DNA from: Desulfobacterium sp.
Lineage (GTDB): Bacteria; Desulfobacterota; Desulfobacteria; Desulfobacterales; Desulfobacteraceae
Length of the DNA stretch: 64,000 bases
Assembly: GCA_030145245.1 (NCBI GenBank)
Contig: JAQYWC010000054.1
Location: 62,001-126,000, forward strand
Direction: 5' to 3'
Under the pieces are notes generated by a model. It saw nothing but the letters and a program-made list of their open reading frames with translations. It made no database searches and was not told where the DNA came from. Within the stretch, counting starts at the first letter, position 1, and every line of letters starts with the position of its first letter. The translations under genes were made by a program, and so were the position numbers. Positions 1 through 64,000 of this stretch are shown here, in pieces.

Positions 1-1
1 C

Positions 2-61
2 ATCCCGGCCGTATACCGGATCTGGAAAAGGTGGGAAATGGGCCGCCTTTCGGATCCCTGA
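2..61 (+). CDS. C-terminal end of a probable heavy-metal RND efflux pump (CusA/CzcA-like), partial
   Basis: The frame open from base 2 to a TGA at 59-61 encodes about 19 residues, IPAVYRIWKRWEMGRLSDP. The 'IPA-[VI]-Y-x-x-W-[KR]' pattern is what I associate with the end of the last membrane helix of CusA/CzcA-type RND pumps. The gene begins outside the window. The Met/His-rich exported protein that follows and the CueR-like operators at 1152-1221 fit a copper or silver efflux locus. The match is very short, so this is a tentative call. Confidence 0.45.
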   Translation: MPAVYRIWKRWEMGRLSDP

Positions 62-104
62 TATTGTTTAATGCATCATCAACCCATAATAAGGAGCACC
101 CACC

Positions 105-623
105 ATGAAAAAGCATATTGCACAGATCATTATTGTCCTGCTGGTACTTGCCGTTGCCCCAGCTCTCCCCGCCATGGACCACAGCAAGATGGGCCATGAT
201 ATGGTCAAGGAAGGGGAGAAAGCCGTCCAGGACACCATGGATCACAGCAAGATGGGCCATGATATGCCTGGAAACGTGGAAGGCGGCAAGAACTGGATCC
301 GCCAAGCCCATGTCAAGGGCCATCACTTTGCCTATGAACTCATCGATATGAGGGAGAAGGTGAAGGGGATGCCGGGAATGAAAAACACCCACCACCTCAT
401 GGTCTTTATCAAGGATGCCCAGGGGAATACTATTGGAAAGGCAAAGGTGGGCTACCTGATCAAGGGGCCCGGCGATATGAGCCAGAAGGTCATGTGCATG
501 GGCATGGGCGGCGGTTTTGGGTCCGATGTTAATTTTGGAAAATCCGGCACCTACCTGATCAAGACCAAGGTGGTTGCCGGTAAAACAAAACTGATGGATT
601 CCTTTGAGTATCAGGTGGAATAG
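105..623 (+). CDS. Exported Met/His-rich protein, probable periplasmic copper-binding protein
   Basis: The protein has 172 residues. It starts with a clear Sec signal peptide (KKH, then a hydrophobic stretch ending LPA, cleavage near residue 23), so it should be periplasmic. Two copies of MDHSKMGHDM follow directly, then a Met-rich segment (MREKVKGMPGMKNTHH) and MCMGMGGGFG near residues 130-138. Such Met/His clusters bind Cu(I) or Ag(I) in CusF, PcoE and CopC-type proteins. The C-terminal 110 residues look like a small beta-rich domain that I cannot name. AAGGAG lies 9 bases before the ATG. The probable RND pump end immediately upstream supports a metal-resistance role, but the exact family is unknown to me. 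Confidence 0.75.
   Translation: MKKHIAQIIIVLLVLAVAPALPAMDHSKMGHDMVKEGEKAVQDTMDHSKMGHDMPGNVEGGKNWIRQAHVKGHHFAYELIDMREKVKGMPGMKNTHHLMVFIKDAQGNTIGKAKVGYLIKGPGDMSQKVMCMGMGGGFGSDVNFGKSGTYLIKTKVVAGKTKLMDSFEYQVE
174..266 (+). repeat. Duplicated 30-bp metal-binding motif inside the Met/His-rich gene
   Basis: Bases 174-203 and 237-266 are 29/30 identical and both encode MDHSKMGHDM. The conservation extends to synonymous positions, so this is a recent in-frame duplication with a 33-base spacer. Confidence 0.85.
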
Positions 624-711
624 TCAATACACTGGCCGTTGGTAAAAGAACTTTGGTTAAAAGATATCCGATGCAGGGGGGCTGACTCCCTGCGTCAGGA
701 AGGAGGCGGAA

Positions 712-1014
712 ATGAAGTTCGTATCGTTGTTTTTGATCGTTATGCTGTTTATCATTCAGGCGCCGGGAACAGGTCTGGGCAAATCCTCCCAACAAAATAA
801 ATCATGCGAAGCACTGGCTCAAGAATACCGGATTTTGCTCGATGAAAAACGGGGGTTTGAAACCAACAAGAGTTACCAAAAACGGAAAATTAAAAGGAAA
901 TACAAACACCGGCCCTACATTAAAGAACTCATTGAAAAAGAGAAGAAATTAGACGCTCAATTGGAAGCCATTAAAATCAGGCTCGATTTATGTGGGGATT
1001 CGTATTCTCCATAA
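712..1014 (+). CDS. Small exported charged protein, function unknown
   Basis: The protein has 100 residues. Residues 1-23 form a signal peptide (MKFVSLFLIVMLFII then APGTGLG). The mature part is short and highly charged, rich in Lys, Arg and Glu, and probably helical or coiled-coil. It contains two cysteines near residues 33 and 94 that could form a disulfide. A strong AGGAGG lies 6 bases before the ATG, which supports a real gene. No family is recognised. It sits between the Met/His-rich copper-type protein and the MerR-type operators, so a periplasmic metal-stress role is possible but only by position. Confidence 0.55.
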   Translation: MKFVSLFLIVMLFIIQAPGTGLGKSSQQNKSCEALAQEYRILLDEKRGFETNKSYQKRKIKRKYKHRPYIKELIEKEKKLDAQLEAIKIRLDLCGDSYSP

Positions 1015-1020
1015 AATAAG

Positions 1021-1066
1021 CCGTAAACAGATACCTGAAATCGAGTTTAGCCAGGAGCCTGCCGGA
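1021..1066 (-). pseudogene. 46-bp relic of an MBL-fold hydrolase gene
   Basis: Bases 1021-1066 match 6356-6401, inside the intact MBL-fold gene, at 41 of 46 positions. On the minus strand the relic reads SGRLLAKLDFRYLF against SGRLLAELDFRYLF in the intact protein. Nothing else of the gene is visible around it. It is the remnant of a second, mostly deleted copy. Confidence 0.7.
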
Positions 1067-1151
1067 TCATCAGGAAGTCTCCCGTTTATCTTGTTTTTTC
1101 CTTTCCCTAGCATTAGTCCCCCATATCCGCTATCCTCATAAGAAAATAACG

Positions 1152-1183
1152 TTGACCTTCCCCTTGAGGAGAAGGTTTATAAG
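1152..1183 (+). promoter_or_regulatory. MerR/CueR-type operator-promoter, copy 1
   Basis: TTGACC (-35) at 1152-1157 and TATAAG (-10) at 1178-1183 are separated by 20 bases. The over-long spacer carries the dyad ACCTTC (1155-1160) and GAAGGT (1171-1176). This layout, including the 'GACCTTCCCCTTG' wording, is that of promoters activated by CueR-like MerR regulators responding to Cu(I)/Ag(I)/Au(I). No merR gene is present in the window. Confidence 0.75.
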
Positions 1184-1194
1184 ATCTGATGCCG

Positions 1195-1221
1195 TTGACT
1201 TTCCCCTAAGTGGTAAGGTCG
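1195..1221 (+). promoter_or_regulatory. MerR/CueR-type operator-promoter, copy 2
   Basis: TTGACT (1195-1200) is followed by TTCCCCTAAGTGGTAAGGTC, with an imperfect dyad GACTTT / AAGGTC. It repeats the sense of the first operator 43 bases upstream. The tandem pair precedes the MATE gene start at 1275 directly. Confidence 0.6.
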
Positions 1222-1274
1222 GCTGTAAAACCTAATTGGACGCAAAACTGGAAGAAGTACAAGAAGGGGTTTTT

Positions 1275-2600
1275 GTGAAAGAAAAGAACATCGTAAATCA
1301 ATTCAGCAGATATGTAATACCATCCATGCTGTCAATGGTCCTTGTTGGAATGTACAGCATCGTGGATGGATACTTTTTATGTCAGGCCATGGGTGACGAT
1401 GGGTTGACTGCAATTAATCTGGCGTGGCCATTACTGGCTTTAATGACAGCTGTTGGTACGGGAATCGGGACCGGTGGCTCAATTATAATGTCAATCAGAA
1501 GCGGTGGTGGTGATGAAGCAGGTTCTTTAAGAGCTAAATCTGCAAGCGTACTTCTTCTGCTGATGGTGTCAATTATACTCATGCCTGTTTATTTTCTCCT
1601 GATTGATGATGTTCTTCCTCTCCTGGGCGCAGAGGGCAATATTTACGAGTATGGATATAATTACATGCTTGTGATCACCTTTGGAACTCTTTTTCAGGTG
1701 ATGGGCGCAGGACTTGTTCCTGTCATTAAGAATATAGGTAAGCCGGTATATTCCATGATAATCATGACCATAGGTATGGTTACGAATATCATACTTGATG
1801 CGTTTTTTATGTTTGGACTGAAAATGGGGCTGGAAGGTATTGCTTTTGCGACCTGTATTGCACAAGCCATCGTTGCAGCAATGGCCATTGTTCCCATCGT
1901 AAAATCAAAACTCAGCCCCAGATGGTATTCCTTTGAAAGGAAAACAATCCTAGAGATAATTCAAATAGGGATTTCGCCGTTTGGATTGACCATTGCTCCT
2001 GCGGTTGTGCTGATGCTGACTAATTTTCAATGCCTTAAATATGGCGGGAATGCAGCGGTAGCGGTATATACTGTCATGTCCTATGCCGCATATTTTGTTT
2101 ATAGTATCATGCAGGGTCTTGCCGATGGTGTTCAGCCGCTCATAAGTTATTGTACAGGGGCAAAGGATCATAAGGGTCTTGTCAGAATTCTAAGGAAAGC
2201 GTTTACCCTGGGGTTTTGCCTCAGCGGAATTTTTATGGTCGGTTTTTATCTGGCAAGGTATCGGTTCCCTATAATCTACGGACTTTCACATGAAGTTGCA
2301 ATTGAATGCATGACGGCAATGATCGCTGTTGCCGTTTCAGCCCCTTTTGTTGTGGTTGCCAGAATCATGTCAGCCTATTTCTATGCCATGGATGATGGGA
2401 AAAACGCCTCAATACTTGTTTACGCTGACCCGTTTGTATTGACACCCCTGTTTTTGATAACACTGCCCATGGTTATGGGGATTACAGGTATATGGTTTTC
2501 GTATCCGGTAACACAGATTGCTCTTACAGTACTGGCATTGGTGTTAAGCAAAAGGGGGACATCCGGATTCTCCCAGCGATTTTACGCCGTAAATTCCTGA
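1275..2600 (+). CDS. MATE-family multidrug/toxin exporter
   Basis: This is an integral inner-membrane antiporter of about 441 residues with roughly 12 hydrophobic segments. It is typical of MATE proteins of the MepA/NorM type that export cationic drugs with Na+ or H+. Recognisable stretches are 'PSMLSMVLVGMYSIVDGYFL' in helix 1 and 'AINLAWPL' in helix 2. I chose the GTG at 1275, preceded by AAGAAGGGG. An upstream in-frame TTG at 1236 would add 13 residues of non-family sequence. The tandem CueR-like operators just upstream suggest metal- or redox-inducible expression, which is unusual for a MATE gene and may have been inherited from a lost metal-efflux gene. Confidence 0.9.
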   Translation: MKEKNIVNQFSRYVIPSMLSMVLVGMYSIVDGYFLCQAMGDDGLTAINLAWPLLALMTAVGTGIGTGGSIIMSIRSGGGDEAGSLRAKSASVLLLLMVSIILMPVYFLLIDDVLPLLGAEGNIYEYGYNYMLVITFGTLFQVMGAGLVPVIKNIGKPVYSMIIMTIGMVTNIILDAFFMFGLKMGLEGIAFATCIAQAIVAAMAIVPIVKSKLSPRWYSFERKTILEIIQIGISPFGLTIAPAVVLMLTNFQCLKYGGNAAVAVYTVMSYAAYFVYSIMQGLADGVQPLISYCTGAKDHKGLVRILRKAFTLGFCLSGIFMVGFYLARYRFPIIYGLSHEVAIECMTAMIAVAVSAPFVVVARIMSAYFYAMDDGKNASILVYADPFVLTPLFLITLPMVMGITGIWFSYPVTQIALTVLALVLSKRGTSGFSQRFYAVNS

Positions 2601-2865
2601 TAGTCGTGGGCCACGACACTTCTTTTCATCAACTGTTGTGTGCTTTACATTATCTGATTTAGATAATACAATGTTATTTTAATTTTTTGCCGAGAACTCT
2701 CCTTCCGGCACCTGTGGGTGCATAAGAGAAATCCCTTTCTTCAGGGAAGGAGGTGAAATCAATAATTCGTTGAAATTGCTATTGTTCTATGCTCGTAACC
2801 TTGCTTCCCGTGGAGACCCCCTGCAAGGCGGTCTTAATCCATAAAATAGAATAGGAGGGTTTGAG

Positions 2866-4392
2866 ATGAATTTAAGCAAACATACGAGGTCAAACGCTCA
2901 AATCGCAGGATTGATATCCGGTCCCATCTTATTTGCTCTTGTCCTGTTCATTGACTTTGTACCGGCAAAGCCGGTGGTGAGCCGCATGGCTGCAATAGCC
3001 TTGCTCATGTCCGTATGGTGGATCACGGAGGCGATTCCTTTGGCAGGCACGGCCATACTTCCCATGATCCTTTATCCGCTGATGGGGATTTTACCAGGAA
3101 AGGCAACGGCTCCCATCTATTTTAACAGCACGATCTTTCTTTTTATCGGCGGCTTTATGATTGCGTTGACCATGGAGAAATGGGATCTCCATAAACGATT
3201 GGCTCTTCTGACCATACGGGCGATTGGGGGAGGGCCTTCCAGAATCATTTTTGGATTTATGGTCGCTTCCGCCTTTTTGTCTGCGTGGATGTCCAATACG
3301 GCAACCACTATTATGATGCTTCCCATTGGTTTGTCCATCATACTGAAAATGGAGGAAGAGTTTGGTGAAGCAGACACCCACAGGTTCGCGCTCTGTTTAA
3401 TGCTCGGGATTGCCTATGCTGCATCAATGGGAGGTATGGCCACCCTTGTGGGCACGCCTCCTAATCTTGTGCTCCAGCGCACGTTTCAACTCACATTCCC
3501 TGAAGCCCCTCCCATCTCTTTTGGAATATGGATGATCATGGCGGTTCCTGTAGCGGTGTGTATGGTGGTTATCATATGGGTTGTGCTGACCAAACTCATC
3601 TACCGGCCGCCGGGACACCTGAGGGTGGATCCCAAGATTGTCAATAATGAATACAAAGCCCTGGGCCCTATGACCTACGAAGAAAAGGTTGTTGCCATCG
3701 TATTCATATTAACCGCTGTATTGTGGGTGTTCAGAAAAAATCTTGTTCTGGGATTTGTGACCATACCGGGATGGTCAAACCTGCTTCCCACTTCAAAACT
3801 GATTGATGACGGCACTGTCGCGATTTTTATGGCCTCTCTACTTTTCCTTTTCCCCACACGTAACCCCCAGGCCCAAACGGCAACCGTTATGGATCTCACT
3901 GTTTTTAAAAATCTTCCCTGGGATATCGTCCTCCTTTTCGGTGGAGGATTTGCCCTGGCAAAAGGCTTTCAAGTCACCGGGCTCGCCGATTTTATTGGAA
4001 ACAAGCTTGAAGTTCTTGCGGGATTCAGCACCATCGGGATGATCGGGGTCATTTGCACAAGCCTGACTTTCCTGACCGAGCTGACATCCAACACCGCGAC
4101 GACCCAAATGATTCTCCCTATTCTGGCATCCCTGGCAGTGGCCATGAAGACCAATCCCCTCCTGCTGATGATTCCGGCGGCGCTTGCCTCATCGTGCGCG
4201 TTTATGATGCCGGTGGCCACACCGCCCAATGCCATTGTATTTGGCAGCGGGCGCGTTAAAATAGGAGAGATGGTCAAGGCAGGCCTGTTGATCAACCTTA
4301 TCGGCATTGTGGTCATAACGGTCCTGTTCCTCCTGTTGGGGACGTTGGTATTTGGCATCAAAGCAGGTGTGTTGCCGGTCTGGGCACAGTGA
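2866..4392 (+). CDS. DASS/SLC13-family anion or dicarboxylate:Na+ symporter
   Basis: The protein has 508 residues and about a dozen membrane spans. The two hallmark SNT motifs of the divalent-anion:sodium symporter fold are both present: WMSNTATTIMMLP near residue 140 and LTSNTATTQMILP near residue 405. Each is followed by a Pro-rich loop (GTPPN near residue 203, TPPNAIVFG near residue 453). In VcINDY these motifs bind the substrate carboxylate and Na+. Likely substrates are C4-dicarboxylates, but sulfate or other anions cannot be excluded. The start is firm, with AGGAGGG 7 bases before the ATG. It is followed 42 bases later by an orphan periplasmic binding protein, probably in the same transcript. 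Confidence 0.92.
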   Translation: MNLSKHTRSNAQIAGLISGPILFALVLFIDFVPAKPVVSRMAAIALLMSVWWITEAIPLAGTAILPMILYPLMGILPGKATAPIYFNSTIFLFIGGFMIALTMEKWDLHKRLALLTIRAIGGGPSRIIFGFMVASAFLSAWMSNTATTIMMLPIGLSIILKMEEEFGEADTHRFALCLMLGIAYAASMGGMATLVGTPPNLVLQRTFQLTFPEAPPISFGIWMIMAVPVAVCMVVIIWVVLTKLIYRPPGHLRVDPKIVNNEYKALGPMTYEEKVVAIVFILTAVLWVFRKNLVLGFVTIPGWSNLLPTSKLIDDGTVAIFMASLLFLFPTRNPQAQTATVMDLTVFKNLPWDIVLLFGGGFALAKGFQVTGLADFIGNKLEVLAGFSTIGMIGVICTSLTFLTELTSNTATTQMILPILASLAVAMKTNPLLLMIPAALASSCAFMMPVATPPNAIVFGSGRVKIGEMVKAGLLINLIGIVVITVLFLLLGTLVFGIKAGVLPVWAQ

Positions 4393-4434
4393 TTGAAGAT
4401 GTAAAGAATCCTTTCAATTTCAAGGGAGAGTAAA

Positions 4435-5616
4435 ATGCCAGCCTGTATAAAAGAAATTTTAATTGTCATGTTTGTCATGCTTGTTATACCGGTTACGACC
4501 CATGGGGCCGAGCCGATCGTTATCGGAGTTCCTCTTCCTCTGTCCGGAAAACAGATGAAAGACGGACAGATGATGAAAGATTCTTTTGAGATGGCCAGGA
4601 TTTTCATCAATGAAAACGGTGGGGTCAATGGCCGCCCCTTGCATCTTGTATATGCCGATGACCAGGGGAAAGAATCCATAGGCGAAAAGATCATCAAGGA
4701 TCTGGCCGACAATGCCGGAGCCGTAATGCTGGTCGGCGGACATACGAGCGCTCCAACCTATGCCATGGCAAAGACCGCCAATAAACTGGATCTGCCTTTC
4801 CTCGTCTGTACGGCCTCGGCAGACAGGATTACCCGGAAAAGGTGGAAAAATATTTACCGGCTGAATCCTCCGGTCAGCGAGTATACCAAAGGCCTGGAAG
4901 ACTTCTGGATAAAGTCCTTTAAACCCAAATTCATGTCAATTATATATGAAAACAGCATGTTCGGGATGGATGGGGCAACCCACATGATGGGTTTTTGCCA
5001 GGAGAACGGCATTGCCATGCGGTCCACTGTCGGATATGACAGGGAGAGGACGGACCCGGCCTATTTTCGCTCGATACTTTCACTGCAGATGGATGACCCT
5101 CCGGACATTATATATATGGTTTCCCGGCTGGATGATGGTGCCGCCCTGGTTAAAGCCATCCGGGAAGTGAAAATTGGCGCCTTGTTGTGCGGGGGAGCAG
5201 GCGGGTTTACCAGCCAGGAATTCATTAAAAGGGCGGGAAAAGCCGCCAATCATTTATTAACAGCAACATTGTGGTCCCACCAGCTCCCATACCCCGGAGC
5301 AAAAAAATACTATGATCGGTTTTTGCAAGCTTATTCGTATTCCCCTGATTACCACGGTGCCGAAGCATATTCTGCGCTGCTGGTGGCGGCAGATGTTTTG
5401 AAACGGGCTGAATCCTTAAGTCCTGAAAGTATCAGGGCGGCATTGGACAAAACATACATGATGACACCTTTCGGTCCTGTAAAGTTTTACTCCTATGAAG
5501 GTTTTGAGAGACAGAATACCGTCCGCACACTGGTTCTGCAAATTATTGACGGCACGTTCGAGGTGATATGGCCGCTGGATATTGCCACGGCCAGGTTTGT
5601 TCCGCCCCATGGGTGA
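4435..5616 (+). CDS. ABC-type periplasmic binding protein, branched-chain amino-acid (Peripla_BP_6) family
   Basis: The protein has 393 residues. Residues 1-25 form a signal peptide ending THGA. The mature protein begins EPIVIGVPLPLSGKQMKDGQ, the usual start of LivJ-type receptors, and continues with GGVNGRPLHLVYADD and the hinge features of a type I periplasmic fold. These proteins capture amino acids, amides, urea or aromatic acids for an ABC importer. No livHMGF-type permease or ATPase genes are nearby, so it is an orphan receptor. It may serve a transporter elsewhere or act as a sensor. It lies between a DASS transporter and a universal stress protein. Confidence 0.88.
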   Translation: MPACIKEILIVMFVMLVIPVTTHGAEPIVIGVPLPLSGKQMKDGQMMKDSFEMARIFINENGGVNGRPLHLVYADDQGKESIGEKIIKDLADNAGAVMLVGGHTSAPTYAMAKTANKLDLPFLVCTASADRITRKRWKNIYRLNPPVSEYTKGLEDFWIKSFKPKFMSIIYENSMFGMDGATHMMGFCQENGIAMRSTVGYDRERTDPAYFRSILSLQMDDPPDIIYMVSRLDDGAALVKAIREVKIGALLCGGAGGFTSQEFIKRAGKAANHLLTATLWSHQLPYPGAKKYYDRFLQAYSYSPDYHGAEAYSALLVAADVLKRAESLSPESIRAALDKTYMMTPFGPVKFYSYEGFERQNTVRTLVLQIIDGTFEVIWPLDIATARFVPPHG

Positions 5617-5685
5617 GTCTGGCAAACAGCTTTTAACACAAATATAAGATCAGCAACTATCCGTAAATGGTGCAGGGAGGAAACA

Positions 5686-6168
5686 ATGATAACATTTAAG
5701 AAAATCATGGTGGGGTGTGATTTTTCCGAGTATTCAAAAAACACCCTGGAATATGCAGCCACCCTGGCTGAAAAATGTCAGGCCGAGTTGATTGTCGTAA
5801 CCATAATCAACCGGAGAGATGTAGACACCATCCGGGCAATTTCAGACAAACAATTCGATAGGGTCATTGAAAAAAATGTAGAGAAGCTCGCGGATGATTA
5901 TGTAAAAGAAAAAACAGCAAAACGAAACTTGCAGATTGAAAATCTTCTTGGGGAAATATCCTGCACCCATCTTTCTGTCAAAAAGGTTATCCGGGTCGGC
6001 GTACCTTTTCAGGAATTGCTCAGTGTTATAGAAGATGAACAGGCGGATCTTATGGTGGCCGGCCGGAAGGGTCGCACCAATATTGCCGGCGTCCTTTTCG
6101 GATCAAATGCGGAAAAATTTTTTCGTCATTGTCCTATTCCACTGTTAAGCGTACGTATGAAAGAGTAG
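5686..6168 (+). CDS. Universal stress protein (UspA family)
   Basis: This is a 160-residue cytoplasmic single Usp domain. It opens with FKKIMVGCDFSEYSKNTLEYA, the first strand and helix of the fold. It closes with the ATP-binding loop GRKGRTNIAGVLFGS around residues 126-140, then HCPIPLLSV. That loop fits the G-2x-G-9x-G(S/T) pattern of the ATP-binding subclass. A good AGGAGG precedes the ATG. Usp proteins are stress-responsive nucleotide-binding regulators. The nearest upstream genes are transport components, and the pairing of Usp with transporters is common, but no specific partner can be inferred. Confidence 0.92.
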   Translation: MITFKKIMVGCDFSEYSKNTLEYAATLAEKCQAELIVVTIINRRDVDTIRAISDKQFDRVIEKNVEKLADDYVKEKTAKRNLQIENLLGEISCTHLSVKKVIRVGVPFQELLSVIEDEQADLMVAGRKGRTNIAGVLFGSNAEKFFRHCPIPLLSVRMKE

Positions 6169-6209
6169 TCAACAACTCCTCAAACATCTGGGCATACCTC
6201 CGGCATTTG

Positions 6210-7028
6210 TCAAGTTCTCCTTTCTTTGCCATGTTCATGCTCCCCGTACCTGAAGAAGAAATGGTCCCCCATGAGCTTTGCCATGGCTCCCTTTTTTCCG
6301 GTGCAGGGCAGGCGTCTTTCCAATGGAATCTCATCGTTTCTCAGGAACATGTGTACCGGAAACAGGTACCGGAAATCCAGTTCAGCCAGGAGCCTGCCGG
6401 AACGGACCTGCTCTTTTCTGTCATGGAATATGGGAACCATTCCCACCAGGTGGGGCTTGAGCAATGACAGGGCGCACCCGGAAAAAAGGGAACCCGTTTC
6501 CCGGTGAAGGTAGGCCGTGTGACCCGGCGTGTGGCCCGGGGTGGAAATTGCCTTTATGCCATACTTGCGGTCTAACTTTGCGCAACCAGCCCTGTCAAGG
6601 GGGATGATTGGGCCGTTGGAAGGGGAGGGCAGCCGCCCGGGGCGGTGGCGCACGGGCAGGTTCAGAAAGGGGTGGAACCGCAATACCCGGACCCGTTGGG
6701 CTTCCAACAGGGGCAGGTCCGGCTGCCCAATGAAGATTTCCACCCCGGATTCAGGGTTCAGGAGGTCCGTTATCTCTGCAATGCTGCCTGCATGGTCCCG
6801 GTGCCAATGGCTCAGGCAGATTGCCCGGATCGATCCCGGATCAAATCCTGCCTCTTTTAATGATTCAAGAATCAATCGTCCGCTTCCCGGGCTTCCGGTA
6901 TCAAAGAGGACGAGTCCGTTCTTTGTTTCCAGAGCAAACACATGGGTGGGGAGCAGCCGTGTTCTAAACAGAAAATTCGTTTTTATCGCAGAAACCGTGT
7001 CTGTGAGTCGCGTGAGGTTGTTTTCCAT
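6210..7028 (-). CDS. MBL-fold (metallo-beta-lactamase superfamily) hydrolase
   Basis: The protein has about 272 residues. The zinc signature is CLSHWHRDH at residues 71-79 (HxHxDH). A second metal motif is in TPGHTPGHTAYL. FALETKNGLVLFDTG is the usual first hairpin. This fits a glyoxalase II-like or lactonase-like hydrolase of unknown substrate. I placed the start at 7028 because AAGGTGG lies 7 bases upstream. A longer frame to 7109 adds residues unlike the family. The gene is divergent from the DUF559 gene, whose start at 7047 or 7074 leaves almost no intergenic space, so the promoters must overlap coding sequence. A 46-bp relic of a second copy lies at 1021-1066. Confidence 0.9.
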   Translation of the reverse strand: MENNLTRLTDTVSAIKTNFLFRTRLLPTHVFALETKNGLVLFDTGSPGSGRLILESLKEAGFDPGSIRAICLSHWHRDHAGSIAEITDLLNPESGVEIFIGQPDLPLLEAQRVRVLRFHPFLNLPVRHRPGRLPSPSNGPIIPLDRAGCAKLDRKYGIKAISTPGHTPGHTAYLHRETGSLFSGCALSLLKPHLVGMVPIFHDRKEQVRSGRLLAELDFRYLFPVHMFLRNDEIPLERRLPCTGKKGAMAKLMGDHFFFRYGEHEHGKERRT

Positions 7029-7046
7029 TGCAGAGCCACCTTGAGT

Positions 7047-8393
7047 ATGAATTCGAGTGCAAACATCTATACGATGGTTACCGTTAACACAGGTTTTTAT
7101 GAAAAACAAGGGTCAAGGCGTGATTACCCCCCCTGGCTGGAACTTGCCTTGACTTCAATAATGCCTTCGGTTAGTCTCATCAAAAAAAATGGCATTGGGG
7201 GTTGGGTAAAACACGGCGCATCATTCACAGGTGATGGTTCCGATATCAACGGTTCTTTGGCTGTTCCTATGATTGTTCAGAAAATCAAAAATATTTCTCC
7301 GGGGGGCGTCAGGACATTTTTTTGTTCCGGCACAGCGGGAATCATCTCCGGATTGGAATCGGCATTGCCACCCGGGGACTCGGATTTTAACCTTGTTTGC
7401 TGTTCCTGGGATACCATTCCCTGCCTTGATGATATCCTGAACGATATTATCGGTGCCCTTGCCCGGGTGGCATTGAAACTGTGGCCCGGGTGGTCCGGCA
7501 CCACGCCTGAAGCGGGCGGTTCTGGTAAATGGCTTGAACGATCGGCAAGCCTTTGCAGGAGGAAGCAACTCCCCCTGCCCAGGGGGTTTTCAAAATCGGT
7601 CCAGGTTCAGCAATTGTCCGAAACCATGGGACCCTCTGAACTGATTATCGTTTTAGCAGTACAGAGCAATGGTGGGGATCAAACAAACATTTTCAGTTTT
7701 GTCAAAGCCTGCCAGTGGGTGGCAGGCGAAAGTTCAGCCAGGGTCGCGGTGCTGCTTCCCCCTGGCTTTTCAGACCTGGAAGAGATCGAGGCCATCTCCT
7801 ATGGTGCCATAAGGTACCATGGGCCTGACAAGGGGACGGCTGCAACCGCGCTGCCCAGTGAAACTGCGCTGCCTAGTGAAACCGCGTCCCAAAGCGAAAC
7901 CGTGTCCCAAAGTGAAACCGTGTCCATGGGCGCAGCAGCGCTTCCGTCCGCCGGCTTTTTTCATCCCGGGATATGGGAACGAAAGCCGGGCAGGGCTGAT
8001 GAGAAAAAAGCATCAACCCCCTTGCCGGAGCTGGGTGTTCCCCATCCCCTGAGCCAGGGGGAACAGCTTATGGCCGCAACCATTGCATGCGACCCAGAAC
8101 TGTCGGCGCTGTTTGAATTTAACCAAAAGGTGAGGACCCTTCACGGGCGTCACTATATCGTGGATCTGTTGTGGGAAGCGGGCAAAGTCGTTGTGGAGAT
8201 CGACGGTTACACCTTCCATGGAACCCGCGCTGCATTTGCAAGCGACAGAAACAGAGACTATGAACTCATGATCAGCAGCTATATTGTCCTGAGGATTCCC
8301 CATTGGGAAGTGATGGACGATTCTGGTCATGCCCTGAGAAAAATAAGAGATATCGTAGCGTTCAGAAGAAAGGAAGGTCTGCATGGAGTTTAA
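7047..8393 (+). CDS. Protein with C-terminal DUF559/Vsr-like PD-(D/E)XK nuclease domain
   Basis: The protein has about 449 residues, with starts possible at 7047 or 7074 and no strong Shine-Dalgarno for either. The N-terminal 260 residues match nothing I recognise. Next come four in-frame hexapeptide repeats (7848-7919). The C-terminal 100 residues read YIVDLLWEAGKVVVEIDGYTFHG then DRNRDYELM and YIVLRIPHWEV. That D...ExD...D-R-x-x-x pattern is the DUF559 relative of very-short-patch-repair endonucleases. It overlaps the next gene by 11 bases, so it should be translationally linked to the small protein and the large ATPase downstream. A DNA-cleaving effector is the likely role; this is family-based inference. 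Confidence 0.7.
   Translation: MNSSANIYTMVTVNTGFYEKQGSRRDYPPWLELALTSIMPSVSLIKKNGIGGWVKHGASFTGDGSDINGSLAVPMIVQKIKNISPGGVRTFFCSGTAGIISGLESALPPGDSDFNLVCCSWDTIPCLDDILNDIIGALARVALKLWPGWSGTTPEAGGSGKWLERSASLCRRKQLPLPRGFSKSVQVQQLSETMGPSELIIVLAVQSNGGDQTNIFSFVKACQWVAGESSARVAVLLPPGFSDLEEIEAISYGAIRYHGPDKGTAATALPSETALPSETASQSETVSQSETVSMGAAALPSAGFFHPGIWERKPGRADEKKASTPLPELGVPHPLSQGEQLMAATIACDPELSALFEFNQKVRTLHGRHYIVDLLWEAGKVVVEIDGYTFHGTRAAFASDRNRDYELMISSYIVLRIPHWEVMDDSGHALRKIRDIVAFRRKEGLHGV
7848..7919 (+). repeat. Four 18-bp tandem repeats in the DUF559-protein linker
   Basis: The units encode ALPSET, ALPSET, ASQSET and VSQSET. They form a low-complexity, length-variable linker between the unknown N-terminal region and the nuclease domain. 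Confidence 0.85.
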
Positions 8394-9006
8394 TCCTGAT
8401 GTCACCCAGAAGCATGTGTTGTTTTCATTGCTGTTCACAGGCGATGAGCCGACCATGTCAAATACCACCCCCAAAATGAACCCCAAAAAGCGGAAAGAGC
8501 TTGTTGATGCAGGGTTAATCCAGCTTGAAAAACGCGGGAGAGCCAGTCATGTATTGTTGACCGACAAGGCCTGGGCCTGGGCCTTTGGAGCCCTTGATCA
8601 GGAACTTTCCGGACGGTTTAAACTCAACCCCAAGGCCCTTGAAGGGCTGCTTCGACGGTTGAAAACCTATATGGTGAAAAACGGTGTGGTCCTTGCCGAG
8701 CTCCTTGAATCCGGTCAAATGGTTTTGGCTGAACCGGCAAACCTTGAGGACCGGGTCCGTTCCGCCTACCATGAAATTGCGGGATCCCAATGGAACGTGA
8801 GGGTGCGCATTGCAGATCTTCGCGGGGCTCTTCCGGACGTCGGCCATGATGAGTTAAGCGCGGTCCTTCGCAGGATGCAGCTCAGTGACGATTGCAACCT
8901 TGTGCTCTATCCCTATGATGATCCCCGGGAGATACGGCCCGGGGACAGTGCCGCAGCTGTGGAGATCGCCGGCCAGGAAAACCATATCCTCTACATGGGG
9001 GCGTAA
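8383..9006 (+). CDS. Small protein of the nuclease/ATPase module, possible winged-helix protein
   Basis: The protein has 207 residues. The ATG at 8383 lies inside the end of the preceding gene, with AAGGAAGG 5 bases upstream. The segment from 'MNPKKRKELVDAGLIQLEKRGRASHVLLTDKAWAW' looks like a winged-helix DNA-binding unit: helix, helix, then a beta wing ending in LTDKAW. The middle is helical. The C-terminal half (RVRIADLRGAL, ELSAVLRRMQ, NLVLYPYDDPREI) looks like a second small winged-helix fold. It ends 3 bases before the large ATPase start. I do not recognise a named family. By position it is likely a DNA-recognition or adaptor subunit for the nuclease and ATPase. Confidence 0.6.
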   Translation: MEFNPDVTQKHVLFSLLFTGDEPTMSNTTPKMNPKKRKELVDAGLIQLEKRGRASHVLLTDKAWAWAFGALDQELSGRFKLNPKALEGLLRRLKTYMVKNGVVLAELLESGQMVLAEPANLEDRVRSAYHEIAGSQWNVRVRIADLRGALPDVGHDELSAVLRRMQLSDDCNLVLYPYDDPREIRPGDSAAAVEIAGQENHILYMGA

Positions 9007-9009
9007 CAG

Positions 9010-12000
9010 ATGCGGGAACTTGAGGCGCTCCGGGAGATCAATTTCGACTGGACCATGCATGTCAGGGGGATATGGACCGATTCCAGGTTCAGTTCGCCAA
9101 AGTTGAACAAAGCGCTCCGGGAGGATATCCTCGGTGAATTTGACCGGTTGAGAAGATCCGGGGAGGGGTTGTCCCCCCTTGGCAGGGTGATCCTGGGACC
9201 TGCCGGAGCCGGGAAAACCCATTTCCTGGGAGAGCTGCGGCGGGAGATATTTAAGCGGTCGGCAGGGTTTGTACTGGTTGACATGACCGATGTCAATGAT
9301 TTCCTGGAAACGGTGGTTCTGGGCTATTTAAGTTCCCTCAGGCAGCCCTGTGGTGACGGAAGAACCCAGAGCCAGGCGGTTTACCACCATCTGGTAGACA
9401 AATTCCTGGAGAAGGTCAATGTCACCATAGACAGGAAAAGGGTAACCCGGGAGCAATTTCTGAAGACGCTTCCCGGTTTAAAGAAACGAAAGCTGCTTCA
9501 GCTGGGAAACAAGATCATTGAAATCATCCGTAAGGAATATCCCCGGGAAGCTGGCGAGTTCATTGATGTTATCCGTGCCTTTTTGCTGTTTAACTCCCAT
9601 GATTTCAGTGACAGTGACCTTGGGTACCTGTGGCTCCAGGGCCACAGGATCGATGAAGCCGACAGGAAAGCCTACGGATTCGGCCGGGACAAAGGAAAAC
9701 ATGGGGAGATCATCAAGGGGCTGTCATGGCTGATGAACCTGAGAGCCCCGGTGCTCCTGGCCCTGGATCAGTTTGACGCCATTGTTGCCGAACACTCCCT
9801 TAAGTGCAGCGACCAGCCCATTGATGTGGTCAATGATGAGCAAAGGAGATCCCTTGCCGTCATCGAGACAATCGCAGCCGGGCTCATGGCTTTGCGTGAC
9901 ATGACCTTTGGGACCCTTACCGTTGGGGCCTGCCTTGAAGCCACTTGGGAATTCATTCGAACCCGGGCATTGAAATCAAGCACGGACCGGTTCAAGCCCC
10001 CCATATTGCTGGGACCGATATCCAAGGGTGAGATCGCTGAAAAAATCATCGGTTCCCGCATGGTAGATTCCTATGCCGCCATCGATTTTACGCCTCCCTA
10101 TCCCACCTGGCCCATCAAGCCCGTTGCTTTTGATACGGCAAAGGAGCTGTTTCCCCGTGAGATCCTGAAACGGTGCGACAATTTCAGGCAGCGCTGCTTA
10201 AACACCAAAACCATTGTTGAACTGGAATCCTTTTTGGAACTGGTGGAATCCGGTGAGGGGGACCTGTTTTCCGCTGGCGCCGACGGGGTGTTCAACCGGA
10301 GATTCAAGGAATTCTTTGCCAGGGCTCCGGTCATGGAGATTTTAAACCATGAAAATGAGGATAAGCTCTTGAGATCCCTCATCCTGGTGGCATGCAGTTG
10401 CCTGATCAAGGAGACTGCGGTCCCGGACAATGTGGATGTGACCGTAGATACCCAATTTGCCGGGGGCACCTCCTACCGGACCCTGCACGCAAGGGTTTCC
10501 GTTATCTACAGGGACCAGGGTGACCGGGAGAGACATTTCTGCATCAGGGGACTTCAGAAACACAACAGCCGGTCCTTCCAGGCCCGGTTAAAGGCCGCCA
10601 TTACAGAGTCGGGCATGGATTCCGGGTTTGAGTTCCGGCATCTTCTGATCCTGAGGCAGGGGGAGGCGCCGTCAGGCATTATCACCCTTGATCTGTTAAA
10701 TACCTTTAACAGTGCCGGCGGCAGCCTTGCGCACCTGTCCGAGAATGAGGTGAGGTCCCTCTGGGCATTGTCTGAGATGGAAAAATTGAAACAGCCGGGG
10801 TTTGAGAACTGGCTGGTCCGGGAAAAGATGGTTTCAAAGATGGGGCATTTTGAGCTGCTCCTCGCCTGGATTGCCGGTAAAACGCCCCAAAACAGGGGCG
10901 CTCTTCCTGCACAGCCCCAGCCTGCACAGCCTGAGACCCCAGACACTTCCTCTTCCATGGCAAAAAACTGCCCGGCACAACCCAGAATTCCCATGGATCT
11001 GCCGGTGGGCGTCAGGGTCGTGGGCAGGGAGGCCGCCGGGGAAATTTCAATTCCAATACCGGCACTCACCAAGCATACGGTGATTCTGGCCGGCAGTGGT
11101 TCCGGCAAGACAGTCCTTGTGAAACGGCTGGTGGAAGAGGCGGCCATCAAGGGCATTCCTTCCATCATCGTCGATTGCGCCAACGATCTTGCAAGGCTGT
11201 CTGATCCATGGCCGGAAACTCCAACGGCCTGGGGCAGCCAGGATATCATTTCGGCAGCAACCTATCATAAACGGGCAGATGTGGTTGTCTGGACCCCGGG
11301 ACGGGAAAAGGGGAACCCCCTTGTGTGTGAATCCCTTCCGGATATCTCGGTTTTAAAGGGGGATCCGGATGAACTCAAGCAGGTCTTGAGAATGGTGTGG
11401 TCATCGTTAAAGGTGATCGTGGCTTCGGGAACTTCCGCCGCTGCCCAAAAGAGATCCGGGGTGCTTTCCTCGGCCCTGGATTACTTTGCCGATATGGGCT
11501 GGGGGGATCTGAACGGCTTTATCAATCTTCTCTCAGACCTTCCGGAGGAGGCCGGGGGAGGCATCACACGGTCGGGAAAGCTTGGCCAGGAGATGGCCGA
11601 CGCCCTGAAAGCCCGGGTGCAGACAGATCCAATGCTCAGCCAGTCCGGAACAGCCCTTGATCCGTCTGTCCTGTTTGGATTGGACGGTCCGGGAAACAAA
11701 ACCCGGATCTCGGTGTTAAGCCTTGTGGGGCTGACTGATCTTGAGAGCCAGCATCAATTTCTCAACCAGCTGTCCATCAACCTTTTTGCCTGGATCAAGA
11801 AAAACCCGGCAACCATCCGGGGACTTCTGGTCATTGATGAGGCCAAGGATTTTATCCCGGCCAACCGGTCCACCCTGTGCAGCCAGAGCATCATCCGCCT
11901 GTGCGCCCAGGCAAGGAAATATGGGCTGGGCCTTGTGTTTGCGACCCAGGAACCCAAAAGCATCGATCATAAGGTGATTTCCAACTGTTTAAACCAGTTC

Positions 12001-12252
12001 TACGGCAGGGTTAACTCCATTGCAGCCATTGACGCGGTCCGGGAACAGATCCGGTCAAGGGGCGGTGACGGAAAAGGGATTCCAACCCTTGAAAAAGGAG
12101 AGTTTTATTTGGGCACGGAAACCATCAAGACGCCAATAAAAGTCAGGGTGCCCTTGTGCTTGAGCCATCACCCGGCAAATCCCCTGGTGGAAGAGGAGGT
12201 CCTTCAACGGGGCCAGGCGTCCAGGAAAAAGACAGGAGGTTCGAATGTTTGA
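9010..12252 (+). CDS. Large dual-ATPase: N-terminal AAA/ORC-like module plus C-terminal HerA-like (DUF87) translocase
   Basis: The protein has 1080 residues. The first Walker A is GPAGAGKT at 63-70, with a matching Walker B-like LLALDQFD near 247. The second Walker A, GSGSGKT, lies near 695 in AGSGSGKTVLVKRLVEEA, with Walker B GLLVIDEAKDF near 939. A HerA-type sensor region follows (ARKYGLGLVFATQEPKSID, then HKVISNCLNQ). A Pro/Gln-rich linker near 640-660 separates the halves. HerA-like rings pump DNA and pair with nucleases such as NurA, SIR2 or DUF4297. Here the partner candidate is the DUF559 protein two genes upstream. The stop overlaps nadC by 8 bases. The protein resembles an anti-phage or DNA-processing motor; its function is unproven. 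Confidence 0.8.
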   Translation: MRELEALREINFDWTMHVRGIWTDSRFSSPKLNKALREDILGEFDRLRRSGEGLSPLGRVILGPAGAGKTHFLGELRREIFKRSAGFVLVDMTDVNDFLETVVLGYLSSLRQPCGDGRTQSQAVYHHLVDKFLEKVNVTIDRKRVTREQFLKTLPGLKKRKLLQLGNKIIEIIRKEYPREAGEFIDVIRAFLLFNSHDFSDSDLGYLWLQGHRIDEADRKAYGFGRDKGKHGEIIKGLSWLMNLRAPVLLALDQFDAIVAEHSLKCSDQPIDVVNDEQRRSLAVIETIAAGLMALRDMTFGTLTVGACLEATWEFIRTRALKSSTDRFKPPILLGPISKGEIAEKIIGSRMVDSYAAIDFTPPYPTWPIKPVAFDTAKELFPREILKRCDNFRQRCLNTKTIVELESFLELVESGEGDLFSAGADGVFNRRFKEFFARAPVMEILNHENEDKLLRSLILVACSCLIKETAVPDNVDVTVDTQFAGGTSYRTLHARVSVIYRDQGDRERHFCIRGLQKHNSRSFQARLKAAITESGMDSGFEFRHLLILRQGEAPSGIITLDLLNTFNSAGGSLAHLSENEVRSLWALSEMEKLKQPGFENWLVREKMVSKMGHFELLLAWIAGKTPQNRGALPAQPQPAQPETPDTSSSMAKNCPAQPRIPMDLPVGVRVVGREAAGEISIPIPALTKHTVILAGSGSGKTVLVKRLVEEAAIKGIPSIIVDCANDLARLSDPWPETPTAWGSQDIISAATYHKRADVVVWTPGREKGNPLVCESLPDISVLKGDPDELKQVLRMVWSSLKVIVASGTSAAAQKRSGVLSSALDYFADMGWGDLNGFINLLSDLPEEAGGGITRSGKLGQEMADALKARVQTDPMLSQSGTALDPSVLFGLDGPGNKTRISVLSLVGLTDLESQHQFLNQLSINLFAWIKKNPATIRGLLVIDEAKDFIPANRSTLCSQSIIRLCAQARKYGLGLVFATQEPKSIDHKVISNCLNQFYGRVNSIAAIDAVREQIRSRGGDGKGIPTLEKGEFYLGTETIKTPIKVRVPLCLSHHPANPLVEEEVLQRGQASRKKTGGSNV

Positions 12253-13063
12253 TAAATTATTGGAAATGGCTTTTGTGGAAGATTTGAACCATGTGGGGGA
12301 TGTCACAAGTGACGCCATATTTGACGAAGAGGAGGACCTGTATTGGCTGGTGGCAAGACAGGATGGTGTGCTTTGCGGAACCGGTTTCTTCACAAGTGCA
12401 TTTCACTACATTGATCAGGCGTGTGAGGTTGACTTTCTTTTTACCGACGGCCATCTCTTGAAAAAGGGGGAAAAGGTGGCAAGCATCCGTGGCCGCATCG
12501 CAACCCTGCTCAAGGCGGAGCGGGTGGCATTGAATTTTATCGCCCACCTGAGCGGCATTGCCACCCAGACCCGGCTATATGTGGATGAGGTCGCAGGCCA
12601 GACAAAGATCCTTGATACCCGGAAGACCCTGCCCGGTTGGCGGGAGATGCAGAAATACGCGGTACGGTGCGGGGGAGGGACCAACCACCGCATGGGACTC
12701 CACGACATGGTCATGATCAAGGATAACCATATCGATGGGGTGGGCGGGATTGCCCAGGCCGTTGACCGGGTCCGGGGAAAATGGAAGGACCGTTTTAAGG
12801 TGGAGGTGGAGACCCGGAACCTTGCGGAGGTTGAAGAGGCCCTGGAGGCAGGCGTGGATGTGATCATGCTGGATAACATGGACACGGCCACCATGGCCAA
12901 AGCCGTGGACCTGATCAATGGCCGGGTAAAAACAGAAGCCTCCGGCAATATGACCCGGGACAGGATCCGGGAGGTTTCAAAAACCGGGGTGGATTATATC
13001 TCGGTGGGGGCATTGACCCATAGTGTGACAGTGTTTGATTTTTCCATACGAAAGATGAACTGA
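12245..13063 (+). CDS. nadC: Nicotinate-nucleotide pyrophosphorylase (carboxylating), quinolinate phosphoribosyltransferase
   Basis: The 272-residue enzyme converts quinolinate and PRPP to nicotinate mononucleotide, CO2 and PPi, the third step of de novo NAD synthesis. Family landmarks are present: LNFIAHLSGIAT, DTRKTLPGWREMQKYAVRCGGG, HRMGLHDMVMIKDNH, EVETRNLAEVEEA and DVIMLDNMD. Together these form the PRPP and quinolinate sites. The ATG overlaps the end of the HerA-like ATPase gene, and AGGAGG 6 bases upstream lies inside that gene, so the two are co-transcribed. The length is normal for NadC. Confidence 0.97.
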   Translation: MFDKLLEMAFVEDLNHVGDVTSDAIFDEEEDLYWLVARQDGVLCGTGFFTSAFHYIDQACEVDFLFTDGHLLKKGEKVASIRGRIATLLKAERVALNFIAHLSGIATQTRLYVDEVAGQTKILDTRKTLPGWREMQKYAVRCGGGTNHRMGLHDMVMIKDNHIDGVGGIAQAVDRVRGKWKDRFKVEVETRNLAEVEEALEAGVDVIMLDNMDTATMAKAVDLINGRVKTEASGNMTRDRIREVSKTGVDYISVGALTHSVTVFDFSIRKMN

Positions 13064-13088
13064 AATAATCGATTCAAAGGATAAATTC

Positions 13089-14141
13089 ATGAAGCGTATA
13101 GATGAAGAGATCAGAAAGATGAAGCAGGAACTGGGGAGTTCCCTTGTGATCCCTGCCCACCACTATGAGATGGATGAAATCGTCGAGCTTGCGGATTTCC
13201 TGGGCGATTCCTATAAGCTTGCAAAGGATTGTTCCCAGACCGAAGCTGAGTATATTGTGTTCGGGGGCGTCAGTTTCATGGCCGAGGGCGCGGCATTGCT
13301 GGCCAAGGACCACCAGAAGGTGCTGCTCCCGGACCGGTCCGCCGGGTGCCCCATGGCGAAAATGATCGACGCCGAACGTGCCGGTAAGGTCTATGGGGAA
13401 ATCTCAAAGCGCTGTGACCGGGAGATTATTCCCATGGTCTATATGAACTCCTATGCGGATATGAAGGCGTTCTGCGGCGCCCGTGGGGGTGCTGTGTGCA
13501 CAAGTTCTAATTCCGTGAAGATCGTAAAGCATTATCTGGATGCCGGCAAAGCTGTGTTCTTTGCTCCTGATTACAACCTGGGGGTGAATACGGCCAATGC
13601 CCTGGGCATCAAAAAGGAGGAGCTGGTCACCGTGAAACGGGATTTGTCCCTGGAGGGGGGAGACCCGGCCACGGCTAAGATGTTTTTGTGGGACGGTTTC
13701 TGCTATGTCCATACCACATTTACCACCGGGGATGTGGATCGGCTACGCAAGCAATACCCCGATATCAGGATCATCGTGCACCCGGAATGCGACGCTTCCC
13801 TTGTAGACATTGCCGACCATTCCGGATCAACCGCCATGATCTACAATACGGTAAGGGACGCCCCCCCTGGCACCACCTGGGGCATTGGCACGGAATACCG
13901 TTTTGTGGAAAGGATGGCAAAGGAGTTTACGGACAAAACCATTGTGCCCCTCCGGGAATCCATCTGCCGGGATATGAGTAAAATCACCCTGGACAAACTG
14001 GCAGCCTCCCTTCGCTCCGTAAGTAAAGCTGCCAGGGGAGAGGAATCGGTCCTGGATTGCGTCACTGTTCCCGGGGAGTATCAAAAAGATGCCAGGATCG
14101 CCCTGCAGCGGATGATCGATATTGTTGAGGCCAACATATGA
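13089..14141 (+). CDS. nadA: Quinolinate synthase
   Basis: The 350-residue NadA condenses iminoaspartate with dihydroxyacetone phosphate to quinolinate using an oxygen-sensitive [4Fe-4S] cluster. Conserved features are PAHHYEMDEIVELADFLGDS at the N-terminus, VFGGVSFMAEGA and YMNSYADMKAF. Candidate cluster cysteines lie in GAVCTSSNS, HPECDASL and ESVLDCVTVPG. The gene starts 25 bases after nadC, and its stop overlaps the nadB start (ATGA). Length and motif order are those of the standard enzyme. Confidence 0.97.
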   Translation: MKRIDEEIRKMKQELGSSLVIPAHHYEMDEIVELADFLGDSYKLAKDCSQTEAEYIVFGGVSFMAEGAALLAKDHQKVLLPDRSAGCPMAKMIDAERAGKVYGEISKRCDREIIPMVYMNSYADMKAFCGARGGAVCTSSNSVKIVKHYLDAGKAVFFAPDYNLGVNTANALGIKKEELVTVKRDLSLEGGDPATAKMFLWDGFCYVHTTFTTGDVDRLRKQYPDIRIIVHPECDASLVDIADHSGSTAMIYNTVRDAPPGTTWGIGTEYRFVERMAKEFTDKTIVPLRESICRDMSKITLDKLAASLRSVSKAARGEESVLDCVTVPGEYQKDARIALQRMIDIVEANI

Positions 14142-15700
14142 GGCATTTTTATGATGTTGCCGTGGTGGGTACGGGCATCGGCGGGCTGACTGCCGCCATC
14201 ATGCTCAAGGAAAAGGGCCTTGACGTCGCCGTGTTCACCAAGGAAGACGCCGCCCATGAGACCGCCACCAACCTGGCCCAGGGAGGAATCATCGCATGGC
14301 ATGAAACCGATACCTCCAAACTGCTGGAAGACGATATCCTCATGGCCGGGGATGGCTGCAACAACCTTGAGGCCGTGAAACTGATTTCAGAGCAGGGGCC
14401 TTCCCTGGTATTTGACTTTCTTATCAACCAGGTAGGCATTGAATTTACCAAAACCCCGGAAGGAAAACTGGATTACACGGAAGAGGCGGCCCATTCCCAG
14501 CGGCGCATTCTTCACTTTGCCGACAGGACCGGGGAGAAAATACAGCAGGCCCTGGTGGCCTATGCCGAAAAGATCAACCTGCCCATTCTGAAGGGGTACA
14601 CCTCCATCGATCTCATCACCAACAACCACCACTCCAAAGACACCCAGGAGCGGTATCGCCCCTGCGAAGTGATGGGACTCTATGTGCTGAACAACAGCAC
14701 CGGCCAGGTGGAGACCTTTTTTGCCCACAAGGTGATCCTGGCAACCGGCGGGCTTGGCAATATCTACCAGCATACCACCAATCCCCCTTCCGCCACAGGG
14801 GACGGCATGACCATGGCTTCCAGGGCAGGGGCGGAGATCATCAATGCCGAGTTTGTTCAGTTTCATCCCACGGCCCTGTACCACCGGGATATCAAGCGTT
14901 TCCTCATTTCAGAGTCACTGAGGGGGGAGGGCGCCCGGCTCATGGATCAGAACGGCCGCAGATTCATGAAAGAGTATTCTCCTTTAAGGGATCTTGCGCC
15001 CAGGGATGTGGTGGCCCGGGCCATCTACCAGGAGATGGGTAAAACGGGAAAGGATTTCATGCTGCTGGATATCGCCTCCTTTTACGAGGGCGAAATCCCC
15101 ATCCCGGAGCGATTTTCCAAGATTTACAACACCTGCCTCAAGGGGGGCATCGACATCACCCGGGAGCCGATCCCGGTGGTCCCGGCCGCCCACTATTTCT
15201 GCGGGGGCATCAAGGTGGATGCCTGGGGACAGTCCACACGGCCCAACCTCTATGCCGTGGGGGAGATCAGCTGCACCGGGGTCCACGGCGCCAACCGGCT
15301 TGCCTCCACCTCGCTTCTGGAAGGACTGTTGTGGGCCAAACGGGCCGCAGACCACATCAAGGCCGATTTTAAGGAGATCTCCCAGGCCCGGTTCGCCGAT
15401 ATCCCCGACTGGCAGCTTCCGGATGAAGTCGAAGAGTTTGACCCCCTGCTTTTTCAGCAGGATTGGAAGGTGATCCAGCTGACCATGTCCAATTACGCCG
15501 GCATCGTGCGGAACAAGAAGGGGCTGGAGCGGGCCCGTTCCGACTTGAACTACCATGCCCACCGGATTTTAAAGTTCTACAAATCCGCAAAATTGAACCG
15601 GCCGGTGATCGAGCTTAGAAACGGGGTGGTCAATGCGTTCATCATTGTTAACGCGGCCATGCACAATAAAAAATCCAGTGGTTGCCACTACGTTTCCTGA
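14138..15700 (+). CDS. nadB: L-aspartate oxidase
   Basis: The 520-residue flavoprotein oxidises L-aspartate to iminoaspartate, the first step of NAD synthesis, using fumarate or another acceptor in anaerobes. The FAD-binding GxGxxG is VAVVGTGIGGLTAAI at the N-terminus. TATNLAQGGI, the active-site region QFHPTALYH, SESLRGEGARL, and HYFCGGIKVDAWGQS with GANRLASTSLLEGLLWAK are typical of NadB and distinguish it from succinate dehydrogenase subunits. It is translationally coupled to nadA and closes the operon that starts with the nuclease/ATPase genes. Confidence 0.97.
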   Translation: MRHFYDVAVVGTGIGGLTAAIMLKEKGLDVAVFTKEDAAHETATNLAQGGIIAWHETDTSKLLEDDILMAGDGCNNLEAVKLISEQGPSLVFDFLINQVGIEFTKTPEGKLDYTEEAAHSQRRILHFADRTGEKIQQALVAYAEKINLPILKGYTSIDLITNNHHSKDTQERYRPCEVMGLYVLNNSTGQVETFFAHKVILATGGLGNIYQHTTNPPSATGDGMTMASRAGAEIINAEFVQFHPTALYHRDIKRFLISESLRGEGARLMDQNGRRFMKEYSPLRDLAPRDVVARAIYQEMGKTGKDFMLLDIASFYEGEIPIPERFSKIYNTCLKGGIDITREPIPVVPAAHYFCGGIKVDAWGQSTRPNLYAVGEISCTGVHGANRLASTSLLEGLLWAKRAADHIKADFKEISQARFADIPDWQLPDEVEEFDPLLFQQDWKVIQLTMSNYAGIVRNKKGLERARSDLNYHAHRILKFYKSAKLNRPVIELRNGVVNAFIIVNAAMHNKKSSGCHYVS

Positions 15701-15853
15701 TCTGGCAGGACCGTTATCCCGCTCTCCGAAGAACATGCCCGTTGTGCGGTTCGACAGTATGAATTTGTATTGATTTTATCTTCAAATACGAATAAAGGTT
15801 CAGACGTTGTAGAAGAATTTTATCAATTATTTTGAGGATACGGGGATAGACAG

Positions 15854-16669
15854 ATGATAAAGAAAACGATTTTTTCCATGGGGCTTCTGATGTTGCTTGC
15901 AGGGTGTGCTTTTAACGGGGGAAAGGATAGCAAGGCGTTGACGGATCAGGGAGTCGTTGATGACGCTTCTGTGGCGCAGGTATGTGGCACCGTAGCCTAC
16001 CGGGAGCGCATTGCGCTGCCACCGGATGCGGAGATTCACCTGACCCTGGCGGACGTTTCTCTGCAGGATGCGCTGTCACGGCTGATTGCGGATGATACGA
16101 TCACTGCCATGGGGCGCCAGGTTCCCATTCCCTTTTGTCTGAAGTACAGTCCGGCTGATATTGATCCCCGGCACACATATCAGGTACGTGCAGAGATCTT
16201 TGTAAACGGGAAGCTGCGTTTCACAACAGACACGGCCTATCCTGTGATCACAAGGGGAGCCCCCGGTACTGTGGATATCCGGGTTGTTTCAGCCTGGGCG
16301 GTTGGTGGGGAAAGAACCATGTCCGAGGTTGAAAATATCCGCTGGGAGATGATTGAACTCAATGGAGAAGCTGTCACAGCTTCAGCCGGAAGAGATCTCC
16401 CCTGGTTTCAGCTGGCATCTGAAGGCAAGCGTGTCAACGGGTTCAACGGATGTAACCGGTTTTTTGGCGTTTATAAAAGGGCGGGGGATGCCCTTACCTT
16501 CACCCAGCCCATGGGCTCGACCATGATGGCCTGCCCACCGGATGTGACAATCGATAGGGCATTTATGAAGGCGCTGGAGGCTGTGGCAACCTGTAGGATC
16601 GTGGATGGGGTACTTGAGATCTACAATGGAGAAGGGGACCTGCTCGCCCGTTTAAAATCCAACTTATAA
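15854..16669 (+). CDS. Lipoprotein with YbaY-like and META (HslJ-like) domains
   Basis: The protein has 271 residues. MIKKTIFSMGLLMLLAGC is a lipoprotein signal with the lipidated Cys at 18, so it is membrane-anchored in the envelope. Residues 35-125 (VCGTVAYRERIALPPDAEI, LTLADVSLQDA, TDTAYPVITRG) match the YbaY/YscW-like beta-sandwich. The C-terminal 100 residues (NGFNGCNRFFGVYKRAGDALTF, STMMACPPD, FMKALEAV) are a META domain as in heat-inducible HslJ. The combination is common in Gram-negative envelope stress lipoproteins. It stands alone after the nad operon. Confidence 0.88.
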   Translation: MIKKTIFSMGLLMLLAGCAFNGGKDSKALTDQGVVDDASVAQVCGTVAYRERIALPPDAEIHLTLADVSLQDALSRLIADDTITAMGRQVPIPFCLKYSPADIDPRHTYQVRAEIFVNGKLRFTTDTAYPVITRGAPGTVDIRVVSAWAVGGERTMSEVENIRWEMIELNGEAVTASAGRDLPWFQLASEGKRVNGFNGCNRFFGVYKRAGDALTFTQPMGSTMMACPPDVTIDRAFMKALEAVATCRIVDGVLEIYNGEGDLLARLKSNL

Positions 16670-16690
16670 AAGCAGGACCAGAATAGAGGG

Positions 16691-17227
16691 ATGGATATTC
16701 ATCTGATTGAAAAAAATGAATCACTCCGCCTGCTGATTCGAAAGGTGGAAAAGGAAGATTGGCTGGTATTGTTCAAGGCGGTCAAAAATAGTACTTTCCC
16801 AAGCGATCTTCCTTTAAAAGAAAAAATACAAACAGAAACAGATGCTCAAAAATGGATAGAAGATGGGCTCCGGGATTGGAAAGAATCAAAAAAGTATACA
16901 TGGTCCATATGTGTCAAAGAAAATCCGACTGCTGTAATTGGTCAGATTTCCATATCTAAAATGTTGGAAAATCATAAATGGAGCATGGCGTTCTGGATTT
17001 CAGCAGAATATCAAAATCTTGGATATGCTAAAGAGTCTGTTGTCACATTGATGGAAATACTTAAAGACGGTGATAATAATATTGGTTTTTGGGCGGGCGC
17101 AGCAACGTGGAATGTCGCGAGCAATAAAGTTCTTATTAATAGTGGATTCAAGTTGTGCGGAACACAAGAAAACGGATATGTATGTAATGGTAAAATGAAT
17201 ACCATTGATGTATTTGAAAAAAACTAA
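16691..17227 (+). CDS. GNAT-family N-acetyltransferase (RimJ/RimL-like)
   Basis: The protein has 178 residues. The order is that of a RimJ/L-type GNAT fold: an N-terminal strand with LLIRKVEKEDW, a central 'IGQISISKM' strand, AFWISAEYQNLGYAKESVVTLME (acetyl-CoA binding loop, with a degenerate Q/RxxGxG/A written QNLGYA), and NVASNKVLINSGFKLCGTQ at the C-terminus. The substrate is unknown. The sequence is clearly more AT-rich than its neighbours, suggesting separate acquisition. It converges on the signalling operon at 17255. Confidence 0.85.
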   Translation: MDIHLIEKNESLRLLIRKVEKEDWLVLFKAVKNSTFPSDLPLKEKIQTETDAQKWIEDGLRDWKESKKYTWSICVKENPTAVIGQISISKMLENHKWSMAFWISAEYQNLGYAKESVVTLMEILKDGDNNIGFWAGAATWNVASNKVLINSGFKLCGTQENGYVCNGKMNTIDVFEKN

Positions 17228-17254
17228 ACACCCACTGCTCTTGACATTGGGCGT

Positions 17255-19381
17255 CTATAAAACGCCCCTGGCCAACAGTTTTGCAAATTCATTTTCAGGG
17301 ACGGGCGGCTTGAAATAATACCCTTGGGCTTCATCACACCCATATCTTTTCAGCAGGTTAAATTGTTCCTCGGTTTCAATGCCCTCGGCTACGATTGTTT
17401 TGCCCAGGCTGTGGCCCATGGCGATGATTGCCTTGATGATGACACGATTCTCCTTTTGCACGGTGCTTCCCATTACAAAAGAGCGGTCAATTTTTATTGT
17501 ATCCACGGGGAAAGAGGTTAAGTAACTCAAAGAGGAATAGCCGGTCCCAAAATCGTCCAGGGCAATTCTGATATTTAAATCCTTAATCTGCTGGAAGATT
17601 GAAAGCGTTTCTTCGTTATCCTGCATCAGGATGTTTTCAGTAATTTCCAGTTCGAGTTTTTTGGCGTCCAGTTCGACCGTTTCAAGAGCCTCTTTGATGC
17701 TTTTAATAATATTCTGTCTGGCGAGTTTATATCCGGAAAGGTTCACTGCAACACGGATGGAATTCAAGCCGGCTTTTGTCCATTCATGGTTCTGTTTGGA
17801 TGCTGCCTGCAGCACCCATTTATTGATGTCGATGATCAGATCTGTTTCTTCTGCAATATGAATGAATTTATCGGGCATGATCATCCCTTTCTTTGGATGT
17901 ATCCATCGAATGAGTGCTTCTGCCCCAACGATTTTTCGATCGGCAAGATTGATTTGCGGCTGGTAGTAAAGGACAAATTCGTCACGCTCCAGGGCCTTTT
18001 TGAGATCCCGCTCCATGGAAAATCGCTCTACTGCCGCCCGGTTAAGCGATTCCATATAAAACTGATAGTTGTTCCTTCCCCGGTTTTTTGCGTGATACAT
18101 TGCGGAATCGGCATTTTTCAATAATGTTTCGGAAGTTGTCCCATCGGCAGGGAAAACGCTGATGCCGATACTGGTGGTTACCGATACATCGTGTCCTTCG
18201 AAATTATAGGATTTTTGAATCCCATTGAGAATGCGTTTGGCAATCGCGGCCGAATTTTCCGGATGGCTGATGTTTGAAAGCAGAATCGTGAACTCATCGC
18301 CCCCCAGCCGGGCAATCATTGAACCTGATTCGTCCTTGTCACGCCGTGTTGCCGTATCCGTGCTCCGAATACACTTTGTGAGGGTTTCTGCCACATTCTT
18401 TAACAGTAAATCACCGACATGGTGTCCGAGGGTGTCATTTATTTTTTTAAACTGGTCAAGATCAAGGAAAAGCAAAGCAAACTTTTGCCCATGGCGGGTG
18501 GCATTTTTAATTTCCATGTCAAGGCGGTCCAGAAAAAGCATCCGGTTTGCCAGGCCGGTCAACCCGTCATAGAAGGCGAGGAAACGAATCCTTTCTTCCG
18601 CCCGTTTCAATTGAGATAAATCCTGCACAACCCCCAGCATTATTTCCGGAACACCGCTGCTGCTGAAGAATACTTCCCCTTGATTCAAAATATGCTTTTG
18701 AGTACCGCTGGAATGCATCACCTGGTAATTCAGGCTGAAATTCTTTTTTGTCTTCACAGCATTGCTGATGGTTTGCTTCACCATCTCCTGCTCATTGGCG
18801 ATGACCGGCGCAAGAAAATCATTGTAGGTCACCGGCTTATCCATGGGGTTCAATCCCAGTAGGGAACACGCTTCAGAAGAACAGGAAAACGCATTGCTTG
18901 CCAGATCGATCTCCCAGTTGCCAAGCTTGGCTAACGCCTGGGTCTTGGTCAGCCGGCTTTTACTTATATACAGCTCTCGAAAGGCCTGGCCGGCCCTGAG
19001 CATGTATCTTGCGCGGTAGCCCAGCATTACCCAGTTGATCGGCTTTGCAATGAAATCATTTGCTCCGGCTTCAAACGCCCGGGCTGTTGACCTGGTATCA
19101 TCCATTCCGGTAACCATGAGAATCTGAGGATATTTTCCACCGGGGAGATTGCGAATGGCCAGGCACACTTCAAAGCCGTTCATCTCCGGCATAACCACGT
19201 CAAGCAAAATAAGGTTTGGCTTTTGGGATTTAAAAAGGGACAGGGCCATTTGACCGTTTTCCGCTTCGATCACATCAAAGTTGGCTTTGGCCAGTGCCGC
19301 GCCCATGGTTAAGCGTAGAGAGACGTCATCATCCACAACCAGGGCCAGGGGCTTCTTTTGATTATGCCTATCGTAACTCAT
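17255..19381 (-). CDS. Response regulator with PAS, GGDEF and EAL domains (c-di-GMP turnover)
   Basis: The protein has 708 residues. The order is REC at about 10-125 (phospho-acceptor Asp in [13 protein letters not shown] near 60), PAS at about 145-260, GGDEF at about 275-440 ([12 protein letters not shown], intact signature) and EAL at about 450-700 ([38 protein letters not shown]). Both catalytic signatures look intact, so it could make and degrade c-di-GMP, with phosphorylation setting the balance. It overlaps the end of the hybrid kinase gene by 14 bases, so it is the probable output of that kinase. It is the last gene of a TonB receptor-YfiR-kinase-regulator operon. Confidence 0.95.
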
Positions 19382-21848
19382 GTGAAAACCACTCCTTTTT
19401 TAAATCATCTTGAACCCTGATAAATTCAGATTCAATCGATGTAACCAGGTCTGCGGCATTTTCAAGATGGTTTGTTTTGCAATTTACCTCAAGCTCTTTA
19501 CTCATCATTGATAGCTTTGTTGCTCCCACATTGGCGCTGCTTGATTTGAGGCTGTGGGCATTTTTTTGTAAAATGTCGATATTATTCACGGCAAGGGATT
19601 CCCGCAGTTGTGATATCATAACCTTGGAACCTTCCAGGTAAGCCGTGATGATTTTATCAAGGATACTTGGTTCTCCTTGGATTTGAAGATCCTGAATTTC
19701 AAGAAGCATGCGCTGGTCAATTGAAGCAAAATCGGTTTCACCTTCTTTTGCCGGTTCTCTGTCCGGTAAATCGTCAGAGACCGCCAGCTCTTTTTTAATT
19801 GCTTTTGTCGTTGACCAGGATTTAAGGACCGCCAGAATCTGACTTTTCAGAAAAGGTTTGCTCAGATAATCGTCCATGCCGGCTGCCAGGCATTTTTCCC
19901 TGTCCCCTTCAAGGGCATTTGCGGTTAATGCGATAACCGGTATGTTTTTTTTCAGGCTCTTTTCTTTTTCAAGGCGGCGAATGGCTGCTGTGGCTTGATA
20001 ACCGTCCAGCACGGGCATTTGACAGTCCATGAAAATAAGATCATAGGGCTTTTTCGATACTGCTTCAACGGCTTCATTACCATTTGAAGCGATATCTACC
20101 TTGCAGCCAAAAAACCTGAGCATATTTGCGGCAACATATTGATTGGTTAAATTATCTTCTGCAACAAGGACATGAAGATTAAATTCTTGCTTGTCTTGAG
20201 CCGTCTTAGCTGGCTCGATCGCCTGTTCCGGTACATTCCGGTGGTGATCACCAATTCTTTCAGTTTCAGGACTTACTTTAAAATCCACTGTAAAAGAGAA
20301 ATTGGAACCTTTTTCAGGTTCACTTTCACACGCCAGCCGCCCCCCCATTAATGAAACAAGTTCCTTGGAAATGGCCAGCCCCAGTCCGGTCCCGCCATAT
20401 TTGCGGGTGGTCGATCCATCTGCCTGGGAAAAGGGTTTGAAAAGCCGTTGACGGTCTTCCTGGCTGATTCCGATACCAGTGTCCCGGATCGATACATGGA
20501 GCTTTACTTTATTATGAGCGTGTTCTGTCGTAGCAACCCGGATGACGACCTCGCCTTCTTTTGTAAACTTAATTGCATTTCCAACAAGGTTGGTGAGAAC
20601 CTGCCGAAGCCGGGTCGGGTCACCCTTCAAAAAAATGCGGGTTTCCTCAGGAATGAGAACCGCCAGTTCAAGCCTTTTGGTATGCGCACGTGACGCAAGC
20701 AGCTGCATGACATCATCAATCAGTATTTGCAGATTAAACCCAATGGTTTCAAGTTCAAGCTTGCCTGCCTCGATTTTCGAAAAATCAAGAATATCATTAA
20801 TTATTGTCAGGAGTGAATCGCCCGAACTCTGAATCGTTTTGGAAAACCTGCGTTGTTCCCCGGTGAGACCTGTTTCCAACAACAACTCTGTCATCCCCAG
20901 CACTCCGTTCATGGGGGTACGGATTTCATGGCTCATGTTTGCCAGGAACTGGGATTTTGCTCGATTGGCGTCTTCGGCAGCCTCTTTAGCCGTCTCTAAA
21001 GAGATAACCATCTCTTCCAACTCATTTTTGGCCTGGGAAAGATCAGCCGTGCGTAATTTAACCCTTTTTTCCAAGTCTTCGTCCCTGGCATGGATCTCGC
21101 CGATCATATCGTTAAAGCAGTCTATCAATGTTCCAAACTCGTCTTCACCCTGTTTCTTTACCCGCACATGATAGTTCTTTTTTATAGTCACTTCTTTTAT
21201 GGATTGCATCAATTCGAACAACGGGCCTGTAAAAATTTCCTGGAATTTGACGGATAGAAGAAGTACAACCATGAGGGTAATGACCACTATGACTGAAACA
21301 ACGCTGTAATAGGTATGCAGCCGCCTGCGGACCTGCTGCATATCATCCACCAGGTGAATCGCGCCAACCAGAGTGTCTTTTGCGAGAACCGGCCGGATGA
21401 TATGGATATAACCGTTGAACAGGTGGGTGACAAAACCATTTGTCTCCAATTCCTGAAGAATATCCTGACTGTCGGGGTAAGCGTTGTTTAAATCGGTGAT
21501 CAGAAGGTCTGCATCGATACCATTACGATGATATTTACTGTAGGTGTCACCGTTTTTATCATACAGAATAGCCGCTGCAATTTCGGGTTTTGCCGCAAGG
21601 GAATTTAAGGTCTCCTCAGCAGCCAGTTCATCATCAAACGCCATGGCCGCGCCACTGTTCAGGGCAACCACATCGGCTATGGAACGCAGCTCTCCAACAA
21701 GATTTTTCCGGGCATTCCATTTCTCGTTAATCATCAACGCAGTAGACACCAGCAACAGGGCGAGTACCGCCGTCAGGCTTAATAGAAGAAACAGCTTGGT
21801 TCTGATGGATAGATTGCCCAGTCGCAACATCATGGACCCCTTCTTCAT
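19368..21848 (-). CDS. Membrane hybrid sensor histidine kinase with REC and Hpt domains
   Basis: The protein has 826 residues. A first membrane span lies at about 16-38, followed by a periplasmic CHASE8-like sensor to about 180 and a second span at about 181-205 ([16 protein letters not shown]). HAMP extends to about 260 and is followed by a short coiled coil. HisKA has its His in [12 protein letters not shown] near 305, and HATPase_c follows ([26 protein letters not shown]). A REC domain has its Asp in [14 protein letters not shown] near 606, and an Hpt domain has [11 protein letters not shown] near 763. This is a full phosphorelay chain. The ATG overlaps the yfiR-like stop by 4 bases. Partner genes suggest input from the YfiR-like periplasmic protein. 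Confidence 0.95.
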
Positions 21849-22417
21849 TTGTCCCCCACAATAATAGCCAGCTTTAAAAGGCGGGAGCTCAATTTTAACT
21901 GCTGTTGCCGGGCGGTGGTCCCGTTGATCTCAAAATACAATCGCTCTTTTCTGTTGAAAAGATTGATTACACCGCCTTTGTTGATAAACGTCTTTGTTTC
22001 GCCGATGGTTAATACCGGTTTACCCTTTACGGCTTCAAGGGTCTCAAGGAGAACGGCGGGATCAGTGTCTTCACTGATGAACAGTATATTGCACTTATCA
22101 GCCTCTTTTGCCTTGGTTATAAAACGAACATGAAGTGTTCGGGAACCGATTTTTTTCCCGTTAAGTGCTTGAAAAGCTGACTCAAGGTTTTTATTTCCTA
22201 AAACGCAGAGTTTGAAAGGCTCAGCCGGGCTGACAAAGGATTCAGCCGGCCACTGGGTATACCTGGCAAAGTTGAGCACAAATGCGGCTTTTACGGCATA
22301 TTCCTCCATGCTTTTACCAAAAGCATTCCCTATCGTAGAAAACGACAACAGCAGTATAAAAACAGTGAAACAGCAGATCCTGTTCAATCGTTTCGCCAGC
22401 TCTTTATCTTTTTTCAT
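21845..22417 (-). CDS. YfiR-family (DUF4154) periplasmic protein
   Basis: The protein has 190 residues with an N-terminal signal-anchor ([20 protein letters not shown]). The motifs are those of YfiR/DUF4154: [30 protein letters not shown], a SRTLHVRFI strand and [19 protein letters not shown]. In Pseudomonas, YfiR is the periplasmic repressor of the diguanylate cyclase YfiN. Here the neighbouring kinase, which has a periplasmic CHASE8-like sensor, would be the analogous partner. It sits between the TonB receptor (10-base gap) and the kinase (4-base overlap). Confidence 0.9.
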
Positions 22418-22426
22418 CAGAAATCC

Positions 22427-24463
22427 TTAGAACTGGTAGGTTACTTTACCGTAAATGCTCCGTTCGACCTCGGTGGGCCGGGTGAAACTTTCCTGAACAA
22501 ATTCCAGATGACTGCTTTCCAGCAGATTCTGGCCGACCAGGGAAAGCTCCCAGTTGCCAGTGGGGCGCCAGGCCAGGCGGAGATCAAGGGTGAGGTAGCC
22601 ATCGATATCAAACAGATCATTGTCTGAGGCGACATATATGGCGGTTACATTGTCCACATACCGGAGCCAGATATCCAGATCCAGGTCTTCCCTGGGTGTG
22701 AGTGCCGAGCGTAAGGATGCCTGGTGTGTGGGCTCTTTACCCAGCTGTCCGCCATCTTCGAAGTCACTGACAAGGTAGCTGTAGGCCAGATCCAGCTTCA
22801 ACCATTTGGCTGCCTGCCAGGTGCCTGCCACCTCAACGCCGTAGGTATGGGCTGAAAAAGTGTTGGTGAAATAAAGGGGCTGTTCGATGTATGTTCCCTG
22901 AAATACGGGTGTACCTACCTCAACGGTCCGCGCGTTGTCATAGTCGTTGTAAAATGTGGCGATGTCCAGGGAAAAGGCCTGATTCGGTACAAAACGATAG
23001 CCCAGCTCGTAGGCCGTGAGTTCTTCCGATTCGTAACCAGGGGTCCCCATTGTCTTTATGACGACAGGTAAACCAGCCGGGGTGCTTGAAGCCGGAATCA
23101 CTTCATTGATGATAGTTCCGTCATTTTCCACCCGGGACGGGGTTCGCACCGCACGGGAGACCGATGTCCACAGTTTATGGTTCGGGTGTGGCAACCAGAG
23201 AAGCCGGAGGCTTGGCTGGACCTCATGGCCGGTGTAATCATTATGTTCGAATTTTGATCCCAGGGTCAGCTTCAAGCGGTTTTGCACAAGGGAAATTTCA
23301 TCCTGGAGAAAAGCGCTGTAAAGATCGTCACTGCGGCTGTCGGGATCTAATAAAACCAGGGGATTCCTGGCAAAATCATCGCTGGTGTGACGATAGCGGG
23401 CGCCCCAGACAATGTCATGCCTGGTTCCTGCCGAAAACCGGTGTTGGAAATCAAGATCAAAGCTGTTTCGTTTTTCATGGGCAAAGGCTTCTTTTCGTTC
23501 CGTCCGGTCATAATAGGCTTGCAGGGTAAATTCGGAGGTGGAAGATAATATGGATTGCCAGCGCGCCACCAGATTGCCGCCGGACACCTCGGTATCGTCA
23601 CTTTTCTCCTTACAGTAGGGCTCTGTCGAACATGGGAGCGTCATCTGCTGGTTTATATCCCCCTGGTAGATATCTCCCTGGAGGTTAACGCTGTCATTGG
23701 CGTTTAAATTTGACTCCACACGGAATCCCCCCTGGCGCATGCCCCAGTCGTCACCGGCATCATCCCCCTGGGAGAATTGAAATTTATCCCCATTGAAACC
23801 TTTGGCGTATATGCGGCCGTAAGTATTTTTTCCCAGGGAGGTTCCATACCGGGCACTGGCAAAGGCCTGTTCCTCACTGCCGCCTCCCAGGCTCACCAGG
23901 CCGCTCTGGGTGTCCTCCGCATGCTTGGAGATGATATTGATAACTCCGTTGACCGCATTGGCTCCCCAGAGCGTGGCACCGGGGCCCCGGATCACCTCGA
24001 TGCGCTCCACATCTTCCAGCATGACGTTTTGTACTTCCCAGTAAACACCGGAGAAAGAGGGCGTATAAACGCTGCGCCCGTCAATAAGCACCAGAAGTTT
24101 ATCTGCAAAACGGCTGGTGGCACCACGGCTGTTGACCGCCCACTTGTTAGAATCGATACGGGCAACATTCAGCCCCGGTATCATGCGCAGGGCATCGGGA
24201 ATGTTGGTAACCCCGGAACGCTTTAAATCATCGTTGGTGATGACAAAGATGGCAGCGGCGCTGTCTGAAAGATATTGGGTTTTTTTACTTACCGAAGTCA
24301 CCTTGATTCCCATCAGGTCTTCAATACTCAGGACGGTCAAATCAGATTGCTCGGCATAAAGGGGAGCCGTGTAACAAAGGAAGGCTGCAACAGCTAAAAC
24401 ATATATAACGTTTGTAAAACCGGTATATGCATGGTTTTTATCTATGTCTGATCTGTATATCAC
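22427..24463 (-). CDS. TonB-dependent outer-membrane receptor of the signalling operon
   Basis: The protein has 678 residues. A signal peptide (VIYVLAVAAFLCYTAPLYA) is followed by LTVLSIEDLMGIKVTSVSKK, the TonB-box region typical of this subgroup. The plug (AIFVITNDDLKRSGVTNIPDALRMIPG, DVERIEVIRGPGATLWGANAVNGVINIISK) precedes a 22-strand-type barrel ending in an aromatic residue (YGKVTYQF). Receptors of this class, encoded with YfiR and a hybrid kinase, are widespread in aquatic gamma- and deltaproteobacteria. The ligand is unknown. It is the first gene of the operon on the minus strand. Confidence 0.93.
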   Translation of the reverse strand: MIYRSDIDKNHAYTGFTNVIYVLAVAAFLCYTAPLYAEQSDLTVLSIEDLMGIKVTSVSKKTQYLSDSAAAIFVITNDDLKRSGVTNIPDALRMIPGLNVARIDSNKWAVNSRGATSRFADKLLVLIDGRSVYTPSFSGVYWEVQNVMLEDVERIEVIRGPGATLWGANAVNGVINIISKHAEDTQSGLVSLGGGSEEQAFASARYGTSLGKNTYGRIYAKGFNGDKFQFSQGDDAGDDWGMRQGGFRVESNLNANDSVNLQGDIYQGDINQQMTLPCSTEPYCKEKSDDTEVSGGNLVARWQSILSSTSEFTLQAYYDRTERKEAFAHEKRNSFDLDFQHRFSAGTRHDIVWGARYRHTSDDFARNPLVLLDPDSRSDDLYSAFLQDEISLVQNRLKLTLGSKFEHNDYTGHEVQPSLRLLWLPHPNHKLWTSVSRAVRTPSRVENDGTIINEVIPASSTPAGLPVVIKTMGTPGYESEELTAYELGYRFVPNQAFSLDIATFYNDYDNARTVEVGTPVFQGTYIEQPLYFTNTFSAHTYGVEVAGTWQAAKWLKLDLAYSYLVSDFEDGGQLGKEPTHQASLRSALTPREDLDLDIWLRYVDNVTAIYVASDNDLFDIDGYLTLDLRLAWRPTGNWELSLVGQNLLESSHLEFVQESFTRPTEVERSIYGKVTYQF

Positions 24464-25018
24464 CTGTTTTCTCCCCTTTTCATGAATTGCGTACTGAAAA
24501 ACCTAATTGCCGCACCCATTTTTATGTGAGAACTTACTTACTTTATGAAAGGAAAGTAAAGTAAACCCGCCGTTGATGTCAAGGAAGTTATTGTCTGAAT
24601 CCGATTTATTGACTGAATTTGATTGATGATACTAAAAATGACAACGGATGTCCACAAACCAATTGACTATGGGGTTTGAGCCCCTGGGTTATCCCCAGCC
24701 CTTTAGGCTCACTCACTCAATACGATATACTTTGGGGGGACGAAGTCGGAGGATGGATTATCTCCAATAAACATTGAATTCTTCTTGACGACCGAAGTTA
24801 GATATGTACAAATGTTGTATTCATGATTCATAAATTAAAAATCACATTTAATACTCTAAAGTCTTGCCGTTTTTGAGATCCGTAACCGAAATTCCGGGGA
24901 CGAAAAAATTCCGGGGACAGCATACTTAATTCCAACAAAGAATAGTTATTAAACTATGGTCTACTTACGTTGGCAACAGACCTTATATCTATAAAACCCA
25001 AATTAAAAGGAGCTGTTT
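24464..25018. other. Intergenic region without a supported gene
   Basis: This 555-base AT-rich stretch separates the divergent signalling operon and SPFH pair. No convincing frame was found. It holds a short direct repeat (ATTCCGGGGAC twice, 24891-24918) and the left copy (24751-24780) of a repeat that recurs right of the SPFH pair at 27242. Confidence 0.7.
24891..24918 (+). repeat. Paired ATTCCGGGGAC direct repeat
   Basis: ATTCCGGGGAC occurs at 24891-24901 and 24908-24918, followed by AGCATACTTAATTCC. Such motifs often lie upstream of REP-associated (IS200-like) transposase genes, but no transposase is present here, so it is at most a relic. Confidence 0.5.
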
Positions 25019-26125
25019 ATGGAAGGCAACGAAAATCCGGAAGAGGGATTAAACATTAAGTCCATCTTTCCACAAGGTATAAAAAAGCCCCAATTTCATA
25101 AAAAAATTAAATTTCCCTGGAAAATCAAACTCTTTGTGATTTTAGTCGCTGTCGTTGCTGTGGCATACAGTTCTTTGCTTGAATATGTAGAACCCAATGA
25201 ATTTGGGATTAAAGTTGTGCAAATAGGGTTTAACCGGGGGGTCCAAAAAAAAATATATGGTACCGGGTTGCACCTTGTTCTGCCCTTTGGTATGCAGCAA
25301 ATGCATAAATTGCCCCGGGACCTGCAGGTGCTTGAATTAACCAATTATCAAAAAGCGGCATCCCAGTATGCAAAAATTAAATCGGCAGCGCATATACAGA
25401 CTTCAGACGGTTTTTTTGTGGATGTGGATGTGTCTATCATTTACAGGATAATCGATCCCTATAAGGTATTTACAATTATCGGGCCCGGGAACCTTTTCGA
25501 GGATAACGGCATTATCCCCAAAGCCGAACCGACCTTAAAAGATTCTTTAGGGCAACTAACCACAGAGGATTTTTTCAACAGCCCAAAAAGAGTTGCAAAA
25601 AGTGATCTGACAAAGAAAAAACTGAACCTTGAGCTTGAGTCTAAGGGCATAAGGGTAGAGCATGTCCTTGTCCGGTATTTTAGATACAGCGAAGAAATTC
25701 AAAAAAACATTGAAGAGAAAAAGCTCAAAGATCAGCTCGTTTTTAAGAATCAGGCAGAGGCAAGGGCAGCCATTGAAAATGCCAAGCTTACCAGGATTGT
25801 ACAGGAAGGCAAAGTAACCGTCTCGGTTGAACTTGAAAACGGAAAAGCGTATGTCACAAGAAAAATGGCTGAAAAAGATCTTTACTACAGAAAGAAAATT
25901 GCACAGGCTGATCTTCTTGTGAAACTTGCTGATGCAGAAAAAGTACGACTTAAGAATGAGGCATTAAAAGGAAAGGGAGCTGAACGTATGGTCGGGCTGA
26001 AAATGGCTGAAGTGCTTACCGGCCTTGATGTCATTATCTTACCAAGTGATGGGCCTGACGGTGTTAATCCTCTTGATTTGAATAAATCCCTTGAACTTTT
26101 TGATGTCAGAGAAGGAGGCAACTGA
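25019..26125 (+). CDS. SPFH/Band 7 (prohibitin-like) membrane protein
   Basis: The protein has 368 residues. A single membrane span at about 37-55 (LFVILVAVVAVAYSSLLEYV) is followed by a Band 7 domain: EPNEFGIKVVQIGFNRGVQKKIYGTGLHLVLPFG, then a strand-rich core with DGFFVDVDVSIIYRI. A long helical segment rich in Lys and Glu follows (EKKLKDQLVFKNQAEARAAIENAK). These proteins form large ring assemblies on membranes and act as scaffolds or protease regulators, like HflK/HflC. It overlaps the next SPFH gene by 1 base, and the two probably form a hetero-oligomer. A good AAGGAG precedes the ATG. Confidence 0.88.
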   Translation: MEGNENPEEGLNIKSIFPQGIKKPQFHKKIKFPWKIKLFVILVAVVAVAYSSLLEYVEPNEFGIKVVQIGFNRGVQKKIYGTGLHLVLPFGMQQMHKLPRDLQVLELTNYQKAASQYAKIKSAAHIQTSDGFFVDVDVSIIYRIIDPYKVFTIIGPGNLFEDNGIIPKAEPTLKDSLGQLTTEDFFNSPKRVAKSDLTKKKLNLELESKGIRVEHVLVRYFRYSEEIQKNIEEKKLKDQLVFKNQAEARAAIENAKLTRIVQEGKVTVSVELENGKAYVTRKMAEKDLYYRKKIAQADLLVKLADAEKVRLKNEALKGKGAERMVGLKMAEVLTGLDVIILPSDGPDGVNPLDLNKSLELFDVREGGN

Positions 26126-27147
26126 TGAAAAAAGCCCTGTTTATTGTTATCAGTCTCGTATACGTGGCCGCCCTTTCAGGTTGTGTTCCCCATTCAACCG
26201 GCAGTACTGAAGTGGGGGTCCGAACCATCAAATTTTCTCTCCTTGGAAAAAGAGGCGTTGAGGAAAAATACTATGCTCCGGGATCGACCTATTTTTTCTT
26301 TCCTTTCATCAATGACTGGCATACTTTTGATACTAAACTGCAAAATCTTGAAATGACCTACAGCGCGAAAAGCGGTGACAGGAAGAGCCGTGATGATCTT
26401 TTATTTAAAACAATAGACGGCAATGATATCAGCCTGGATGTTATCATTGCCTATAAGATTGATCCTTCCAAAGCACCCTATATTCTGCAATATGTAGCAA
26501 ATACGGACGCAAGCCTCAGGGATAAGGTCGTGCGGACAATTGCCAGAAGCAAACCCCGGGATATCTTTGGGGAACTCACGACAGAAGAGTTTTACGTTGC
26601 CGCAAAACGGGATGAACAGGCCCATAAAGCCAAGGATGTTCTCCAGTCCATGCTGACGCCTCTTGGCATTACAGTGGAACGGGTTCTTACAAAGGATTAC
26701 AGGTTCAACCCCAAGTATCAAAAGGCGATTGAAGATAAAAAAGTCGCTGACCAGTTGGTGGAAAAAAACAAATCTGCCCAGCATGCGTCCGAGGAGGAAT
26801 ACAAAAGAAAACTTGAAGAGGCCCGGGGCGAAGTAAATGGCATGATTGCCGACGTAGATGGTGAGTACCGGAAAGCAAAAATTGAAGCTGATGTTTATTT
26901 TGAAAGGCAGAAACTTATAGCTGAAGCCATAATGGCTGAAGGCATTGCAGAAGCCAAGGGTATCATGGAAATGAACAAAGCCATGGAAAGCACAGGGGGG
27001 GAAGCCCTTGTGAAATTAAAAATTGCCGAAGCCCTGAAAGACAAAAAAATCGTACTTCTTCCGGTTTCAGAAGGCGGTATGAATCTTAAAACGACAAATA
27101 TCAACAAACTGATTGATACAATGGGAATTAAAAAACTGAGCGAATAA
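26125..27147 (+). CDS. SPFH/Band 7 lipoprotein
   Basis: The protein has 340 residues. MKKALFIVISLVYVAALSGC is a lipoprotein signal with Cys at 20, unusual for a Band 7 protein, which normally has a transmembrane anchor. The SPFH core follows (GSTEVGVRTIKFSLLGKRGVEEKYYAPGSTYFFFPF, GNDISLDVIIAYKI, DIFGELTTEEFYVAAKRDEQ). A long coiled coil (KKVADQLVEKNKSAQHASEEEYKRKLEEAR) precedes an Ala/Glu-rich end. The paired membrane-anchored and lipid-anchored SPFH proteins suggest an envelope-spanning or outer-leaflet scaffold. They form a two-gene unit with similar short repeats on both sides. Confidence 0.85.
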   Translation: MKKALFIVISLVYVAALSGCVPHSTGSTEVGVRTIKFSLLGKRGVEEKYYAPGSTYFFFPFINDWHTFDTKLQNLEMTYSAKSGDRKSRDDLLFKTIDGNDISLDVIIAYKIDPSKAPYILQYVANTDASLRDKVVRTIARSKPRDIFGELTTEEFYVAAKRDEQAHKAKDVLQSMLTPLGITVERVLTKDYRFNPKYQKAIEDKKVADQLVEKNKSAQHASEEEYKRKLEEARGEVNGMIADVDGEYRKAKIEADVYFERQKLIAEAIMAEGIAEAKGIMEMNKAMESTGGEALVKLKIAEALKDKKIVLLPVSEGGMNLKTTNINKLIDTMGIKKLSE

Positions 27148-27181
27148 CCACTGATGATAATTTCTGCTTCCATCTGGTGTC

Positions 27182-27194
27182 TACATTGGTACCT
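27182..27194 (+). repeat. TACATTGGTACCT dispersed element, copy 1
   Basis: The 13-mer is also found at 28587-28599 and 51267-51279, always in intergenic DNA. It has an inner GGTACC palindrome. Confidence 0.6.
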
Positions 27195-27707
27195 CATCTA
27201 AATTGAATAGGTGTTGAGAGAGTGAGGTTCCCAGGTTAAAAGGATGGTTTATCTCCAATTACTTGAATTTAGTATCAGGTGATTTTAATGTGGCTGCATA
27301 CAACATATTGTGTCGTATACGTGAAAATCATAAAATAAATTAAGTTTACGTATTTACAATAATAAATGAGGCTGGTAGCCTATCACAACTGTTTAAGTAT
27401 TCACGATTCTTAAATAAGCGTAACTTCGAATAAAAAGACATCCTATAGTTATATATTAACAAATATGGCTTAGTTGATCTGCTTTTCTTGTACCCGTTAA
27501 TTCACCTCTCTTTTTCGATTCTAAGTCCTAAAAAATAACTACAATAATTTGGATTTAAGGCTATTTTCATGAAGAGAATTCTTCAATGCTATTGACATAG
27601 CTCTCAACAGGGAAGCTCATTCTCAGGTTGAGAGCATACTCATAGCATATTTCTATATTGTCAATTTAAAGCCAAGCCGGTTGTAAAAATTGAGTCGAAA
27701 GTCACTG

Positions 27708-27739
27708 GTCTGTCTGATAACAGGGGCTATCAGACAGAC
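27708..27739 (+). repeat. Perfect 12-bp inverted repeat in the PEP-CTERM leader
   Basis: GTCTGTCTGATA (27708-27719) and TATCAGACAGAC (27728-27739) flank an 8-base loop. It lies 50 bases before the PEP-CTERM start codon. It could be a terminator without a strong T-run, a leader RNA structure or a protein-binding dyad. Confidence 0.8.
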
Positions 27740-27788
27740 AATTCGGCTCTTTTTAAGAGTAGCATAATATTAAAACAGGAGGACAAAA

Positions 27789-28465
27789 ATGAAAAAAAAA
27801 TAATTGCAATAATCTTAGTTTTTTTACTGGTTATCCCGATTTCAGCTTATGCATTGAGCATTACCGGTCCAACTTATCCAGCCCCAGGGGGTAATGATTG
27901 GTTGGGCACAGGGGAAAATGGTGGTACGTTTGGGCCCCTCGCCGGTCATCTAAACTGGTCGTATTCCAATTTTGACAACACCGCATATACTTCACTTTAC
28001 TGGGGGCTTTGGGACACTACAACTAATTCTCTGGGGGTGCGTTTGGATTATGGCGTTTTACAACCTCTGACTTTCAACGGTATCACGGGGGGGAATACAG
28101 CGACATGGATAGGAACGGCGAACTATATCGACCCGAATCCAGACCAGGTTTTAGTTACGAGTTTGACGCTCACACTTTCTGGAAATGCTTCGTTTGTTAC
28201 AGCCTCTAGTGTAAACCCAACATTAGCAGGACTTGGAGCAATGGTGGCTATAACCGGGGATTATACACTTAATGGCATTATTCAGGCGAACTACAGAGGT
28301 TGGGTGGACGTTAATGATTTGCCACAAACGAATTTTGGCATAACCCAAACGAGATTCTCAGGGGGATTCTATTACGAGCCCGTACCCGAACCAGCAACAA
28401 TGGTTCTCTTTGGGCTTGGTCTCTTAGGTATTGCCGGAGTCCGTAGAAAGAAACTCAAGAAATAG
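27789..28465 (+). pseudogene. PEP-CTERM sorting-domain exported protein with frameshift in the signal peptide
   Basis: A strong AGGAGG precedes the ATG at 27789, but ATG AAA AAA AAA runs straight into TAA. One extra A in the A9 run (27792-27800) would give MKKKIIAIILVFLLVIPISA, a perfect signal peptide, fused in frame to LSITGPTYPAP and the rest. The remaining frame (27854-28465, about 203 residues) is intact. It ends with the PEP-CTERM sorting signal: PVPEPATMVLFGLGLLGIAG plus the basic tail VRRKKLKK, recognised by an exosortase. It is probably a surface or matrix protein. The frameshift may be a mutation, a phase-variable slippage tract or a sequencing error. A terminator follows. Confidence 0.85.
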
Positions 28466-28490
28466 TCTATTCTATAACATCCAACCACAA

Positions 28491-28521
28491 GGCAGGGTCA
28501 ATAATGGACTCTGCCTTTTTT
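28491..28521 (+). terminator. Intrinsic terminator after the PEP-CTERM gene
   Basis: GGCAGGGTC (28491-28499) pairs with GGACTCTGCC (28506-28515, one G-U pair), followed by a T6 run. Confidence 0.85.
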
Positions 28522-28586
28522 GATTTTGTGGTACTACATGTGGTATCGAAATTTCCTTTCAAACCGCAAGCCTCCATATGACTTTA

Positions 28587-28599
28587 TACATTGGTACCT
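28587..28599 (+). repeat. TACATTGGTACCT dispersed element, copy 2
   Basis: It lies within CTTTATACATTGGTACCTT, which is identical over 19 bases to the copy at 51263-51281. It is located between the PEP-CTERM terminator and the end of a TonB receptor gene. Confidence 0.6.
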
Positions 28600-28602
28600 T
28601 AT

Positions 28603-30333
28603 TTAAAAATGATAATTGATTCCCGCAAGCCAGTTCCTGCCGGGGGCAAGCATGCCGTCGCTGTAATAGTATTTTTTATCGGCAATGTTTTCTATTTTAG
28701 AAAAAAGGCTGAAGTTGTCAAAGAAATATTCTGCCCGGAGATCCGCACGCAGATACTCGGATACCGTTTTCGTGTTTTTGGTGTTGGTATAGACCTTGGA
28801 CGTATAGAAAAGATTCAGATCCAGGGAGAGTTTGTCCATGGGCTTTAAATTAAAATAGCAGTTGAACTTGTGCTCGGGTTTTGCCGTCAAACTTAAACCG
28901 GTCTGCTCATTTTTGGCCAGAAGATAGGTGTATGAGCTTGTGATGTTCAGTTCGTCCAGGGGATCCCAGTTCATGCCCACATCCCCTCCCTTGTAGGTCA
29001 CTTCGCCGATATTCGAATATTGACCGATGCCGTTGTTGTCGCGGATATAGGTGATTCTGTTTTTAAGGCTGTTGTAAAACAGGGAAAGATGGGCTGATAG
29101 CTTTGGCGTTACCGACATGGAGAGACCCAGTTCATAGTTGTCGGCCGTCTCCATCTCAAGATCAGGGTTGGCAATGGTGGAAGAGGTTTCATTGTACCGG
29201 TGGTAAAATGAGGGGGTGTTGTTGGCCCGGCTGTAGGATGCTGATACCTGCCAGCGCTTTTTTTTGTATTCCAGTTTGATTTCCGGGTTCACGGCCCTGT
29301 CGAACTCTGAATAGTAAACGCCTCTGACGCCCAGGGTCAGGGTCACCGGAACGGATTTGAACCGCTTTTCCCAGGAAGAAAAAACAGACCATGAATATTC
29401 TTCTTTGGTGGAAAATGATGTGCTTGTTGCCTCTCCCCATTCATACCCTGCACCCATGTTCAGGGCATTGAGGGTGTTGAATGAATGGGCATAGTTGAAA
29501 TCCTGCCCAAAATTTTTAACTTTTATGGTTTTATCAAGATGCTTGCTCTTGTCCGTGTTGTGTTTTCTTCCCTGGTTCAGGTAGGTTTTACTCTTAAATT
29601 TATCGATTTTTGCAAGAAATGAAAACAGGGAGATCTCTGTTTCCTTGCGTGAATACGGGGTGGGAAACGCCGGCAACCCGCTCAACCCCCTTTCATCGTG
29701 CATATAATCGGCGGAAAAGATGAAATCTTTGTTCTCTTCCGGGGAGTACTCGAACCGGGTGCCCATTCTGCCGGTTTCCTTGTCATTGTTGGGCTTATAC
29801 CCGCCAAAGGTGTTGTATTCCCCTGAAACACCCACCCCCAGCTTGCCATGGGCCATGGAGGCGTTTACCTTGGTGTTGAAGGCATCATCGTTACCGGCCT
29901 GGGTCTTGATATGGCCTTTGATGTTTTCGATTTTCCGGGTGGTGATGAGGATGACGCCGCCGGCGGCATCACTGCCATGTTCCACCCCGCCCTTGCCCCG
30001 GAGGATCTCGATCTTTTCTATCTCTTCCAGGGTGACCATGTCCCACCGGACACCCCCGTGGCTGGAGGTGGGGTCGTTGATGGGTTTACCGTTGACAAAC
30101 ACCTTGACCTTGGAGGAACCATGGATGGAAACAGATGTGTCCCCGGCCTTGACCCCCGGCACCCGGTTGAGCACATCCCCGGTGGTGTTGGCGTTCATGG
30201 CCTTTATCTGCCGGGCCGTTATGACGATGCTGCTGCCGCTGTTTTCTTCCTCTGCCGCTGCCGGGGGAGCCGTTATCTGCAGGAATGAGAAAAACACCAG
30301 CAGGACCGCAGAAACCATTTGTTTATACCACAC
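28603..30333 (-). CDS. TonB-dependent receptor of the corrinoid regulon (second gene of riboswitch unit 1)
   Basis: The protein has about 576 residues from a GTG at 30333, which has AAGGTG upstream. The frame extends to 30396 without a good ribosome site. The signal peptide is MVSAVLLVFFSFLQITAPPAAA. The plug domain reads SIVITARQIKAMNANTTGDVLNRVPGVKAG, VKVFVNGKPINDP, EEIEKIEILRGKGGVEHGSDAAGGVILITTRK. The barrel ends GINYHF. The gene follows the first receptor by a 90-base gap on the same strand, so it should share its cobalamin riboswitch. That points to corrinoid or cobalt-complex uptake. It is shorter than BtuB-like receptors usually are, and the ligand is not provable from sequence. Confidence 0.85.
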   Translation of the reverse strand: MWYKQMVSAVLLVFFSFLQITAPPAAAEEENSGSSIVITARQIKAMNANTTGDVLNRVPGVKAGDTSVSIHGSSKVKVFVNGKPINDPTSSHGGVRWDMVTLEEIEKIEILRGKGGVEHGSDAAGGVILITTRKIENIKGHIKTQAGNDDAFNTKVNASMAHGKLGVGVSGEYNTFGGYKPNNDKETGRMGTRFEYSPEENKDFIFSADYMHDERGLSGLPAFPTPYSRKETEISLFSFLAKIDKFKSKTYLNQGRKHNTDKSKHLDKTIKVKNFGQDFNYAHSFNTLNALNMGAGYEWGEATSTSFSTKEEYSWSVFSSWEKRFKSVPVTLTLGVRGVYYSEFDRAVNPEIKLEYKKKRWQVSASYSRANNTPSFYHRYNETSSTIANPDLEMETADNYELGLSMSVTPKLSAHLSLFYNSLKNRITYIRDNNGIGQYSNIGEVTYKGGDVGMNWDPLDELNITSSYTYLLAKNEQTGLSLTAKPEHKFNCYFNLKPMDKLSLDLNLFYTSKVYTNTKNTKTVSEYLRADLRAEYFFDNFSLFSKIENIADKKYYYSDGMLAPGRNWLAGINYHF

Positions 30334-30423
30334 GGGGCACCTTGAAAAATCCCCGGACCGGTTGAAACGGTCCGGGGATATCCTTTTCTCTAACAACCGT
30401 TGCTTAAAAGCAGGTTGTGAATC

Positions 30424-32493
30424 TTAGAACTTGTATTCAACACCAACGGCAAATGTGGTTCCGTCAGCGGGATAGTAGTAATCCTTGCCGGAGCTTGTGT
30501 AGGCATACCCGTCATACTCCTTGTCCAGGATATTATCCACGGCAACAAAGAACTCGTAGGATTCATGCTTCAGGGTCAGCTTGGTGTTTACCAGGGCATA
30601 CCCATCGTAGTATGAGGAGTTCAGGTTATCCATGGCAAATTCGTCCTGGGCCAGGAGGCTCACATTCCAGATGAGTTCATGGGCTGCAAGTTTCATCAGT
30701 TTGGTTTCAAGATCGATGTTCAGCTTATTGGAGGGAACTTTGTTGATGTCGTTGCCTTTGATGTTCTCACCGTTTTTGGCAAAGATATCCTCTGCGTATT
30801 CCGAATCCGTGTATGTATAGGAGACGGCATAGCTGAATCGGTCACAGGGCTTCCCTGACAGGGTCAGCTCAAATCCTTGGATGACCGCTTTGCCGATGTT
30901 CTGTTTGCCCATGTAATTTCCTGTGGGACCATAGGCCGAATCCATCATGTTATCCATGGTCAGGTGGTAGATGGCAGCATCAACGGCCAGCCATTTGCAG
31001 ACCTGATGCCTGAGGCCCATCTCATACTGGGTAAAGGTTTCAGGCTCAAGTACAAAGGCATTCTTGGCAGAGTAGGAGCCGCTGGCGTAGTAGTCGTAGA
31101 TGGAAGGTGCCCGGTAGGATTTGCTATAGCTTCCATAAACGCTCAGTCTGTCCGTGGGCTGATAGCTGATGCTCAACTTGGGGTTGAGCTTGTCGTAGTC
31201 CGGTTCGCCTTCGTAATCGTATTTTCCGTTCTGGCTGAAATCGTAGTCGGCATTGTTGTCGAATTTAAAATAGTCATACCTGAGTCCTGCGGTCACGGTC
31301 AGGTTGTCCAGAATGGAGAATTCGTCCTGGATGAAAACACCGATGATGTCACTGGAAAAGTCCCCGGTCTTTTTGGGATCAGGCTTTGTGTAGGGCGCGC
31401 CAACGGTTTTTGAGGTGGCTTTGGTGGTTTTCAGGTCAATATTATCCTTGTCATAGTCAAACCCGATGGAGAATTTGTTGGCCCGGCTGAACAGGTCCTG
31501 CTTGAACGTCAGCACTGATCTCACCCCGAACACATCTTCTGTCAGCTCCTCCAGATAGGGAGTGGATGATGCCATGAGATAGTTCTCATAGGTTTTATCC
31601 CTGTTCTTATAGTAAAGGGAGGTGGTCAGATCAAAGGCGGATTTCTTCATGGTAAAGTTCAGGCCGGTGATCAGATCATCGTTTTCGGTCAGGCTGTAGT
31701 CTGTTGCCTGGGTGGGGTCTTCCTCTTTCTGGGCCTTGGTCAGTTTTTTTGCAAGGGATCTTTCCTTGTCCGCCACATTGACATAGGCGCCGATCCTTGT
31801 GTCATCGGAAAGCCAGTATCCCAGCTCGCCGTTGACATAGAAATTGTCCAGCCAGGTTTCGTCCCTGTAGCCGTCCTCGTCCCTTTTCTTGACGTTCAGA
31901 TTATAGTCCCATTTGTCCTTGGCGCCATGGATGAGGGCCGAGTAACGCCGGTCGTTGTTGGAACCTCCAATGGCACTGAGGGAACCGCCAAAGTCGTCCT
32001 GGCCGCGTTTTGTGATGATATTGATGACGCCCCTGGCGGAATTGCCTCCGTACAGGGAGGACATGGGGCCTTTGATCACCTCGATCCTTTCAATGTTCTC
32101 AATGGGGATGGCTTCAAAATCGATATATCCGAATTTGCCCAGGCCCATGGGAATGCCGTTGAGTATCACTTCGGCGCCGGGGCTCATGCCGATGTGGGTG
32201 CCCCTGAAAGAGATTTTGGGCTCAAGGCCGGAGGCATTGGTATAAAACACACCGGGGAGCTTTCTTAATACATCGGCTATGTTTTTGGTGTTTCCTTTTT
32301 TCAGATCGTCTGCGGTGATAACAGCGATGTTGGACGCTGTCTTAAGGACGGTGTTTTCCGTCTGGGTGGCGGTGACCACCATGGCATCCAGCTGTTGAAC
32401 GGTATTACTTACCTCTTCCCCGGCAAGGGCCGGAACACTGCAACAGCATAGAAGTACGGTGGAAATCCCCAGGGCCATCAATCTGTGTTTCAT
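30424..32493 (-). CDS. TonB-dependent receptor directly behind a cobalamin riboswitch
   Basis: The protein has 689 residues. The signal peptide is MKHRLMALGISTVLLCCCSVPALA, followed by a TonB-box-like LDAMVVTATQTE. The plug contains VITADDLKKGNTKNIADVLRKLPGV, PGAEVILNGIPMGLG and NIERIEVIKGPMSSLYGGNSARGVINIITKRG, and the barrel ends VGVEYKF. The gene starts about 65 bases after a riboswitch terminator, so it should be repressed when cobalamin is plentiful. This is the classic behaviour of outer-membrane B12 receptors. Vitamin B12, cobinamide or another corrinoid is the likely ligand; this rests on regulation rather than on binding residues. Confidence 0.92.
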   Translation of the reverse strand: MKHRLMALGISTVLLCCCSVPALAGEEVSNTVQQLDAMVVTATQTENTVLKTASNIAVITADDLKKGNTKNIADVLRKLPGVFYTNASGLEPKISFRGTHIGMSPGAEVILNGIPMGLGKFGYIDFEAIPIENIERIEVIKGPMSSLYGGNSARGVINIITKRGQDDFGGSLSAIGGSNNDRRYSALIHGAKDKWDYNLNVKKRDEDGYRDETWLDNFYVNGELGYWLSDDTRIGAYVNVADKERSLAKKLTKAQKEEDPTQATDYSLTENDDLITGLNFTMKKSAFDLTTSLYYKNRDKTYENYLMASSTPYLEELTEDVFGVRSVLTFKQDLFSRANKFSIGFDYDKDNIDLKTTKATSKTVGAPYTKPDPKKTGDFSSDIIGVFIQDEFSILDNLTVTAGLRYDYFKFDNNADYDFSQNGKYDYEGEPDYDKLNPKLSISYQPTDRLSVYGSYSKSYRAPSIYDYYASGSYSAKNAFVLEPETFTQYEMGLRHQVCKWLAVDAAIYHLTMDNMMDSAYGPTGNYMGKQNIGKAVIQGFELTLSGKPCDRFSYAVSYTYTDSEYAEDIFAKNGENIKGNDINKVPSNKLNIDLETKLMKLAAHELIWNVSLLAQDEFAMDNLNSSYYDGYALVNTKLTLKHESYEFFVAVDNILDKEYDGYAYTSSGKDYYYPADGTTFAVGVEYKF

Positions 32494-32558
32494 CTTTTCT
32501 CCTTAAAAAATCCTTGTGATTATTGAGCCAAGATTTTTTTGGGAGTGTGGCGTGGAAA

Positions 32559-32600
32559 CAAAAAAATCCTGGATCGTATTCAAACAAACGATCCGGGATT
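32559..32600 (-). terminator. Expression-platform terminator of riboswitch 1
   Basis: On the minus strand, AATCCcGGATCG pairs with CGATCCaGGATT around a 12-base loop, followed by T7. It lies between riboswitch 1 and the TonB receptor start, implying transcriptional attenuation. Confidence 0.85.
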
Positions 32601-32662
32601 TCCCGATTTATCCTGCAGGATCATGGGAACTTGCCTCTGTCCACGAGAATCAAGCTCACTTT

Positions 32663-32923
32663 CATTCAGGCAGGTCTTCTGACTTTCCTTCCCTTTCAGC
32701 AGCCTTCCCACCCCGGTTGTCATTCTGCTCCGGATGATGAACACCGGATTCAGGAATGACAGGGCAGTGGCATACAATGGCCGAAAGAGTTTCCTTAAAT
32801 TCTTTTGAAAATAAGGAAAAGGATCACAGCGGCGGGCCCGTCCCCGATTTTCACGGGGTTCCCTGTTAAAGAGCCTGAAATTTAAATGATCAGGCCCTTG
32901 TGTGCTTTAAAAGCACCTGAATG
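32663..32923 (-). promoter_or_regulatory. Cobalamin riboswitch 1 (before the TonB receptor pair)
   Basis: On the minus strand the closing stem is CATTCAGG (32923-32916) with CCTGAATG (32670-32663). Inside are AGGTGC, the conserved core GGGAACCCCGTGAAAATCGG, ACGGGCCCGCCGCTGT, GCCACTG, and the 3' signature AAAGTCAGAAGACCTGCCTG. These are the diagnostic B12 elements in correct order. Confidence 0.96.
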
Positions 32924-32936
32924 ATTTTCAGTCATG

Positions 32937-32966
32937 TTTTTAAGCATTATTTTGCTTGATAGTCAA
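32937..32966 (-). promoter_or_regulatory. Promoter of riboswitch unit 1
   Basis: On the minus strand, TTGACT (32966-32961) and TTAAAA (32942-32937) are separated by 18 bases, just upstream of riboswitch 1. Confidence 0.6.
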
Positions 32967-33010
32967 TAGATAAAAAAAAAGTAACCAGTGCTTTCTGCCC
33001 ATAAAGCTCC

Positions 33011-33039
33011 TTGACATATCCAGTATTATCTTGTAGCAA
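33011..33039 (+). promoter_or_regulatory. Promoter of riboswitch unit 2
   Basis: TTGACA (33011-33016), a 17-base spacer, and TAGCAA (33034-33039). The arrangement and much of the spacer are shared with the promoter of unit 4 at 51386. It is back to back with the unit 1 promoter. Confidence 0.65.
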
Positions 33040-33047
33040 AAGAAACG

Positions 33048-33230
33048 TTTCATCAGGTGCAATTGCTTAATAGGGAATCCCGTTTGAACCGGGAACGAGC
33101 CCATCGCTGTATTCGGGGACGAAGACTGCAATAATGTCACTGGACAGACAGCTGCCATAGCCTGGCAGCTTAAACCGGGAAGACGCAGCCAGTAGAAAGA
33201 TCCGAGAGTCAGAAGACCTGCCTGGGGAAA
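33048..33230 (+). promoter_or_regulatory. Cobalamin riboswitch 2 (before the chelatase ATPase genes)
   Basis: The closing stem is TTTCATCAGG (33048-33057) with CCTGGGGAAA (33221-33230). The core is GGTGC, GGGAATCCCGTTTGAACCGG and ACGAGCCCATCGCTGT, followed by GTCACTG and GAGTCAGAAGACCTGCCTGG. The core box carries changes (ACGAGCCCATCGCTGT in place of the usual ACGGGCCCGCCGCTGT), so ligand affinity may be altered. Confidence 0.93.
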
Positions 33231-33283
33231 GGATGAGTAGCATGGGAGTGCTGCACGTCCAATGATCTACTGGATAAAAAGGG

Positions 33284-33323
33284 AAATCCACAGATTGATA
33301 TTTTTCAGTCTGCGGATTTTTTT
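33284..33323 (+). terminator. Expression-platform terminator of riboswitch 2
   Basis: AAATCCACAGATTGA (33284-33298) pairs with TCAGTCTGCGGATTT (33305-33319) with one mismatch, followed by a T7 run. A close counterpart is at 51688-51726. Confidence 0.88.
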
Positions 33324-33362
33324 GCTTTCGGGACTGGACAACAGAACCTGACAGGAGATCAT

Positions 33363-35297
33363 ATGTTTCATAGCAAAATTTTCCCGTTTTCAGCCATTGT
33401 CGGTCAGGAAAATTTAAAGCTTTGCCTGATCCTCAACGCCATCAACCCGGGAATCGGCGGGGTATTGATTCGTGGAGAAAAAGGAACCGCTAAATCAACA
33501 ACCGTCCGCGGTCTTGCCGATATTTTGCCGCTGCCGTCCTCCCTTGTTAACCTGCCCCTGAACGCAACCGAAGACAGGGTGACAGGGGGCATGGATTTCA
33601 ACCGTGCCATCAAAGAGGGGAAAAAGGTTTTGCTGCCGGGGGTGCTGGCCGAGGCCCACCAGGGTATCCTCTATGTGGATGAGATCAATCTTCTGGATGA
33701 CCATATTGTGGATATCATCCTTGATGCGGCAGCATCCGGGATGAACAGGGTTGAACGGGAGGGGATCTCCTTTTGCCATCCGGCAAGCTTCATGCTGGTG
33801 GGCACCATGAATCCGGAAGAGGGGGATTTAAGGCCCCAGCTCCTTGATCGTTTCGGGCTTTGCGTGGAGGTTGTTTCGGAAAAAGATCCCGAACTCCGGG
33901 TGGTTCTCATGGAGGAGCGGGAACGCTATGACCGGGATCCTGATCAATACAGGGCTGTCCATGGAAAAGAGAATCAAAAGCTTGCCGAAAAAATCAAACA
34001 GGCCGGTTTACTGCTGCCCCGGGTGAAAATATCAAAGCAGTCAAGGGCGTTTATTGCCGAGCTGTGTTCCGCAAATAATGTGGCGGGCCATCGTTGTGAC
34101 ATCGTTCTTGAACAGGCGGCAAAGGCCCATGCCGCATTACTTGGGCAGACCGAAGTAACCCTTGATGACATCGGCATTGTGGCGGAGTTTACCCTTTTTC
34201 ACCGGAAAAGGGATGCCGCCCCGCCGCCGCCCCCGGAACCGCCCCAGCCGGATAAAGACCAGGCCGAAACAGATCAGCAGGATAACGAACAGAAAGAAGA
34301 CCCAGGGCAGACAGAGCAGGAAAATCCGGGTCAGCCGGACAGGGAAGAACCGGACCAGGAAGGGGCAGATAAAGATTCCCGGGAGACGGAACAGCCGGAC
34401 AAAGGAGAGGATAATTCCCAGGAGGCCGGAGAAGATAAAAACCGCCGGGACCCGGAACAGGTATTTGAGATCGGCGCTTCCTTTCAGGTGAAAAAGATCT
34501 CTTCTCCCAAGGATCGCAAGATGCGAAGGGGCTCCGGCAGGCGATCCCGGAGCCGTGTCTCCCAGAAACAGGGCCGGTATGTAAAATCCTCCATGAAGCG
34601 TATCAACAACGATGTGGCCCTGGATGCCACATTAAGGGCAGCAGCCCCGTTCCAGGCAGCAAGGGATATTCCCGAGGGGTTGACGGTTTGCCTGAAACCC
34701 GAAGATATCAGAGAGAAGATCCGGGAAAAACGCATGGGCAACTTCCTCGTATTCCTCGTGGATGCAAGCGGGTCCATGGGAGCCCGGGGGCGCATGGCTG
34801 CATCCAAGGGTGCGATCCTTTCTTTGCTCCTTGATGCCTACCAGAAACGGGACAGGGTGGCCATGGTATCCTTCAGGAAATCCGAAGCATGGGTCAACCT
34901 GCCGCCCACATCTTCCATTGAGCTTGCGGCCTCCTATCTCAAAGAGATGCCGGTGGGGGGAAGAACTCCGCTTTCCGCAGGCCTTGAGAAAACCCACCAA
35001 CTGGTAAACAACGCCCTGAACCGCGATCCCGGAACCCGGCCCATTGTTCTCATCATCACCGACGGGAAATCCAATGTTGCCATGGGGGAGAACAGGCCGG
35101 TTGATGAGGCGCTCATGTTTGCGTCAAAAATGGGGGAGGATGACAGGGTTAAATATATTGTAGTGGACACGGAATCCCAGGGCATTGTCACCTTTGGGCT
35201 TGCACCGAAACTTGCTGTAGCCATTGGTGCCGACTGTTGTAAAATCGATGATCTGAAGGCTGAAGCCCTTGTGGGGCTTGCCAGGGCTTCGGCATAA
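33363..35297 (+). CDS. Chelatase subunit with AAA and VWA domains (ChlD/BchD-like, ChlI-ChlD fusion type)
   Basis: The protein has 644 residues. The AAA domain (1-280) has Walker A GEKGTAKS near 38-45, Walker [13 protein letters not shown] near 102-113, and [23 protein letters not shown] very acidic Pro/Glu/Gln-rich linker spans about 286-370. A C-terminal VWA domain has the MIDAS motif VDASGSMG near 465. This is the D-type ATPase partner of CobN/ChlH-type chelatases that insert Co2+ or Mg2+ into tetrapyrroles. It is the first gene after riboswitch 2. Its adjacent CobN is a pseudogene, so its working partner is probably the CobN at 57727. Confidence 0.92.
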
Positions 35298-35323
35298 GGC
35301 ATAAAACATAAGGAGATAGTTTG

Positions 35324-36352
35324 ATGGAAAAGCGAGAGATCTTTCCCTTTACCGCCATTGTGGGCCAGGAACAGATGAAACTTGCATTGATACTCAATGT
35401 GATTAATCCCGCCCTTTCCGGGGTGCTGATCCGGGGGGAGAAGGGAACGGCAAAATCAACGGCGGTCAGGGCCCTTGCCGAAATCCTGCCAAAGATCGAG
35501 GTCATCAGCCAATGTCCTTTCCGGCTTCCGGCTTCGGAGACAGGGGAGATCTGCAAAAAATGCGTTGTGGAGGATTGCGTTCCCGAAACCCGCATGGACG
35601 CCATCAAGGTGATTGAACTGCCCGTGGGTGCCACCGAAGACAGGGTGGTGGGCACCATGGATCTTGAGCATGCCCTGAAAAAAGGAGAAAAGCGAGTCGA
35701 TCCGGGTATCCTTGCCGCAGCCCACCGGGGGATTCTCTATGTGGATGAGGTCAACTTGCTGGACGACCATGTGGTGGATGTACTCCTTGACTCTGCTGCC
35801 ATGGGCGTTAACACCATTGAACGGGAAGGGGTCTCTTTTTTCCATCCTGCAAGGTTTACGCTTGTTGGCACCATGAATCCCGAAGAGGGGGAGCTCCGGC
35901 CCCAGCTCCTGGACCGGTTCGGCCTCTGCGTCAGCATCCAGGGCTCCCATGATCCGGAAGAGCGGGTGGCTGTAATGGAGAGACGGGCTGAATTTGATGA
36001 TGATCCAAAGGCGTTCTGCCAAAGGTGGCAGGAGGAATCAAGGGCGCTTTCAAACAAGATCGAGCTTGCCATCTCCCTCTATCCCAAGGTCACCATTGAA
36101 CGGCCGCTTCTCTTTGAGATCGCATCATTTTGCCTTGATGTGGGGGTTGACGGTCATCGTGGCGATATCATCATTTTAAAAACAGCCAAGACCCTGGCCG
36201 CCTATCATGGCCGGACAGAGGTGACAAGCCAGGATGTCGAACATGCGGCTGAGCTGGCCCTTCCCCACAGGATACGGAGAAAACCCCTCCAGGAAGTGGC
36301 AAGCGATGTCAGCGCCCTTCGTAATCAAAACAGAAAGAGTAATCTCAAGTGA
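35324..36352 (+). CDS. Chelatase AAA ATPase subunit (ChlI/BchI-like)
   Basis: The protein has 342 residues from an ATG at 35324 with AAGGAG upstream. Walker A GEKGTAKS is near 37-44. A Cys-containing insertion (CPFRLPASETGEICKKCVVEDC) is near 65-86. The family run LPVGATEDRVVGTMDLEHAL, ILYVDEVNLLDDHVVDVLLDSAAMG and [22 protein letters not shown] is complete. It forms the I-ring that energises metal insertion together with the D subunit. It overlaps the start of the decayed cobN by 4 bases, as expected of a former chlD-chlI-cobN operon. Confidence 0.93.
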   Translation: MEKREIFPFTAIVGQEQMKLALILNVINPALSGVLIRGEKGTAKSTAVRALAEILPKIEVISQCPFRLPASETGEICKKCVVEDCVPETRMDAIKVIELPVGATEDRVVGTMDLEHALKKGEKRVDPGILAAAHRGILYVDEVNLLDDHVVDVLLDSAAMGVNTIEREGVSFFHPARFTLVGTMNPEEGELRPQLLDRFGLCVSIQGSHDPEERVAVMERRAEFDDDPKAFCQRWQEESRALSNKIELAISLYPKVTIERPLLFEIASFCLDVGVDGHRGDIIILKTAKTLAAYHGRTEVTSQDVEHAAELALPHRIRRKPLQEVASDVSALRNQNRKSNLK

Positions 36353-39300
36353 GTACGGACAGGATCAAGCTGGTTTATTTCAGCGTCACCTCCAACGAAA
36401 TTCCCAACCTGAGCGCGGCCATCCTGGATTTTCAATCCAGGGTGGCCCCTGTGGATGTCTTTGCCAGGACCCGCACCCAGCTTGAGAACTCCGAACACGT
36501 CCAAAAGGATTTTGTGGCAAAGGCCCTTGGGGCGGATATCGTCATTGTCACCCTCATGTCCGGCCACAGATCTTTCCCTGCCTGGGCGGATCTGATCAAG
36601 GGCTTTGAAAACCTGCGGGCAAAGGGGCGGCCGTTCCCTATTTCCATGTCCAGCCCACCGGGAGCAATCAAGAGTCCATGGCCATGGTGCAACGCTATTC
36701 CCACGGCGTGGATGAAGGCCCATGGCAGACCCTGAACCAGTATTACAGATATGGCGGTGTGGACAATTTAACGAACATGCTCATTTGCCTGCACAATCGG
36801 TTAAAAAACACCACCACCCAGGCCGCCCCCCCACGACGCCCCCTGAGCGAGGGGATCTACCATCCGGATCTTGATCATGTCCCGGAGTTGACCGATTATC
36901 TCAAGGGGCTTGATCCTGATAAGCCGACCCTTGGGATCTGGTTTTACCAGAACTTCTGGGTGACCAACAACAAGGACCATATCGACGCCATGGTTCACGA
37001 AGCCGAAGCCCAGGGCAACAATGTTCTCTGCGTGTTCCACACCCGCTTCAAAGACAAGCTGATCAACAATCACGGGGCGGATTATGTTATCGATCATCTC
37101 TTCATGGACAAGGGCAAACCCATCATCGATGCCCTGATCAATCCGGTGATGTTCAGCCTTGGCATGGCATCCCAGGAATATAAAAATCTGCTCCAGCGCC
37201 TGGATGTTCCCGTGATCCAGGTCATCTCCACCGGCCAGACCATCACCCAGTGGGAAGAGAGTCCCCAGGGATTGCACAATGTGGACATCACCATCGGCGT
37301 TGCCCAGCCCGAACTTGACGGGGTGATCATCACCGTGCCCGTGGCAGCCAAGCAGTTTGCCCCAAAAGACCCGCACCAAGATGACAGAAGACTGGGGCAG
37401 GATGCCCGGGGATCTCTTTGTCCATGACAACCAATTGCTGTTCCCCGGTTTGATCAACGGCAATCTGTTCATCACCATCCAGCTCCCCAGGGGGTATCTG
37501 GAACAGGTGGACAAGCTCTACCATGATCCCCGTCTCTCTCCTCCCCATCACTACCTTGCCCAGTACAGATGGATAAAAGATCAATTCAAGGCAGACGCCG
37601 TTCTCCATGTGGGCAAGCACGGCTCCCTTGAATGGCTTCCGGGCAAAGCCGTGGGCCTCGGCCCCGACTGTTATCCCGATCTTGCCCAACACCTACCTCT
37701 ACATCATCAACGATCCCGGCGAGGGCACCCAGGCAAAACGCCGCTCCTTTGCCTGCATCATCGACCACCTGCCCCCGGCCCTTGTCAACTCGGACCTGTA
37801 CGATGATCTGGTCCCGGTGGAAAACCTTGCAAAGGAGTACCAGGAGGCCAAAGTCCAGGACCAGGCAAAGACCGAACTTTTAAAGCCCATGATCTGGGAT
37901 GCGGTCACACAGGCCGATCTTGACAAGGATCTTGACATCACCCGGGCCCGTGCCATGGCAGACTTTGAGGCCTTCATGGAAAAACTCCACCACTGCCTCA
38001 GCGAAATAGCGGACACAGCCATCACCCAGGGCCTGCACATCCTTGGCAGCCTCCCGGAAGAGAACCGGCCGGCTGAAACCATTGTCCAGATGACACGGCT
38101 TGCCAATGGATCTGTTCCCTCCCTCAGGGAATCTGTGGTCAATGCCCTGGGATATGATCTTGAAACGGTCATGGCAAACCGGGGCAGGGGGGTGGACAAA
38201 GCACTGAACATGACAGGGGGCCAGATCCTTGAAAAGGCCCACACGCTTTCCCTGGCCCTCATCAATGATGCGCTTAAGCAAAAAAATGCGCTCAGGCAAA
38301 AACAAGGCTCGGCAGAAGGCACTGATCTCAACACCATCATGGCAAACCACCTGGGTAAAACCGATGCCAGGATCCTGGAAGTGCTTGAGTATGCCATGGA
38401 AGACCTTCTTCCCCGGCTGTTAAAAACCTCGGACGAGATCACCCATTGCCTTGCCTCCTTTGACGGACGGTTCGTGCCCCCCGGCCCGTCGGGCGCGCCC
38501 AGCAGGGGAGATGCGTCCATCCTCCCCACAGGCCGGAACTTCTATTCCGTGGATCCCCAGAAGATCCCCACCCCCGCAGCCTGGGAGGTGGGTAAACGCC
38601 TGGGGGACGCCCTCATCGACCGCTACCGCAAAGAGTATGACAGCCGTTATCCCGAAAGCGTGGGCATGGTCCTTTGGGCAAGCCCCACCATGCGCTCCAA
38701 GGGAGACGATATTGCTGAGATCCTCTATCTCATGGGGGTAAAACCCGTGTGGCAGCAAGGCTCGGGCAATGTAAGAGGGCTTGAGGTCATTCCCGCATCC
38801 CAGTTGAACCGCCCCCGCATAGATGTCTCCCCACGGATTTCAGGCATATTCAGGGACGCCTTTCCCTTGCTCACGGATCTCATCGACAAGGGCGTTCAAA
38901 TGGTAGCCCAACTCAAGGAAGATCCCGCCGTCAATTTCATCCGTTCTCATGTGATCAAAGACATGGACGACCTTGCCCAAAAAGGCATGGATCAGGACGA
39001 GGCGTTCCGGGAGGCAACCTTCAGGATCTTCGGTTCCCCTGCCGGAAGCTACGGTGCCGGGGTGGCAGAACTCATTGAATCAAAACGCTGGGAAACAACC
39101 GACGATCTCGGCAACATGTTCATCCAATGGTCTTCCCACGCCTACGGCCAGAACACCTTTGGCAAGCCCTGTGAAAAAGGGTTCAGAAAAGTGCTCAACC
39201 GCATGTCGGTCACGGTGAAAAACGAGGATACCCGGGAAAAGGACATGATGCTCTGCACCGATTACTACAACTACCACGGCGGTCTCATTTCTGCGGTAAG

Positions 39301-39732
39301 AACGGTGCAGGTTTTCTGGCAGGGGATTCTTTCGACCCTGAACGGGTAAAGATGCGCACCACCACTGAAGAGGCCCGCCACGTTTTCAGGTCCCGGCTTT
39401 TAAACCCCAAATGGATACAGGGCTTAAAAGAACACGGTTACAAAGGGGCCGGAGATCTTTCCAAGGCCATGGATATCATCATCGGGTGGGATGCCACGGC
39501 AGATGTGATAGACGATTGCATGTACAGCAGGTTTGCCAGAAAAGTACCCCTGGACCCCCAAATCCAGGAGTGGATGCAGGCGGTCAACCCCTATGCCCTC
39601 CAAAATATCCTGGATAAACTCCTGGAAGCCTCTGCCCGTGGTCTCTGGAATGCCGATGACGCCATTGAGGAGGAGTTGAAACAGGCCTATCTTGATGTGG
39701 AGAGCGAGATCGAAGAGATCAGCGAGGACTAA
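36349..39732 (+). pseudogene. cobN: Decayed cobaltochelatase cobN (multiple frameshifts and an internal deletion)
   Basis: Aligned by eye to the intact CobN at 57727, this copy is collinear from STDRIKLVYFSVTSNEI to VESEIEEISED but broken several times. A base is missing in a C run near 36638 (RPF to PYFHVQPTG). About 0.4 kb, equal to roughly 130 residues between VPVA and KMTEDWG, is gone near 37350-37380, with a frame change. Another frameshift lies near 37685-37690 (CYPDLA to NTYLYIINDP). A fourth lies near 39310 before VKMRTTTEEARHV. The remaining pieces are still well conserved, so inactivation is fairly recent. It starts with GTG overlapping the chlI-like stop. No functional product is expected. 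Confidence 0.92.
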
Positions 39733-39950
39733 TCCATTGGGATATTCATTTCACCACCTGCGCAAACCATGTGGCTTTTTGCGGCGTTAAAGCGGTTGCC
39801 CGATCTTACATGTTAAAGTGCTCATTTTATTTTTTTATATTAAATAGTTTAACGGGAAAAAATGGCTTTCCAATTACCTGATAATTCGTCCATTGCAGTT
39901 CTTCCCTTTGACGGTTCAGGCATGTTTTTAATCGCCGTTCTCTCTGTTTG

Positions 39951-39990
39951 AAAAAAGAAACAGCTCCGGCAAACAAAAGTCTGCCGGAGC
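39951..39990 (-). terminator. Intrinsic terminator after the 40430-40011 gene
   Basis: GCTCCGGCA and TGCCGGAGC (39963-39971 and 39982-39990) form a perfect 9-bp stem. On the minus strand it is followed by TGTTTC and T6. Confidence 0.8.
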
Positions 39991-40010
39991 CAGTCGGGAT
40001 TGCATGAGAT

Positions 40011-40430
40011 TTACCGCGACAATCCTGGCTTACTTGCTTTGTCAATAATCAGTACGTCTTCACTGGCGCTGAAGGGGTCCTCCGTCGTGGTCTCTCCATC
40101 AAGGGTAATGGCGTTTTCCATCCCGACTTCCAGGGTTCCTTCAATGTCGGACATTAAGACGATAGCGTCAAAAAAACCGAGAGAATCCCTTTTCCAGGCG
40201 TACAGCGGAACATCATTGACCTTGACAGTTACCGGGTCTACCAGAACATAGGGGATGTTGGTGTGAATCACAAAACTCTCCATTGAACCGCCAACGTTGA
40301 TGATATTAGGTGCCACATCAATAGCGGCATCCAGACCATGGGCCTTTGGCGCAAAGGGCACCGACAGGAGCAGCAACAGGACGCCTGCCAACACCGGCCT
40401 ACCCATTTTTTTTAATAGCGATCTGTTCAT
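40011..40430 (-). CDS. Exported protein of unknown function
   Basis: The protein has 139 residues. A strong signal peptide (KKMGRPVLAGVLLLLLSVPFAPKAHG, cleavage near 32) precedes a compact, strand-rich domain: IDVAPNIINVGGSMESFVIHTNIPY, VKVNDVPLYAWKRDSLGFFDAIVL, GTLEVGMENAITLDGE. The PNIINVGGS...VHTNIPY pattern resembles small secreted Ig-like or cohesin-type domains with an 'asp-ile-x-Pro' metal-like loop, but I do not recognise a family. It is monocistronic with its own terminator, and an inverted repeat lies in its 5' leader (40517-40548). Confidence 0.7.
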   Translation of the reverse strand: MNRSLLKKMGRPVLAGVLLLLLSVPFAPKAHGLDAAIDVAPNIINVGGSMESFVIHTNIPYVLVDPVTVKVNDVPLYAWKRDSLGFFDAIVLMSDIEGTLEVGMENAITLDGETTTEDPFSASEDVLIIDKASKPGLSR

Positions 40431-40871
40431 GACATTCTCCTTTGTTTTGAATGATTACCGTCGAAACATCGCCAAAAAACAAAACGATATTCCGGGTCGG
40501 TTGCCACTCTATCAACGCCTCCGGAAGCAGCCAGCAGGTTCCGGAGGCATGGATATAAGCAATTTCAATATTATGGGTCGCATTTTATTCTCTCCTCTTG
40601 CTAAAAATGGCTGAAAGACACGCCCTTGCTTTAATATTAGGGAATAACTCCTAAAGGGTCACTACTGTTTGCAATATTTTTATCCCTGAATGGTTTCAGT
40701 GGATATTAAGGAGGCGAATATATAAAACCCATTTGCAATTCAGGTCAATTGGGATGTTCTTATAATAATGTCGATTGTGGTATAAAGCAAATTTGTTTTC
40801 AGAAATAAAATTAAGCTATGGGTCACTGGTTTTATCTTGTTTTATATGGCAAAAGCACAAGGGGATAAGGG
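40431..40871. other. Intergenic region without a supported gene
   Basis: This stretch lies between a minus-strand exported-protein gene and the minus-strand HicB gene. Apart from a perfect 10-bp inverted repeat at 40517-40548, nothing is recognisable. No HicA toxin frame was found. Confidence 0.7.
40517..40548 (-). repeat. Perfect 10-bp inverted repeat
   Basis: GCCTCCGGAA (40517-40526) and TTCCGGAGGC (40539-40548) flank a 12-base loop. It lies about 90 bases upstream of the minus-strand exported-protein gene. No T-run follows on either strand, so it is not an obvious terminator. Confidence 0.75.
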
Positions 40872-41219
40872 TTACAGGCTCTGGATGGATTCGGTGAGCA
40901 TATCTGTGACACACGTATTGAGGCTTTTCCTTTCTGCTGCTGCTTTTGTCGCTATTTCAGCATGTAGTTCCGGGGGAACTCTCAGGTTGAATTTTCCAGA
41001 ATATTCTTTGTGTGGATTAATTCCCTCTTCCTTGCACATATCAAGAAAAACCTGGAGAGAGATCTTGCCTTCTTCTCGAAGCTCTTCAATGTTTGTAGCG
41101 TAAAAATCAGCTCCGCCATTCAGACCAATAAATTCACCACGGAATTGATCAATCTCAGGGTCGTATTTAATGACAGTGTTATAATCCTTGCTTTTTGTCC
41201 TGGATACGTTATCTCCCAT
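40872..41219 (-). CDS. hicB: HicB-family antitoxin-like protein, solitary
   Basis: The protein has about 115 residues from the ATG at 41219. A longer frame to 41396 adds unrelated sequence. The N-terminal part (YNTVIKYDPEIDQFRGEFIGLNGGADFYATNIEELREEGKISLQVFLDMCKEEG) is the HicB RNase-H-like domain. The C-terminal part (KFNLRVPPELHAEIATKAAAERKSLNTCVTDMLTESI) is an Arc-type ribbon-helix-helix for DNA binding. HicB normally sits next to the HicA mRNA interferase. No HicA-like frame was found on either side, so this is an orphan regulator or a remnant antitoxin. Confidence 0.82.
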   Translation of the reverse strand: MGDNVSRTKSKDYNTVIKYDPEIDQFRGEFIGLNGGADFYATNIEELREEGKISLQVFLDMCKEEGINPHKEYSGKFNLRVPPELHAEIATKAAAERKSLNTCVTDMLTESIQSL

Positions 41220-41309
41220 AAAATTGGAATTTAGTTGCAATGTCCGTCCTTTTTTTGTACCGAGAATAAGTTCTGTGCCGTGAAATAAAATATATATGTG
41301 ACCATAAAA

Positions 41310-42080
41310 ATGACAAATACAAATAAATTCTATGCCGGGCTCACCCCCCTGTACCACCTGATCTATCCGGATTGGAACAAGAGCATACAAAAACAAGCCC
41401 GCATGCTCGATTCCGTCATTCGTGAAAAATGGGTTGATGCGTCATCCGTTCTCGACGTTTCATGCGGCATCGGCACGCAAGCGATAGGGCTATCGGGCCT
41501 CGGCTACCGTGTTACAGCGTCTGACCTGTCGCCCGAGGAGGTCGAACGGGCCAAGCAGGAGGCCGATAAGCGTAATTTGCCCGTTACTTTCTCGGTGGCA
41601 GACATGCGTCAGGCCTTCACTCATCACGCATGTCAGTTCGATATCGTGATCTCTTGCGACAATTCAGTCCCTCACCTTCTTTCGGATGGGGAGATCCTCA
41701 CTGCCTTCCGACAGTTCTACCAATGTACGCGCCCAGGGGGCGGTTGCATCATCTCTGTCCGGGATTACGAGAAGGAGGACTTATCAAAGCAACAGGTCAA
41801 ACCCTATGGTATCCGGGAAGACAACGGCATCCGCTGGTTGCTCTGGCAGGTTTGGGACCCTCATCCGCCAACATACGATGTGGCATTCTACTTTGTCGAG
41901 GATCGTGGTGGCCCGGAGTGCCGCACATATGTTATGAGATCCAGGTACTATGCCGTGGGCATTCCTTTGCTCATGGAAATGATGAGAAAGGCTGGCTTTG
42001 ATGACGTACACAGACTGGATGACAGGTTCTTCCAGCCGATTATCACAGGTACCAGGCAGAAGGGTAAAATGACCGCATGA
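41310..42080 (+). CDS. Class I SAM-dependent methyltransferase
   Basis: The protein has about 256 residues from the ATG at 41310. The SAM-binding motif I is SSVLDVSCGIGTQAIGLSGLGY near 44-65. Motif II is VTASDLSPEEVERAKQEA. VADMRQAF and FDIVISCDNSVPHLL are the later strands. The fold is that of small-molecule or glycine/sarcosine-type methyltransferases (Methyltransf_25/11). The substrate is unknown. The stop overlaps the start of the AraC-type regulator by 4 bases, so the two are co-expressed. Confidence 0.9.
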   Translation: MTNTNKFYAGLTPLYHLIYPDWNKSIQKQARMLDSVIREKWVDASSVLDVSCGIGTQAIGLSGLGYRVTASDLSPEEVERAKQEADKRNLPVTFSVADMRQAFTHHACQFDIVISCDNSVPHLLSDGEILTAFRQFYQCTRPGGGCIISVRDYEKEDLSKQQVKPYGIREDNGIRWLLWQVWDPHPPTYDVAFYFVEDRGGPECRTYVMRSRYYAVGIPLLMEMMRKAGFDDVHRLDDRFFQPIITGTRQKGKMTA

Positions 42081-42937
42081 TGAAATTTAATTTCAGAAAA
42101 AACAAATATGGAAAAGAGCTCCTCATCGATTGTGGACTCATCTCCAAGACAAAAGGTTTTGTTAAAGATGAAACCCCATTTTACGTCTCCTTCCATGAAA
42201 TCATATTCATAACCAAGGGAAAGGGGCGGTTCAAACTGGATGATGAAGAGATCCCGTTTGAGAGAGGAACCATTTTATTACTGCCCCGGAACAAGTGGCG
42301 GCAGTGGGCGGTGATTGATGAGCCCATGGACGGCTATTTCCTGATTTTTGAAGAGGAGTTTATTGCCACTTTTTTTAATGACGCCCTTTTCTTATACCGG
42401 TTTCACTATTTTTATAACAACTCCACGCCTTCATTTATTCAAACCGGCGAAGAGATGTTCAGGCAGATGACGGTTAAATTAGATGAAATCCAAACGGAAC
42501 TGAAAGGCGTTCGCAAGGACAGCCATCATCTCCTGCGCTCTATCCTCTATTACCTTTTGATCCAGATTAACCGGATCTATGAACGGGAGTTCAACCTGAA
42601 CGATGAACTTTTCCAGGAAGGTTTAACATTAAGATTCCGAAGGCTTTTGGAGCAGAATATCCGGGAAAGGCAGAAGGTCTCAGACTATGCGGAGATGCTC
42701 CAGGTCAGCAAGTCTCACCTCAACAAGGTATTGAACAGGTGTTTTGGCAAAAGCTGCTCTGAAATCATTAAGGAGCGCCTGGTGGCCGATATCAAAAAAG
42801 AGTTGTTGTTCAGCAGCAAAAGCATTTCTGAGATCGGGTATGAGTTGAACTTCTCAGAGCCTGGAAACCTCATTCGGTTTTTTAAGAAGATGACCCGGAC
42901 AACACCACGGGAATATCGCCTGCTGAATTCAAAATGA
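42077..42937 (+). CDS. AraC-family transcriptional regulator
   Basis: The protein has 286 residues. The N-terminal cupin-like ligand domain contains EIIFITKGKGRFKLDDEEIPFERGTILLLPRNKWRQW, the usual 'effector pocket plus fixed Pro' pattern. The C-terminal 100 residues form the double helix-turn-helix: VSDYAEMLQVSKSHLNKVLNRCFGKSCSEIIKERL and SISEIGYELNFSEPGNLIRFFKKMTRTTPREYR. It is translationally coupled to the methyltransferase. It may control that gene or the amino-acid ABC importer that starts 170 bases downstream. Confidence 0.93.
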   Translation: MMKFNFRKNKYGKELLIDCGLISKTKGFVKDETPFYVSFHEIIFITKGKGRFKLDDEEIPFERGTILLLPRNKWRQWAVIDEPMDGYFLIFEEEFIATFFNDALFLYRFHYFYNNSTPSFIQTGEEMFRQMTVKLDEIQTELKGVRKDSHHLLRSILYYLLIQINRIYEREFNLNDELFQEGLTLRFRRLLEQNIRERQKVSDYAEMLQVSKSHLNKVLNRCFGKSCSEIIKERLVADIKKELLFSSKSISEIGYELNFSEPGNLIRFFKKMTRTTPREYRLLNSK

Positions 42938-43108
42938 TAATTCTTTGTCTGTTCTGACATTGTCCCTCCATCCTTTTTATCGTATCTTGTGAACCGCTTC
43001 GGGCCAGGTGCTCTGAAGTTTACGGGGTGCGCACCCTTCCATTATTGACCGGTTTTGCCACAACATGGGCAGAGCTATGCCAAACAGACCAAGGGAAGGG
43101 AAGTACGT

Positions 43109-43930
43109 ATGAAAAGGAAGCAGATAATATCCGTTGCAATCATGGTGTTGTCTCTGTTTATTTATGTGGGGTGCGGCAGTGCCCCGCAAGGGCTGGAAAA
43201 GCCCCTGGTGGTGGCCATGGAACTTCAGTACCCCCCGTTTGAAATGACGGACCCGTCCGGGGCACCGTCAGGGATCAGCGTGGAGATTGCCAAGGGCCTT
43301 GCCGATTACCTGAACCGGCCCTTGATAATCGAGAACACGGCGTGGACCGGTCTGATCCCGTCACTTCAGACCGGAAAGGCGGACCTTGTGATCTCCTCCA
43401 TGGGGATCACCGAAGAGAGACGCAGGGTGGTTGATTTCTCGAGCCCATACAGTCAGTCCGGGCTTGCTCTTTTAATTCATAAATCATCCAGGGTCAGCGG
43501 TTTCAAGGACCTGAATCACCCCTCGGTGTCCGTTGCGGTGAGATCCGGCACCATCGGCGCGACCATTGCCGGAGAGAAACTGCCCCGGGCGAATGTGATC
43601 AGTTTTGAAGATGTGGCGGCCTGCGTGCTGGAGGTGGTCCAGGGCAAAGCAGATGCGTTCATCTATGACAGCGTCACGGTATATAAACATTACAGGAAGC
43701 ATCCGGCCACCACCCGGATCAATGTCACCCCGGTCCCCGGTGCAGGATCCAACTGGGGGATGGCCATTAAAAAAGGAAACCGGGAGCTGTTGGATCAGGT
43801 GAACGGGTATATAGCCCTGAGCCTCAAAGAAAAACGCTTTGACGCCATGGCCCGGGCATATCTGGGTGAGATGGTCTCCTTTTTCGAAAAAAACAGCATT
43901 CCCTTCTATTTTGATCTGGGTGAAAAATGA
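43109..43930 (+). CDS. Amino-acid ABC importer, solute-binding lipoprotein (SBP_bac_3)
   Basis: The protein has about 273 residues from the ATG at 43109, preceded by a purine-rich AAGGGAAGGGAAG; a longer frame begins at 43055. A lipoprotein signal ends LFIYVGC, with Cys at 22. The mature part (LVVAMELQYPPFEMTDPSGAPSGISVEIAKGLADYLNR, WTGLIPSLQTGKADLVISSMGITEERRRVVDFSSPY) is the classic polar-amino-acid receptor of type II fold. It tethers to the outer face of the inner membrane and feeds the permease and ATPase encoded next. Substrate specificity is unknown. Confidence 0.93.
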   Translation: MKRKQIISVAIMVLSLFIYVGCGSAPQGLEKPLVVAMELQYPPFEMTDPSGAPSGISVEIAKGLADYLNRPLIIENTAWTGLIPSLQTGKADLVISSMGITEERRRVVDFSSPYSQSGLALLIHKSSRVSGFKDLNHPSVSVAVRSGTIGATIAGEKLPRANVISFEDVAACVLEVVQGKADAFIYDSVTVYKHYRKHPATTRINVTPVPGAGSNWGMAIKKGNRELLDQVNGYIALSLKEKRFDAMARAYLGEMVSFFEKNSIPFYFDLGEK

Positions 43931-44757
43931 TTGCCCGGGTTTTAGAAAAAAGCGGCAGCCCCGTGAACACCAGGGAAACAATGCCATATTTGTTTCTTTC
44001 AGACGGAAAAGAGGTTCCCGGCCAGGTGTGGGGCTTCAACATCGGCCTGGTTGTTCTTGGGATTGCCTGGGGGGTGTGGGCCTGCTTCTCCGCCCTGGGC
44101 TATGACCTTGTCTGGGAAAATGTGTGGCACTACCGAAGCAATATGATCCAGGGGTTTTTCACCACCATTGCCATCACCCTTGTTTCATTGGTTCTCAGCC
44201 TGGTGATCGGCCTTTTTTTCGGGCTGGCCCAGAGATCCAGGGTCATCATGCTGCGGATCCTTTGCCGGGTCTACATCGAAGTGGTGCGCGGAACCCCGCT
44301 TCTGGTTCAGGTGCTGATCTTTTTTTACGTGGTGGCCCATGCTGCGGGAATCGACAACCGTTTTTTCGTGGGGGTGTGCATCATGTCCGTCTTCAGCGGG
44401 GCCTACATGGCCGAGATCGTTCGTTCAGGTATTGAAAGCATTGCCCCAAGCCAGCTGGAAACAGCCAGATCCTTAGGGTTCACCCAGGTTCAGACCTACC
44501 GTTACATTGTCTTTCCCCAGGTGATCTCCCGGATCCTGCCCCCCCTGACCGGGCAGGTCGCTTCCCTGATCAAAGACTCTTCCCTGCTCTCCATCATCTC
44601 GATCAGGGAGTTCACCATGGCAGCAAGGGAGGTCAATGCCACCACTTTTTCCACCCTGGAAAGCTACATTCCCCTGGCCATCGGTTATCTTCTAATCACC
44701 CTTCCCATCTCTTTCATCACGTCCCGGATGGAAAAGAGGTACAAGCATGCAGCTTAA
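43927..44757 (+). CDS. Amino-acid ABC importer permease (HisM/GlnP family)
   Basis: The protein has 276 residues. It contains MIQGFFTTIAITLVSLVLSLVIGLFFG and the conserved EVVRGTPLLVQVLIFFYV. The EAA loop follows (GIESIAPSQLETARSLGFTQVQTYRYIVFPQVISRILPPLTGQ). The N-terminal 40 residues before the first helix are longer than usual. It overlaps the binding-protein gene by 4 bases and the ATPase gene by 11 bases, so the three are one tight operon. Confidence 0.94.
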   Translation: MIARVLEKSGSPVNTRETMPYLFLSDGKEVPGQVWGFNIGLVVLGIAWGVWACFSALGYDLVWENVWHYRSNMIQGFFTTIAITLVSLVLSLVIGLFFGLAQRSRVIMLRILCRVYIEVVRGTPLLVQVLIFFYVVAHAAGIDNRFFVGVCIMSVFSGAYMAEIVRSGIESIAPSQLETARSLGFTQVQTYRYIVFPQVISRILPPLTGQVASLIKDSSLLSIISIREFTMAAREVNATTFSTLESYIPLAIGYLLITLPISFITSRMEKRYKHAA

Positions 44758-45478
44758 AATCGAAAACCTGACCCGGAACTTCAACGGACAGAAAGCCCTG
44801 GATAACCTGTCCATCTCCCTTACAAATGTCACCTCCCTGGTGCTCATCGGGCCGTCCGGCAGTGGCAAGACCACCCTCCTCAGGGTACTTGCCGGGCTTG
44901 AAACCCCGGATGCGGGAACCATCCGGATCAACCAACGTCCCCTTTTGTTTGATGAAGCCTCCCTGCATTCCCACCGGAAGCGGATCGGGGTGGTGTTTCA
45001 GGGCTACAACCTCTTTCCCCATCTTTCAGCGGAAGAGAACATTGTATTGCCTTTGACCAAGGTCCACGGCCTGACCCGGGAGGAGGCAATGGCCCGTGCC
45101 CATACCCTGCTCAGCCGGTTTGCCCTGACGGGGCATAAGGACAAAAAACCGGCCCAGCTTTCAGGCGGACAGCAGCAACGGATCGCCCTGTGCCGCACGG
45201 CCGCCCTGAAACCGGAGGTCATGCTTCTGGATGAGCCCACCAGCGCCCTTGATCCTGAGTTCACAACAGAGGTCCTCGACCTTGTGCACGGGTTGCAGAA
45301 AGAGGGGATCGAACTGATCATGGTGACCCATGAGATGGGGTTTGCCGCATCTGCTGCGGACCACGTGATTTTTATGGACCAGGGACGCATTCTTGCCAAC
45401 GGCAGACCGGAAGAGATCTTTAAGAACAATCCCAATACCCGGATAAACGCATTTATCAGCAAGGTATTGAAATACTGA
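44747..45478 (+). CDS. Amino-acid ABC importer ATPase (GlnQ/HisP family)
   Basis: The protein has 243 residues. Walker A is GPSGSGKTTLLRVL near 35-48. The Q-loop is VVFQGYNLFPHLS, the signature LSGGQQQRIALCRT, Walker B VMLLDEPTSALDPE, and the switch His is in MVTHEMGFA. All essential motifs are intact. It is the last transporter gene and is followed after 15 bases by a PNPOx/ferredoxin fusion, possibly co-transcribed. Confidence 0.95.
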   Translation: MQLKIENLTRNFNGQKALDNLSISLTNVTSLVLIGPSGSGKTTLLRVLAGLETPDAGTIRINQRPLLFDEASLHSHRKRIGVVFQGYNLFPHLSAEENIVLPLTKVHGLTREEAMARAHTLLSRFALTGHKDKKPAQLSGGQQQRIALCRTAALKPEVMLLDEPTSALDPEFTTEVLDLVHGLQKEGIELIMVTHEMGFAASAADHVIFMDQGRILANGRPEEIFKNNPNTRINAFISKVLKY

Positions 45479-45493
45479 CAAAAGGACAGAATC

Positions 45494-46198
45494 ATGAATA
45501 TCAAAGAAATTTACAACAAATTCGATCAAATCGGCTGCCTCACCTTTGCCACCATTGACCGGGGAGTGCCACAGACACGCATTGCCCACCTGTTTGCCCA
45601 TGACCATGAAGGCTTGTATTTCAGAACCATGAAAACCAAAGCGTTTTATGATCAGCTCAAAAAGGATGGACACGTATCCATCTGCGGCATGTTTCCCAAC
45701 ACATCCGTCAGCCATAACAAAGAGGGGATGCCCAGTTTCGAACCGGGATACACCATCAACGCCAGCGGTGATGTCAAAGAGATCGCCTTTGAGACCCTCA
45801 AAGAAAAAGCTGCCGAAGATGAACAGTTCATGCTCGGAGTCAAAGATATCGAAAAGTATCCGGCCATGACCACTTTCTGTCTGCACCGTGCCTGGGGGGA
45901 GGTGTTTGATTTTGATTTTGAGATGGAGCACCGTTCCCATAAGCTGCAGCGCACCCGTTTCAGCTTTGGCGGCAGGCAGATCCCGTTCAAAGGCGTCCGC
46001 ATCACAGACGAGTGCATTGGCTGTGGAGAATGCATGGGAACCTGTTCCTTCAAGGCCATTTATCAACAGGATGATGCCTATTGCATCGACCAGACCCGGT
46101 GCGATGTGTGCGGAGACTGCTACATAAACTGTCCTGCAAGCGCCATTGAGATTGTTCTTGAGGCTCCGGGACCCGTTAGACGCCATTTTGAGAAATAG
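45494..46198 (+). CDS. PNPOx-like flavin-binding domain fused to a 2[4Fe-4S] ferredoxin domain
   Basis: The protein has 234 residues. The N-terminal 160 residues (CLTFATIDRGVPQTRIAHLFAHDHEGLYFRTMKTKAFYDQL, GHVSICGMFP) form a split-barrel flavin-binding fold of the pyridoxamine-phosphate-oxidase superfamily. The C-terminal part carries two clusters, CIGCGECMGTC and CDVCGDCYINC, each a CxxCxxCxxxC ferredoxin motif. Such fusions are found in anaerobes and probably act as flavin/Fe-S reductases, but the substrate is unknown. AAAGGA precedes the ATG. It may belong to the amino-acid ABC operon. Confidence 0.88.
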   Translation: MNIKEIYNKFDQIGCLTFATIDRGVPQTRIAHLFAHDHEGLYFRTMKTKAFYDQLKKDGHVSICGMFPNTSVSHNKEGMPSFEPGYTINASGDVKEIAFETLKEKAAEDEQFMLGVKDIEKYPAMTTFCLHRAWGEVFDFDFEMEHRSHKLQRTRFSFGGRQIPFKGVRITDECIGCGECMGTCSFKAIYQQDDAYCIDQTRCDVCGDCYINCPASAIEIVLEAPGPVRRHFEK

Positions 46199-46273
46199 AG
46201 CTTGCTTTTTATGACCGTTTGATCCTATTTGTTTTGTGTGCCCTGTTTTATCAGGGTTACCTTGAAAATTTAA

Positions 46274-46464
46274 TTAAGCTCAGGTGCTTGTTCCCAGGCG
46301 ATGATTAATCGGCTTGGGACCAGGCCAAAAGGGAATCCCGTGCAAATCGGGAACGGGCCCGCCGCTGTAAACGGGGACATTCCGGCAAGTATGCCACTGC
46401 CTGATTGGGTGGGAAGGCGCTGGGAATGGATGATCCGTAAGTCAGAATACCTGCCTGAGCTTAA
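46274..46464 (+). promoter_or_regulatory. Cobalamin riboswitch 3 (before the RACo-like gene)
   Basis: The closing stem TTAAGCTCAGG (46274-46284) pairs perfectly with CCTGAGCTTAA (46454-46464). The core is GGTGC, GGGAATCCCGTGCAAATCGG and ACGGGCCCGCCGCTGT, followed by GCCACTG and AAGTCAGAATACCTGCCTG. A second stem at 46471-46495 (GAGTAATCG/CGGTTACTC) lies just downstream and may be the antiterminator or anti-antiterminator. Confidence 0.96.
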
Positions 46465-46519
46465 ATGACAGAGTAATCGCGAGCTCCGGTTACTCGTTTG
46501 ATTATGTGGATGAAAGGGC

Positions 46520-46557
46520 AATCCCAATCAAGTAAGCTTGATTTGGGATTTTTTTTT
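46520..46557 (+). terminator. Expression-platform terminator of riboswitch 3
   Basis: AATCCCAATCAAG (46520-46532) pairs with CTTGATTTGGGATT (46537-46550, one bulge), followed by a T run to 46557. It overlaps an in-frame start at 46538, which argues for the downstream start at 46613. Confidence 0.9.
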
Positions 46558-46612
46558 GGAGCAGGAACGCCTTGTCCCCAAAAAAATATCCCACATTAAA
46601 AGGGAGAACAAG

Positions 46613-48568
46613 ATGGGCAGATGCACAACTCACCCCGTGGAAGAGGTTCAGCAAGAGCAGACCTGCACGGTTTCTATTCATCCGGGGGAGAAACAGGTTG
46701 TTGTGCCCCGGGGCACCACCCTGCTTCAAGCTGCGGAAAAGGCCGGTATTTACATCAATGCGTCCTGCAACGGCAAAGGTTCCTGCGGTAAATGCCGGTT
46801 GATTGTTGAATCCGGGAACGTGGAGAGTGACAACACCTCTCTTTTGACAGAAAAAGAGAAGCAAAAAGGATATGTACTCGGCTGCCAGACCAGGGCAACA
46901 GGCGACGTGCATGTGGTCATCCCGGAAGAAACCCTGGAAAAGAAGCTTAAAGCCGAAGGCATGGGCAAGGAGGCCACAACCAAGCTCCACGGCCTGGTTG
47001 ATCCCATCACCCCCATGATGGAAAAGATAACCCTGACCCTTGACCCGCCCACCCTGGACGATTCCGTCAGCGACCTTGACCGGCTGATAAGGCCGTTAAA
47101 GCAGAACGGCCATGATACTTCCAGGATGCGTACCAGCCTCAAGGTGATGCGCCAGCTGGCAGATGCCGTCCGGCAGGACAATTGGCAGGTCACCGCTTCC
47201 CTGCTTCAGAAAAAATGCTCGGCCGAGCTTGTGAAAGTCTCCCCGGCAAAGGATGAGCCCACCTCCCTGGGCCTGGCCGTGGACCTTGGAACAACCTCCA
47301 TCGTGGTGTACCTGGTGGAGATGGCAGACGGTAAAATCCTGTCGGCAGCATCCGGGCACAACCGCCAGGCGTCATGCGGGGACGATGTTATCAACCGCAT
47401 TGTCTGTGCCGAAAAGGACGGGGTTAAAAAGTTGCAGCGCATGGCCCTGACCACCATTAACGACCTCACGGGCCAGGCCCTGGCCGGCCTGGATGCAAAG
47501 GCCTCCCACATCGATAATGTGGTGATTTCCGGCAACACCACCATGACCCATCTGCTTCTCGGTCTTGAGCCCAAGTATATCCGGCGGGAACCCTATATTC
47601 CCACCGTGTCCGAGTTCCCCATCATGCAGGCTGGGGAGATCGGGTTAAAGGCCGCCCCCCATGCCGGGGTGTTCATCATGCCCGGCCCGGCATGTTACGT
47701 GGGCGGCGACATTGTTGCCGGTGTGCTGTACACGGGATTTTACATGTCCGAGGAGCTGACCCTGTTCATCGATGTGGGAACCAACGGTGAAATCGTCCTG
47801 GGAAACAATGAATTCCTCATGACCGCCGCCTGCTCGGCAGGTCCGGCCTTTGAGGGGGGCGGCATCCGCTGGGGAATGCGGGCCGAAGACGGCGCCATCG
47901 AGAAAATCACCCTTGATCCCAACACCCTGGCCCCTGAGTACTCCACGGTGGCCGGTAAACCCCCAAGGGGGATCTGCGGCTCCGGCATGATTGATCTGAT
48001 GTCCGAGATGCTGCTCAAGGGCGTGGTGGGCCAGGACGGCAAGTTCAGGCACGGACCGGAACATCCCCGCATGACCGTCTTCAATGACGAGGCCGCACTG
48101 ATCATTGAGTATGGAGAAAAACTCGGCATGGATGAGGATATGATCTTCACCGAATCGGACATCAAGAGCCTGATCCTGAGCAAGGCCGCAGTATTCGCAG
48201 GCTTTACCGTCCTCCTCGAGGAGATCGGCATGGATTTCTCCATGGTGGGACGGATGATCATCACAGGCGGCTTTGGCCAGCACCTGGACATTGAGAAGGC
48301 CATTATCATGGGGCTTCTGCCCGATCTGGACAGGGATAAATTCAGCTACATGGGCAACAGCTCCATTGCCGGGGCTTACATGGCCCTTCTTTCCAGGGAT
48401 TATCGCCGGGAGGCCCTCTCCATATCCAACACCATGACCTATCTTGATTTCTCCAGCAACACCAAATTCATGGACGAGTTCACCAAGGCCCAGTTCCTGC
48501 CCCACACGGAAGGACGCCTGTTCCCAAGTGTCCAGGTCAATAACGTATGCAAGGGAAATGCAGCCTGA
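46613..48568 (+). CDS. RACo-like corrinoid reductive activator (2Fe-2S ferredoxin plus ASKHA ATPase)
   Basis: The protein has about 651 residues. The start at 46613 has AAGGGAGAA upstream. Residues 15-100 form a plant-type ferredoxin domain with Cys 52, 58, 61 and 91 (C-x5-C-x2-C-x29-C). After a linker, an actin/hexokinase-like ATPase domain (DUF4445) follows: GLAVDLGTTSIVVYLVE, ISGNTTMTHLLLG, LFIDVGTNGEIVLG, FEGGGIRWGMRA, PPRGICGSGMIDLMSEML, and IITGGFGQHLDIEKA. RACo and RamA-type proteins reduce inactive Co(II) corrinoid methyl carriers to Co(I) at the expense of ATP. No corrinoid protein or methyltransferase partner is adjacent. Control by a cobalamin riboswitch suggests expression when corrinoid is limiting, an unusual link. 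Confidence 0.93.
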   Translation: MGRCTTHPVEEVQQEQTCTVSIHPGEKQVVVPRGTTLLQAAEKAGIYINASCNGKGSCGKCRLIVESGNVESDNTSLLTEKEKQKGYVLGCQTRATGDVHVVIPEETLEKKLKAEGMGKEATTKLHGLVDPITPMMEKITLTLDPPTLDDSVSDLDRLIRPLKQNGHDTSRMRTSLKVMRQLADAVRQDNWQVTASLLQKKCSAELVKVSPAKDEPTSLGLAVDLGTTSIVVYLVEMADGKILSAASGHNRQASCGDDVINRIVCAEKDGVKKLQRMALTTINDLTGQALAGLDAKASHIDNVVISGNTTMTHLLLGLEPKYIRREPYIPTVSEFPIMQAGEIGLKAAPHAGVFIMPGPACYVGGDIVAGVLYTGFYMSEELTLFIDVGTNGEIVLGNNEFLMTAACSAGPAFEGGGIRWGMRAEDGAIEKITLDPNTLAPEYSTVAGKPPRGICGSGMIDLMSEMLLKGVVGQDGKFRHGPEHPRMTVFNDEAALIIEYGEKLGMDEDMIFTESDIKSLILSKAAVFAGFTVLLEEIGMDFSMVGRMIITGGFGQHLDIEKAIIMGLLPDLDRDKFSYMGNSSIAGAYMALLSRDYRREALSISNTMTYLDFSSNTKFMDEFTKAQFLPHTEGRLFPSVQVNNVCKGNAA

Positions 48569-48576
48569 TAAACCAT

Positions 48577-48615
48577 AATCCCTGGATTGAAAAGGAATTC
48601 GATCCGGGGATTTTT
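48577..48615 (+). terminator. Intrinsic terminator after the RACo-like gene
   Basis: AATCCCTGGAT (48577-48587) pairs with ATCCGGGGATT (48602-48612, one G-U pair) and is followed by a T5 run. Confidence 0.85.
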
Positions 48616-48764
48616 GTATCTCCTCAGCCCCTTTTTCTCTCCCTGCGTTCTTTTTCCTATGCGTTGTATCGGGTCAACCCCTTTTTTATGGAGAGTTTTT
48701 TTTCCGCCAGAGTGGGGCCGTTTTCTGTTTGTTTTTGTCCCTTCTTAAATCGAATTATTTATTA

Positions 48765-48918
48765 ACCTAAAAGGTATCTAAGGTACAGAAAAGTGGCTCT
48801 ACTTCACCTATAGGTAAAATAGACGGTTGTTTTGATTTGACAATTCGCCTGCTGCTGCTTATAATTGCACCTAAAGGTTAATAAAAGGTTGTTTTGAGCT
48901 ATTAACCAAACCTTTAAG
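48765..48918 (+). promoter_or_regulatory. HipB operator array (ACCTnnAGGT palindromes)
   Basis: Palindromic sites upstream of hipBA: ACCTAAAAGGT (48765-48775), ACCTATAGGT (48806-48815, perfect) and ACCTAAAGGT (48869-48878). A degenerate fourth, ACCTTTAAGT, is at 48909-48918. Repeated dyads upstream of an autoregulated toxin-antitoxin operon are the expected binding sites of the HTH antitoxin. The region 48616-49073 contains no other recognisable feature. Confidence 0.6.
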
Positions 48919-49073
48919 TGTAGTTTGGAAGGGATTCAATGATGCATGTCCTTGAAGTGTCAAGGAAAAGGGTGGTGTCGGTTATCATATTTTGCAATAT
49001 GATTGATGCCCTCACTTCGTGATAATAAGGCGCTCTGTCATGAACAATTAATAAAAACCCGAGGAAAGAAAAC

Positions 49074-49379
49074 ATGAAACTCTTTGGAGCGACAGATTCA
49101 GCAATAGCTGAAGATATCGGTGCCCGATTAAAAAACTTGCGTCTTGATCGTAATTACAGTCAAAAGGAACTCTGCGAGTTAACGGGGCTTTCTATAAAAG
49201 CTATCTTGAACGCCGAAAAAGGCAAGAGCAACATTGTGACATATATAAAACTCCTGAGAGCTTTGAATTGCCTTGATCATTTAGAAAATTTTATTCCTAA
49301 ACCTGGTATTAGTCCAATGCAAATAGTCAAATTGTCAGGTAAGAAACGTATCCGAGCGTCAAGTAAGAAACGTACCTGA
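49074..49379 (+). CDS. hipB: HipB-like helix-turn-helix antitoxin
   Basis: The 101-residue protein contains an XRE-type helix-turn-helix: IGARLKNLRLDRNYSQKELCELTGLSIKAILNAEKGKSNIVTYIKLLRALNCLDHLENF. This is the HipB/Y4mF subgroup with a basic C-terminal tail (SGKKRIRASSKKRT). It represses its own operon and neutralises HipA. The stop lies about 70 bases before the likely hipA start at 49447. The last codons sit in a 24-bp tandem repeat (49339-49386). Confidence 0.88.
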   Translation: MKLFGATDSAIAEDIGARLKNLRLDRNYSQKELCELTGLSIKAILNAEKGKSNIVTYIKLLRALNCLDHLENFIPKPGISPMQIVKLSGKKRIRASSKKRT

Positions 49380-49386
49380 ACGTCAG
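49339..49386 (+). repeat. Tandem 24-bp repeat across the end of hipB
   Basis: Two adjacent units, GTAAGAAACGTATCCGAGCG plus TCAA and GTAAGAAACGTACCTGAACG plus TCAG, sit at the hipB stop codon. The second unit creates the TGA in the frame of hipB. Confidence 0.7.
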
Positions 49387-49446
49387 GCAGAAAACTTGTC
49401 AGAAGATCCTATGAGGAACGTATTCAAACAGAATAATGGAGGCCTG

Positions 49447-50766
49447 ATGGAACCTATAATAGCCGCATCTATTAAAATTTGGGGTGACATAGCTGGATAT
49501 GTCGCCTGGGAAAAAGGTGAACCTTGCGCCACCTTTGAATACGAACCCAAATTTTTAAGGAATGGCCTCGATCTGGCTCCTATGACTATGAACTTGCGGG
49601 ATGCCAGAGAGGGGACCAGGTGGTCTTTCCCCAATATAGACCCCATCACCTTCCATGGTTTACCCGGATTACTAGCCAGCAGTCTGCCAGATAACTTTGG
49701 AAACAAGATTATAGACGCATGGTTAACGAGGCGTGGTCGTGATCCCAAAACCTTTAATGCCATTGAACGACTCTGTTATATTGGAACCCGAGGAATGGGG
49801 GCGCTGGAATTTGATCCGCAACTACGTTCAAAACGCCTTGATAAGTCAATCACTGTTGATGTCAAAGAGTTGATGGAGTTGGTCCAGGACGCATTAACCG
49901 AACGTACTCGCCTTGATGCCCGAATAGATGAGGGGGCGGCTGATAAAGAAAACGCAGAGGCTCTTTTAGCTATCTTGCGAGTTGGAACGTCTGCCGGTGG
50001 AGCTGTTCCTAAAGCCATTATTGCAATAAATGACAAAGGACACGTTATTTCCGGCCAATCAGATGTCCCTGAAGGGTATGAGCATTGGATTTTGAAATTT
50101 GACGGTATTTCGGAAGGTGATCCGAGTAAATTTGGCACATCTTTTGATGATGGCCGAGTAGAGTATGCCTACTACTTGATGTCCCAATATGCCGGAATCG
50201 ACATGATGGAAAGCCGGCTCTTAGAAGAAAATGGAAGAGCTCATTTTATGACTAAACGGTTTGATCGAGTAGGGAATGAAAAAATCCACGTGCTGTCACT
50301 GGCTTGCATGAGCCATTTAGGATGGAATCCAGCAGGGTCAGCCGGATATGAACAGGCATTCTATACTATGCGTATGCTTCGCATGTCTTATGCCGAACAA
50401 GAACAGCAGTTTCGCCGGATGGTTTTTAATGCAGTCTCGAAAAACGTTGATGATCACACAAAAAATATCAGCTATATGATGGATAAGGATGGTGTATGGA
50501 AACTGTCTCCGGCCTATGATCTCACCTTATCTTCCGATTCCGCAGAATTATTTGGAGATCAGCATAAAATGACAATCAATGGAAAACAAAAAGATATCAC
50601 CATTGAAGATCTTCTTAGTGTCGCTAAAAATATGGAGATCAAAAAAGGCAACAAGATCATCGAACAGGTTAGGGATTCAGTGGCCCGATGGGATACCTTT
50701 GCTGGCCAAGCCGGGGTTCGAGATGATGTTCGGAAACATGTCTCTGATCTTCATATGAAATTGTAG
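49447..50766 (+). CDS. hipA: HipA-family serine/threonine kinase toxin
   Basis: The protein has about 439 residues from the ATG at 49447, with GGAGG 5 bases upstream; an in-frame TTG at 49396 is less likely. The N-terminal HipA domain (IKIWGDIAGYVAWEKGEPCATFEYEPKFL, LPGLLASSLPDNFGNKIIDAWL) precedes the kinase-like core: GTSAGGAVPKAIIAI, WILKFDG, MTKRFDRVGNEKIHVLSL, and the catalytic DDHTKN near 335, followed by LSPAYDLT. In E. coli, HipA phosphorylates GltX and causes growth arrest. The key Asp and Asn are visible, so it is likely active. It pairs with the upstream HTH protein. Confidence 0.93.
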   Translation: MEPIIAASIKIWGDIAGYVAWEKGEPCATFEYEPKFLRNGLDLAPMTMNLRDAREGTRWSFPNIDPITFHGLPGLLASSLPDNFGNKIIDAWLTRRGRDPKTFNAIERLCYIGTRGMGALEFDPQLRSKRLDKSITVDVKELMELVQDALTERTRLDARIDEGAADKENAEALLAILRVGTSAGGAVPKAIIAINDKGHVISGQSDVPEGYEHWILKFDGISEGDPSKFGTSFDDGRVEYAYYLMSQYAGIDMMESRLLEENGRAHFMTKRFDRVGNEKIHVLSLACMSHLGWNPAGSAGYEQAFYTMRMLRMSYAEQEQQFRRMVFNAVSKNVDDHTKNISYMMDKDGVWKLSPAYDLTLSSDSAELFGDQHKMTINGKQKDITIEDLLSVAKNMEIKKGNKIIEQVRDSVARWDTFAGQAGVRDDVRKHVSDLHMKL

Positions 50767-51266
50767 GACAGTTAATCATAAAAAGAAAGTATATTAGAAT
50801 ATACACGCAGAATGAAACGATTGCTTGAGCGTTTGTTAAAATTATGAGACCAGCAATAGCTCATTTGAAGAAAACGATATAACGTTACCAAAACTGTTGA
50901 GTAAAAGTTTTAACTTTCAGAATATATCAATGATATAGAAGATGCCTACGATAGCATGTGGGGTTCAAGCTTTTTTTAACATGTATATTCTGTAGATACC
51001 GGTCCTTGTTGCATCTGTGGTGAAGCAGCAAACGGATTTATCGTGGAGACTCGTTTTTAGCGATTGGTATGACATCGTAAAAAGAAACTTCTCGATTCGG
51101 CACAAGGTGGTACACGATGCTAACTTTAGGCCAGACATTAATGTTCAATTTATTCAAAAAACCGGTGCATTCTTTCTTTAATATGAGAGGCCGTGGGCGG
51201 CAGGGGCAGCTGATCCGAGCGTCAGAGAGAGAAGGACACAAAACTAAATTTCAAGAAGAGTCTTTA

Positions 51267-51279
51267 TACATTGGTACCT
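51267..51279 (+). repeat. TACATTGGTACCT dispersed element, copy 3
   Basis: It is identical over 19 bases (CTTTATACATTGGTACCTT) to the copy at 28585-28600 and identical over 13 bases to that at 27182. Confidence 0.6.
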
Positions 51280-51385
51280 TTCTAAACGAGTAGATATTAA
51301 GAGCGTGAGCCCTTGTCTGTATTTGGGGGAGAAGGAGGCGGGAGCAAAAAAATGCTGACAATACGCCTGTGATCATAAATCTCCC

Positions 51386-51414
51386 TTGACATATTGGCTG
51401 TAATTCTATAGCAA
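51386..51414 (+). promoter_or_regulatory. Promoter of riboswitch unit 4
   Basis: TTGACA (51386-51391), a 17-base spacer and TAGCAA (51409-51414). The same wording is found at 33011-33039, which marks a duplicated leader. Confidence 0.7.
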
Positions 51415-51423
51415 AGAAGCTGT

Positions 51424-51596
51424 TTTACCAGGTGCATTTGCTGAAAAGGGAATCCCGTGAAAATCGGGAGCGGGCCCGCCGCTGTAATCGGGGACGAGAG
51501 CTGCAAAGATGTCACTGGATAAAAAGCCGTTGGTGCTTGATCCGGGAAGGCGCAGCTATTAGGATGATCCGAAAGTCAGAAGACCTGCCTGGTGAA
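51424..51596 (+). promoter_or_regulatory. Cobalamin riboswitch 4 (before the CcsA/ResB-BtuFCD-rSAM-CobN operon)
   Basis: The closing stem is TTTACCAGG (51424-51432) with CCTGGTGAA (51588-51596). The core is GGTGC, GGGAATCCCGTGAAAATCGG and GCGGGCCCGCCGCTGTAATC, then GTCACTG, with GAAAGTCAGAAGACCTGCCT at the end. It is the most canonical of the four, and its leader is closely related to that of riboswitch 2. Confidence 0.97.
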
Positions 51597-51687
51597 GATG
51601 AAACTTTGAGCATTGTTTGAGGGTTTCAGGGGATGCGCTGCCAGGGTAGGCAGAACTCCCGGTTCATATCCCATGGATAAAAAAGGG

Positions 51688-51726
51688 AAATCCACGGATT
51701 GATAATTGTCAATTTGTGGATTTTTT
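51688..51726 (+). terminator. Expression-platform terminator of riboswitch 4
   Basis: AAATCCACGGATTGA (51688-51702) pairs over all 15 positions (with G-U) with TCAATTTGTGGATTT (51709-51723), followed by T run to 51726. Its 3' arm overlaps an in-frame GTG at 51716, so the downstream TTG at 51746 is the more likely start of the first gene. Confidence 0.9.
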
Positions 51727-51745
51727 GCGTTTGTGGGGGTATGCA

Positions 51746-52504
51746 TTGACGACAGCTACAACACTTGATCTGATTCAAAATTCTTTTTTTATTGCCTCCT
51801 GTTTCTATGTTGCGGGCCTGGGTGCTGTGCTCGTGAAGCGGCGGGGCATTGGGGGAGGACTTGTGGGTGCAGGCTGCCTGTGCAATGGTTTCTCTCTGGC
51901 CCTTCGTTATTGGAGTTCGTTTCCCCTGCTGCCCCTTTACCAAGGGGCTTTTTTTATTCCTTTTGTTGTGGGGCTTTTCTGTACAAGATCCCTGTTTAAA
52001 GGGGATGGCAGCGTTATTCATGCGCTGCTGGTGGTGGTCCTGGCCTGGTCGGCTCTTCTTTTTCCCAATGATTTCTATTTGCCGTTTTTGCAGTTCAAGA
52101 GCTTGTTTGCCCATGGTTTCTTTTTGCTGGGGGTGGGGGGCAAGGCTTTGTTTCTGGTATCAGGCGCATGGGCCTTGACCATCCTTGTGAATCAGGATCA
52201 GAAAGATATGAAGAGGATGGGTACGTATGTGATATGGGGCTACTTCTTCTGGACCCTTTCGGTTTTTTCCGGGGCGGTATGGGCCTACCTTGGATGGGGA
52301 TCGCCCATTGTGTGGGAGGATCCTCTTTTGACTACCACCATGGCCACCTGGCTTTATTACACATTGTTTCTTCATCTTCATTTGACGCGGCTTAACAGCG
52401 TGAGATCACGGGCGCTGCTTACTTTTGGGGGGGCTGTGTTTGTGTTTTTGTTCAACCTGGTTCCTGAACTTGGAATCTTTATGATGCCGGGGATCAAGTT
52501 ATGA
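51746..52504 (+). CDS. CcsA/ResC-like cytochrome c assembly (heme-handling) membrane protein
   Basis: The protein has about 252 residues and about eight membrane spans. I prefer the TTG at 51746 (GTGGGGGT just before it); the open frame begins at 51716. A Trp-rich loop, GAVWAYLGWGSPIVWEDPLLTTTMATWLYY, corresponds to the WWD segment of CcsA (GxxWA...WGxxWxWDPKExW) but departs from it (VWEDP instead of WDPKE). Candidate ligand histidines are in LFAHGFFLL and LFLHLHLTR, flanking that loop as in CcsA. CcsA proteins present heme for cytochrome c ligation. In a cobalamin-riboswitch operon, a corrinoid or other tetrapyrrole is an alternative cargo. The stop overlaps the ResB-like start. Confidence 0.8.
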   Translation: MTTATTLDLIQNSFFIASCFYVAGLGAVLVKRRGIGGGLVGAGCLCNGFSLALRYWSSFPLLPLYQGAFFIPFVVGLFCTRSLFKGDGSVIHALLVVVLAWSALLFPNDFYLPFLQFKSLFAHGFFLLGVGGKALFLVSGAWALTILVNQDQKDMKRMGTYVIWGYFFWTLSVFSGAVWAYLGWGSPIVWEDPLLTTTMATWLYYTLFLHLHLTRLNSVRSRALLTFGGAVFVFLFNLVPELGIFMMPGIKL

Positions 52505-53319
52505 AAATGATAAAGAAAGCATGGCATGGGGTGGGTCACGTCAACCTATTCATGGTGATTATCGGGCTGATGGTGGTGGATCTGCTGTTGGGCTACAAAC
52601 AGCTTAAGTTCCATGCGGCTCTGTTTGATCCTATTAATGATATGGGGTTTTACCGGTGGGCTTTGACCTATGGCAGGCACTATCCTTCCAATACGGCGTG
52701 GCTGTTCGTATTGGTGGGGCTTCTGGGGATACTCTCTGTTAATACCTTTGTCTGCACAACCGAGCGGATCTTTGTGCTGATCAGGAGCCGGCATGCCTTT
52801 GCCAAACGGTCGCGGTTTTTGCTGAGGTTTGGTCCTCATATTATGCATTACAGCATGCTCATCATGTTCCTTGGGTATCTTGTGAGCTATCTTTCGGCAG
52901 GGACCCACATGGGAAAGGTGCTGCTGCCGGGGAAATCCATCACACTTACCCGGCCTGGCTGCACTATTACCCTTGAGGATCTGGCTATAGATTACTATGG
53001 GGGCGGGCGCATGATCCATATGGACAGGCGGGCCATGGATGTGAGGGCTACCCTCAGGATCGAGGACGAAACAAGGAGTAAAACCGCTGTGCTCGCTTTT
53101 AACAGTCCGGTCAGGTTCTCTCCTTTGAGCATACATCTGAAGAAATTTGCTCCCTTGAAAAAGGGGGGGATGGGACGGAAAAAATATATCACCGTTATTA
53201 TTAAAAACGATCCGGGCATGAAGTTTTATTTCAGTGGTATGATTCTCTTTACTCTGGGGCTTTTCATGTATCTTTGGGATAAATTGTCCAGGCATGCACG
53301 GCAGGAGGATAGGGCGTGA
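52501..53319 (+). CDS. ResB/Ccs1-like membrane protein
   Basis: The protein has 272 residues. Two N-terminal spans (LFMVIIGLMVVDLLLGY; AWLFVLVGLLGILSVNTFVCTTERI) precede a third with LRFGPHIMHYSMLIMFLGYLVSY. A periplasmic beta-rich domain follows (VLLPGKSITLTRPGCTITLEDLAIDYY to YITVIIKNDPGMKFYF) and then a last span (MILFTLGLFMYLWDKL). This is the layout of ResB/Ccs1, the partner of CcsA in system II cytochrome c maturation, but it is much shorter than typical ResB proteins (450 or more). It overlaps both neighbours by 4 bases, so it is tightly coupled to the CcsA-like protein and to the binding protein of a BtuFCD-like importer. Confidence 0.78.
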   Translation: MKMIKKAWHGVGHVNLFMVIIGLMVVDLLLGYKQLKFHAALFDPINDMGFYRWALTYGRHYPSNTAWLFVLVGLLGILSVNTFVCTTERIFVLIRSRHAFAKRSRFLLRFGPHIMHYSMLIMFLGYLVSYLSAGTHMGKVLLPGKSITLTRPGCTITLEDLAIDYYGGGRMIHMDRRAMDVRATLRIEDETRSKTAVLAFNSPVRFSPLSIHLKKFAPLKKGGMGRKKYITVIIKNDPGMKFYFSGMILFTLGLFMYLWDKLSRHARQEDRA

Positions 53320-54404
53320 AGACAAAATGGATGTTTTTTATGTTTTGCTGCATTTTGATGGTATCGGGATGCGGAAAAGACAAGGTGGGGGATGAGCCGG
53401 GGTTCATGAGCATCGGCAGCTTTGCCGTGAATAAGATCGACTCGGGATGGACTGAGGTTCGGGACGGCGCAGGCAGAACCCTTGTACTGATACCCCGGGG
53501 GGAAAAGGCTCCTGACGGGTATGAGCCGTGGCAGGTGGTGGAGATCCCGGTTCGCAGGGTGGCCGCCTATGGCTCCTTTGACGTCTCTATTTTAAAAGCA
53601 CTTGGCGTGATCGGGGATGTGCTGGTGGGGGTCACCACCAAAAAGGAGGACTGGACCATTCCCGAGGTGGTCAGGGGGATGGAGGAGGGGAGGATTACCT
53701 ATCTTGGCAATTACAATGCCATTGACTATGAACGGCTCAAGGCGTCGGAGCCGGAGCTTGTCCTCACCTGGGACATGTCCATCATCCCCATGCTCGATGA
53801 GATGGGGGTTCCCTGTGTGATCACCTCCACGCCGGTTGCCATGTGCCTCAACGCCAGGATGAAATTTGTCAGCTTTATTGCTCCTTTTTTCCAGAAGGAG
53901 AAACAGGCCCGGGAGTATTTTGCCAAGGTGGCGGGTTCCCTTGCAAGGATACGGGAGGTGACAAAGAATGCCACTGAAAACCCCAAGGTGATCTGGGGCG
54001 ATATCTATGAGAAGCGGGTGCTTGTGGAGCCGGGTAACGCCTGGGTGGGGGAGCTTGTGGGGCTTGCGCAGAGTGACTATCTCTTTGATGACGTCATTGG
54101 GAAATCGTGTATTGAGATCTCCCTTGAACGCTTTCTTTACAGCGGCGAGGATGCTGAAATATTCTTTACCTACCGGACGCCTGAAAACGGGGCGACCTCC
54201 AAGGCCGCGCTTGCCAGGGCCAATCCTTTGATCGCCGGGCTGAAGCCTTTGAAGGACGGCAGGGTTTACTCTCCCTATGCCACTTACTCCCAGTCGGGGG
54301 ATAAGCTGGACGAAATATTGACGGACATTGCCGCCATTCTTCATCCAAAGTGCTACCCGGGCCATGTGTCACGGTATTTCAGGGAGCTGCCGGACAGGGA
54401 TTGA
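53316..54404 (+). CDS. BtuF/FecB-like periplasmic binding lipoprotein
   Basis: The protein has 362 residues. The GTG at 53316 overlaps the ResB-like stop, with AGGAGG upstream. A lipoprotein signal ends LMVSGC. The fold is a type III (helical-backbone) binding protein: VVEIPVRRVAAYGSFDVSILKALGVIGDVLVGVT, ASEPELVLTWDMS and WVGELVGLAQSDYLFDD are the usual BtuF/FhuD landmarks. Typical cargo is B12, siderophores or heme. Control by riboswitch 4 makes a corrinoid the most likely ligand. Confidence 0.9.
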   Translation: MKTKWMFFMFCCILMVSGCGKDKVGDEPGFMSIGSFAVNKIDSGWTEVRDGAGRTLVLIPRGEKAPDGYEPWQVVEIPVRRVAAYGSFDVSILKALGVIGDVLVGVTTKKEDWTIPEVVRGMEEGRITYLGNYNAIDYERLKASEPELVLTWDMSIIPMLDEMGVPCVITSTPVAMCLNARMKFVSFIAPFFQKEKQAREYFAKVAGSLARIREVTKNATENPKVIWGDIYEKRVLVEPGNAWVGELVGLAQSDYLFDDVIGKSCIEISLERFLYSGEDAEIFFTYRTPENGATSKAALARANPLIAGLKPLKDGRVYSPYATYSQSGDKLDEILTDIAAILHPKCYPGHVSRYFRELPDRD

Positions 54405-54434
54405 ATTACTAATTAAGGTTAAAGGAGAGATAAC

Positions 54435-55493
54435 GTGGCAACTACCCTTGTTGAAACAGCTACCCCGGTTCAATACCAGGAGGGGATGATGAAGCGCCAG
54501 AGAACGGTTTTCCTGGTTGCAGGCGCCGTGCTTCTGGTGTTCATGGCAATAAATGTACTGGTCGGCTCCATTGATATCGGTTTCAAAGAGATCATGGATA
54601 TTCTTATCACCCACGACACGGCCAGCACAAAGGGCTTTATCGTCTGGAAAATACGGCTGCCCAGGGCCATTGCAGCGGCCCTGGGGGGCGGCTGTCTTTC
54701 GGTGGCAGGTCTTCTGCTCCAGGTCTATTTCAGGAATCCAATTGTGGGGCCTTTTATCCTGGGGATCTCCTCCGGGGCAACCCTGATGGTCTCCATTGTG
54801 ATGCTCACCTCGGTGACCATTGGAATGACCCTGGTGAATCCGTTCATGTGTACCCTGGCCGCGTTTGTGGGGGCATACGGAACCATGCTCATCGTGCTTT
54901 TGATTGCAAACCGGGTCAAGAACGGGGTGACCCTGTTGATCGTGGGGCTGATGATGGGGTATCTCTGCCATTCGGTCACAAGCGTGCTGGTTGCCTTTGC
55001 CGAAAAGGAGAAGATCAAGGGGTTTGTCCTGTGGCAGCTTGGCAGCTTTTCCGGGTTTAAATGGAGCGAGATAGAGATCCTCTGCATCGTGGGCGGCCTG
55101 GTGCTTGTGCTGGTGTACTTTCTGGCAAAACCCTTGAACGCCTTTCTGCTTGGAGAGGATTATGCGGCATCCATGGGGGTGAATATCAGGCTCTTCAGGA
55201 TGCTGATACTGGTGAGTGCCTGCGCCCTTGCCGGCATGATCACTTCCATGGCAGGACCTGTGGCGTTTGTGGGCCTTGCCGTGCCCCATATGGTGCGCCT
55301 TCTTTTTGCAACCTCCGACAACCGGGTGCTGATCCCGGGATCGGTGCTTGTGGGAGCCATGGTGATCAGTCTGTGTGATTTCATCGCAAGGATGGTGTTT
55401 AACCCGGTGGAGCTTCCCATCAGCGCCATCACGGCGTTTTTCGGTGCTCCCATTGTCATAAGCCTGCTTTTAAAACGGAGGACAAAGATATGA
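54435..55493 (+). CDS. FecCD/BtuC-type ABC importer permease
   Basis: The protein has 352 residues with about ten membrane spans. Diagnostic stretches are IRLPRAIAAALGGGCLSVAGLLLQVYFRNPIVGPFILGISSGATL, QLGSFSGFKWSEIEIL, and GPVAFVGLAVPHMVRLL near the C-terminus. Together these form the BtuC/FhuB inner-membrane core. The GTG start has AAAGGAGAG upstream; a later ATG at 54489 is possible. The stop overlaps the ATPase start by 4 bases. Confidence 0.94.
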   Translation: MATTLVETATPVQYQEGMMKRQRTVFLVAGAVLLVFMAINVLVGSIDIGFKEIMDILITHDTASTKGFIVWKIRLPRAIAAALGGGCLSVAGLLLQVYFRNPIVGPFILGISSGATLMVSIVMLTSVTIGMTLVNPFMCTLAAFVGAYGTMLIVLLIANRVKNGVTLLIVGLMMGYLCHSVTSVLVAFAEKEKIKGFVLWQLGSFSGFKWSEIEILCIVGGLVLVLVYFLAKPLNAFLLGEDYAASMGVNIRLFRMLILVSACALAGMITSMAGPVAFVGLAVPHMVRLLFATSDNRVLIPGSVLVGAMVISLCDFIARMVFNPVELPISAITAFFGAPIVISLLLKRRTKI

Positions 55494-56710
55494 ATCAAGC
55501 GTTGGCTGTTTTATCTGCAAACGATCTTTGCGTGGGGTACGGGAAGAAAACCGTGCTTGAAAATGTCCGGCTCGAGTTTGTAAAAGGGGAGTTCATTTCC
55601 CTGCTGGGCCCCAACGGCGCGGGCAAGACCACCCTGTTGAGAACCTTGTCCAGGCACCTTGCCCCGCTTGGGGGGGAGGTGGTTCTGGGGGGCGTTGAAC
55701 TTGGAAAGATCGTTCAGCAGGATCTTGCGAAAACCATGTCCGTTGTGCTGACGGAAAAGGTTGTGCCGCCGTTGTTACGGGTGTTTGATTTTGTGGCCAT
55801 GGGCCGGTATCCCCATACGGGCTGGCGGGGCAGGCTGACTGATAAAGATAACCAGGTGGTCATGGAGGCCCTGGCAATGGTACAGGCCGGGGAGCTTGTG
55901 TATCGGGATCTTGATACCCTGAGCGATGGTGAACGCCAGAAGGTGTATGTGGCAAGGGCCCTTGCCCAGCAGCCTGAGATCATTCTTCTGGACGAACCCA
56001 CCATGCACCTTGATCTGAAACACAGGATGGAGCTCATGTCCATCCTCCGGCGATTGTGCAGGGACAAGGGCATCTGTGTGGTTGCCTCCCTCCATGATGT
56101 GGAGATCGCAGCCAAGATCTCGGACAAGGTGGCCCTGGTCAAGGGCGGTGAGATCCGGGCGTTCGGCCCCCCCGAGGATGTCCTGCTGGACGATACGGTG
56201 GCGGACCTGTACGACTTTCGTAACGCACGGTTCAGCAGGGTGCTTGGAACCATTGAGATGGAAAACCGGGTGGACCGGGGCAGGGTGTTTGTGGTGGGCG
56301 GCATGGGAAGCTCATCCGTGCTCTACCGGCTGCTCTCTAAAAAAGGGTATGGCATCGTCACTGGGGTTTTGCACAGGAATGATATCGACCTCCATGTGGC
56401 AAGATCCCTTGGGGCAGCGTGCCTGGTCCAGGAGCATCTTGACGGAATCTCCCCGGAAAACATGGAAAACGCCAGAAGTGAGATGAAAAACTGTGACTGT
56501 GTCATTGATACGGGGTTTGAGCTGGAGACCATCAACGCTGGCAATCTTGCCCTTTTAAAGGAAGCTGTCTCCATGGGAAAACCGGTGTTGAGCATGCGAA
56601 ACGGATCCGGCCGGGAGCTCTACACCGCCGGGGAGTATGAGTCCATCAAATTCTCAACAAGCGAATCCAGTCTGGTTGAAATGGTAAAATGCCTGTCCCT
56701 TCCTATCTGA
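55490..56710 (+). CDS. BtuD-type ABC ATPase with an extra C-terminal Rossmann-like domain
   Basis: The protein has 406 residues, about 150 more than a plain BtuD. Residues 1-255 carry Walker A GPNGAGKTTLLRTL, a signature LSDGERQKVYVARA, Walker B ILLDEPTMHLDL and the switch region VVASLHDVEIA. From about 260 the sequence is a separate domain beginning RGRVFVVGGMGSSSVLYRLLSKKGYGIVTGVLHRNDID, with a GxGxS-like turn, and containing DCVIDTGFELETINAGNLALLKEAVSMGKPVLS. Similar tails occur on corrinoid- or iron-importer ATPases of archaea and clostridia. The function of the tail is unknown to me. Confidence 0.9.
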   Translation: MNQALAVLSANDLCVGYGKKTVLENVRLEFVKGEFISLLGPNGAGKTTLLRTLSRHLAPLGGEVVLGGVELGKIVQQDLAKTMSVVLTEKVVPPLLRVFDFVAMGRYPHTGWRGRLTDKDNQVVMEALAMVQAGELVYRDLDTLSDGERQKVYVARALAQQPEIILLDEPTMHLDLKHRMELMSILRRLCRDKGICVVASLHDVEIAAKISDKVALVKGGEIRAFGPPEDVLLDDTVADLYDFRNARFSRVLGTIEMENRVDRGRVFVVGGMGSSSVLYRLLSKKGYGIVTGVLHRNDIDLHVARSLGAACLVQEHLDGISPENMENARSEMKNCDCVIDTGFELETINAGNLALLKEAVSMGKPVLSMRNGSGRELYTAGEYESIKFSTSESSLVEMVKCLSLPI

Positions 56711-57720
56711 TACTGATGCTCACAGGCGCCTGCAACCTTGACTGTTCCTATTGCTATCTTGGGGACAACAAGGACCAGAAGAGCATGGATGAGCGGCTGA
56801 TCGATCGCTCCATCGGGCTTGCCGCATCATCAGGCCGACCCTTTCATGTGCAGCTTTCAGGGGGGGAGCCCACCTTGGTTCCCCATCTGATCGAGCATGC
56901 GGCAAAAAAGGTCAGGGAGTTGAGCCCCGGTTCCACCATCGGACTGCAGACCAACGCCACCCTGCTTGACCATGAAATTGCCGGGATGATGGATCGGTTC
57001 CAGATCGATGTGGGCATCAGCCTTGACGGTCCCCCGAATGTCCAGGCCAGCACCCGGGGGGCAGCCCCTGCTACATTCAAGGGCATGGAGATCCTGGAAA
57101 GAAACAAAATTTGCTTTAACGTCACCACGGTGGTGACCCGTGAAAACGCTGATTCTCTGTACAAGCTGCCCCTTGTTCTGGGTGGTTATTCCCGGGTAAG
57201 GGGGATCGGGCTGGATCTTTTGATCAACAAGGGCAATGCCCAAAAGGGCAGGGCGGGTCAGCCTGCCGAACCTGGGCAGCTTGAAAATGGGTTGAAGCAA
57301 ATGGTTCAGGCCCTTGATACGGTCAACAAAATGAGAAAACAGGGGCTTCAGTTAAGGGAGCTGTCAAGGATAAAGGATCAGGCGCTGGGGAGTGAAAACC
57401 CATGCTTTTGCCAGGCAGCAGCCGGCAAAAGCATGGTGGTCACCCCGGACGGCACCCTTTATCCCTGTACCCAGACGGCCTTTGATCCGCTTTTCTGCCT
57501 TGGCACCCTGGATGATCCCAGGCCCTTGAACCAGGGCGTTTCCCTGAAAGGCGCTTTCCTGAACAGAGCCAAGGGCAGGAAGGATTGCGGCAATTGCGCT
57601 CTTACGCTGAACTGCCCCGGGGAGTGCCCCAGCAGGCTCTATTACAACCGGCAGGATCCGGTGCAGCTTGCCTGTGTCATTTACCAGACGCTTGCTCAAT
57701 CTTTGAAATTAAATCCATAA
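56689..57720 (+). CDS. Radical SAM protein with C-terminal SPASM-like Fe-S domain
   Basis: The protein has 343 residues. CNLDCSYC at 15-22 is the CxxxCxxC radical SAM motif (MLTGACNLDCSYCYLGDN). VQLSGGEPTLVPHL is the GGE SAM-binding region. The C-terminal 90 residues contain a Cys set (ENPCFCQ, LYPCTQTAFDP, KDCGNCALTLNCPGECPSRL, LACVIYQ) like the SPASM domain of anSME, PqqE and peptide-maturing enzymes. Such enzymes modify peptides or small molecules. No short precursor-peptide gene is visible beside it, so a corrinoid- or tetrapyrrole-related substrate should also be considered. It overlaps the ATPase by 22 bases and precedes cobN by 6 bases. Confidence 0.9.
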   Translation: MPVPSYLILMLTGACNLDCSYCYLGDNKDQKSMDERLIDRSIGLAASSGRPFHVQLSGGEPTLVPHLIEHAAKKVRELSPGSTIGLQTNATLLDHEIAGMMDRFQIDVGISLDGPPNVQASTRGAAPATFKGMEILERNKICFNVTTVVTRENADSLYKLPLVLGGYSRVRGIGLDLLINKGNAQKGRAGQPAEPGQLENGLKQMVQALDTVNKMRKQGLQLRELSRIKDQALGSENPCFCQAAAGKSMVVTPDGTLYPCTQTAFDPLFCLGTLDDPRPLNQGVSLKGAFLNRAKGRKDCGNCALTLNCPGECPSRLYYNRQDPVQLACVIYQTLAQSLKLNP

Positions 57721-57726
57721 AAGGCG

Positions 57727-60700
57727 ATGACCATGCAATCCTATAACCTATGCTACTACAGTGCCACATCCATGGAGATCTCCTGTCTTGCCCAGGGGCT
57801 TGGGGCGTTCAACAAGACGGGGGCAAAGGTCCGGGTCCATGCAAGGACAAGAACCCAGCTCTTTGATGAAAAAAGGATCGCCTCCTTTGTTAAACGGGCC
57901 GTGTCCTCTGATGTGATCATCATCACCCTCCATGGCGGAAAAGAGTCCTGTCCCGCCTTTGACAATCTGATAGGGGCCATTAACGGTTTAAAGGAAAAGA
58001 ATGAAAAAATTCCCTGGCTGCACATCCAGCCCACCGGCGGGGATGAGGACGCCCTGGAACTTGCCCGGCTGCACTCCCCTGGATTTGGGGAGAAAGCCTG
58101 GGATGAGATACAGCGTTATCTGAGGTACGGCGGGGCTGTAAATTTTAAAAATCTTCTGACGCATCTCCAGGGCGTGGTCACAGGCCATGGCCCGGAAACG
58201 CCTGCTGATCCGCCCATTGAACTTCCCCATGAAGGCATCTATCACCCGGATATTCCCGGGGTTCCCTCCCTTGAAGCGTATCTCAGGTCAAAGCGTGTGC
58301 CCGGGCGCATCACCGTTGGGCTGTGGTTCAACCAGAGTTACTGGCTGAATAATAATGTCAGCTTTATCGACGCCATCATCCGGGCTGTGGAAGGGATGAA
58401 CGCAAACATCATCCCCGTGTTTCATCTCCGGTACAAGGACGCGGCCCTTGGCAACCATGGTGCGGATTATATTGTGGAGAATTTCTTCATGGAGGATGGA
58501 AAATCCATCATTGATGTGCTCATCAATCCCATGATGTTTTCCATGACCCTTGCCGATCCGGATTACAAGGAACTCTACCCAAGGCTTGATGTGCCGTGCA
58601 TCCAGGCCATGACTACCCTGCAGCCGGTTGATGAGTGGCAGGAGAGTGTCCAGGGCATGACCACCATGGAGGTCTCATATTCGGCTGCCCAGCCCGAGTT
58701 TGACGGTTCCCTGATAACCGTTCCCGTGGCTTCCAGGGAGCAGGATGAGATCGATCCCCTGACAGGTGCATTGATTGCCCGCAACATGCCCATCAAAGAG
58801 CGGGTGGACAAGATGGTGAGGCTCTCCCTTAACTGGGCCAGGCTCAGGAAAAAGAGCAACCATGAGAAGAAAGTTGCCATTGTCTTTCACCACTATCCCC
58901 CGAGGAACGACAGGATCGGTTGTGCTGCCGGTCTTGACAGCTTTGAGAGTGTAAAGATCCTTGTGGACACCCTGAAGCAAGAGGGGTATGGGGTCGGGAA
59001 AACCTATGAAAACGGGGATGAACTTGCCCATGGAATTGTCTCGGGCATGACCTGCGACAGCCGCTGGCTTTTGCCGGAGCAGATGTATGAACGCTCCGGG
59101 GCCCGGGCACAAAGAGCGGATTACATGCCCTGGCATGACGCCCTGCCGTCATCCGTCAGGGAAAAAATGGTGAATGACTGGGGCGAGATGCCCGGCGATC
59201 TTTTTGTTCACAAGGATGAAATGATGTTCAGCGGCACCCTGAACGGCAATCTCTTCATCACGGTGCAGCCGCCCCGGGGGGTGCTTGAAAACATTGAGAA
59301 ATCCTACCACGACATGTCCCTGTCTCCTCCCCATCATTATCTTGCCCAGTACAGATATATTAAGGAGACATTCGGTGCCGATGCCGTCATCCATGTGGGT
59401 AAGCACGGCTCCCTTGAGTGGCTGCCCGGAAAGGCCCTGGGGCTTTCGGAGCTTTGCTATCCGGATCTTTCCATCATGGATCTTCCCAACATCTATCCCT
59501 ATATCATCAATGATCCCAGCGAAGGCACCCAGGCAAAGCGGCGCTCCTATTGCTGCATCATCGATCATCTCATTCCTTCCATGACCAATGCGGATCTCTA
59601 TGAAGAGCTCTCACGGGTTGAAAACCACGTCAGGGAGTATGAGGATGCCCGGCGGGAGGACCCGGGCAAGCTCGATATACTGGGACCCATGATATGGGAG
59701 GCGGTTGAGGAGGCAAACCTTGACAAGGATCTTGAGATCAGCCGGGAAACGGCGTTTGAAGATTTTGACGCTTTCCTGGAAAAGCTTCACTCCTATCTTG
59801 GAGAACTCGGCGATACCATGATCAATGACGGTCTCCATGTGCTGGGAACCGTTCCTGAACAAGGGCGGCTGACAGAGTTCCTTGTCCAGCTCACCCGCCT
59901 TGAAAATGGCCGGGTGCCCTCCCTCAGGGCGTCGATCATCAATGCAAGGGGGTATGACTATGATGTGGTCGTGGAAAACAAGGGGAGAATCGTTGACAAG
60001 AAAGCGGGGATGACGGGAAGGCAGATCATTGCCGCTGCCCATGATCTTGCCCTGGAGATGGTGAATCAGCTGGCTTGCCGGGATTTTTCTATGGAGAGCA
60101 TCAAGGGGATCGTTGTCTCAGGTTTAGGAAAAAACTATGACGATGTTGAAGCATGCCTTGGCTACATTGCCCAACACCTGGTTCCCAATATTCAAAAGGT
60201 GACGGACGAGATCGGGTCAACCCTTACGGCCCTGAACGGCGGGTTTGTCCTGCCCGGACCGTCCGGGGCTCCCACCCGGGGCCAGGCAGATATACTGCCC
60301 ACGGGCAGGAACTTCTATTCCGTTGATCCCAACAAGATCCCGAGCCCCGGTGCCTGGGAGACGGGTAAACGGCTTGGTGACGCCCTGCTTGACCGGTACC
60401 GGGAGGAGACCGGGAAATATCCGGAAAGTGTCGGCATCATCGTGTACAGCGCTTCCACCATGCGGTCCAAGGGAGATGATATTGCCGAGATATTCTATCT
60501 CCTCGGTGTAAAACCTGTGTGGCATAAAACCAGCCAGGCGGTCCAGGGGGTGGAGATCATACCCCAGGCCGAGCTTGGCCGCCCAAGAATCGATGTGGTG
60601 CCGAGGATATCGGGATTCTTCAGGGACAGCTTTCCCATTCTTGTGAAAAGGATAGATGAGGCCGTCAGGATGGTTGCTCTGCTGGACGAACCCATGGAAT

Positions 60701-61512
60701 CCAATTTGATAAAAAAACATGTGTTCAAGGATGTTGAGACCTATCGTGCGGAGGGAATGAGCGAGGAGGATGCCTTCAGGGAAGCCTCGTTCAGGGTGTT
60801 TGGCTGCCCCCCCGGCTCCTATGGTGCCGGTGTGTCGGAACTTGTGGAATCAAAGAACTGGAAAACCCAGGAGGATCTTGGTAACAATTATATCCGTTAC
60901 TCAAGCCATGCCTATGGAGAGGGAAGTTATGGCAGTCAGAAGCCAACAGCATTCAGGAAGGTTCTCTCCCGCATGGATGTCACCGTGAAAAACGAGGACA
61001 GCCGGGAGTATGACATGATGTCCTGCACCGACTATTACAACTACTACGGCGGCTTGATCGTGGCAAACAAAACGGTCCGGGGGAAACTCCCCTTTTCTTT
61101 GGTGGGGGACAGTTCAGATCCTAAGAGAATCATCATGCGGACAACCAGGGAAGAGGCAAAGCATGTGTTGAGATCACGCCTGGTAAATCCCAAATGGCTC
61201 AACGGCATGATGCGCCACGGGTACAAGGGGGCAGGGGACATCTCCCATATGATGGATGTTGCCCTTGGCTGGGATGCCACAGCCGAAGTGATGGATGACT
61301 GGATGTATGAGAGCATGGCGGATAAATACGCCCTTGACGAGAAGATGAAAAAGTGGATGAACAAGGTGAATCCCCATGCCCGGCAAAATATCCTGGACAA
61401 GCTCCTGGAAGCGATTGCAAGGGGCATGTGGGAGGCCGATGCGGAGATGGAGGAGCGCCTCCGGGATGAGTACCTTGAAATTGAGGGGGAGATCGAAGGG
61501 TTAACCGAATAG
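57727..61512 (+). CDS. cobN: CobN-like large metal-chelatase subunit, intact
   Basis: The protein has 1261 residues, normal for CobN/ChlH-type proteins. The start may be 57727 or the second ATG at 57733, which has AAAGG at better spacing. Landmarks are SVNFKNLLTHLQGV-type helices, IYHPDIPG, GLWFNQSYW, LINPMMFSM, the block HYLAQYRYIKETFGADAVIHVGKHGSLEWLPGKALGLS, LPNIYPYIINDPSEGTQAKRRSYCCIIDH, and the late PPGSYGAGVSELVES, YNYYGG and NILDKLLEAIARGMWEAD. CobN inserts Co2+ into a corrinoid ring with ATPase partners, or in related HmuS-like proteins may work in reverse on heme. No ChlI/ChlD is in this operon. The pair at 33363-36352 is the probable partner. Confidence 0.94.
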   Translation: MTMQSYNLCYYSATSMEISCLAQGLGAFNKTGAKVRVHARTRTQLFDEKRIASFVKRAVSSDVIIITLHGGKESCPAFDNLIGAINGLKEKNEKIPWLHIQPTGGDEDALELARLHSPGFGEKAWDEIQRYLRYGGAVNFKNLLTHLQGVVTGHGPETPADPPIELPHEGIYHPDIPGVPSLEAYLRSKRVPGRITVGLWFNQSYWLNNNVSFIDAIIRAVEGMNANIIPVFHLRYKDAALGNHGADYIVENFFMEDGKSIIDVLINPMMFSMTLADPDYKELYPRLDVPCIQAMTTLQPVDEWQESVQGMTTMEVSYSAAQPEFDGSLITVPVASREQDEIDPLTGALIARNMPIKERVDKMVRLSLNWARLRKKSNHEKKVAIVFHHYPPRNDRIGCAAGLDSFESVKILVDTLKQEGYGVGKTYENGDELAHGIVSGMTCDSRWLLPEQMYERSGARAQRADYMPWHDALPSSVREKMVNDWGEMPGDLFVHKDEMMFSGTLNGNLFITVQPPRGVLENIEKSYHDMSLSPPHHYLAQYRYIKETFGADAVIHVGKHGSLEWLPGKALGLSELCYPDLSIMDLPNIYPYIINDPSEGTQAKRRSYCCIIDHLIPSMTNADLYEELSRVENHVREYEDARREDPGKLDILGPMIWEAVEEANLDKDLEISRETAFEDFDAFLEKLHSYLGELGDTMINDGLHVLGTVPEQGRLTEFLVQLTRLENGRVPSLRASIINARGYDYDVVVENKGRIVDKKAGMTGRQIIAAAHDLALEMVNQLACRDFSMESIKGIVVSGLGKNYDDVEACLGYIAQHLVPNIQKVTDEIGSTLTALNGGFVLPGPSGAPTRGQADILPTGRNFYSVDPNKIPSPGAWETGKRLGDALLDRYREETGKYPESVGIIVYSASTMRSKGDDIAEIFYLLGVKPVWHKTSQAVQGVEIIPQAELGRPRIDVVPRISGFFRDSFPILVKRIDEAVRMVALLDEPMESNLIKKHVFKDVETYRAEGMSEEDAFREASFRVFGCPPGSYGAGVSELVESKNWKTQEDLGNNYIRYSSHAYGEGSYGSQKPTAFRKVLSRMDVTVKNEDSREYDMMSCTDYYNYYGGLIVANKTVRGKLPFSLVGDSSDPKRIIMRTTREEAKHVLRSRLVNPKWLNGMMRHGYKGAGDISHMMDVALGWDATAEVMDDWMYESMADKYALDEKMKKWMNKVNPHARQNILDKLLEAIARGMWEADAEMEERLRDEYLEIEGEIEGLTE

Positions 61513-61534
61513 CGCCTGATTTAAGGAGGAAAGA

Positions 61535-61945
61535 ATGCGCAAGGTTTTGATTTGTCTTGTTTCGTTTGTTGTGTTTTTGCAAATAACAGGCTGTTATGTC
61601 CGGTTTCAGGAAAATGAGGGATCTGAGCATTACCATTATGTGGGGAAACATGTTGAAACTAAGGCTGACTTGAGATTCCCGGCAGATAGACCTTTTTATT
61701 TTAAACCGCCTGTGGCCTGGCCGGCCGATCGGTTTTCAGACAGAAAAAAGTCTGTTATTGTCCCGGCTGGTACCCGTCTGGAAATTACCGGGATTTCAAA
61801 TCGCCGGATTGAGTCCGGGAAATGGCATTATCTGGAATTCCTGTATGAAACAGCAGGTGGAGAAAAGATCATTTTTGATTATATAATTTGTAAGCGGAAT
61901 CTGGAAGTATTAAATTTCGATATAGATCAGGGCACGGGGAATTGA
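61535..61945 (+). CDS. Small lipoprotein of unknown function
   Basis: The protein has 136 residues. The signal is MRKVLICLVSFVVFLQITGC, with lipidated Cys at 20. The mature part has a His-rich stretch (GSEHYHYVGKHVE) and a strand-rich body (FYFKPPVAWPADRF, VIVPAGTRLEITGISNRRIESGKWHYLEFLYE), perhaps an SH3-like or beta-sandwich domain. AAGGAGG lies 8 bases before the ATG. It follows cobN by 22 bases and could ride on the same transcript. No family is recognised. Confidence 0.65.
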   Translation: MRKVLICLVSFVVFLQITGCYVRFQENEGSEHYHYVGKHVETKADLRFPADRPFYFKPPVAWPADRFSDRKKSVIVPAGTRLEITGISNRRIESGKWHYLEFLYETAGGEKIIFDYIICKRNLEVLNFDIDQGTGN

Positions 61946-61955
61946 GGAAATCCCC

Positions 61956-61993
61956 GGCTGGGATGCACCAGCCGAGGTGATGGATGACTGGAT
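61956..61993 (+). pseudogene. 38-bp fragment of cobN 3' end
   Basis: This stretch matches bases 61267-61304 of the intact cobN (coding GWDATAEVMDDW) at 35 of 38 positions and reads GWDAPAEVMDDW. It is about 690 bases downstream of its parent sequence, so it is a leftover of a duplication or insertion that split a cobN-like copy. Confidence 0.75.
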
Positions 61994-62028
61994 AACTGTT
62001 GTACTTCTTCTTGGGAGGTATGTATCTG

Positions 62029-62643
62029 ATGCATTTAATCAAAATATTTCTTTTTTCGATATTTATAATTCTAACCGGATATGAATATTCATTTGCAGGT
62101 TATTTTTCAGACAGATACGATGACGCGCTTGATATAGTTTCAATCTAAGTGGGCTATGGTTTAGGAGGCAAGGGACGAATAGGGCCTCTTCAGACAGGAC
62201 TTTTATTCGATGTTGGATTGGGAGGACTCAGGGGGGGTGACTTTTTAGGTGTTAAAGATATCTGGCCAAGCGGCTATGATACGCCTGCTAAAGTAGATCT
62301 TGTCGGGGTGATAGTCGGCGTGGAAGGATTTGGAGGCTCTCTCAAGTCTAACAGGCGAGGTGAAAGTTTTTCAGCAAAACAGATAGGCCCAATTTCTTAT
62401 GTCATTAATCCCAATACAAAACCTGAATGGAAAGAAAGAGTAAAAGAATTCCAAATGGACCACAACCCATGGCCATATTATTCTCAAATAGATCTGGTGG
62501 CAGGCGTTTTTTTAAATATGAGATTAGGCTTTAATCCGGGAGAGTTGCTTGATTTTATCCTAGGATGGACAACGATCGATTTTTATAAAGACGATTTGAG
62601 TAAAAGGGATATTGAGAAAAAGAATGAGGGAGTCTCCCAATAA
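62029..62643 (+). pseudogene. Exported protein gene interrupted by an in-frame TAA
   Basis: From the ATG at 62029 (GGAGG about 9 bases upstream; another ATG at 62020) the frame reads a signal peptide (MHLIKIFLFSIFIILTGYEYSFAG), then YFSDRYDDALDIVSI, and meets TAA at 62146-62148. It continues in the same frame as VGYGLGGKGRIGPLQTGLLFDVGLGGLRGGDF to 62643, about 164 further residues. The Gly-rich body with DLVAGVFLNMRLGFNPGELLDFILGW looks like the end of an outer-membrane or RHS-island lipoprotein-type protein (similar to the 'ADIVSLTVGYGLGAKARVGPLQ' style). A single base change would restore the frame. Function unknown. Confidence 0.7.
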
Positions 62644-62693
62644 AAAAGGATGCAGGGCCAGCAGGCTACGCTTATCTGCTGGAAAAATTCTAA

Positions 62694-63181
62694 TTGAATG
62701 CGATATCCCATTGGCATGGGTCTTTGGTCTCAACAGCCAGTATCCATCGCTCCAATACCCAAGGGGGCTTCATTGAAGATATTTATCCGCACACTTACTG
62801 GCCCGGTGACAGTGCGGGAGACCATTTGGAGCTTGCGTTAAAATATGACAGAGTGAACTTGGGGTACCTGTCCTTAATTTTTAATGCTGCTGATGAAGAC
62901 GACCTGCTGGGATATATCAATTCCAGGCCAACCTGTAAATATACCCGTCGTGTCTGGTTCCTGTTTGAATTCCTGACTGGCAGAGATTTGCCCATCGGGA
63001 AACTCACAAAAGACAATTCAGGAAATTATTGATATGCCTGATCGATCTTTTCATTCAGCCCTGCTTGCAAAATAATGGCAGGCTTTCCGTACAAGAAAGA
63101 TTTGCTCATTTTGATTTTCTCACCGATGATGAACTGCCAATGATGGAAAAGGCCGTGCGGACAGGATATAAAACAGACTGA
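62694..63181 (+). pseudogene. Fic-family (AMPylator/antitoxin-type) protein remnant
   Basis: The first piece (62694-63032, TTG start) contains FIEDIYPHTYWPGDSAGDHLELALKYDRVNLGYLSLIF, YINSRPTCKYTRRVWFLFEFLTGRDLP, the usual N-terminal region of a class of Fic-family proteins. It then stops. A second piece in another frame (63038-63181) reads LIDLFIQPCLQNNGRLSVQERFAHFDFLTDDELPMMEKAV, the usual Fic C-terminus. The whole Fic core with its HxFx(D/E)GNGR motif is missing, so this is a deletion pseudogene. Upstream boundary uncertain. Confidence 0.65.
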
Positions 63182-63563
63182 TTATCCAAATCAGCCCCTC
63201 TCCAGGTTTTTTAAGTCATCATATTAAAAGGCTTCGATATCATATGTCGTGGTAGGTTGGTTGACTCCCATGACGACTTCACTGTATAGTGCTCAGAGTC
63301 CCGAAAGCCTGCACCTATAGACAATTTAGTCGCCCAATCCTTTGATTACGATACGATCAAACCCGGAAACAGTTCCCTTGACCAAATATTGATAATATGT
63401 CTATAGTTAATTTTATGAGTCGCCCCTTTTTGCGTGGCGGTCGTTTTTCATTCTTTCATCTGTGGTAAATGGGATGGTTCATGTTGTCTATAAGTTGGGT
63501 TGCGACATAGCCCACTTTAGTGGTTTAATATTGGATTAATCTATTTAGAAAAGGAGAGTTAGA
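63182..63563. other. Intergenic region before rubredoxin
   Basis: No gene seen. Loosely repeated CTATAGACAATTTAGTCGCC (63317) and CTATAGTTAATTTTATGAGT (63400) segments are present, the second followed by CGCCC. Their role is unknown. Confidence 0.6.
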
Positions 63564-63773
63564 ATGGCTGACCCAAAAGATATGTATCAATGTCAAATAC
63601 ACAATTGCGGATATGTTTATGACCCTGACAAAGGCGAACCAAAGACAAATACCCCTCCGGGGACAGCTTTTAAAGATCTTCCGGATGATTGGGAATGTCC
63701 CTTTTGCAAATCATCACCAAAAACTTTTAGACCTTTAGCTGGACCGGGGTCAACATTAGCTGAGGGTAAATAA
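63564..63773 (+). CDS. Rubredoxin with CX4C first metal motif
   Basis: The 69-residue protein carries one mononuclear Fe(Cys)4 site. Cys 10 and Cys 15 are in [15 protein letters not shown] (C-x4-C instead of the usual C-x2-C), and Cys 45 and 48 are in [10 protein letters not shown]. The aromatic residues and Pro-Gly turn ([16 protein letters not shown]) are standard. A CX4C rubredoxin (type 2) is known from Desulfovibrio desulfuricans. It is a small cytoplasmic electron carrier, often in oxygen-defence chains. AAAGGAGAG precedes the ATG. The C-terminal 15 residues ([11 protein letters not shown]) extend beyond the usual end. Confidence 0.93.
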
Positions 63774-63942
63774 TCATTAAAATAACGGGAGATGATTTTG
63801 TCAAAAGTCATTCCCCTATTTCTTTATTTAAAGAATAAAAAGTAAAGTGCGATATTGACAGAAGCTGTTAATCGCCCTGATTAAGCAAGTATCCCAAATA
63901 CCTTTGATGTTTTTACAGGAAGACTTGCAAACCGGGTTAAAT

Positions 63943-63991
63943 AGAGTATCTTGCAGAAACTATGATTTTTTCTGTTTCTGCAAGATGCTCT
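63943..63991. repeat. Long inverted repeat near the window end
   Basis: AGAGTATCTTGCAGAAAC (63943-63960) pairs with GTTTCTGCAAGATGCTCT (63974-63991) at 17 of 18 positions, plus one G-U, around a 13-base loop. It could be an insertion-element end pair, a bidirectional terminator or an RNA hairpin. The window stops nine bases later. Confidence 0.75.
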
Positions 63992-64000
63992 ACGGTGAAA

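Follow-up and report, generated by a model that had tools for sequence, protein, structure and literature searches.

The stretch of DNA that we analysed (hereafter the window) comprises 64,000 nt of Desulfobacterium sp. (contig JAQYWC010000054.1, positions 62,001-126,000 of the forward strand). Behind a cobalamin riboswitch it carries seven open reading frames on one strand, overlapping or separated by gaps of at most 30 nt, which encode in order a CcsA-like protein, a ResB-like protein, BtuF, BtuC, BtuD, a radical SAM/SPASM enzyme and CobN:

51413..51606, + strand: cobalamin riboswitch aptamer (RF00174; cmscan 114.1 bits, full model 1-189)
51688..51723, + strand: terminator-like hairpin, 16 bp stem and 4 nt loop (centroid fold)
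51716..52504, + strand: CcsA-like membrane protein with altered WWD loop (PF01578, Cytochrom_C_asm, 37.5 bits; cut-off 29.9)
52501..53319, + strand: short ResB-like membrane protein, four hydrophobic segments by hydropathy (PF05140, ResB, 31.7 bits; cut-off 24.6)
53316..54404, + strand: BtuF-like substrate-binding protein (PF01497, Peripla_BP_2, 63.3 bits)
54435..55493, + strand: BtuC-like permease (PF01032, FecCD, 268.2 bits; best NCBIfam match a BtuC model, under cut-off)
55490..56710, + strand: BtuD-like ATPase with a C-terminal extension (PF00005, ABC_tran, 97.7 bits)
56689..57720, + strand: radical SAM/SPASM-type enzyme (PF04055, Radical_SAM, 59.4 bits)
57727..61512, + strand: CobN, class I cobaltochelatase large subunit (CobN-Mg_chel 1292.5 bits; TIGR02257 959.3 bits, cut-off 822.05)

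The aptamer exceeds the RF00174 gathering score of 31.5 bits, in line with the original prediction of a riboswitch followed by overlapping or closely spaced genes, of which there are seven rather than the six announced. The single promoter also posited found no match in a consensus scan. The terminator is partly substantiated: the hairpin is prominent in the fold of a 134 nt stretch (z -4.3), and its arms are conserved in two relatives, L084 and L085, but it is absent from the list of the consensus scanner. This hairpin is the probable expression platform of the riboswitch. The listed GTG start of ccsA (51716) falls within it, and the TTG at 51746, with GGGGG just 5', is probably the real start.

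The BtuF-like protein is a probable lipoprotein, judging from a lipobox seen by eye, and has no PDB relative by sequence at E<=0.01. BtuF proteins of loci with the pair form their own subfamily (23-27% to the BtuF-like proteins of three CobN loci without the pair). The best NCBIfam match of the ATPase is the corrinoid ABC ATPase PRK09536 (residues 7-346, under cut-off). The radical SAM enzyme scores 16.9 bits with Pfam SPASM, under the cut-off of 21.5; in its aligned homologues, CX3CX2C is present in 26/26 and seven further SPASM-type cysteines in 25-26 of 26.

Conserved neighbourhoods of the pair

A search with the CcsA-like protein gave 71 relatives, and at 52 of their loci (type A) the pair is followed by the importer, with the strict order ccsA-resB-btuF-btuC-btuD in 47. 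The resB gene lies within 500 nt of btuF in 51/52 type A loci, CobN is present in the fetched stretch in 36/52, and the radical SAM enzyme is labelled in only 16/52. A cobalamin riboswitch lies upstream on the same strand in 45/52, at 222 to 8464 nt before ccsA and within 700 nt in 29/52; the fetched DNA of the other seven contained no such riboswitch, 5 to 10 kb upstream having been searched in five of them. The predicted link of the pair to importer, CobN and riboswitches is thus conserved. The proposed hand-over of a ring from the pair to the chelatase finds no support here: the constant neighbour is BtuF, and module-type CobN also occurs away from the pair in other genomes, among 11 CobN loci inspected in 10 genomes.

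A sister group, type B, comprises 13 loci in which the pair stands beside a tetrapyrrole-methylase-like protein, with TonB receptors near and riboswitches in 0/13; this contrast with type A rests on fewer loci, because 4 of the 13 have less than 700 nt before ccsA. The type B setting, together with a weak match of the radical SAM enzyme to the heme d1 enzyme NirJ (44.6 bits, cut-off 515), would suit an operon that imports and remakes another tetrapyrrole, of the heme, heme d1 or F430 type, with the riboswitch reporting only competition for cobalt or precursors. We hold this to be very improbable given the frequency of riboswitches in type A loci, a CobN score over the cobaltochelatase cut-off, and the presence of CbiZ and CobO/BtuR in locus L062 and of CbiZ in L049. 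An importer specific for corrinoid would instead fit the riboswitch and the CbiZ and CobN neighbours. Corrinoid salvage under a B12 riboswitch, as first proposed, is well supported. Our literature search found no paper linking a CcsA/ResB-like pair with B12, and the combination, common to many anaerobic bacteria, has apparently not yet been described.

Residues and relationships of the CcsA-like and ResB-like proteins

Both transmembrane heme-ligand histidines are invariant in the type A rows (TM-His1 of the CcsA-like protein and TM-His2 of the ResB-like protein, 55/55 each). In the WWD loop (W-G-x-x-W-x-W-D-P-K-E), the first and third Trp are each kept in 54/55 rows, whereas the second is found in 0/55 (V/I in 53, M in 2); the DPKE stretch is lost, its K and E columns being changed and the canonical K replaced by A or P in 51/55. 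A P-His1-like His stands in place or within a residue or two in 53/55 (rows L106 and L117 are without it), although its exact register is uncertain. The canonical P-His2 column holds His in 0/55, and the C-terminal tail around this place contains any His in 6/55, in a GLH/LHS-like setting in none. The change in the Trp loop and the shortness of the ResB-like protein, both noted originally, are real and common to relatives. A cargo other than ordinary heme had been read from them; retention of the transmembrane His suggests that the pair continues to bind heme in its interior, and the part that looks changed is the periplasmic site. The predicted model of the CcsA-like protein (pLDDT 89.8) has as its first structure match CcmF (6zmq), a WWD protein with a transmembrane heme (probability 1.00 and TM-score 0.66 by query, but E 0.0032); nothing in the comparison with solved structures reached E<=0.001, and CcsBA was absent from the best 50 matches listed.

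Since both proteins exceed the Pfam cut-offs of cytochrome c assembly families, and the transmembrane His and mostly the P-His1-like His are kept, one could regard the pair as an ordinary cytochrome c synthase placed in the operon by chance, perhaps maturing a cytochrome for corrinoid reduction. This is highly improbable given the losses of P-His2, the second Trp and DPKE, and the trees, which place the pair in groups separate from genuine ResBC: type A CcsA is one side of a branch with starred support of 99, and type A ResB one side of a branch supported at 88 without a star (two long rows left out). In addition, genome G000 has two canonical CcsA/ResB sets elsewhere, and c-type cytochromes are rarely near, an ORF containing at least two CXXCH motifs being seen in 1/52 type A loci. 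The motif is absent from the type A matches of CcsA (52), ResB (52), BtuF (52), BtuC (51), BtuD (49) and CobN (38), and occurs in 1/16 radical SAM proteins of these loci. The CcsA-like protein also scores 43.7 bits with the TIGR03144 CcsB equivalog, under its cut-off of 187.6. Judged by the tests applied, the pair is no cytochrome c synthase. The outcome set to refute the original prediction, nesting within genuine ResBC clades with no conserved tie to CobN or B12 riboswitches, did not occur.

The residues of the loop vary with the partner gene: type B rows have R at the K column in 13/14 and H at the E column in 14/14, with a P-His1-like His in 0/14. Such a correspondence, and the adjacency of the type A pair to BtuF, would be expected if the pair itself carried the corrinoid, its remodelled WWD site binding the ring and relaying it between the outer-membrane receptor and BtuF with no redox role. 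We consider this unlikely, as the two invariant internal heme ligands would be needless for a pure corrinoid carrier and we know of no WWD protein that binds a corrinoid. Our preferred reading is that the pair is probably a heme-b unit reducing or holding a corrinoid.

CobN and its chelatase partners

The window contains three blocks (ChlD/ChlI, TonB receptor and the module described above), each behind its own RF00174. The features of the first two are:

30424..32493, - strand: TonB-dependent receptor (TonB_dep_Rec and Plug domains)
32652..32893, - strand: cobalamin riboswitch before the receptor (RF00174, 70.1 bits)
33038..33239, + strand: cobalamin riboswitch ahead of the genes for the chelatase partners (RF00174, 86.4 bits)
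33363..35297, + strand: ChlD-like AAA+/VWA chelatase partner (Mg_chelatase, AAA_lid_2 and VWA_2 domains)
35321..36352, + strand: ChlI-like AAA+ chelatase partner (Mg_chelatase and AAA_lid_2 domains)

The chelatase partners lie 15 kb upstream of the operon, and the receptor is likely the outer-membrane port for corrinoid, to judge from its riboswitch. Among carrier genomes, ChlD and CbiK are each present in 16/17, the miss in both cases being a genome that is 76% complete, and CobN therefore looks redundant for de novo synthesis; it could have another substrate, CbiK being in the same genomes. In a phylum sample of 395 genomes (E<=1e-100; 14 carriers, 381 others), ChlD occurs in 13/14 carriers vs 56/381 others and CobN in 12/14 vs 63/381, as raw counts that ignore kinship.

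The original prediction allowed for a chelatase that takes metal out of the ring. HmuS is a CobN relative described as removing iron from heme (PMC12583661), some hmu-like operons of Bacteroides lie behind cobalamin riboswitches (PMC10100974), and in G000 a riboswitch precedes the gene of another CobN-family protein, which is BchH-like; the operon CobN might likewise run in reverse, stripping imported corrinoid or heme for cobalt or iron. However, module CobN has CobN 7c6o as its best PDB match (745 bits vs 354 for HmuS) and forms one clade (starred support of 99) next to cobalamin-operon CobN. Hydropathy of the operon protein, which scores 822.5 bits with the BchH model (under the cut-off of 829), gave no hydrophobic segment over threshold of the kind HmuS-type membrane binding would call for, and the genome encodes AAA+ and AAA+/VWA partners. 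Destroying corrinoid at low B12 would also be self-defeating if the riboswitch is an OFF switch. The metal-removal option is thereby weakened, and we judge it distinctly improbable.

Proposed role and known systems compared

We propose B12-repressed corrinoid salvage, in which the pair and BtuF would serve periplasmic import, with heme b reducing or holding the corrinoid, and CobN-ChlID would insert cobalt; as a whole, we give this reading slightly less than an even chance. At low cobalamin the operon would be switched on, and corrinoid would cross the outer membrane through TonB receptors. Lipoprotein BtuF would bind it in the periplasm and work with the pair, which would hold one heme between its two transmembrane His; this b-heme and the remodelled WWD site, to go by homology, may allow corrinoid reduction, axial ligand exchange or holding. 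BtuF-BtuCD would then import the corrinoid. In the cytoplasm, CobN with its ChlD/ChlI-type motor would put cobalt into corrinoids that arrive metal-free or wrongly metallated, the radical SAM/SPASM enzyme would be a CobN-linked accessory, and CbiZ and BtuR would complete salvage in some loci. More broadly, and with considerable doubt, the WWD branch may have left cytochrome c assembly to become an inner-membrane station for tetrapyrrole uptake, with a retained transmembrane heme to conduct electrons and a periplasmic site fitted to its partner (corrinoid/BtuF type, or other tetrapyrrole/methylase type), where the ligand is reduced or loaded for import. Downstream of this station, a second cobaltochelatase, of the late type, would put metal back into salvaged corrin rings in anaerobes.

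To our knowledge, no membrane redox or loading step is known in B12 uptake; if the proposal is true, uptake gains such a step and the WWD family a role beyond cytochrome c. It also opens to testing the question of why a late chelatase under B12 control, CobN-ChlID, is retained next to a corrinoid importer in anaerobes that have the early chelatase CbiK. Should corrinoids without cobalt or with the wrong metal be exchanged in anoxic sediments, an operon of this kind would be what a cell needs to use them.

Compared with CcsBA/ResBC, the System II cytochrome c synthase, the pair shares the Pfam families, one transmembrane heme ligand per partner, two loop Trp and the P-His1-like His, and differs in its loss of the second Trp, DPKE and P-His2, the short periplasmic part of its ResB-like protein, its rare cytochrome neighbours and its tie to B12 import. 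CcmF, the nearest solved structure, offers an analogue for a redox role, having been proposed as a heme oxidoreductase acting via its transmembrane heme (PMC10663686). The chelatase resembles CobN(ST)/CobN-ChlID class I enzymes in family score, clade and partners, but is found in anaerobes that also have CbiK, beside an importer and outside G000's cbi-type cluster. In Bacteroidota, Hmu/BtuS operons likewise combine a TonB receptor with a CobN-family protein, and some of them follow a cobalamin riboswitch; the available portions of their descriptions mention no CcsA/ResB, BtuFCD or such ChlID, and present the CobN-like protein as membrane-bound and BtuS1 and BtuS2 as predicted periplasmic proteins (PMC10100974, PMC6460266). 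The heme ligands of HmuS are given as Met-79 and His-254, alongside a Met-rich insertion (PMC12583661). Lastly, the importer resembles BtuFCD in domain make-up, gene order and cobalamin riboswitch, and departs from it in its own BtuF subfamily, the BtuD extension and the pair placed in front.

A riboswitch-led operon and its relatives

The operon opens with a cobalamin riboswitch and a hairpin, behind which a series of ORFs on the same strand, overlapping or separated by no more than 30 nt, runs to position 61512. There are seven rather than the six originally predicted, and domain searches identify them, in order, as CcsA-like, ResB-like, BtuF-, BtuC- and BtuD-like, radical SAM and CobN.

51413-51606, plus strand: cobalamin riboswitch (RF00174, 114.1 bits)
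51688-51723: hairpin of 16 bp with a short T run, between the aptamer and the genes (z of -4.3 for the 134 nt folded)

The hairpin, previously taken for a terminator, is prominent in the fold and is kept in two related loci (L084 and L085), but it is not among the matches of a consensus terminator scan. A consensus scan likewise detected no match for the promoter that had been proposed. The listed GTG start of ccsA falls within the hairpin, so that, judging from the sequence, the TTG at 51746 is the likelier start. The BtuD-like ATPase is extended at its C terminus by some 150 residues (56225-56710 in the window), which the corrinoid ATPase model PRK09536 covers in part. Shortly before the operon, at 49074-50766, a small HTH protein is followed by an ORF that appears HipA-like by eye, a possible toxin-antitoxin pair.

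Matches to the ResB-like protein (E<=0.001) occur in 72 of 395 genomes sampled across the phylum and in 9 of 86 from the family. The ccsA-resB-btuF start is present in at least 14 of the 395, its own genome included, when the best 30 loci are opened, and in 4 of the 86, where all 9 loci were opened. A contig scan with the alignment of the CcsA-like protein gave 71 loci, many labelled as sulfate reducers; several are MAGs and some organism labels (Accumulibacter) look doubtful. Sorting by tblastn gene labels, on which the split depends, gives 52 loci of type A (the CcsA/ResB-like pair followed by btuF or btuC; btuC only in L115), 13 of type B (pair beside a tetrapyrrole-methylase-like protein) and six others. 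Within the fetched stretches of the 52 type A loci, resB is labelled in 52, btuF in 51, btuC in 49, btuD in 47, cobN in 36, a TonB receptor in 22, and the radical SAM gene, chlD and chlI in 16 each; no more than 500 nt separate resB from btuF in 51. Distance correlations between the module proteins are all positive (0.62-0.87, lowest for ccsA-cobN), which is weak evidence as the row sets differ.

An upstream riboswitch on the same strand precedes ccsA in 45 of the 52 type A loci, at 222 to 8464 nt (median 453) and within 700 nt in 29. The riboswitch model, R1, derives from 23 riboswitches; some of these came from genomes later scanned with it but had first passed RF00174. Seven type A loci lack such a riboswitch: the upstream DNA is shorter than 1.5 kb in L122 and L087 and spans 5 to 10 kb in the other five. 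The count is 1/6 for the other loci (L102, which groups with type A in the CcsA tree, as does L150) and 0/13 for type B, where none was found anywhere in the loci, four of them having less than 700 nt of upstream DNA.

A TonB receptor is labelled in 10 of the 13 type B loci, directly upstream in seven. These loci form a sister system (L136, L137, L139-L141, L143-L149 and L152; also L060 and L061) in which a TonB receptor is followed by a diverged CcsA/ResB-like pair and then by a TP_methylase-domain protein behind a partial Oxidored_molyb match, this protein as read in the loci other than L061. No cobalamin riboswitch was found in them and P-His1 is lost. L060 has an additional TP_methylase protein with a signal-peptide-like start; a periplasmic tetrapyrrole-methylase fold would be odd.

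CobN and its partners

The window CobN scores above the TIGR02257 cut-off, and against the PDB it matches CobN (7c6o, 745 bits; 9uk9, 660 bits) ahead of ChlH (488 bits) and HmuS (354 bits). In a CobN-family tree of 43 of 45 rows, two of under 1000 residues having been dropped, the 36 module-type rows form one clade (99, starred), joined at 100 (starred) by cobalamin-locus CobN of Halococcus, Deinococcus and Azotobacter plasmids and by a Sinorhizobium plasmid CobN whose locus is without annotation. Outside, on long branches, lie a second protein of the source genome, the second CobN of L065 and a TonB-linked CobN of Diaphorobacter. HmuS de-chelates heme (PMC12583661), and an HmuS-type de-chelatase was considered for CobN; the PDB scores, the tree and hydropathy led us to reject it as first choice. 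CobNST is described as an ATP-driven, cobalt-specific late chelatase (PMC7689651).

Three further RF00174 elements lie within the window, one of them ahead of chelatase partner genes and a second, decayed CobN, one piece of which is 58% identical over part to the intact protein.

33038: riboswitch ahead of a ChlD-like gene, a ChlI-like gene and two pieces of decayed CobN
36678-37427 and 37607-39349: the two separate pieces of this module-type CobN, behind ChlD/ChlI
32652, minus strand: riboswitch ahead of a TonB receptor
46265-48568: riboswitch at 46265 (120 bits) with its gene, a RACo-type corrinoid-protein activator

The source genome (6.4 Mb, 83 contigs) has 15 RF00174 matches. ORFs read at further riboswitch loci include an anaerobic cbi-type cluster, CbiK, TonB receptors and ABC transporters; this CbiK falls under its NCBIfam cut-off, and PF06180 finds two CbiK above its own in the genome. 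On contig 62 (L067:1219-4974) a second CobN/BchH-like protein, scoring above the BchH cut-off, stands behind its own riboswitch. On contig 79 (L075:1440-3163) a cobalamin riboswitch is immediately followed by an ABC-2 type exporter pair, assigned by tblastn label and by eye; the exporter ATPase is labelled in 11 of the 52 type A loci. A same-family genome has, besides its module CobN, a 30% identical second CobN between riboswitch and ccsA (L065:3032-6718).

ChlD and CbiK are each present in 16 of 17 carrier genomes, the miss in both being one 76% complete genome. Among the 395 genomes, with carriers taken from the best 30 loci and kinship ignored, ChlD (E<=1e-100) occurs in 13/14 carriers versus 56/381 others (Fisher 6e-10) and CobN at the same threshold in 12/14 versus 63/381 (Fisher 7e-8).

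In ten further genomes, 11 loci with module-type CobN (11.7 to 19 kb each) have no pair nearby. Radical SAM is labelled near eight (one weak), ChlD near three and a CbiZ-like protein near four (one weak), and six have riboswitch matches; the association of the CobN core with radical SAM and a riboswitch is therefore wider than that with the pair. At L166:1475-6143 a TonB receptor, radical SAM and CobN adjoin CbiK and a CbiZ-like protein, each of these two beginning with a leader-like stretch, a possible case of periplasmic corrinoid remodelling. The original prediction had the pair hand a ring to the chelatase; because the pair goes with BtuF and CobN occurs without the pair, we reject a direct hand-over as the main idea.

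Residues and relationships of the pair

The CcsA alignment comprises 55 type A rows (the 52 loci plus the window, L062 and L065), 14 type B, 6 other and 9 remaining rows; four alignment or tree rows contain a stop sign (ccsA of L110 and L135, resB of L118 and L035). The CcsA transmembrane histidine is found in every row having that column, and that of ResB in 55/55 type A, 14/14 type B, 4/4 other and 19/19 remaining rows. In the type A CcsA loop the first and third Trp are each kept in 54 of 55 rows, the second position is V or I in 53 and M in two, and in place of D-P-K-E the commonest stretch is [D/E]-D-[A/P]. The type B loop is distinct, with R at the K column in 13 of 14 rows and H at the E column in all 14. 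A P-His1-like histidine is present in 53/55 type A rows versus 0/14 of type B; the P-His2 column holds His in none of the 55 type A rows, six of which have some His in the tail, always outside a GLH/LHS-like setting. By hydropathy, the window ResB-like protein has four hydrophobic segments, the last two roughly 107 residues apart, and its length is 272 residues versus 459 and 462 for canonical ResB.

Type A CcsA, with L102 and L150, forms one side of a branch at 99 (starred), and canonical CcsA a group at 100 (starred). A first ResB tree, including the long rows A_L062 and C_L044, gave no resolution; once they are removed, a branch at 88 (not starred) sets type A apart, and the canonical proteins group at 97 (starred). 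Two contigs of the source genome, 32 and 35, carry canonical CcsA/ResB sets and contig 70 carries a third CcsA, all three contigs being free of RF00174 matches. CXXCH occurs in 6 of 690 ORFs of the type A loci, and an ORF with two or more in one of the 52, so c-type cytochromes are rare neighbours. Given the separate clade, the changed residues, the canonical sets elsewhere and the few cytochrome neighbours, we reject an ordinary ResBC identity for the pair.

Modelled with AlphaFold from 48 rows, the CcsA-like protein is all helical, with pLDDT 89.8 and pTM 0.88. The model has no PDB match at E<=0.001; the first is CcmF 6zmq (probability 1.00, TM-score 0.66 by query, E 0.0032), which leaves the odds of the readings unchanged, and a lower one is 8ce1_C, a chain of a CcmC-containing complex. 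PDB sequence searches with the CcsA-like and ResB-like family profiles returned no CcsBA chain, and those for BtuF no relative.

Probable corrinoid salvage and the possible role of the pair

Delta-proteobacteria are described by Rodionov and co-workers as using the anaerobic pathway with CbiK or CbiX, and AdoCbl as repressing genes under such riboswitches (PMC545781); the terms CobN and ResB are absent from that text. For de novo synthesis CobN looks redundant in a CbiK-carrying anaerobe, and thus a riboswitch-controlled CobN-ChlID set with a corrinoid-type importer and with CbiZ and BtuR, present in some module loci, points to salvage as the service of this operon. The salvaged ring may arrive without cobalt.

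The open-access literature searched contained no description of a CcsA/ResB-BtuFCD-CobN module or of such a pair with B12. It does describe BtuFCD (PMC2667541), BtuS1 and BtuS2 (PMC6460266), iron-responsive CcsA loci in Bacteroides (PMC10434189) and, also in some Bacteroides, hmu-like operons preceded by cobalamin riboswitches, their function being open (PMC10100974).

The pair consistently accompanies BtuF, and its type B relatives accompany TonB receptors and a tetrapyrrole-methylase-like protein; this places the pair at periplasmic tetrapyrrole import. In cytochrome c synthases an internal heme is held by TM-His1 and TM-His2, an external one by P-His1, P-His2 and the WWD loop (PMC10663686). 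With its transmembrane histidines kept and its loop and P-His2 altered, the pair appears to retain the needs of the transmembrane heme while its external site has changed. Since the b-heme site is retained, a redox role is the most economical guess; CcmF has been proposed to act as a reductase through its own transmembrane heme (PMC10663686).
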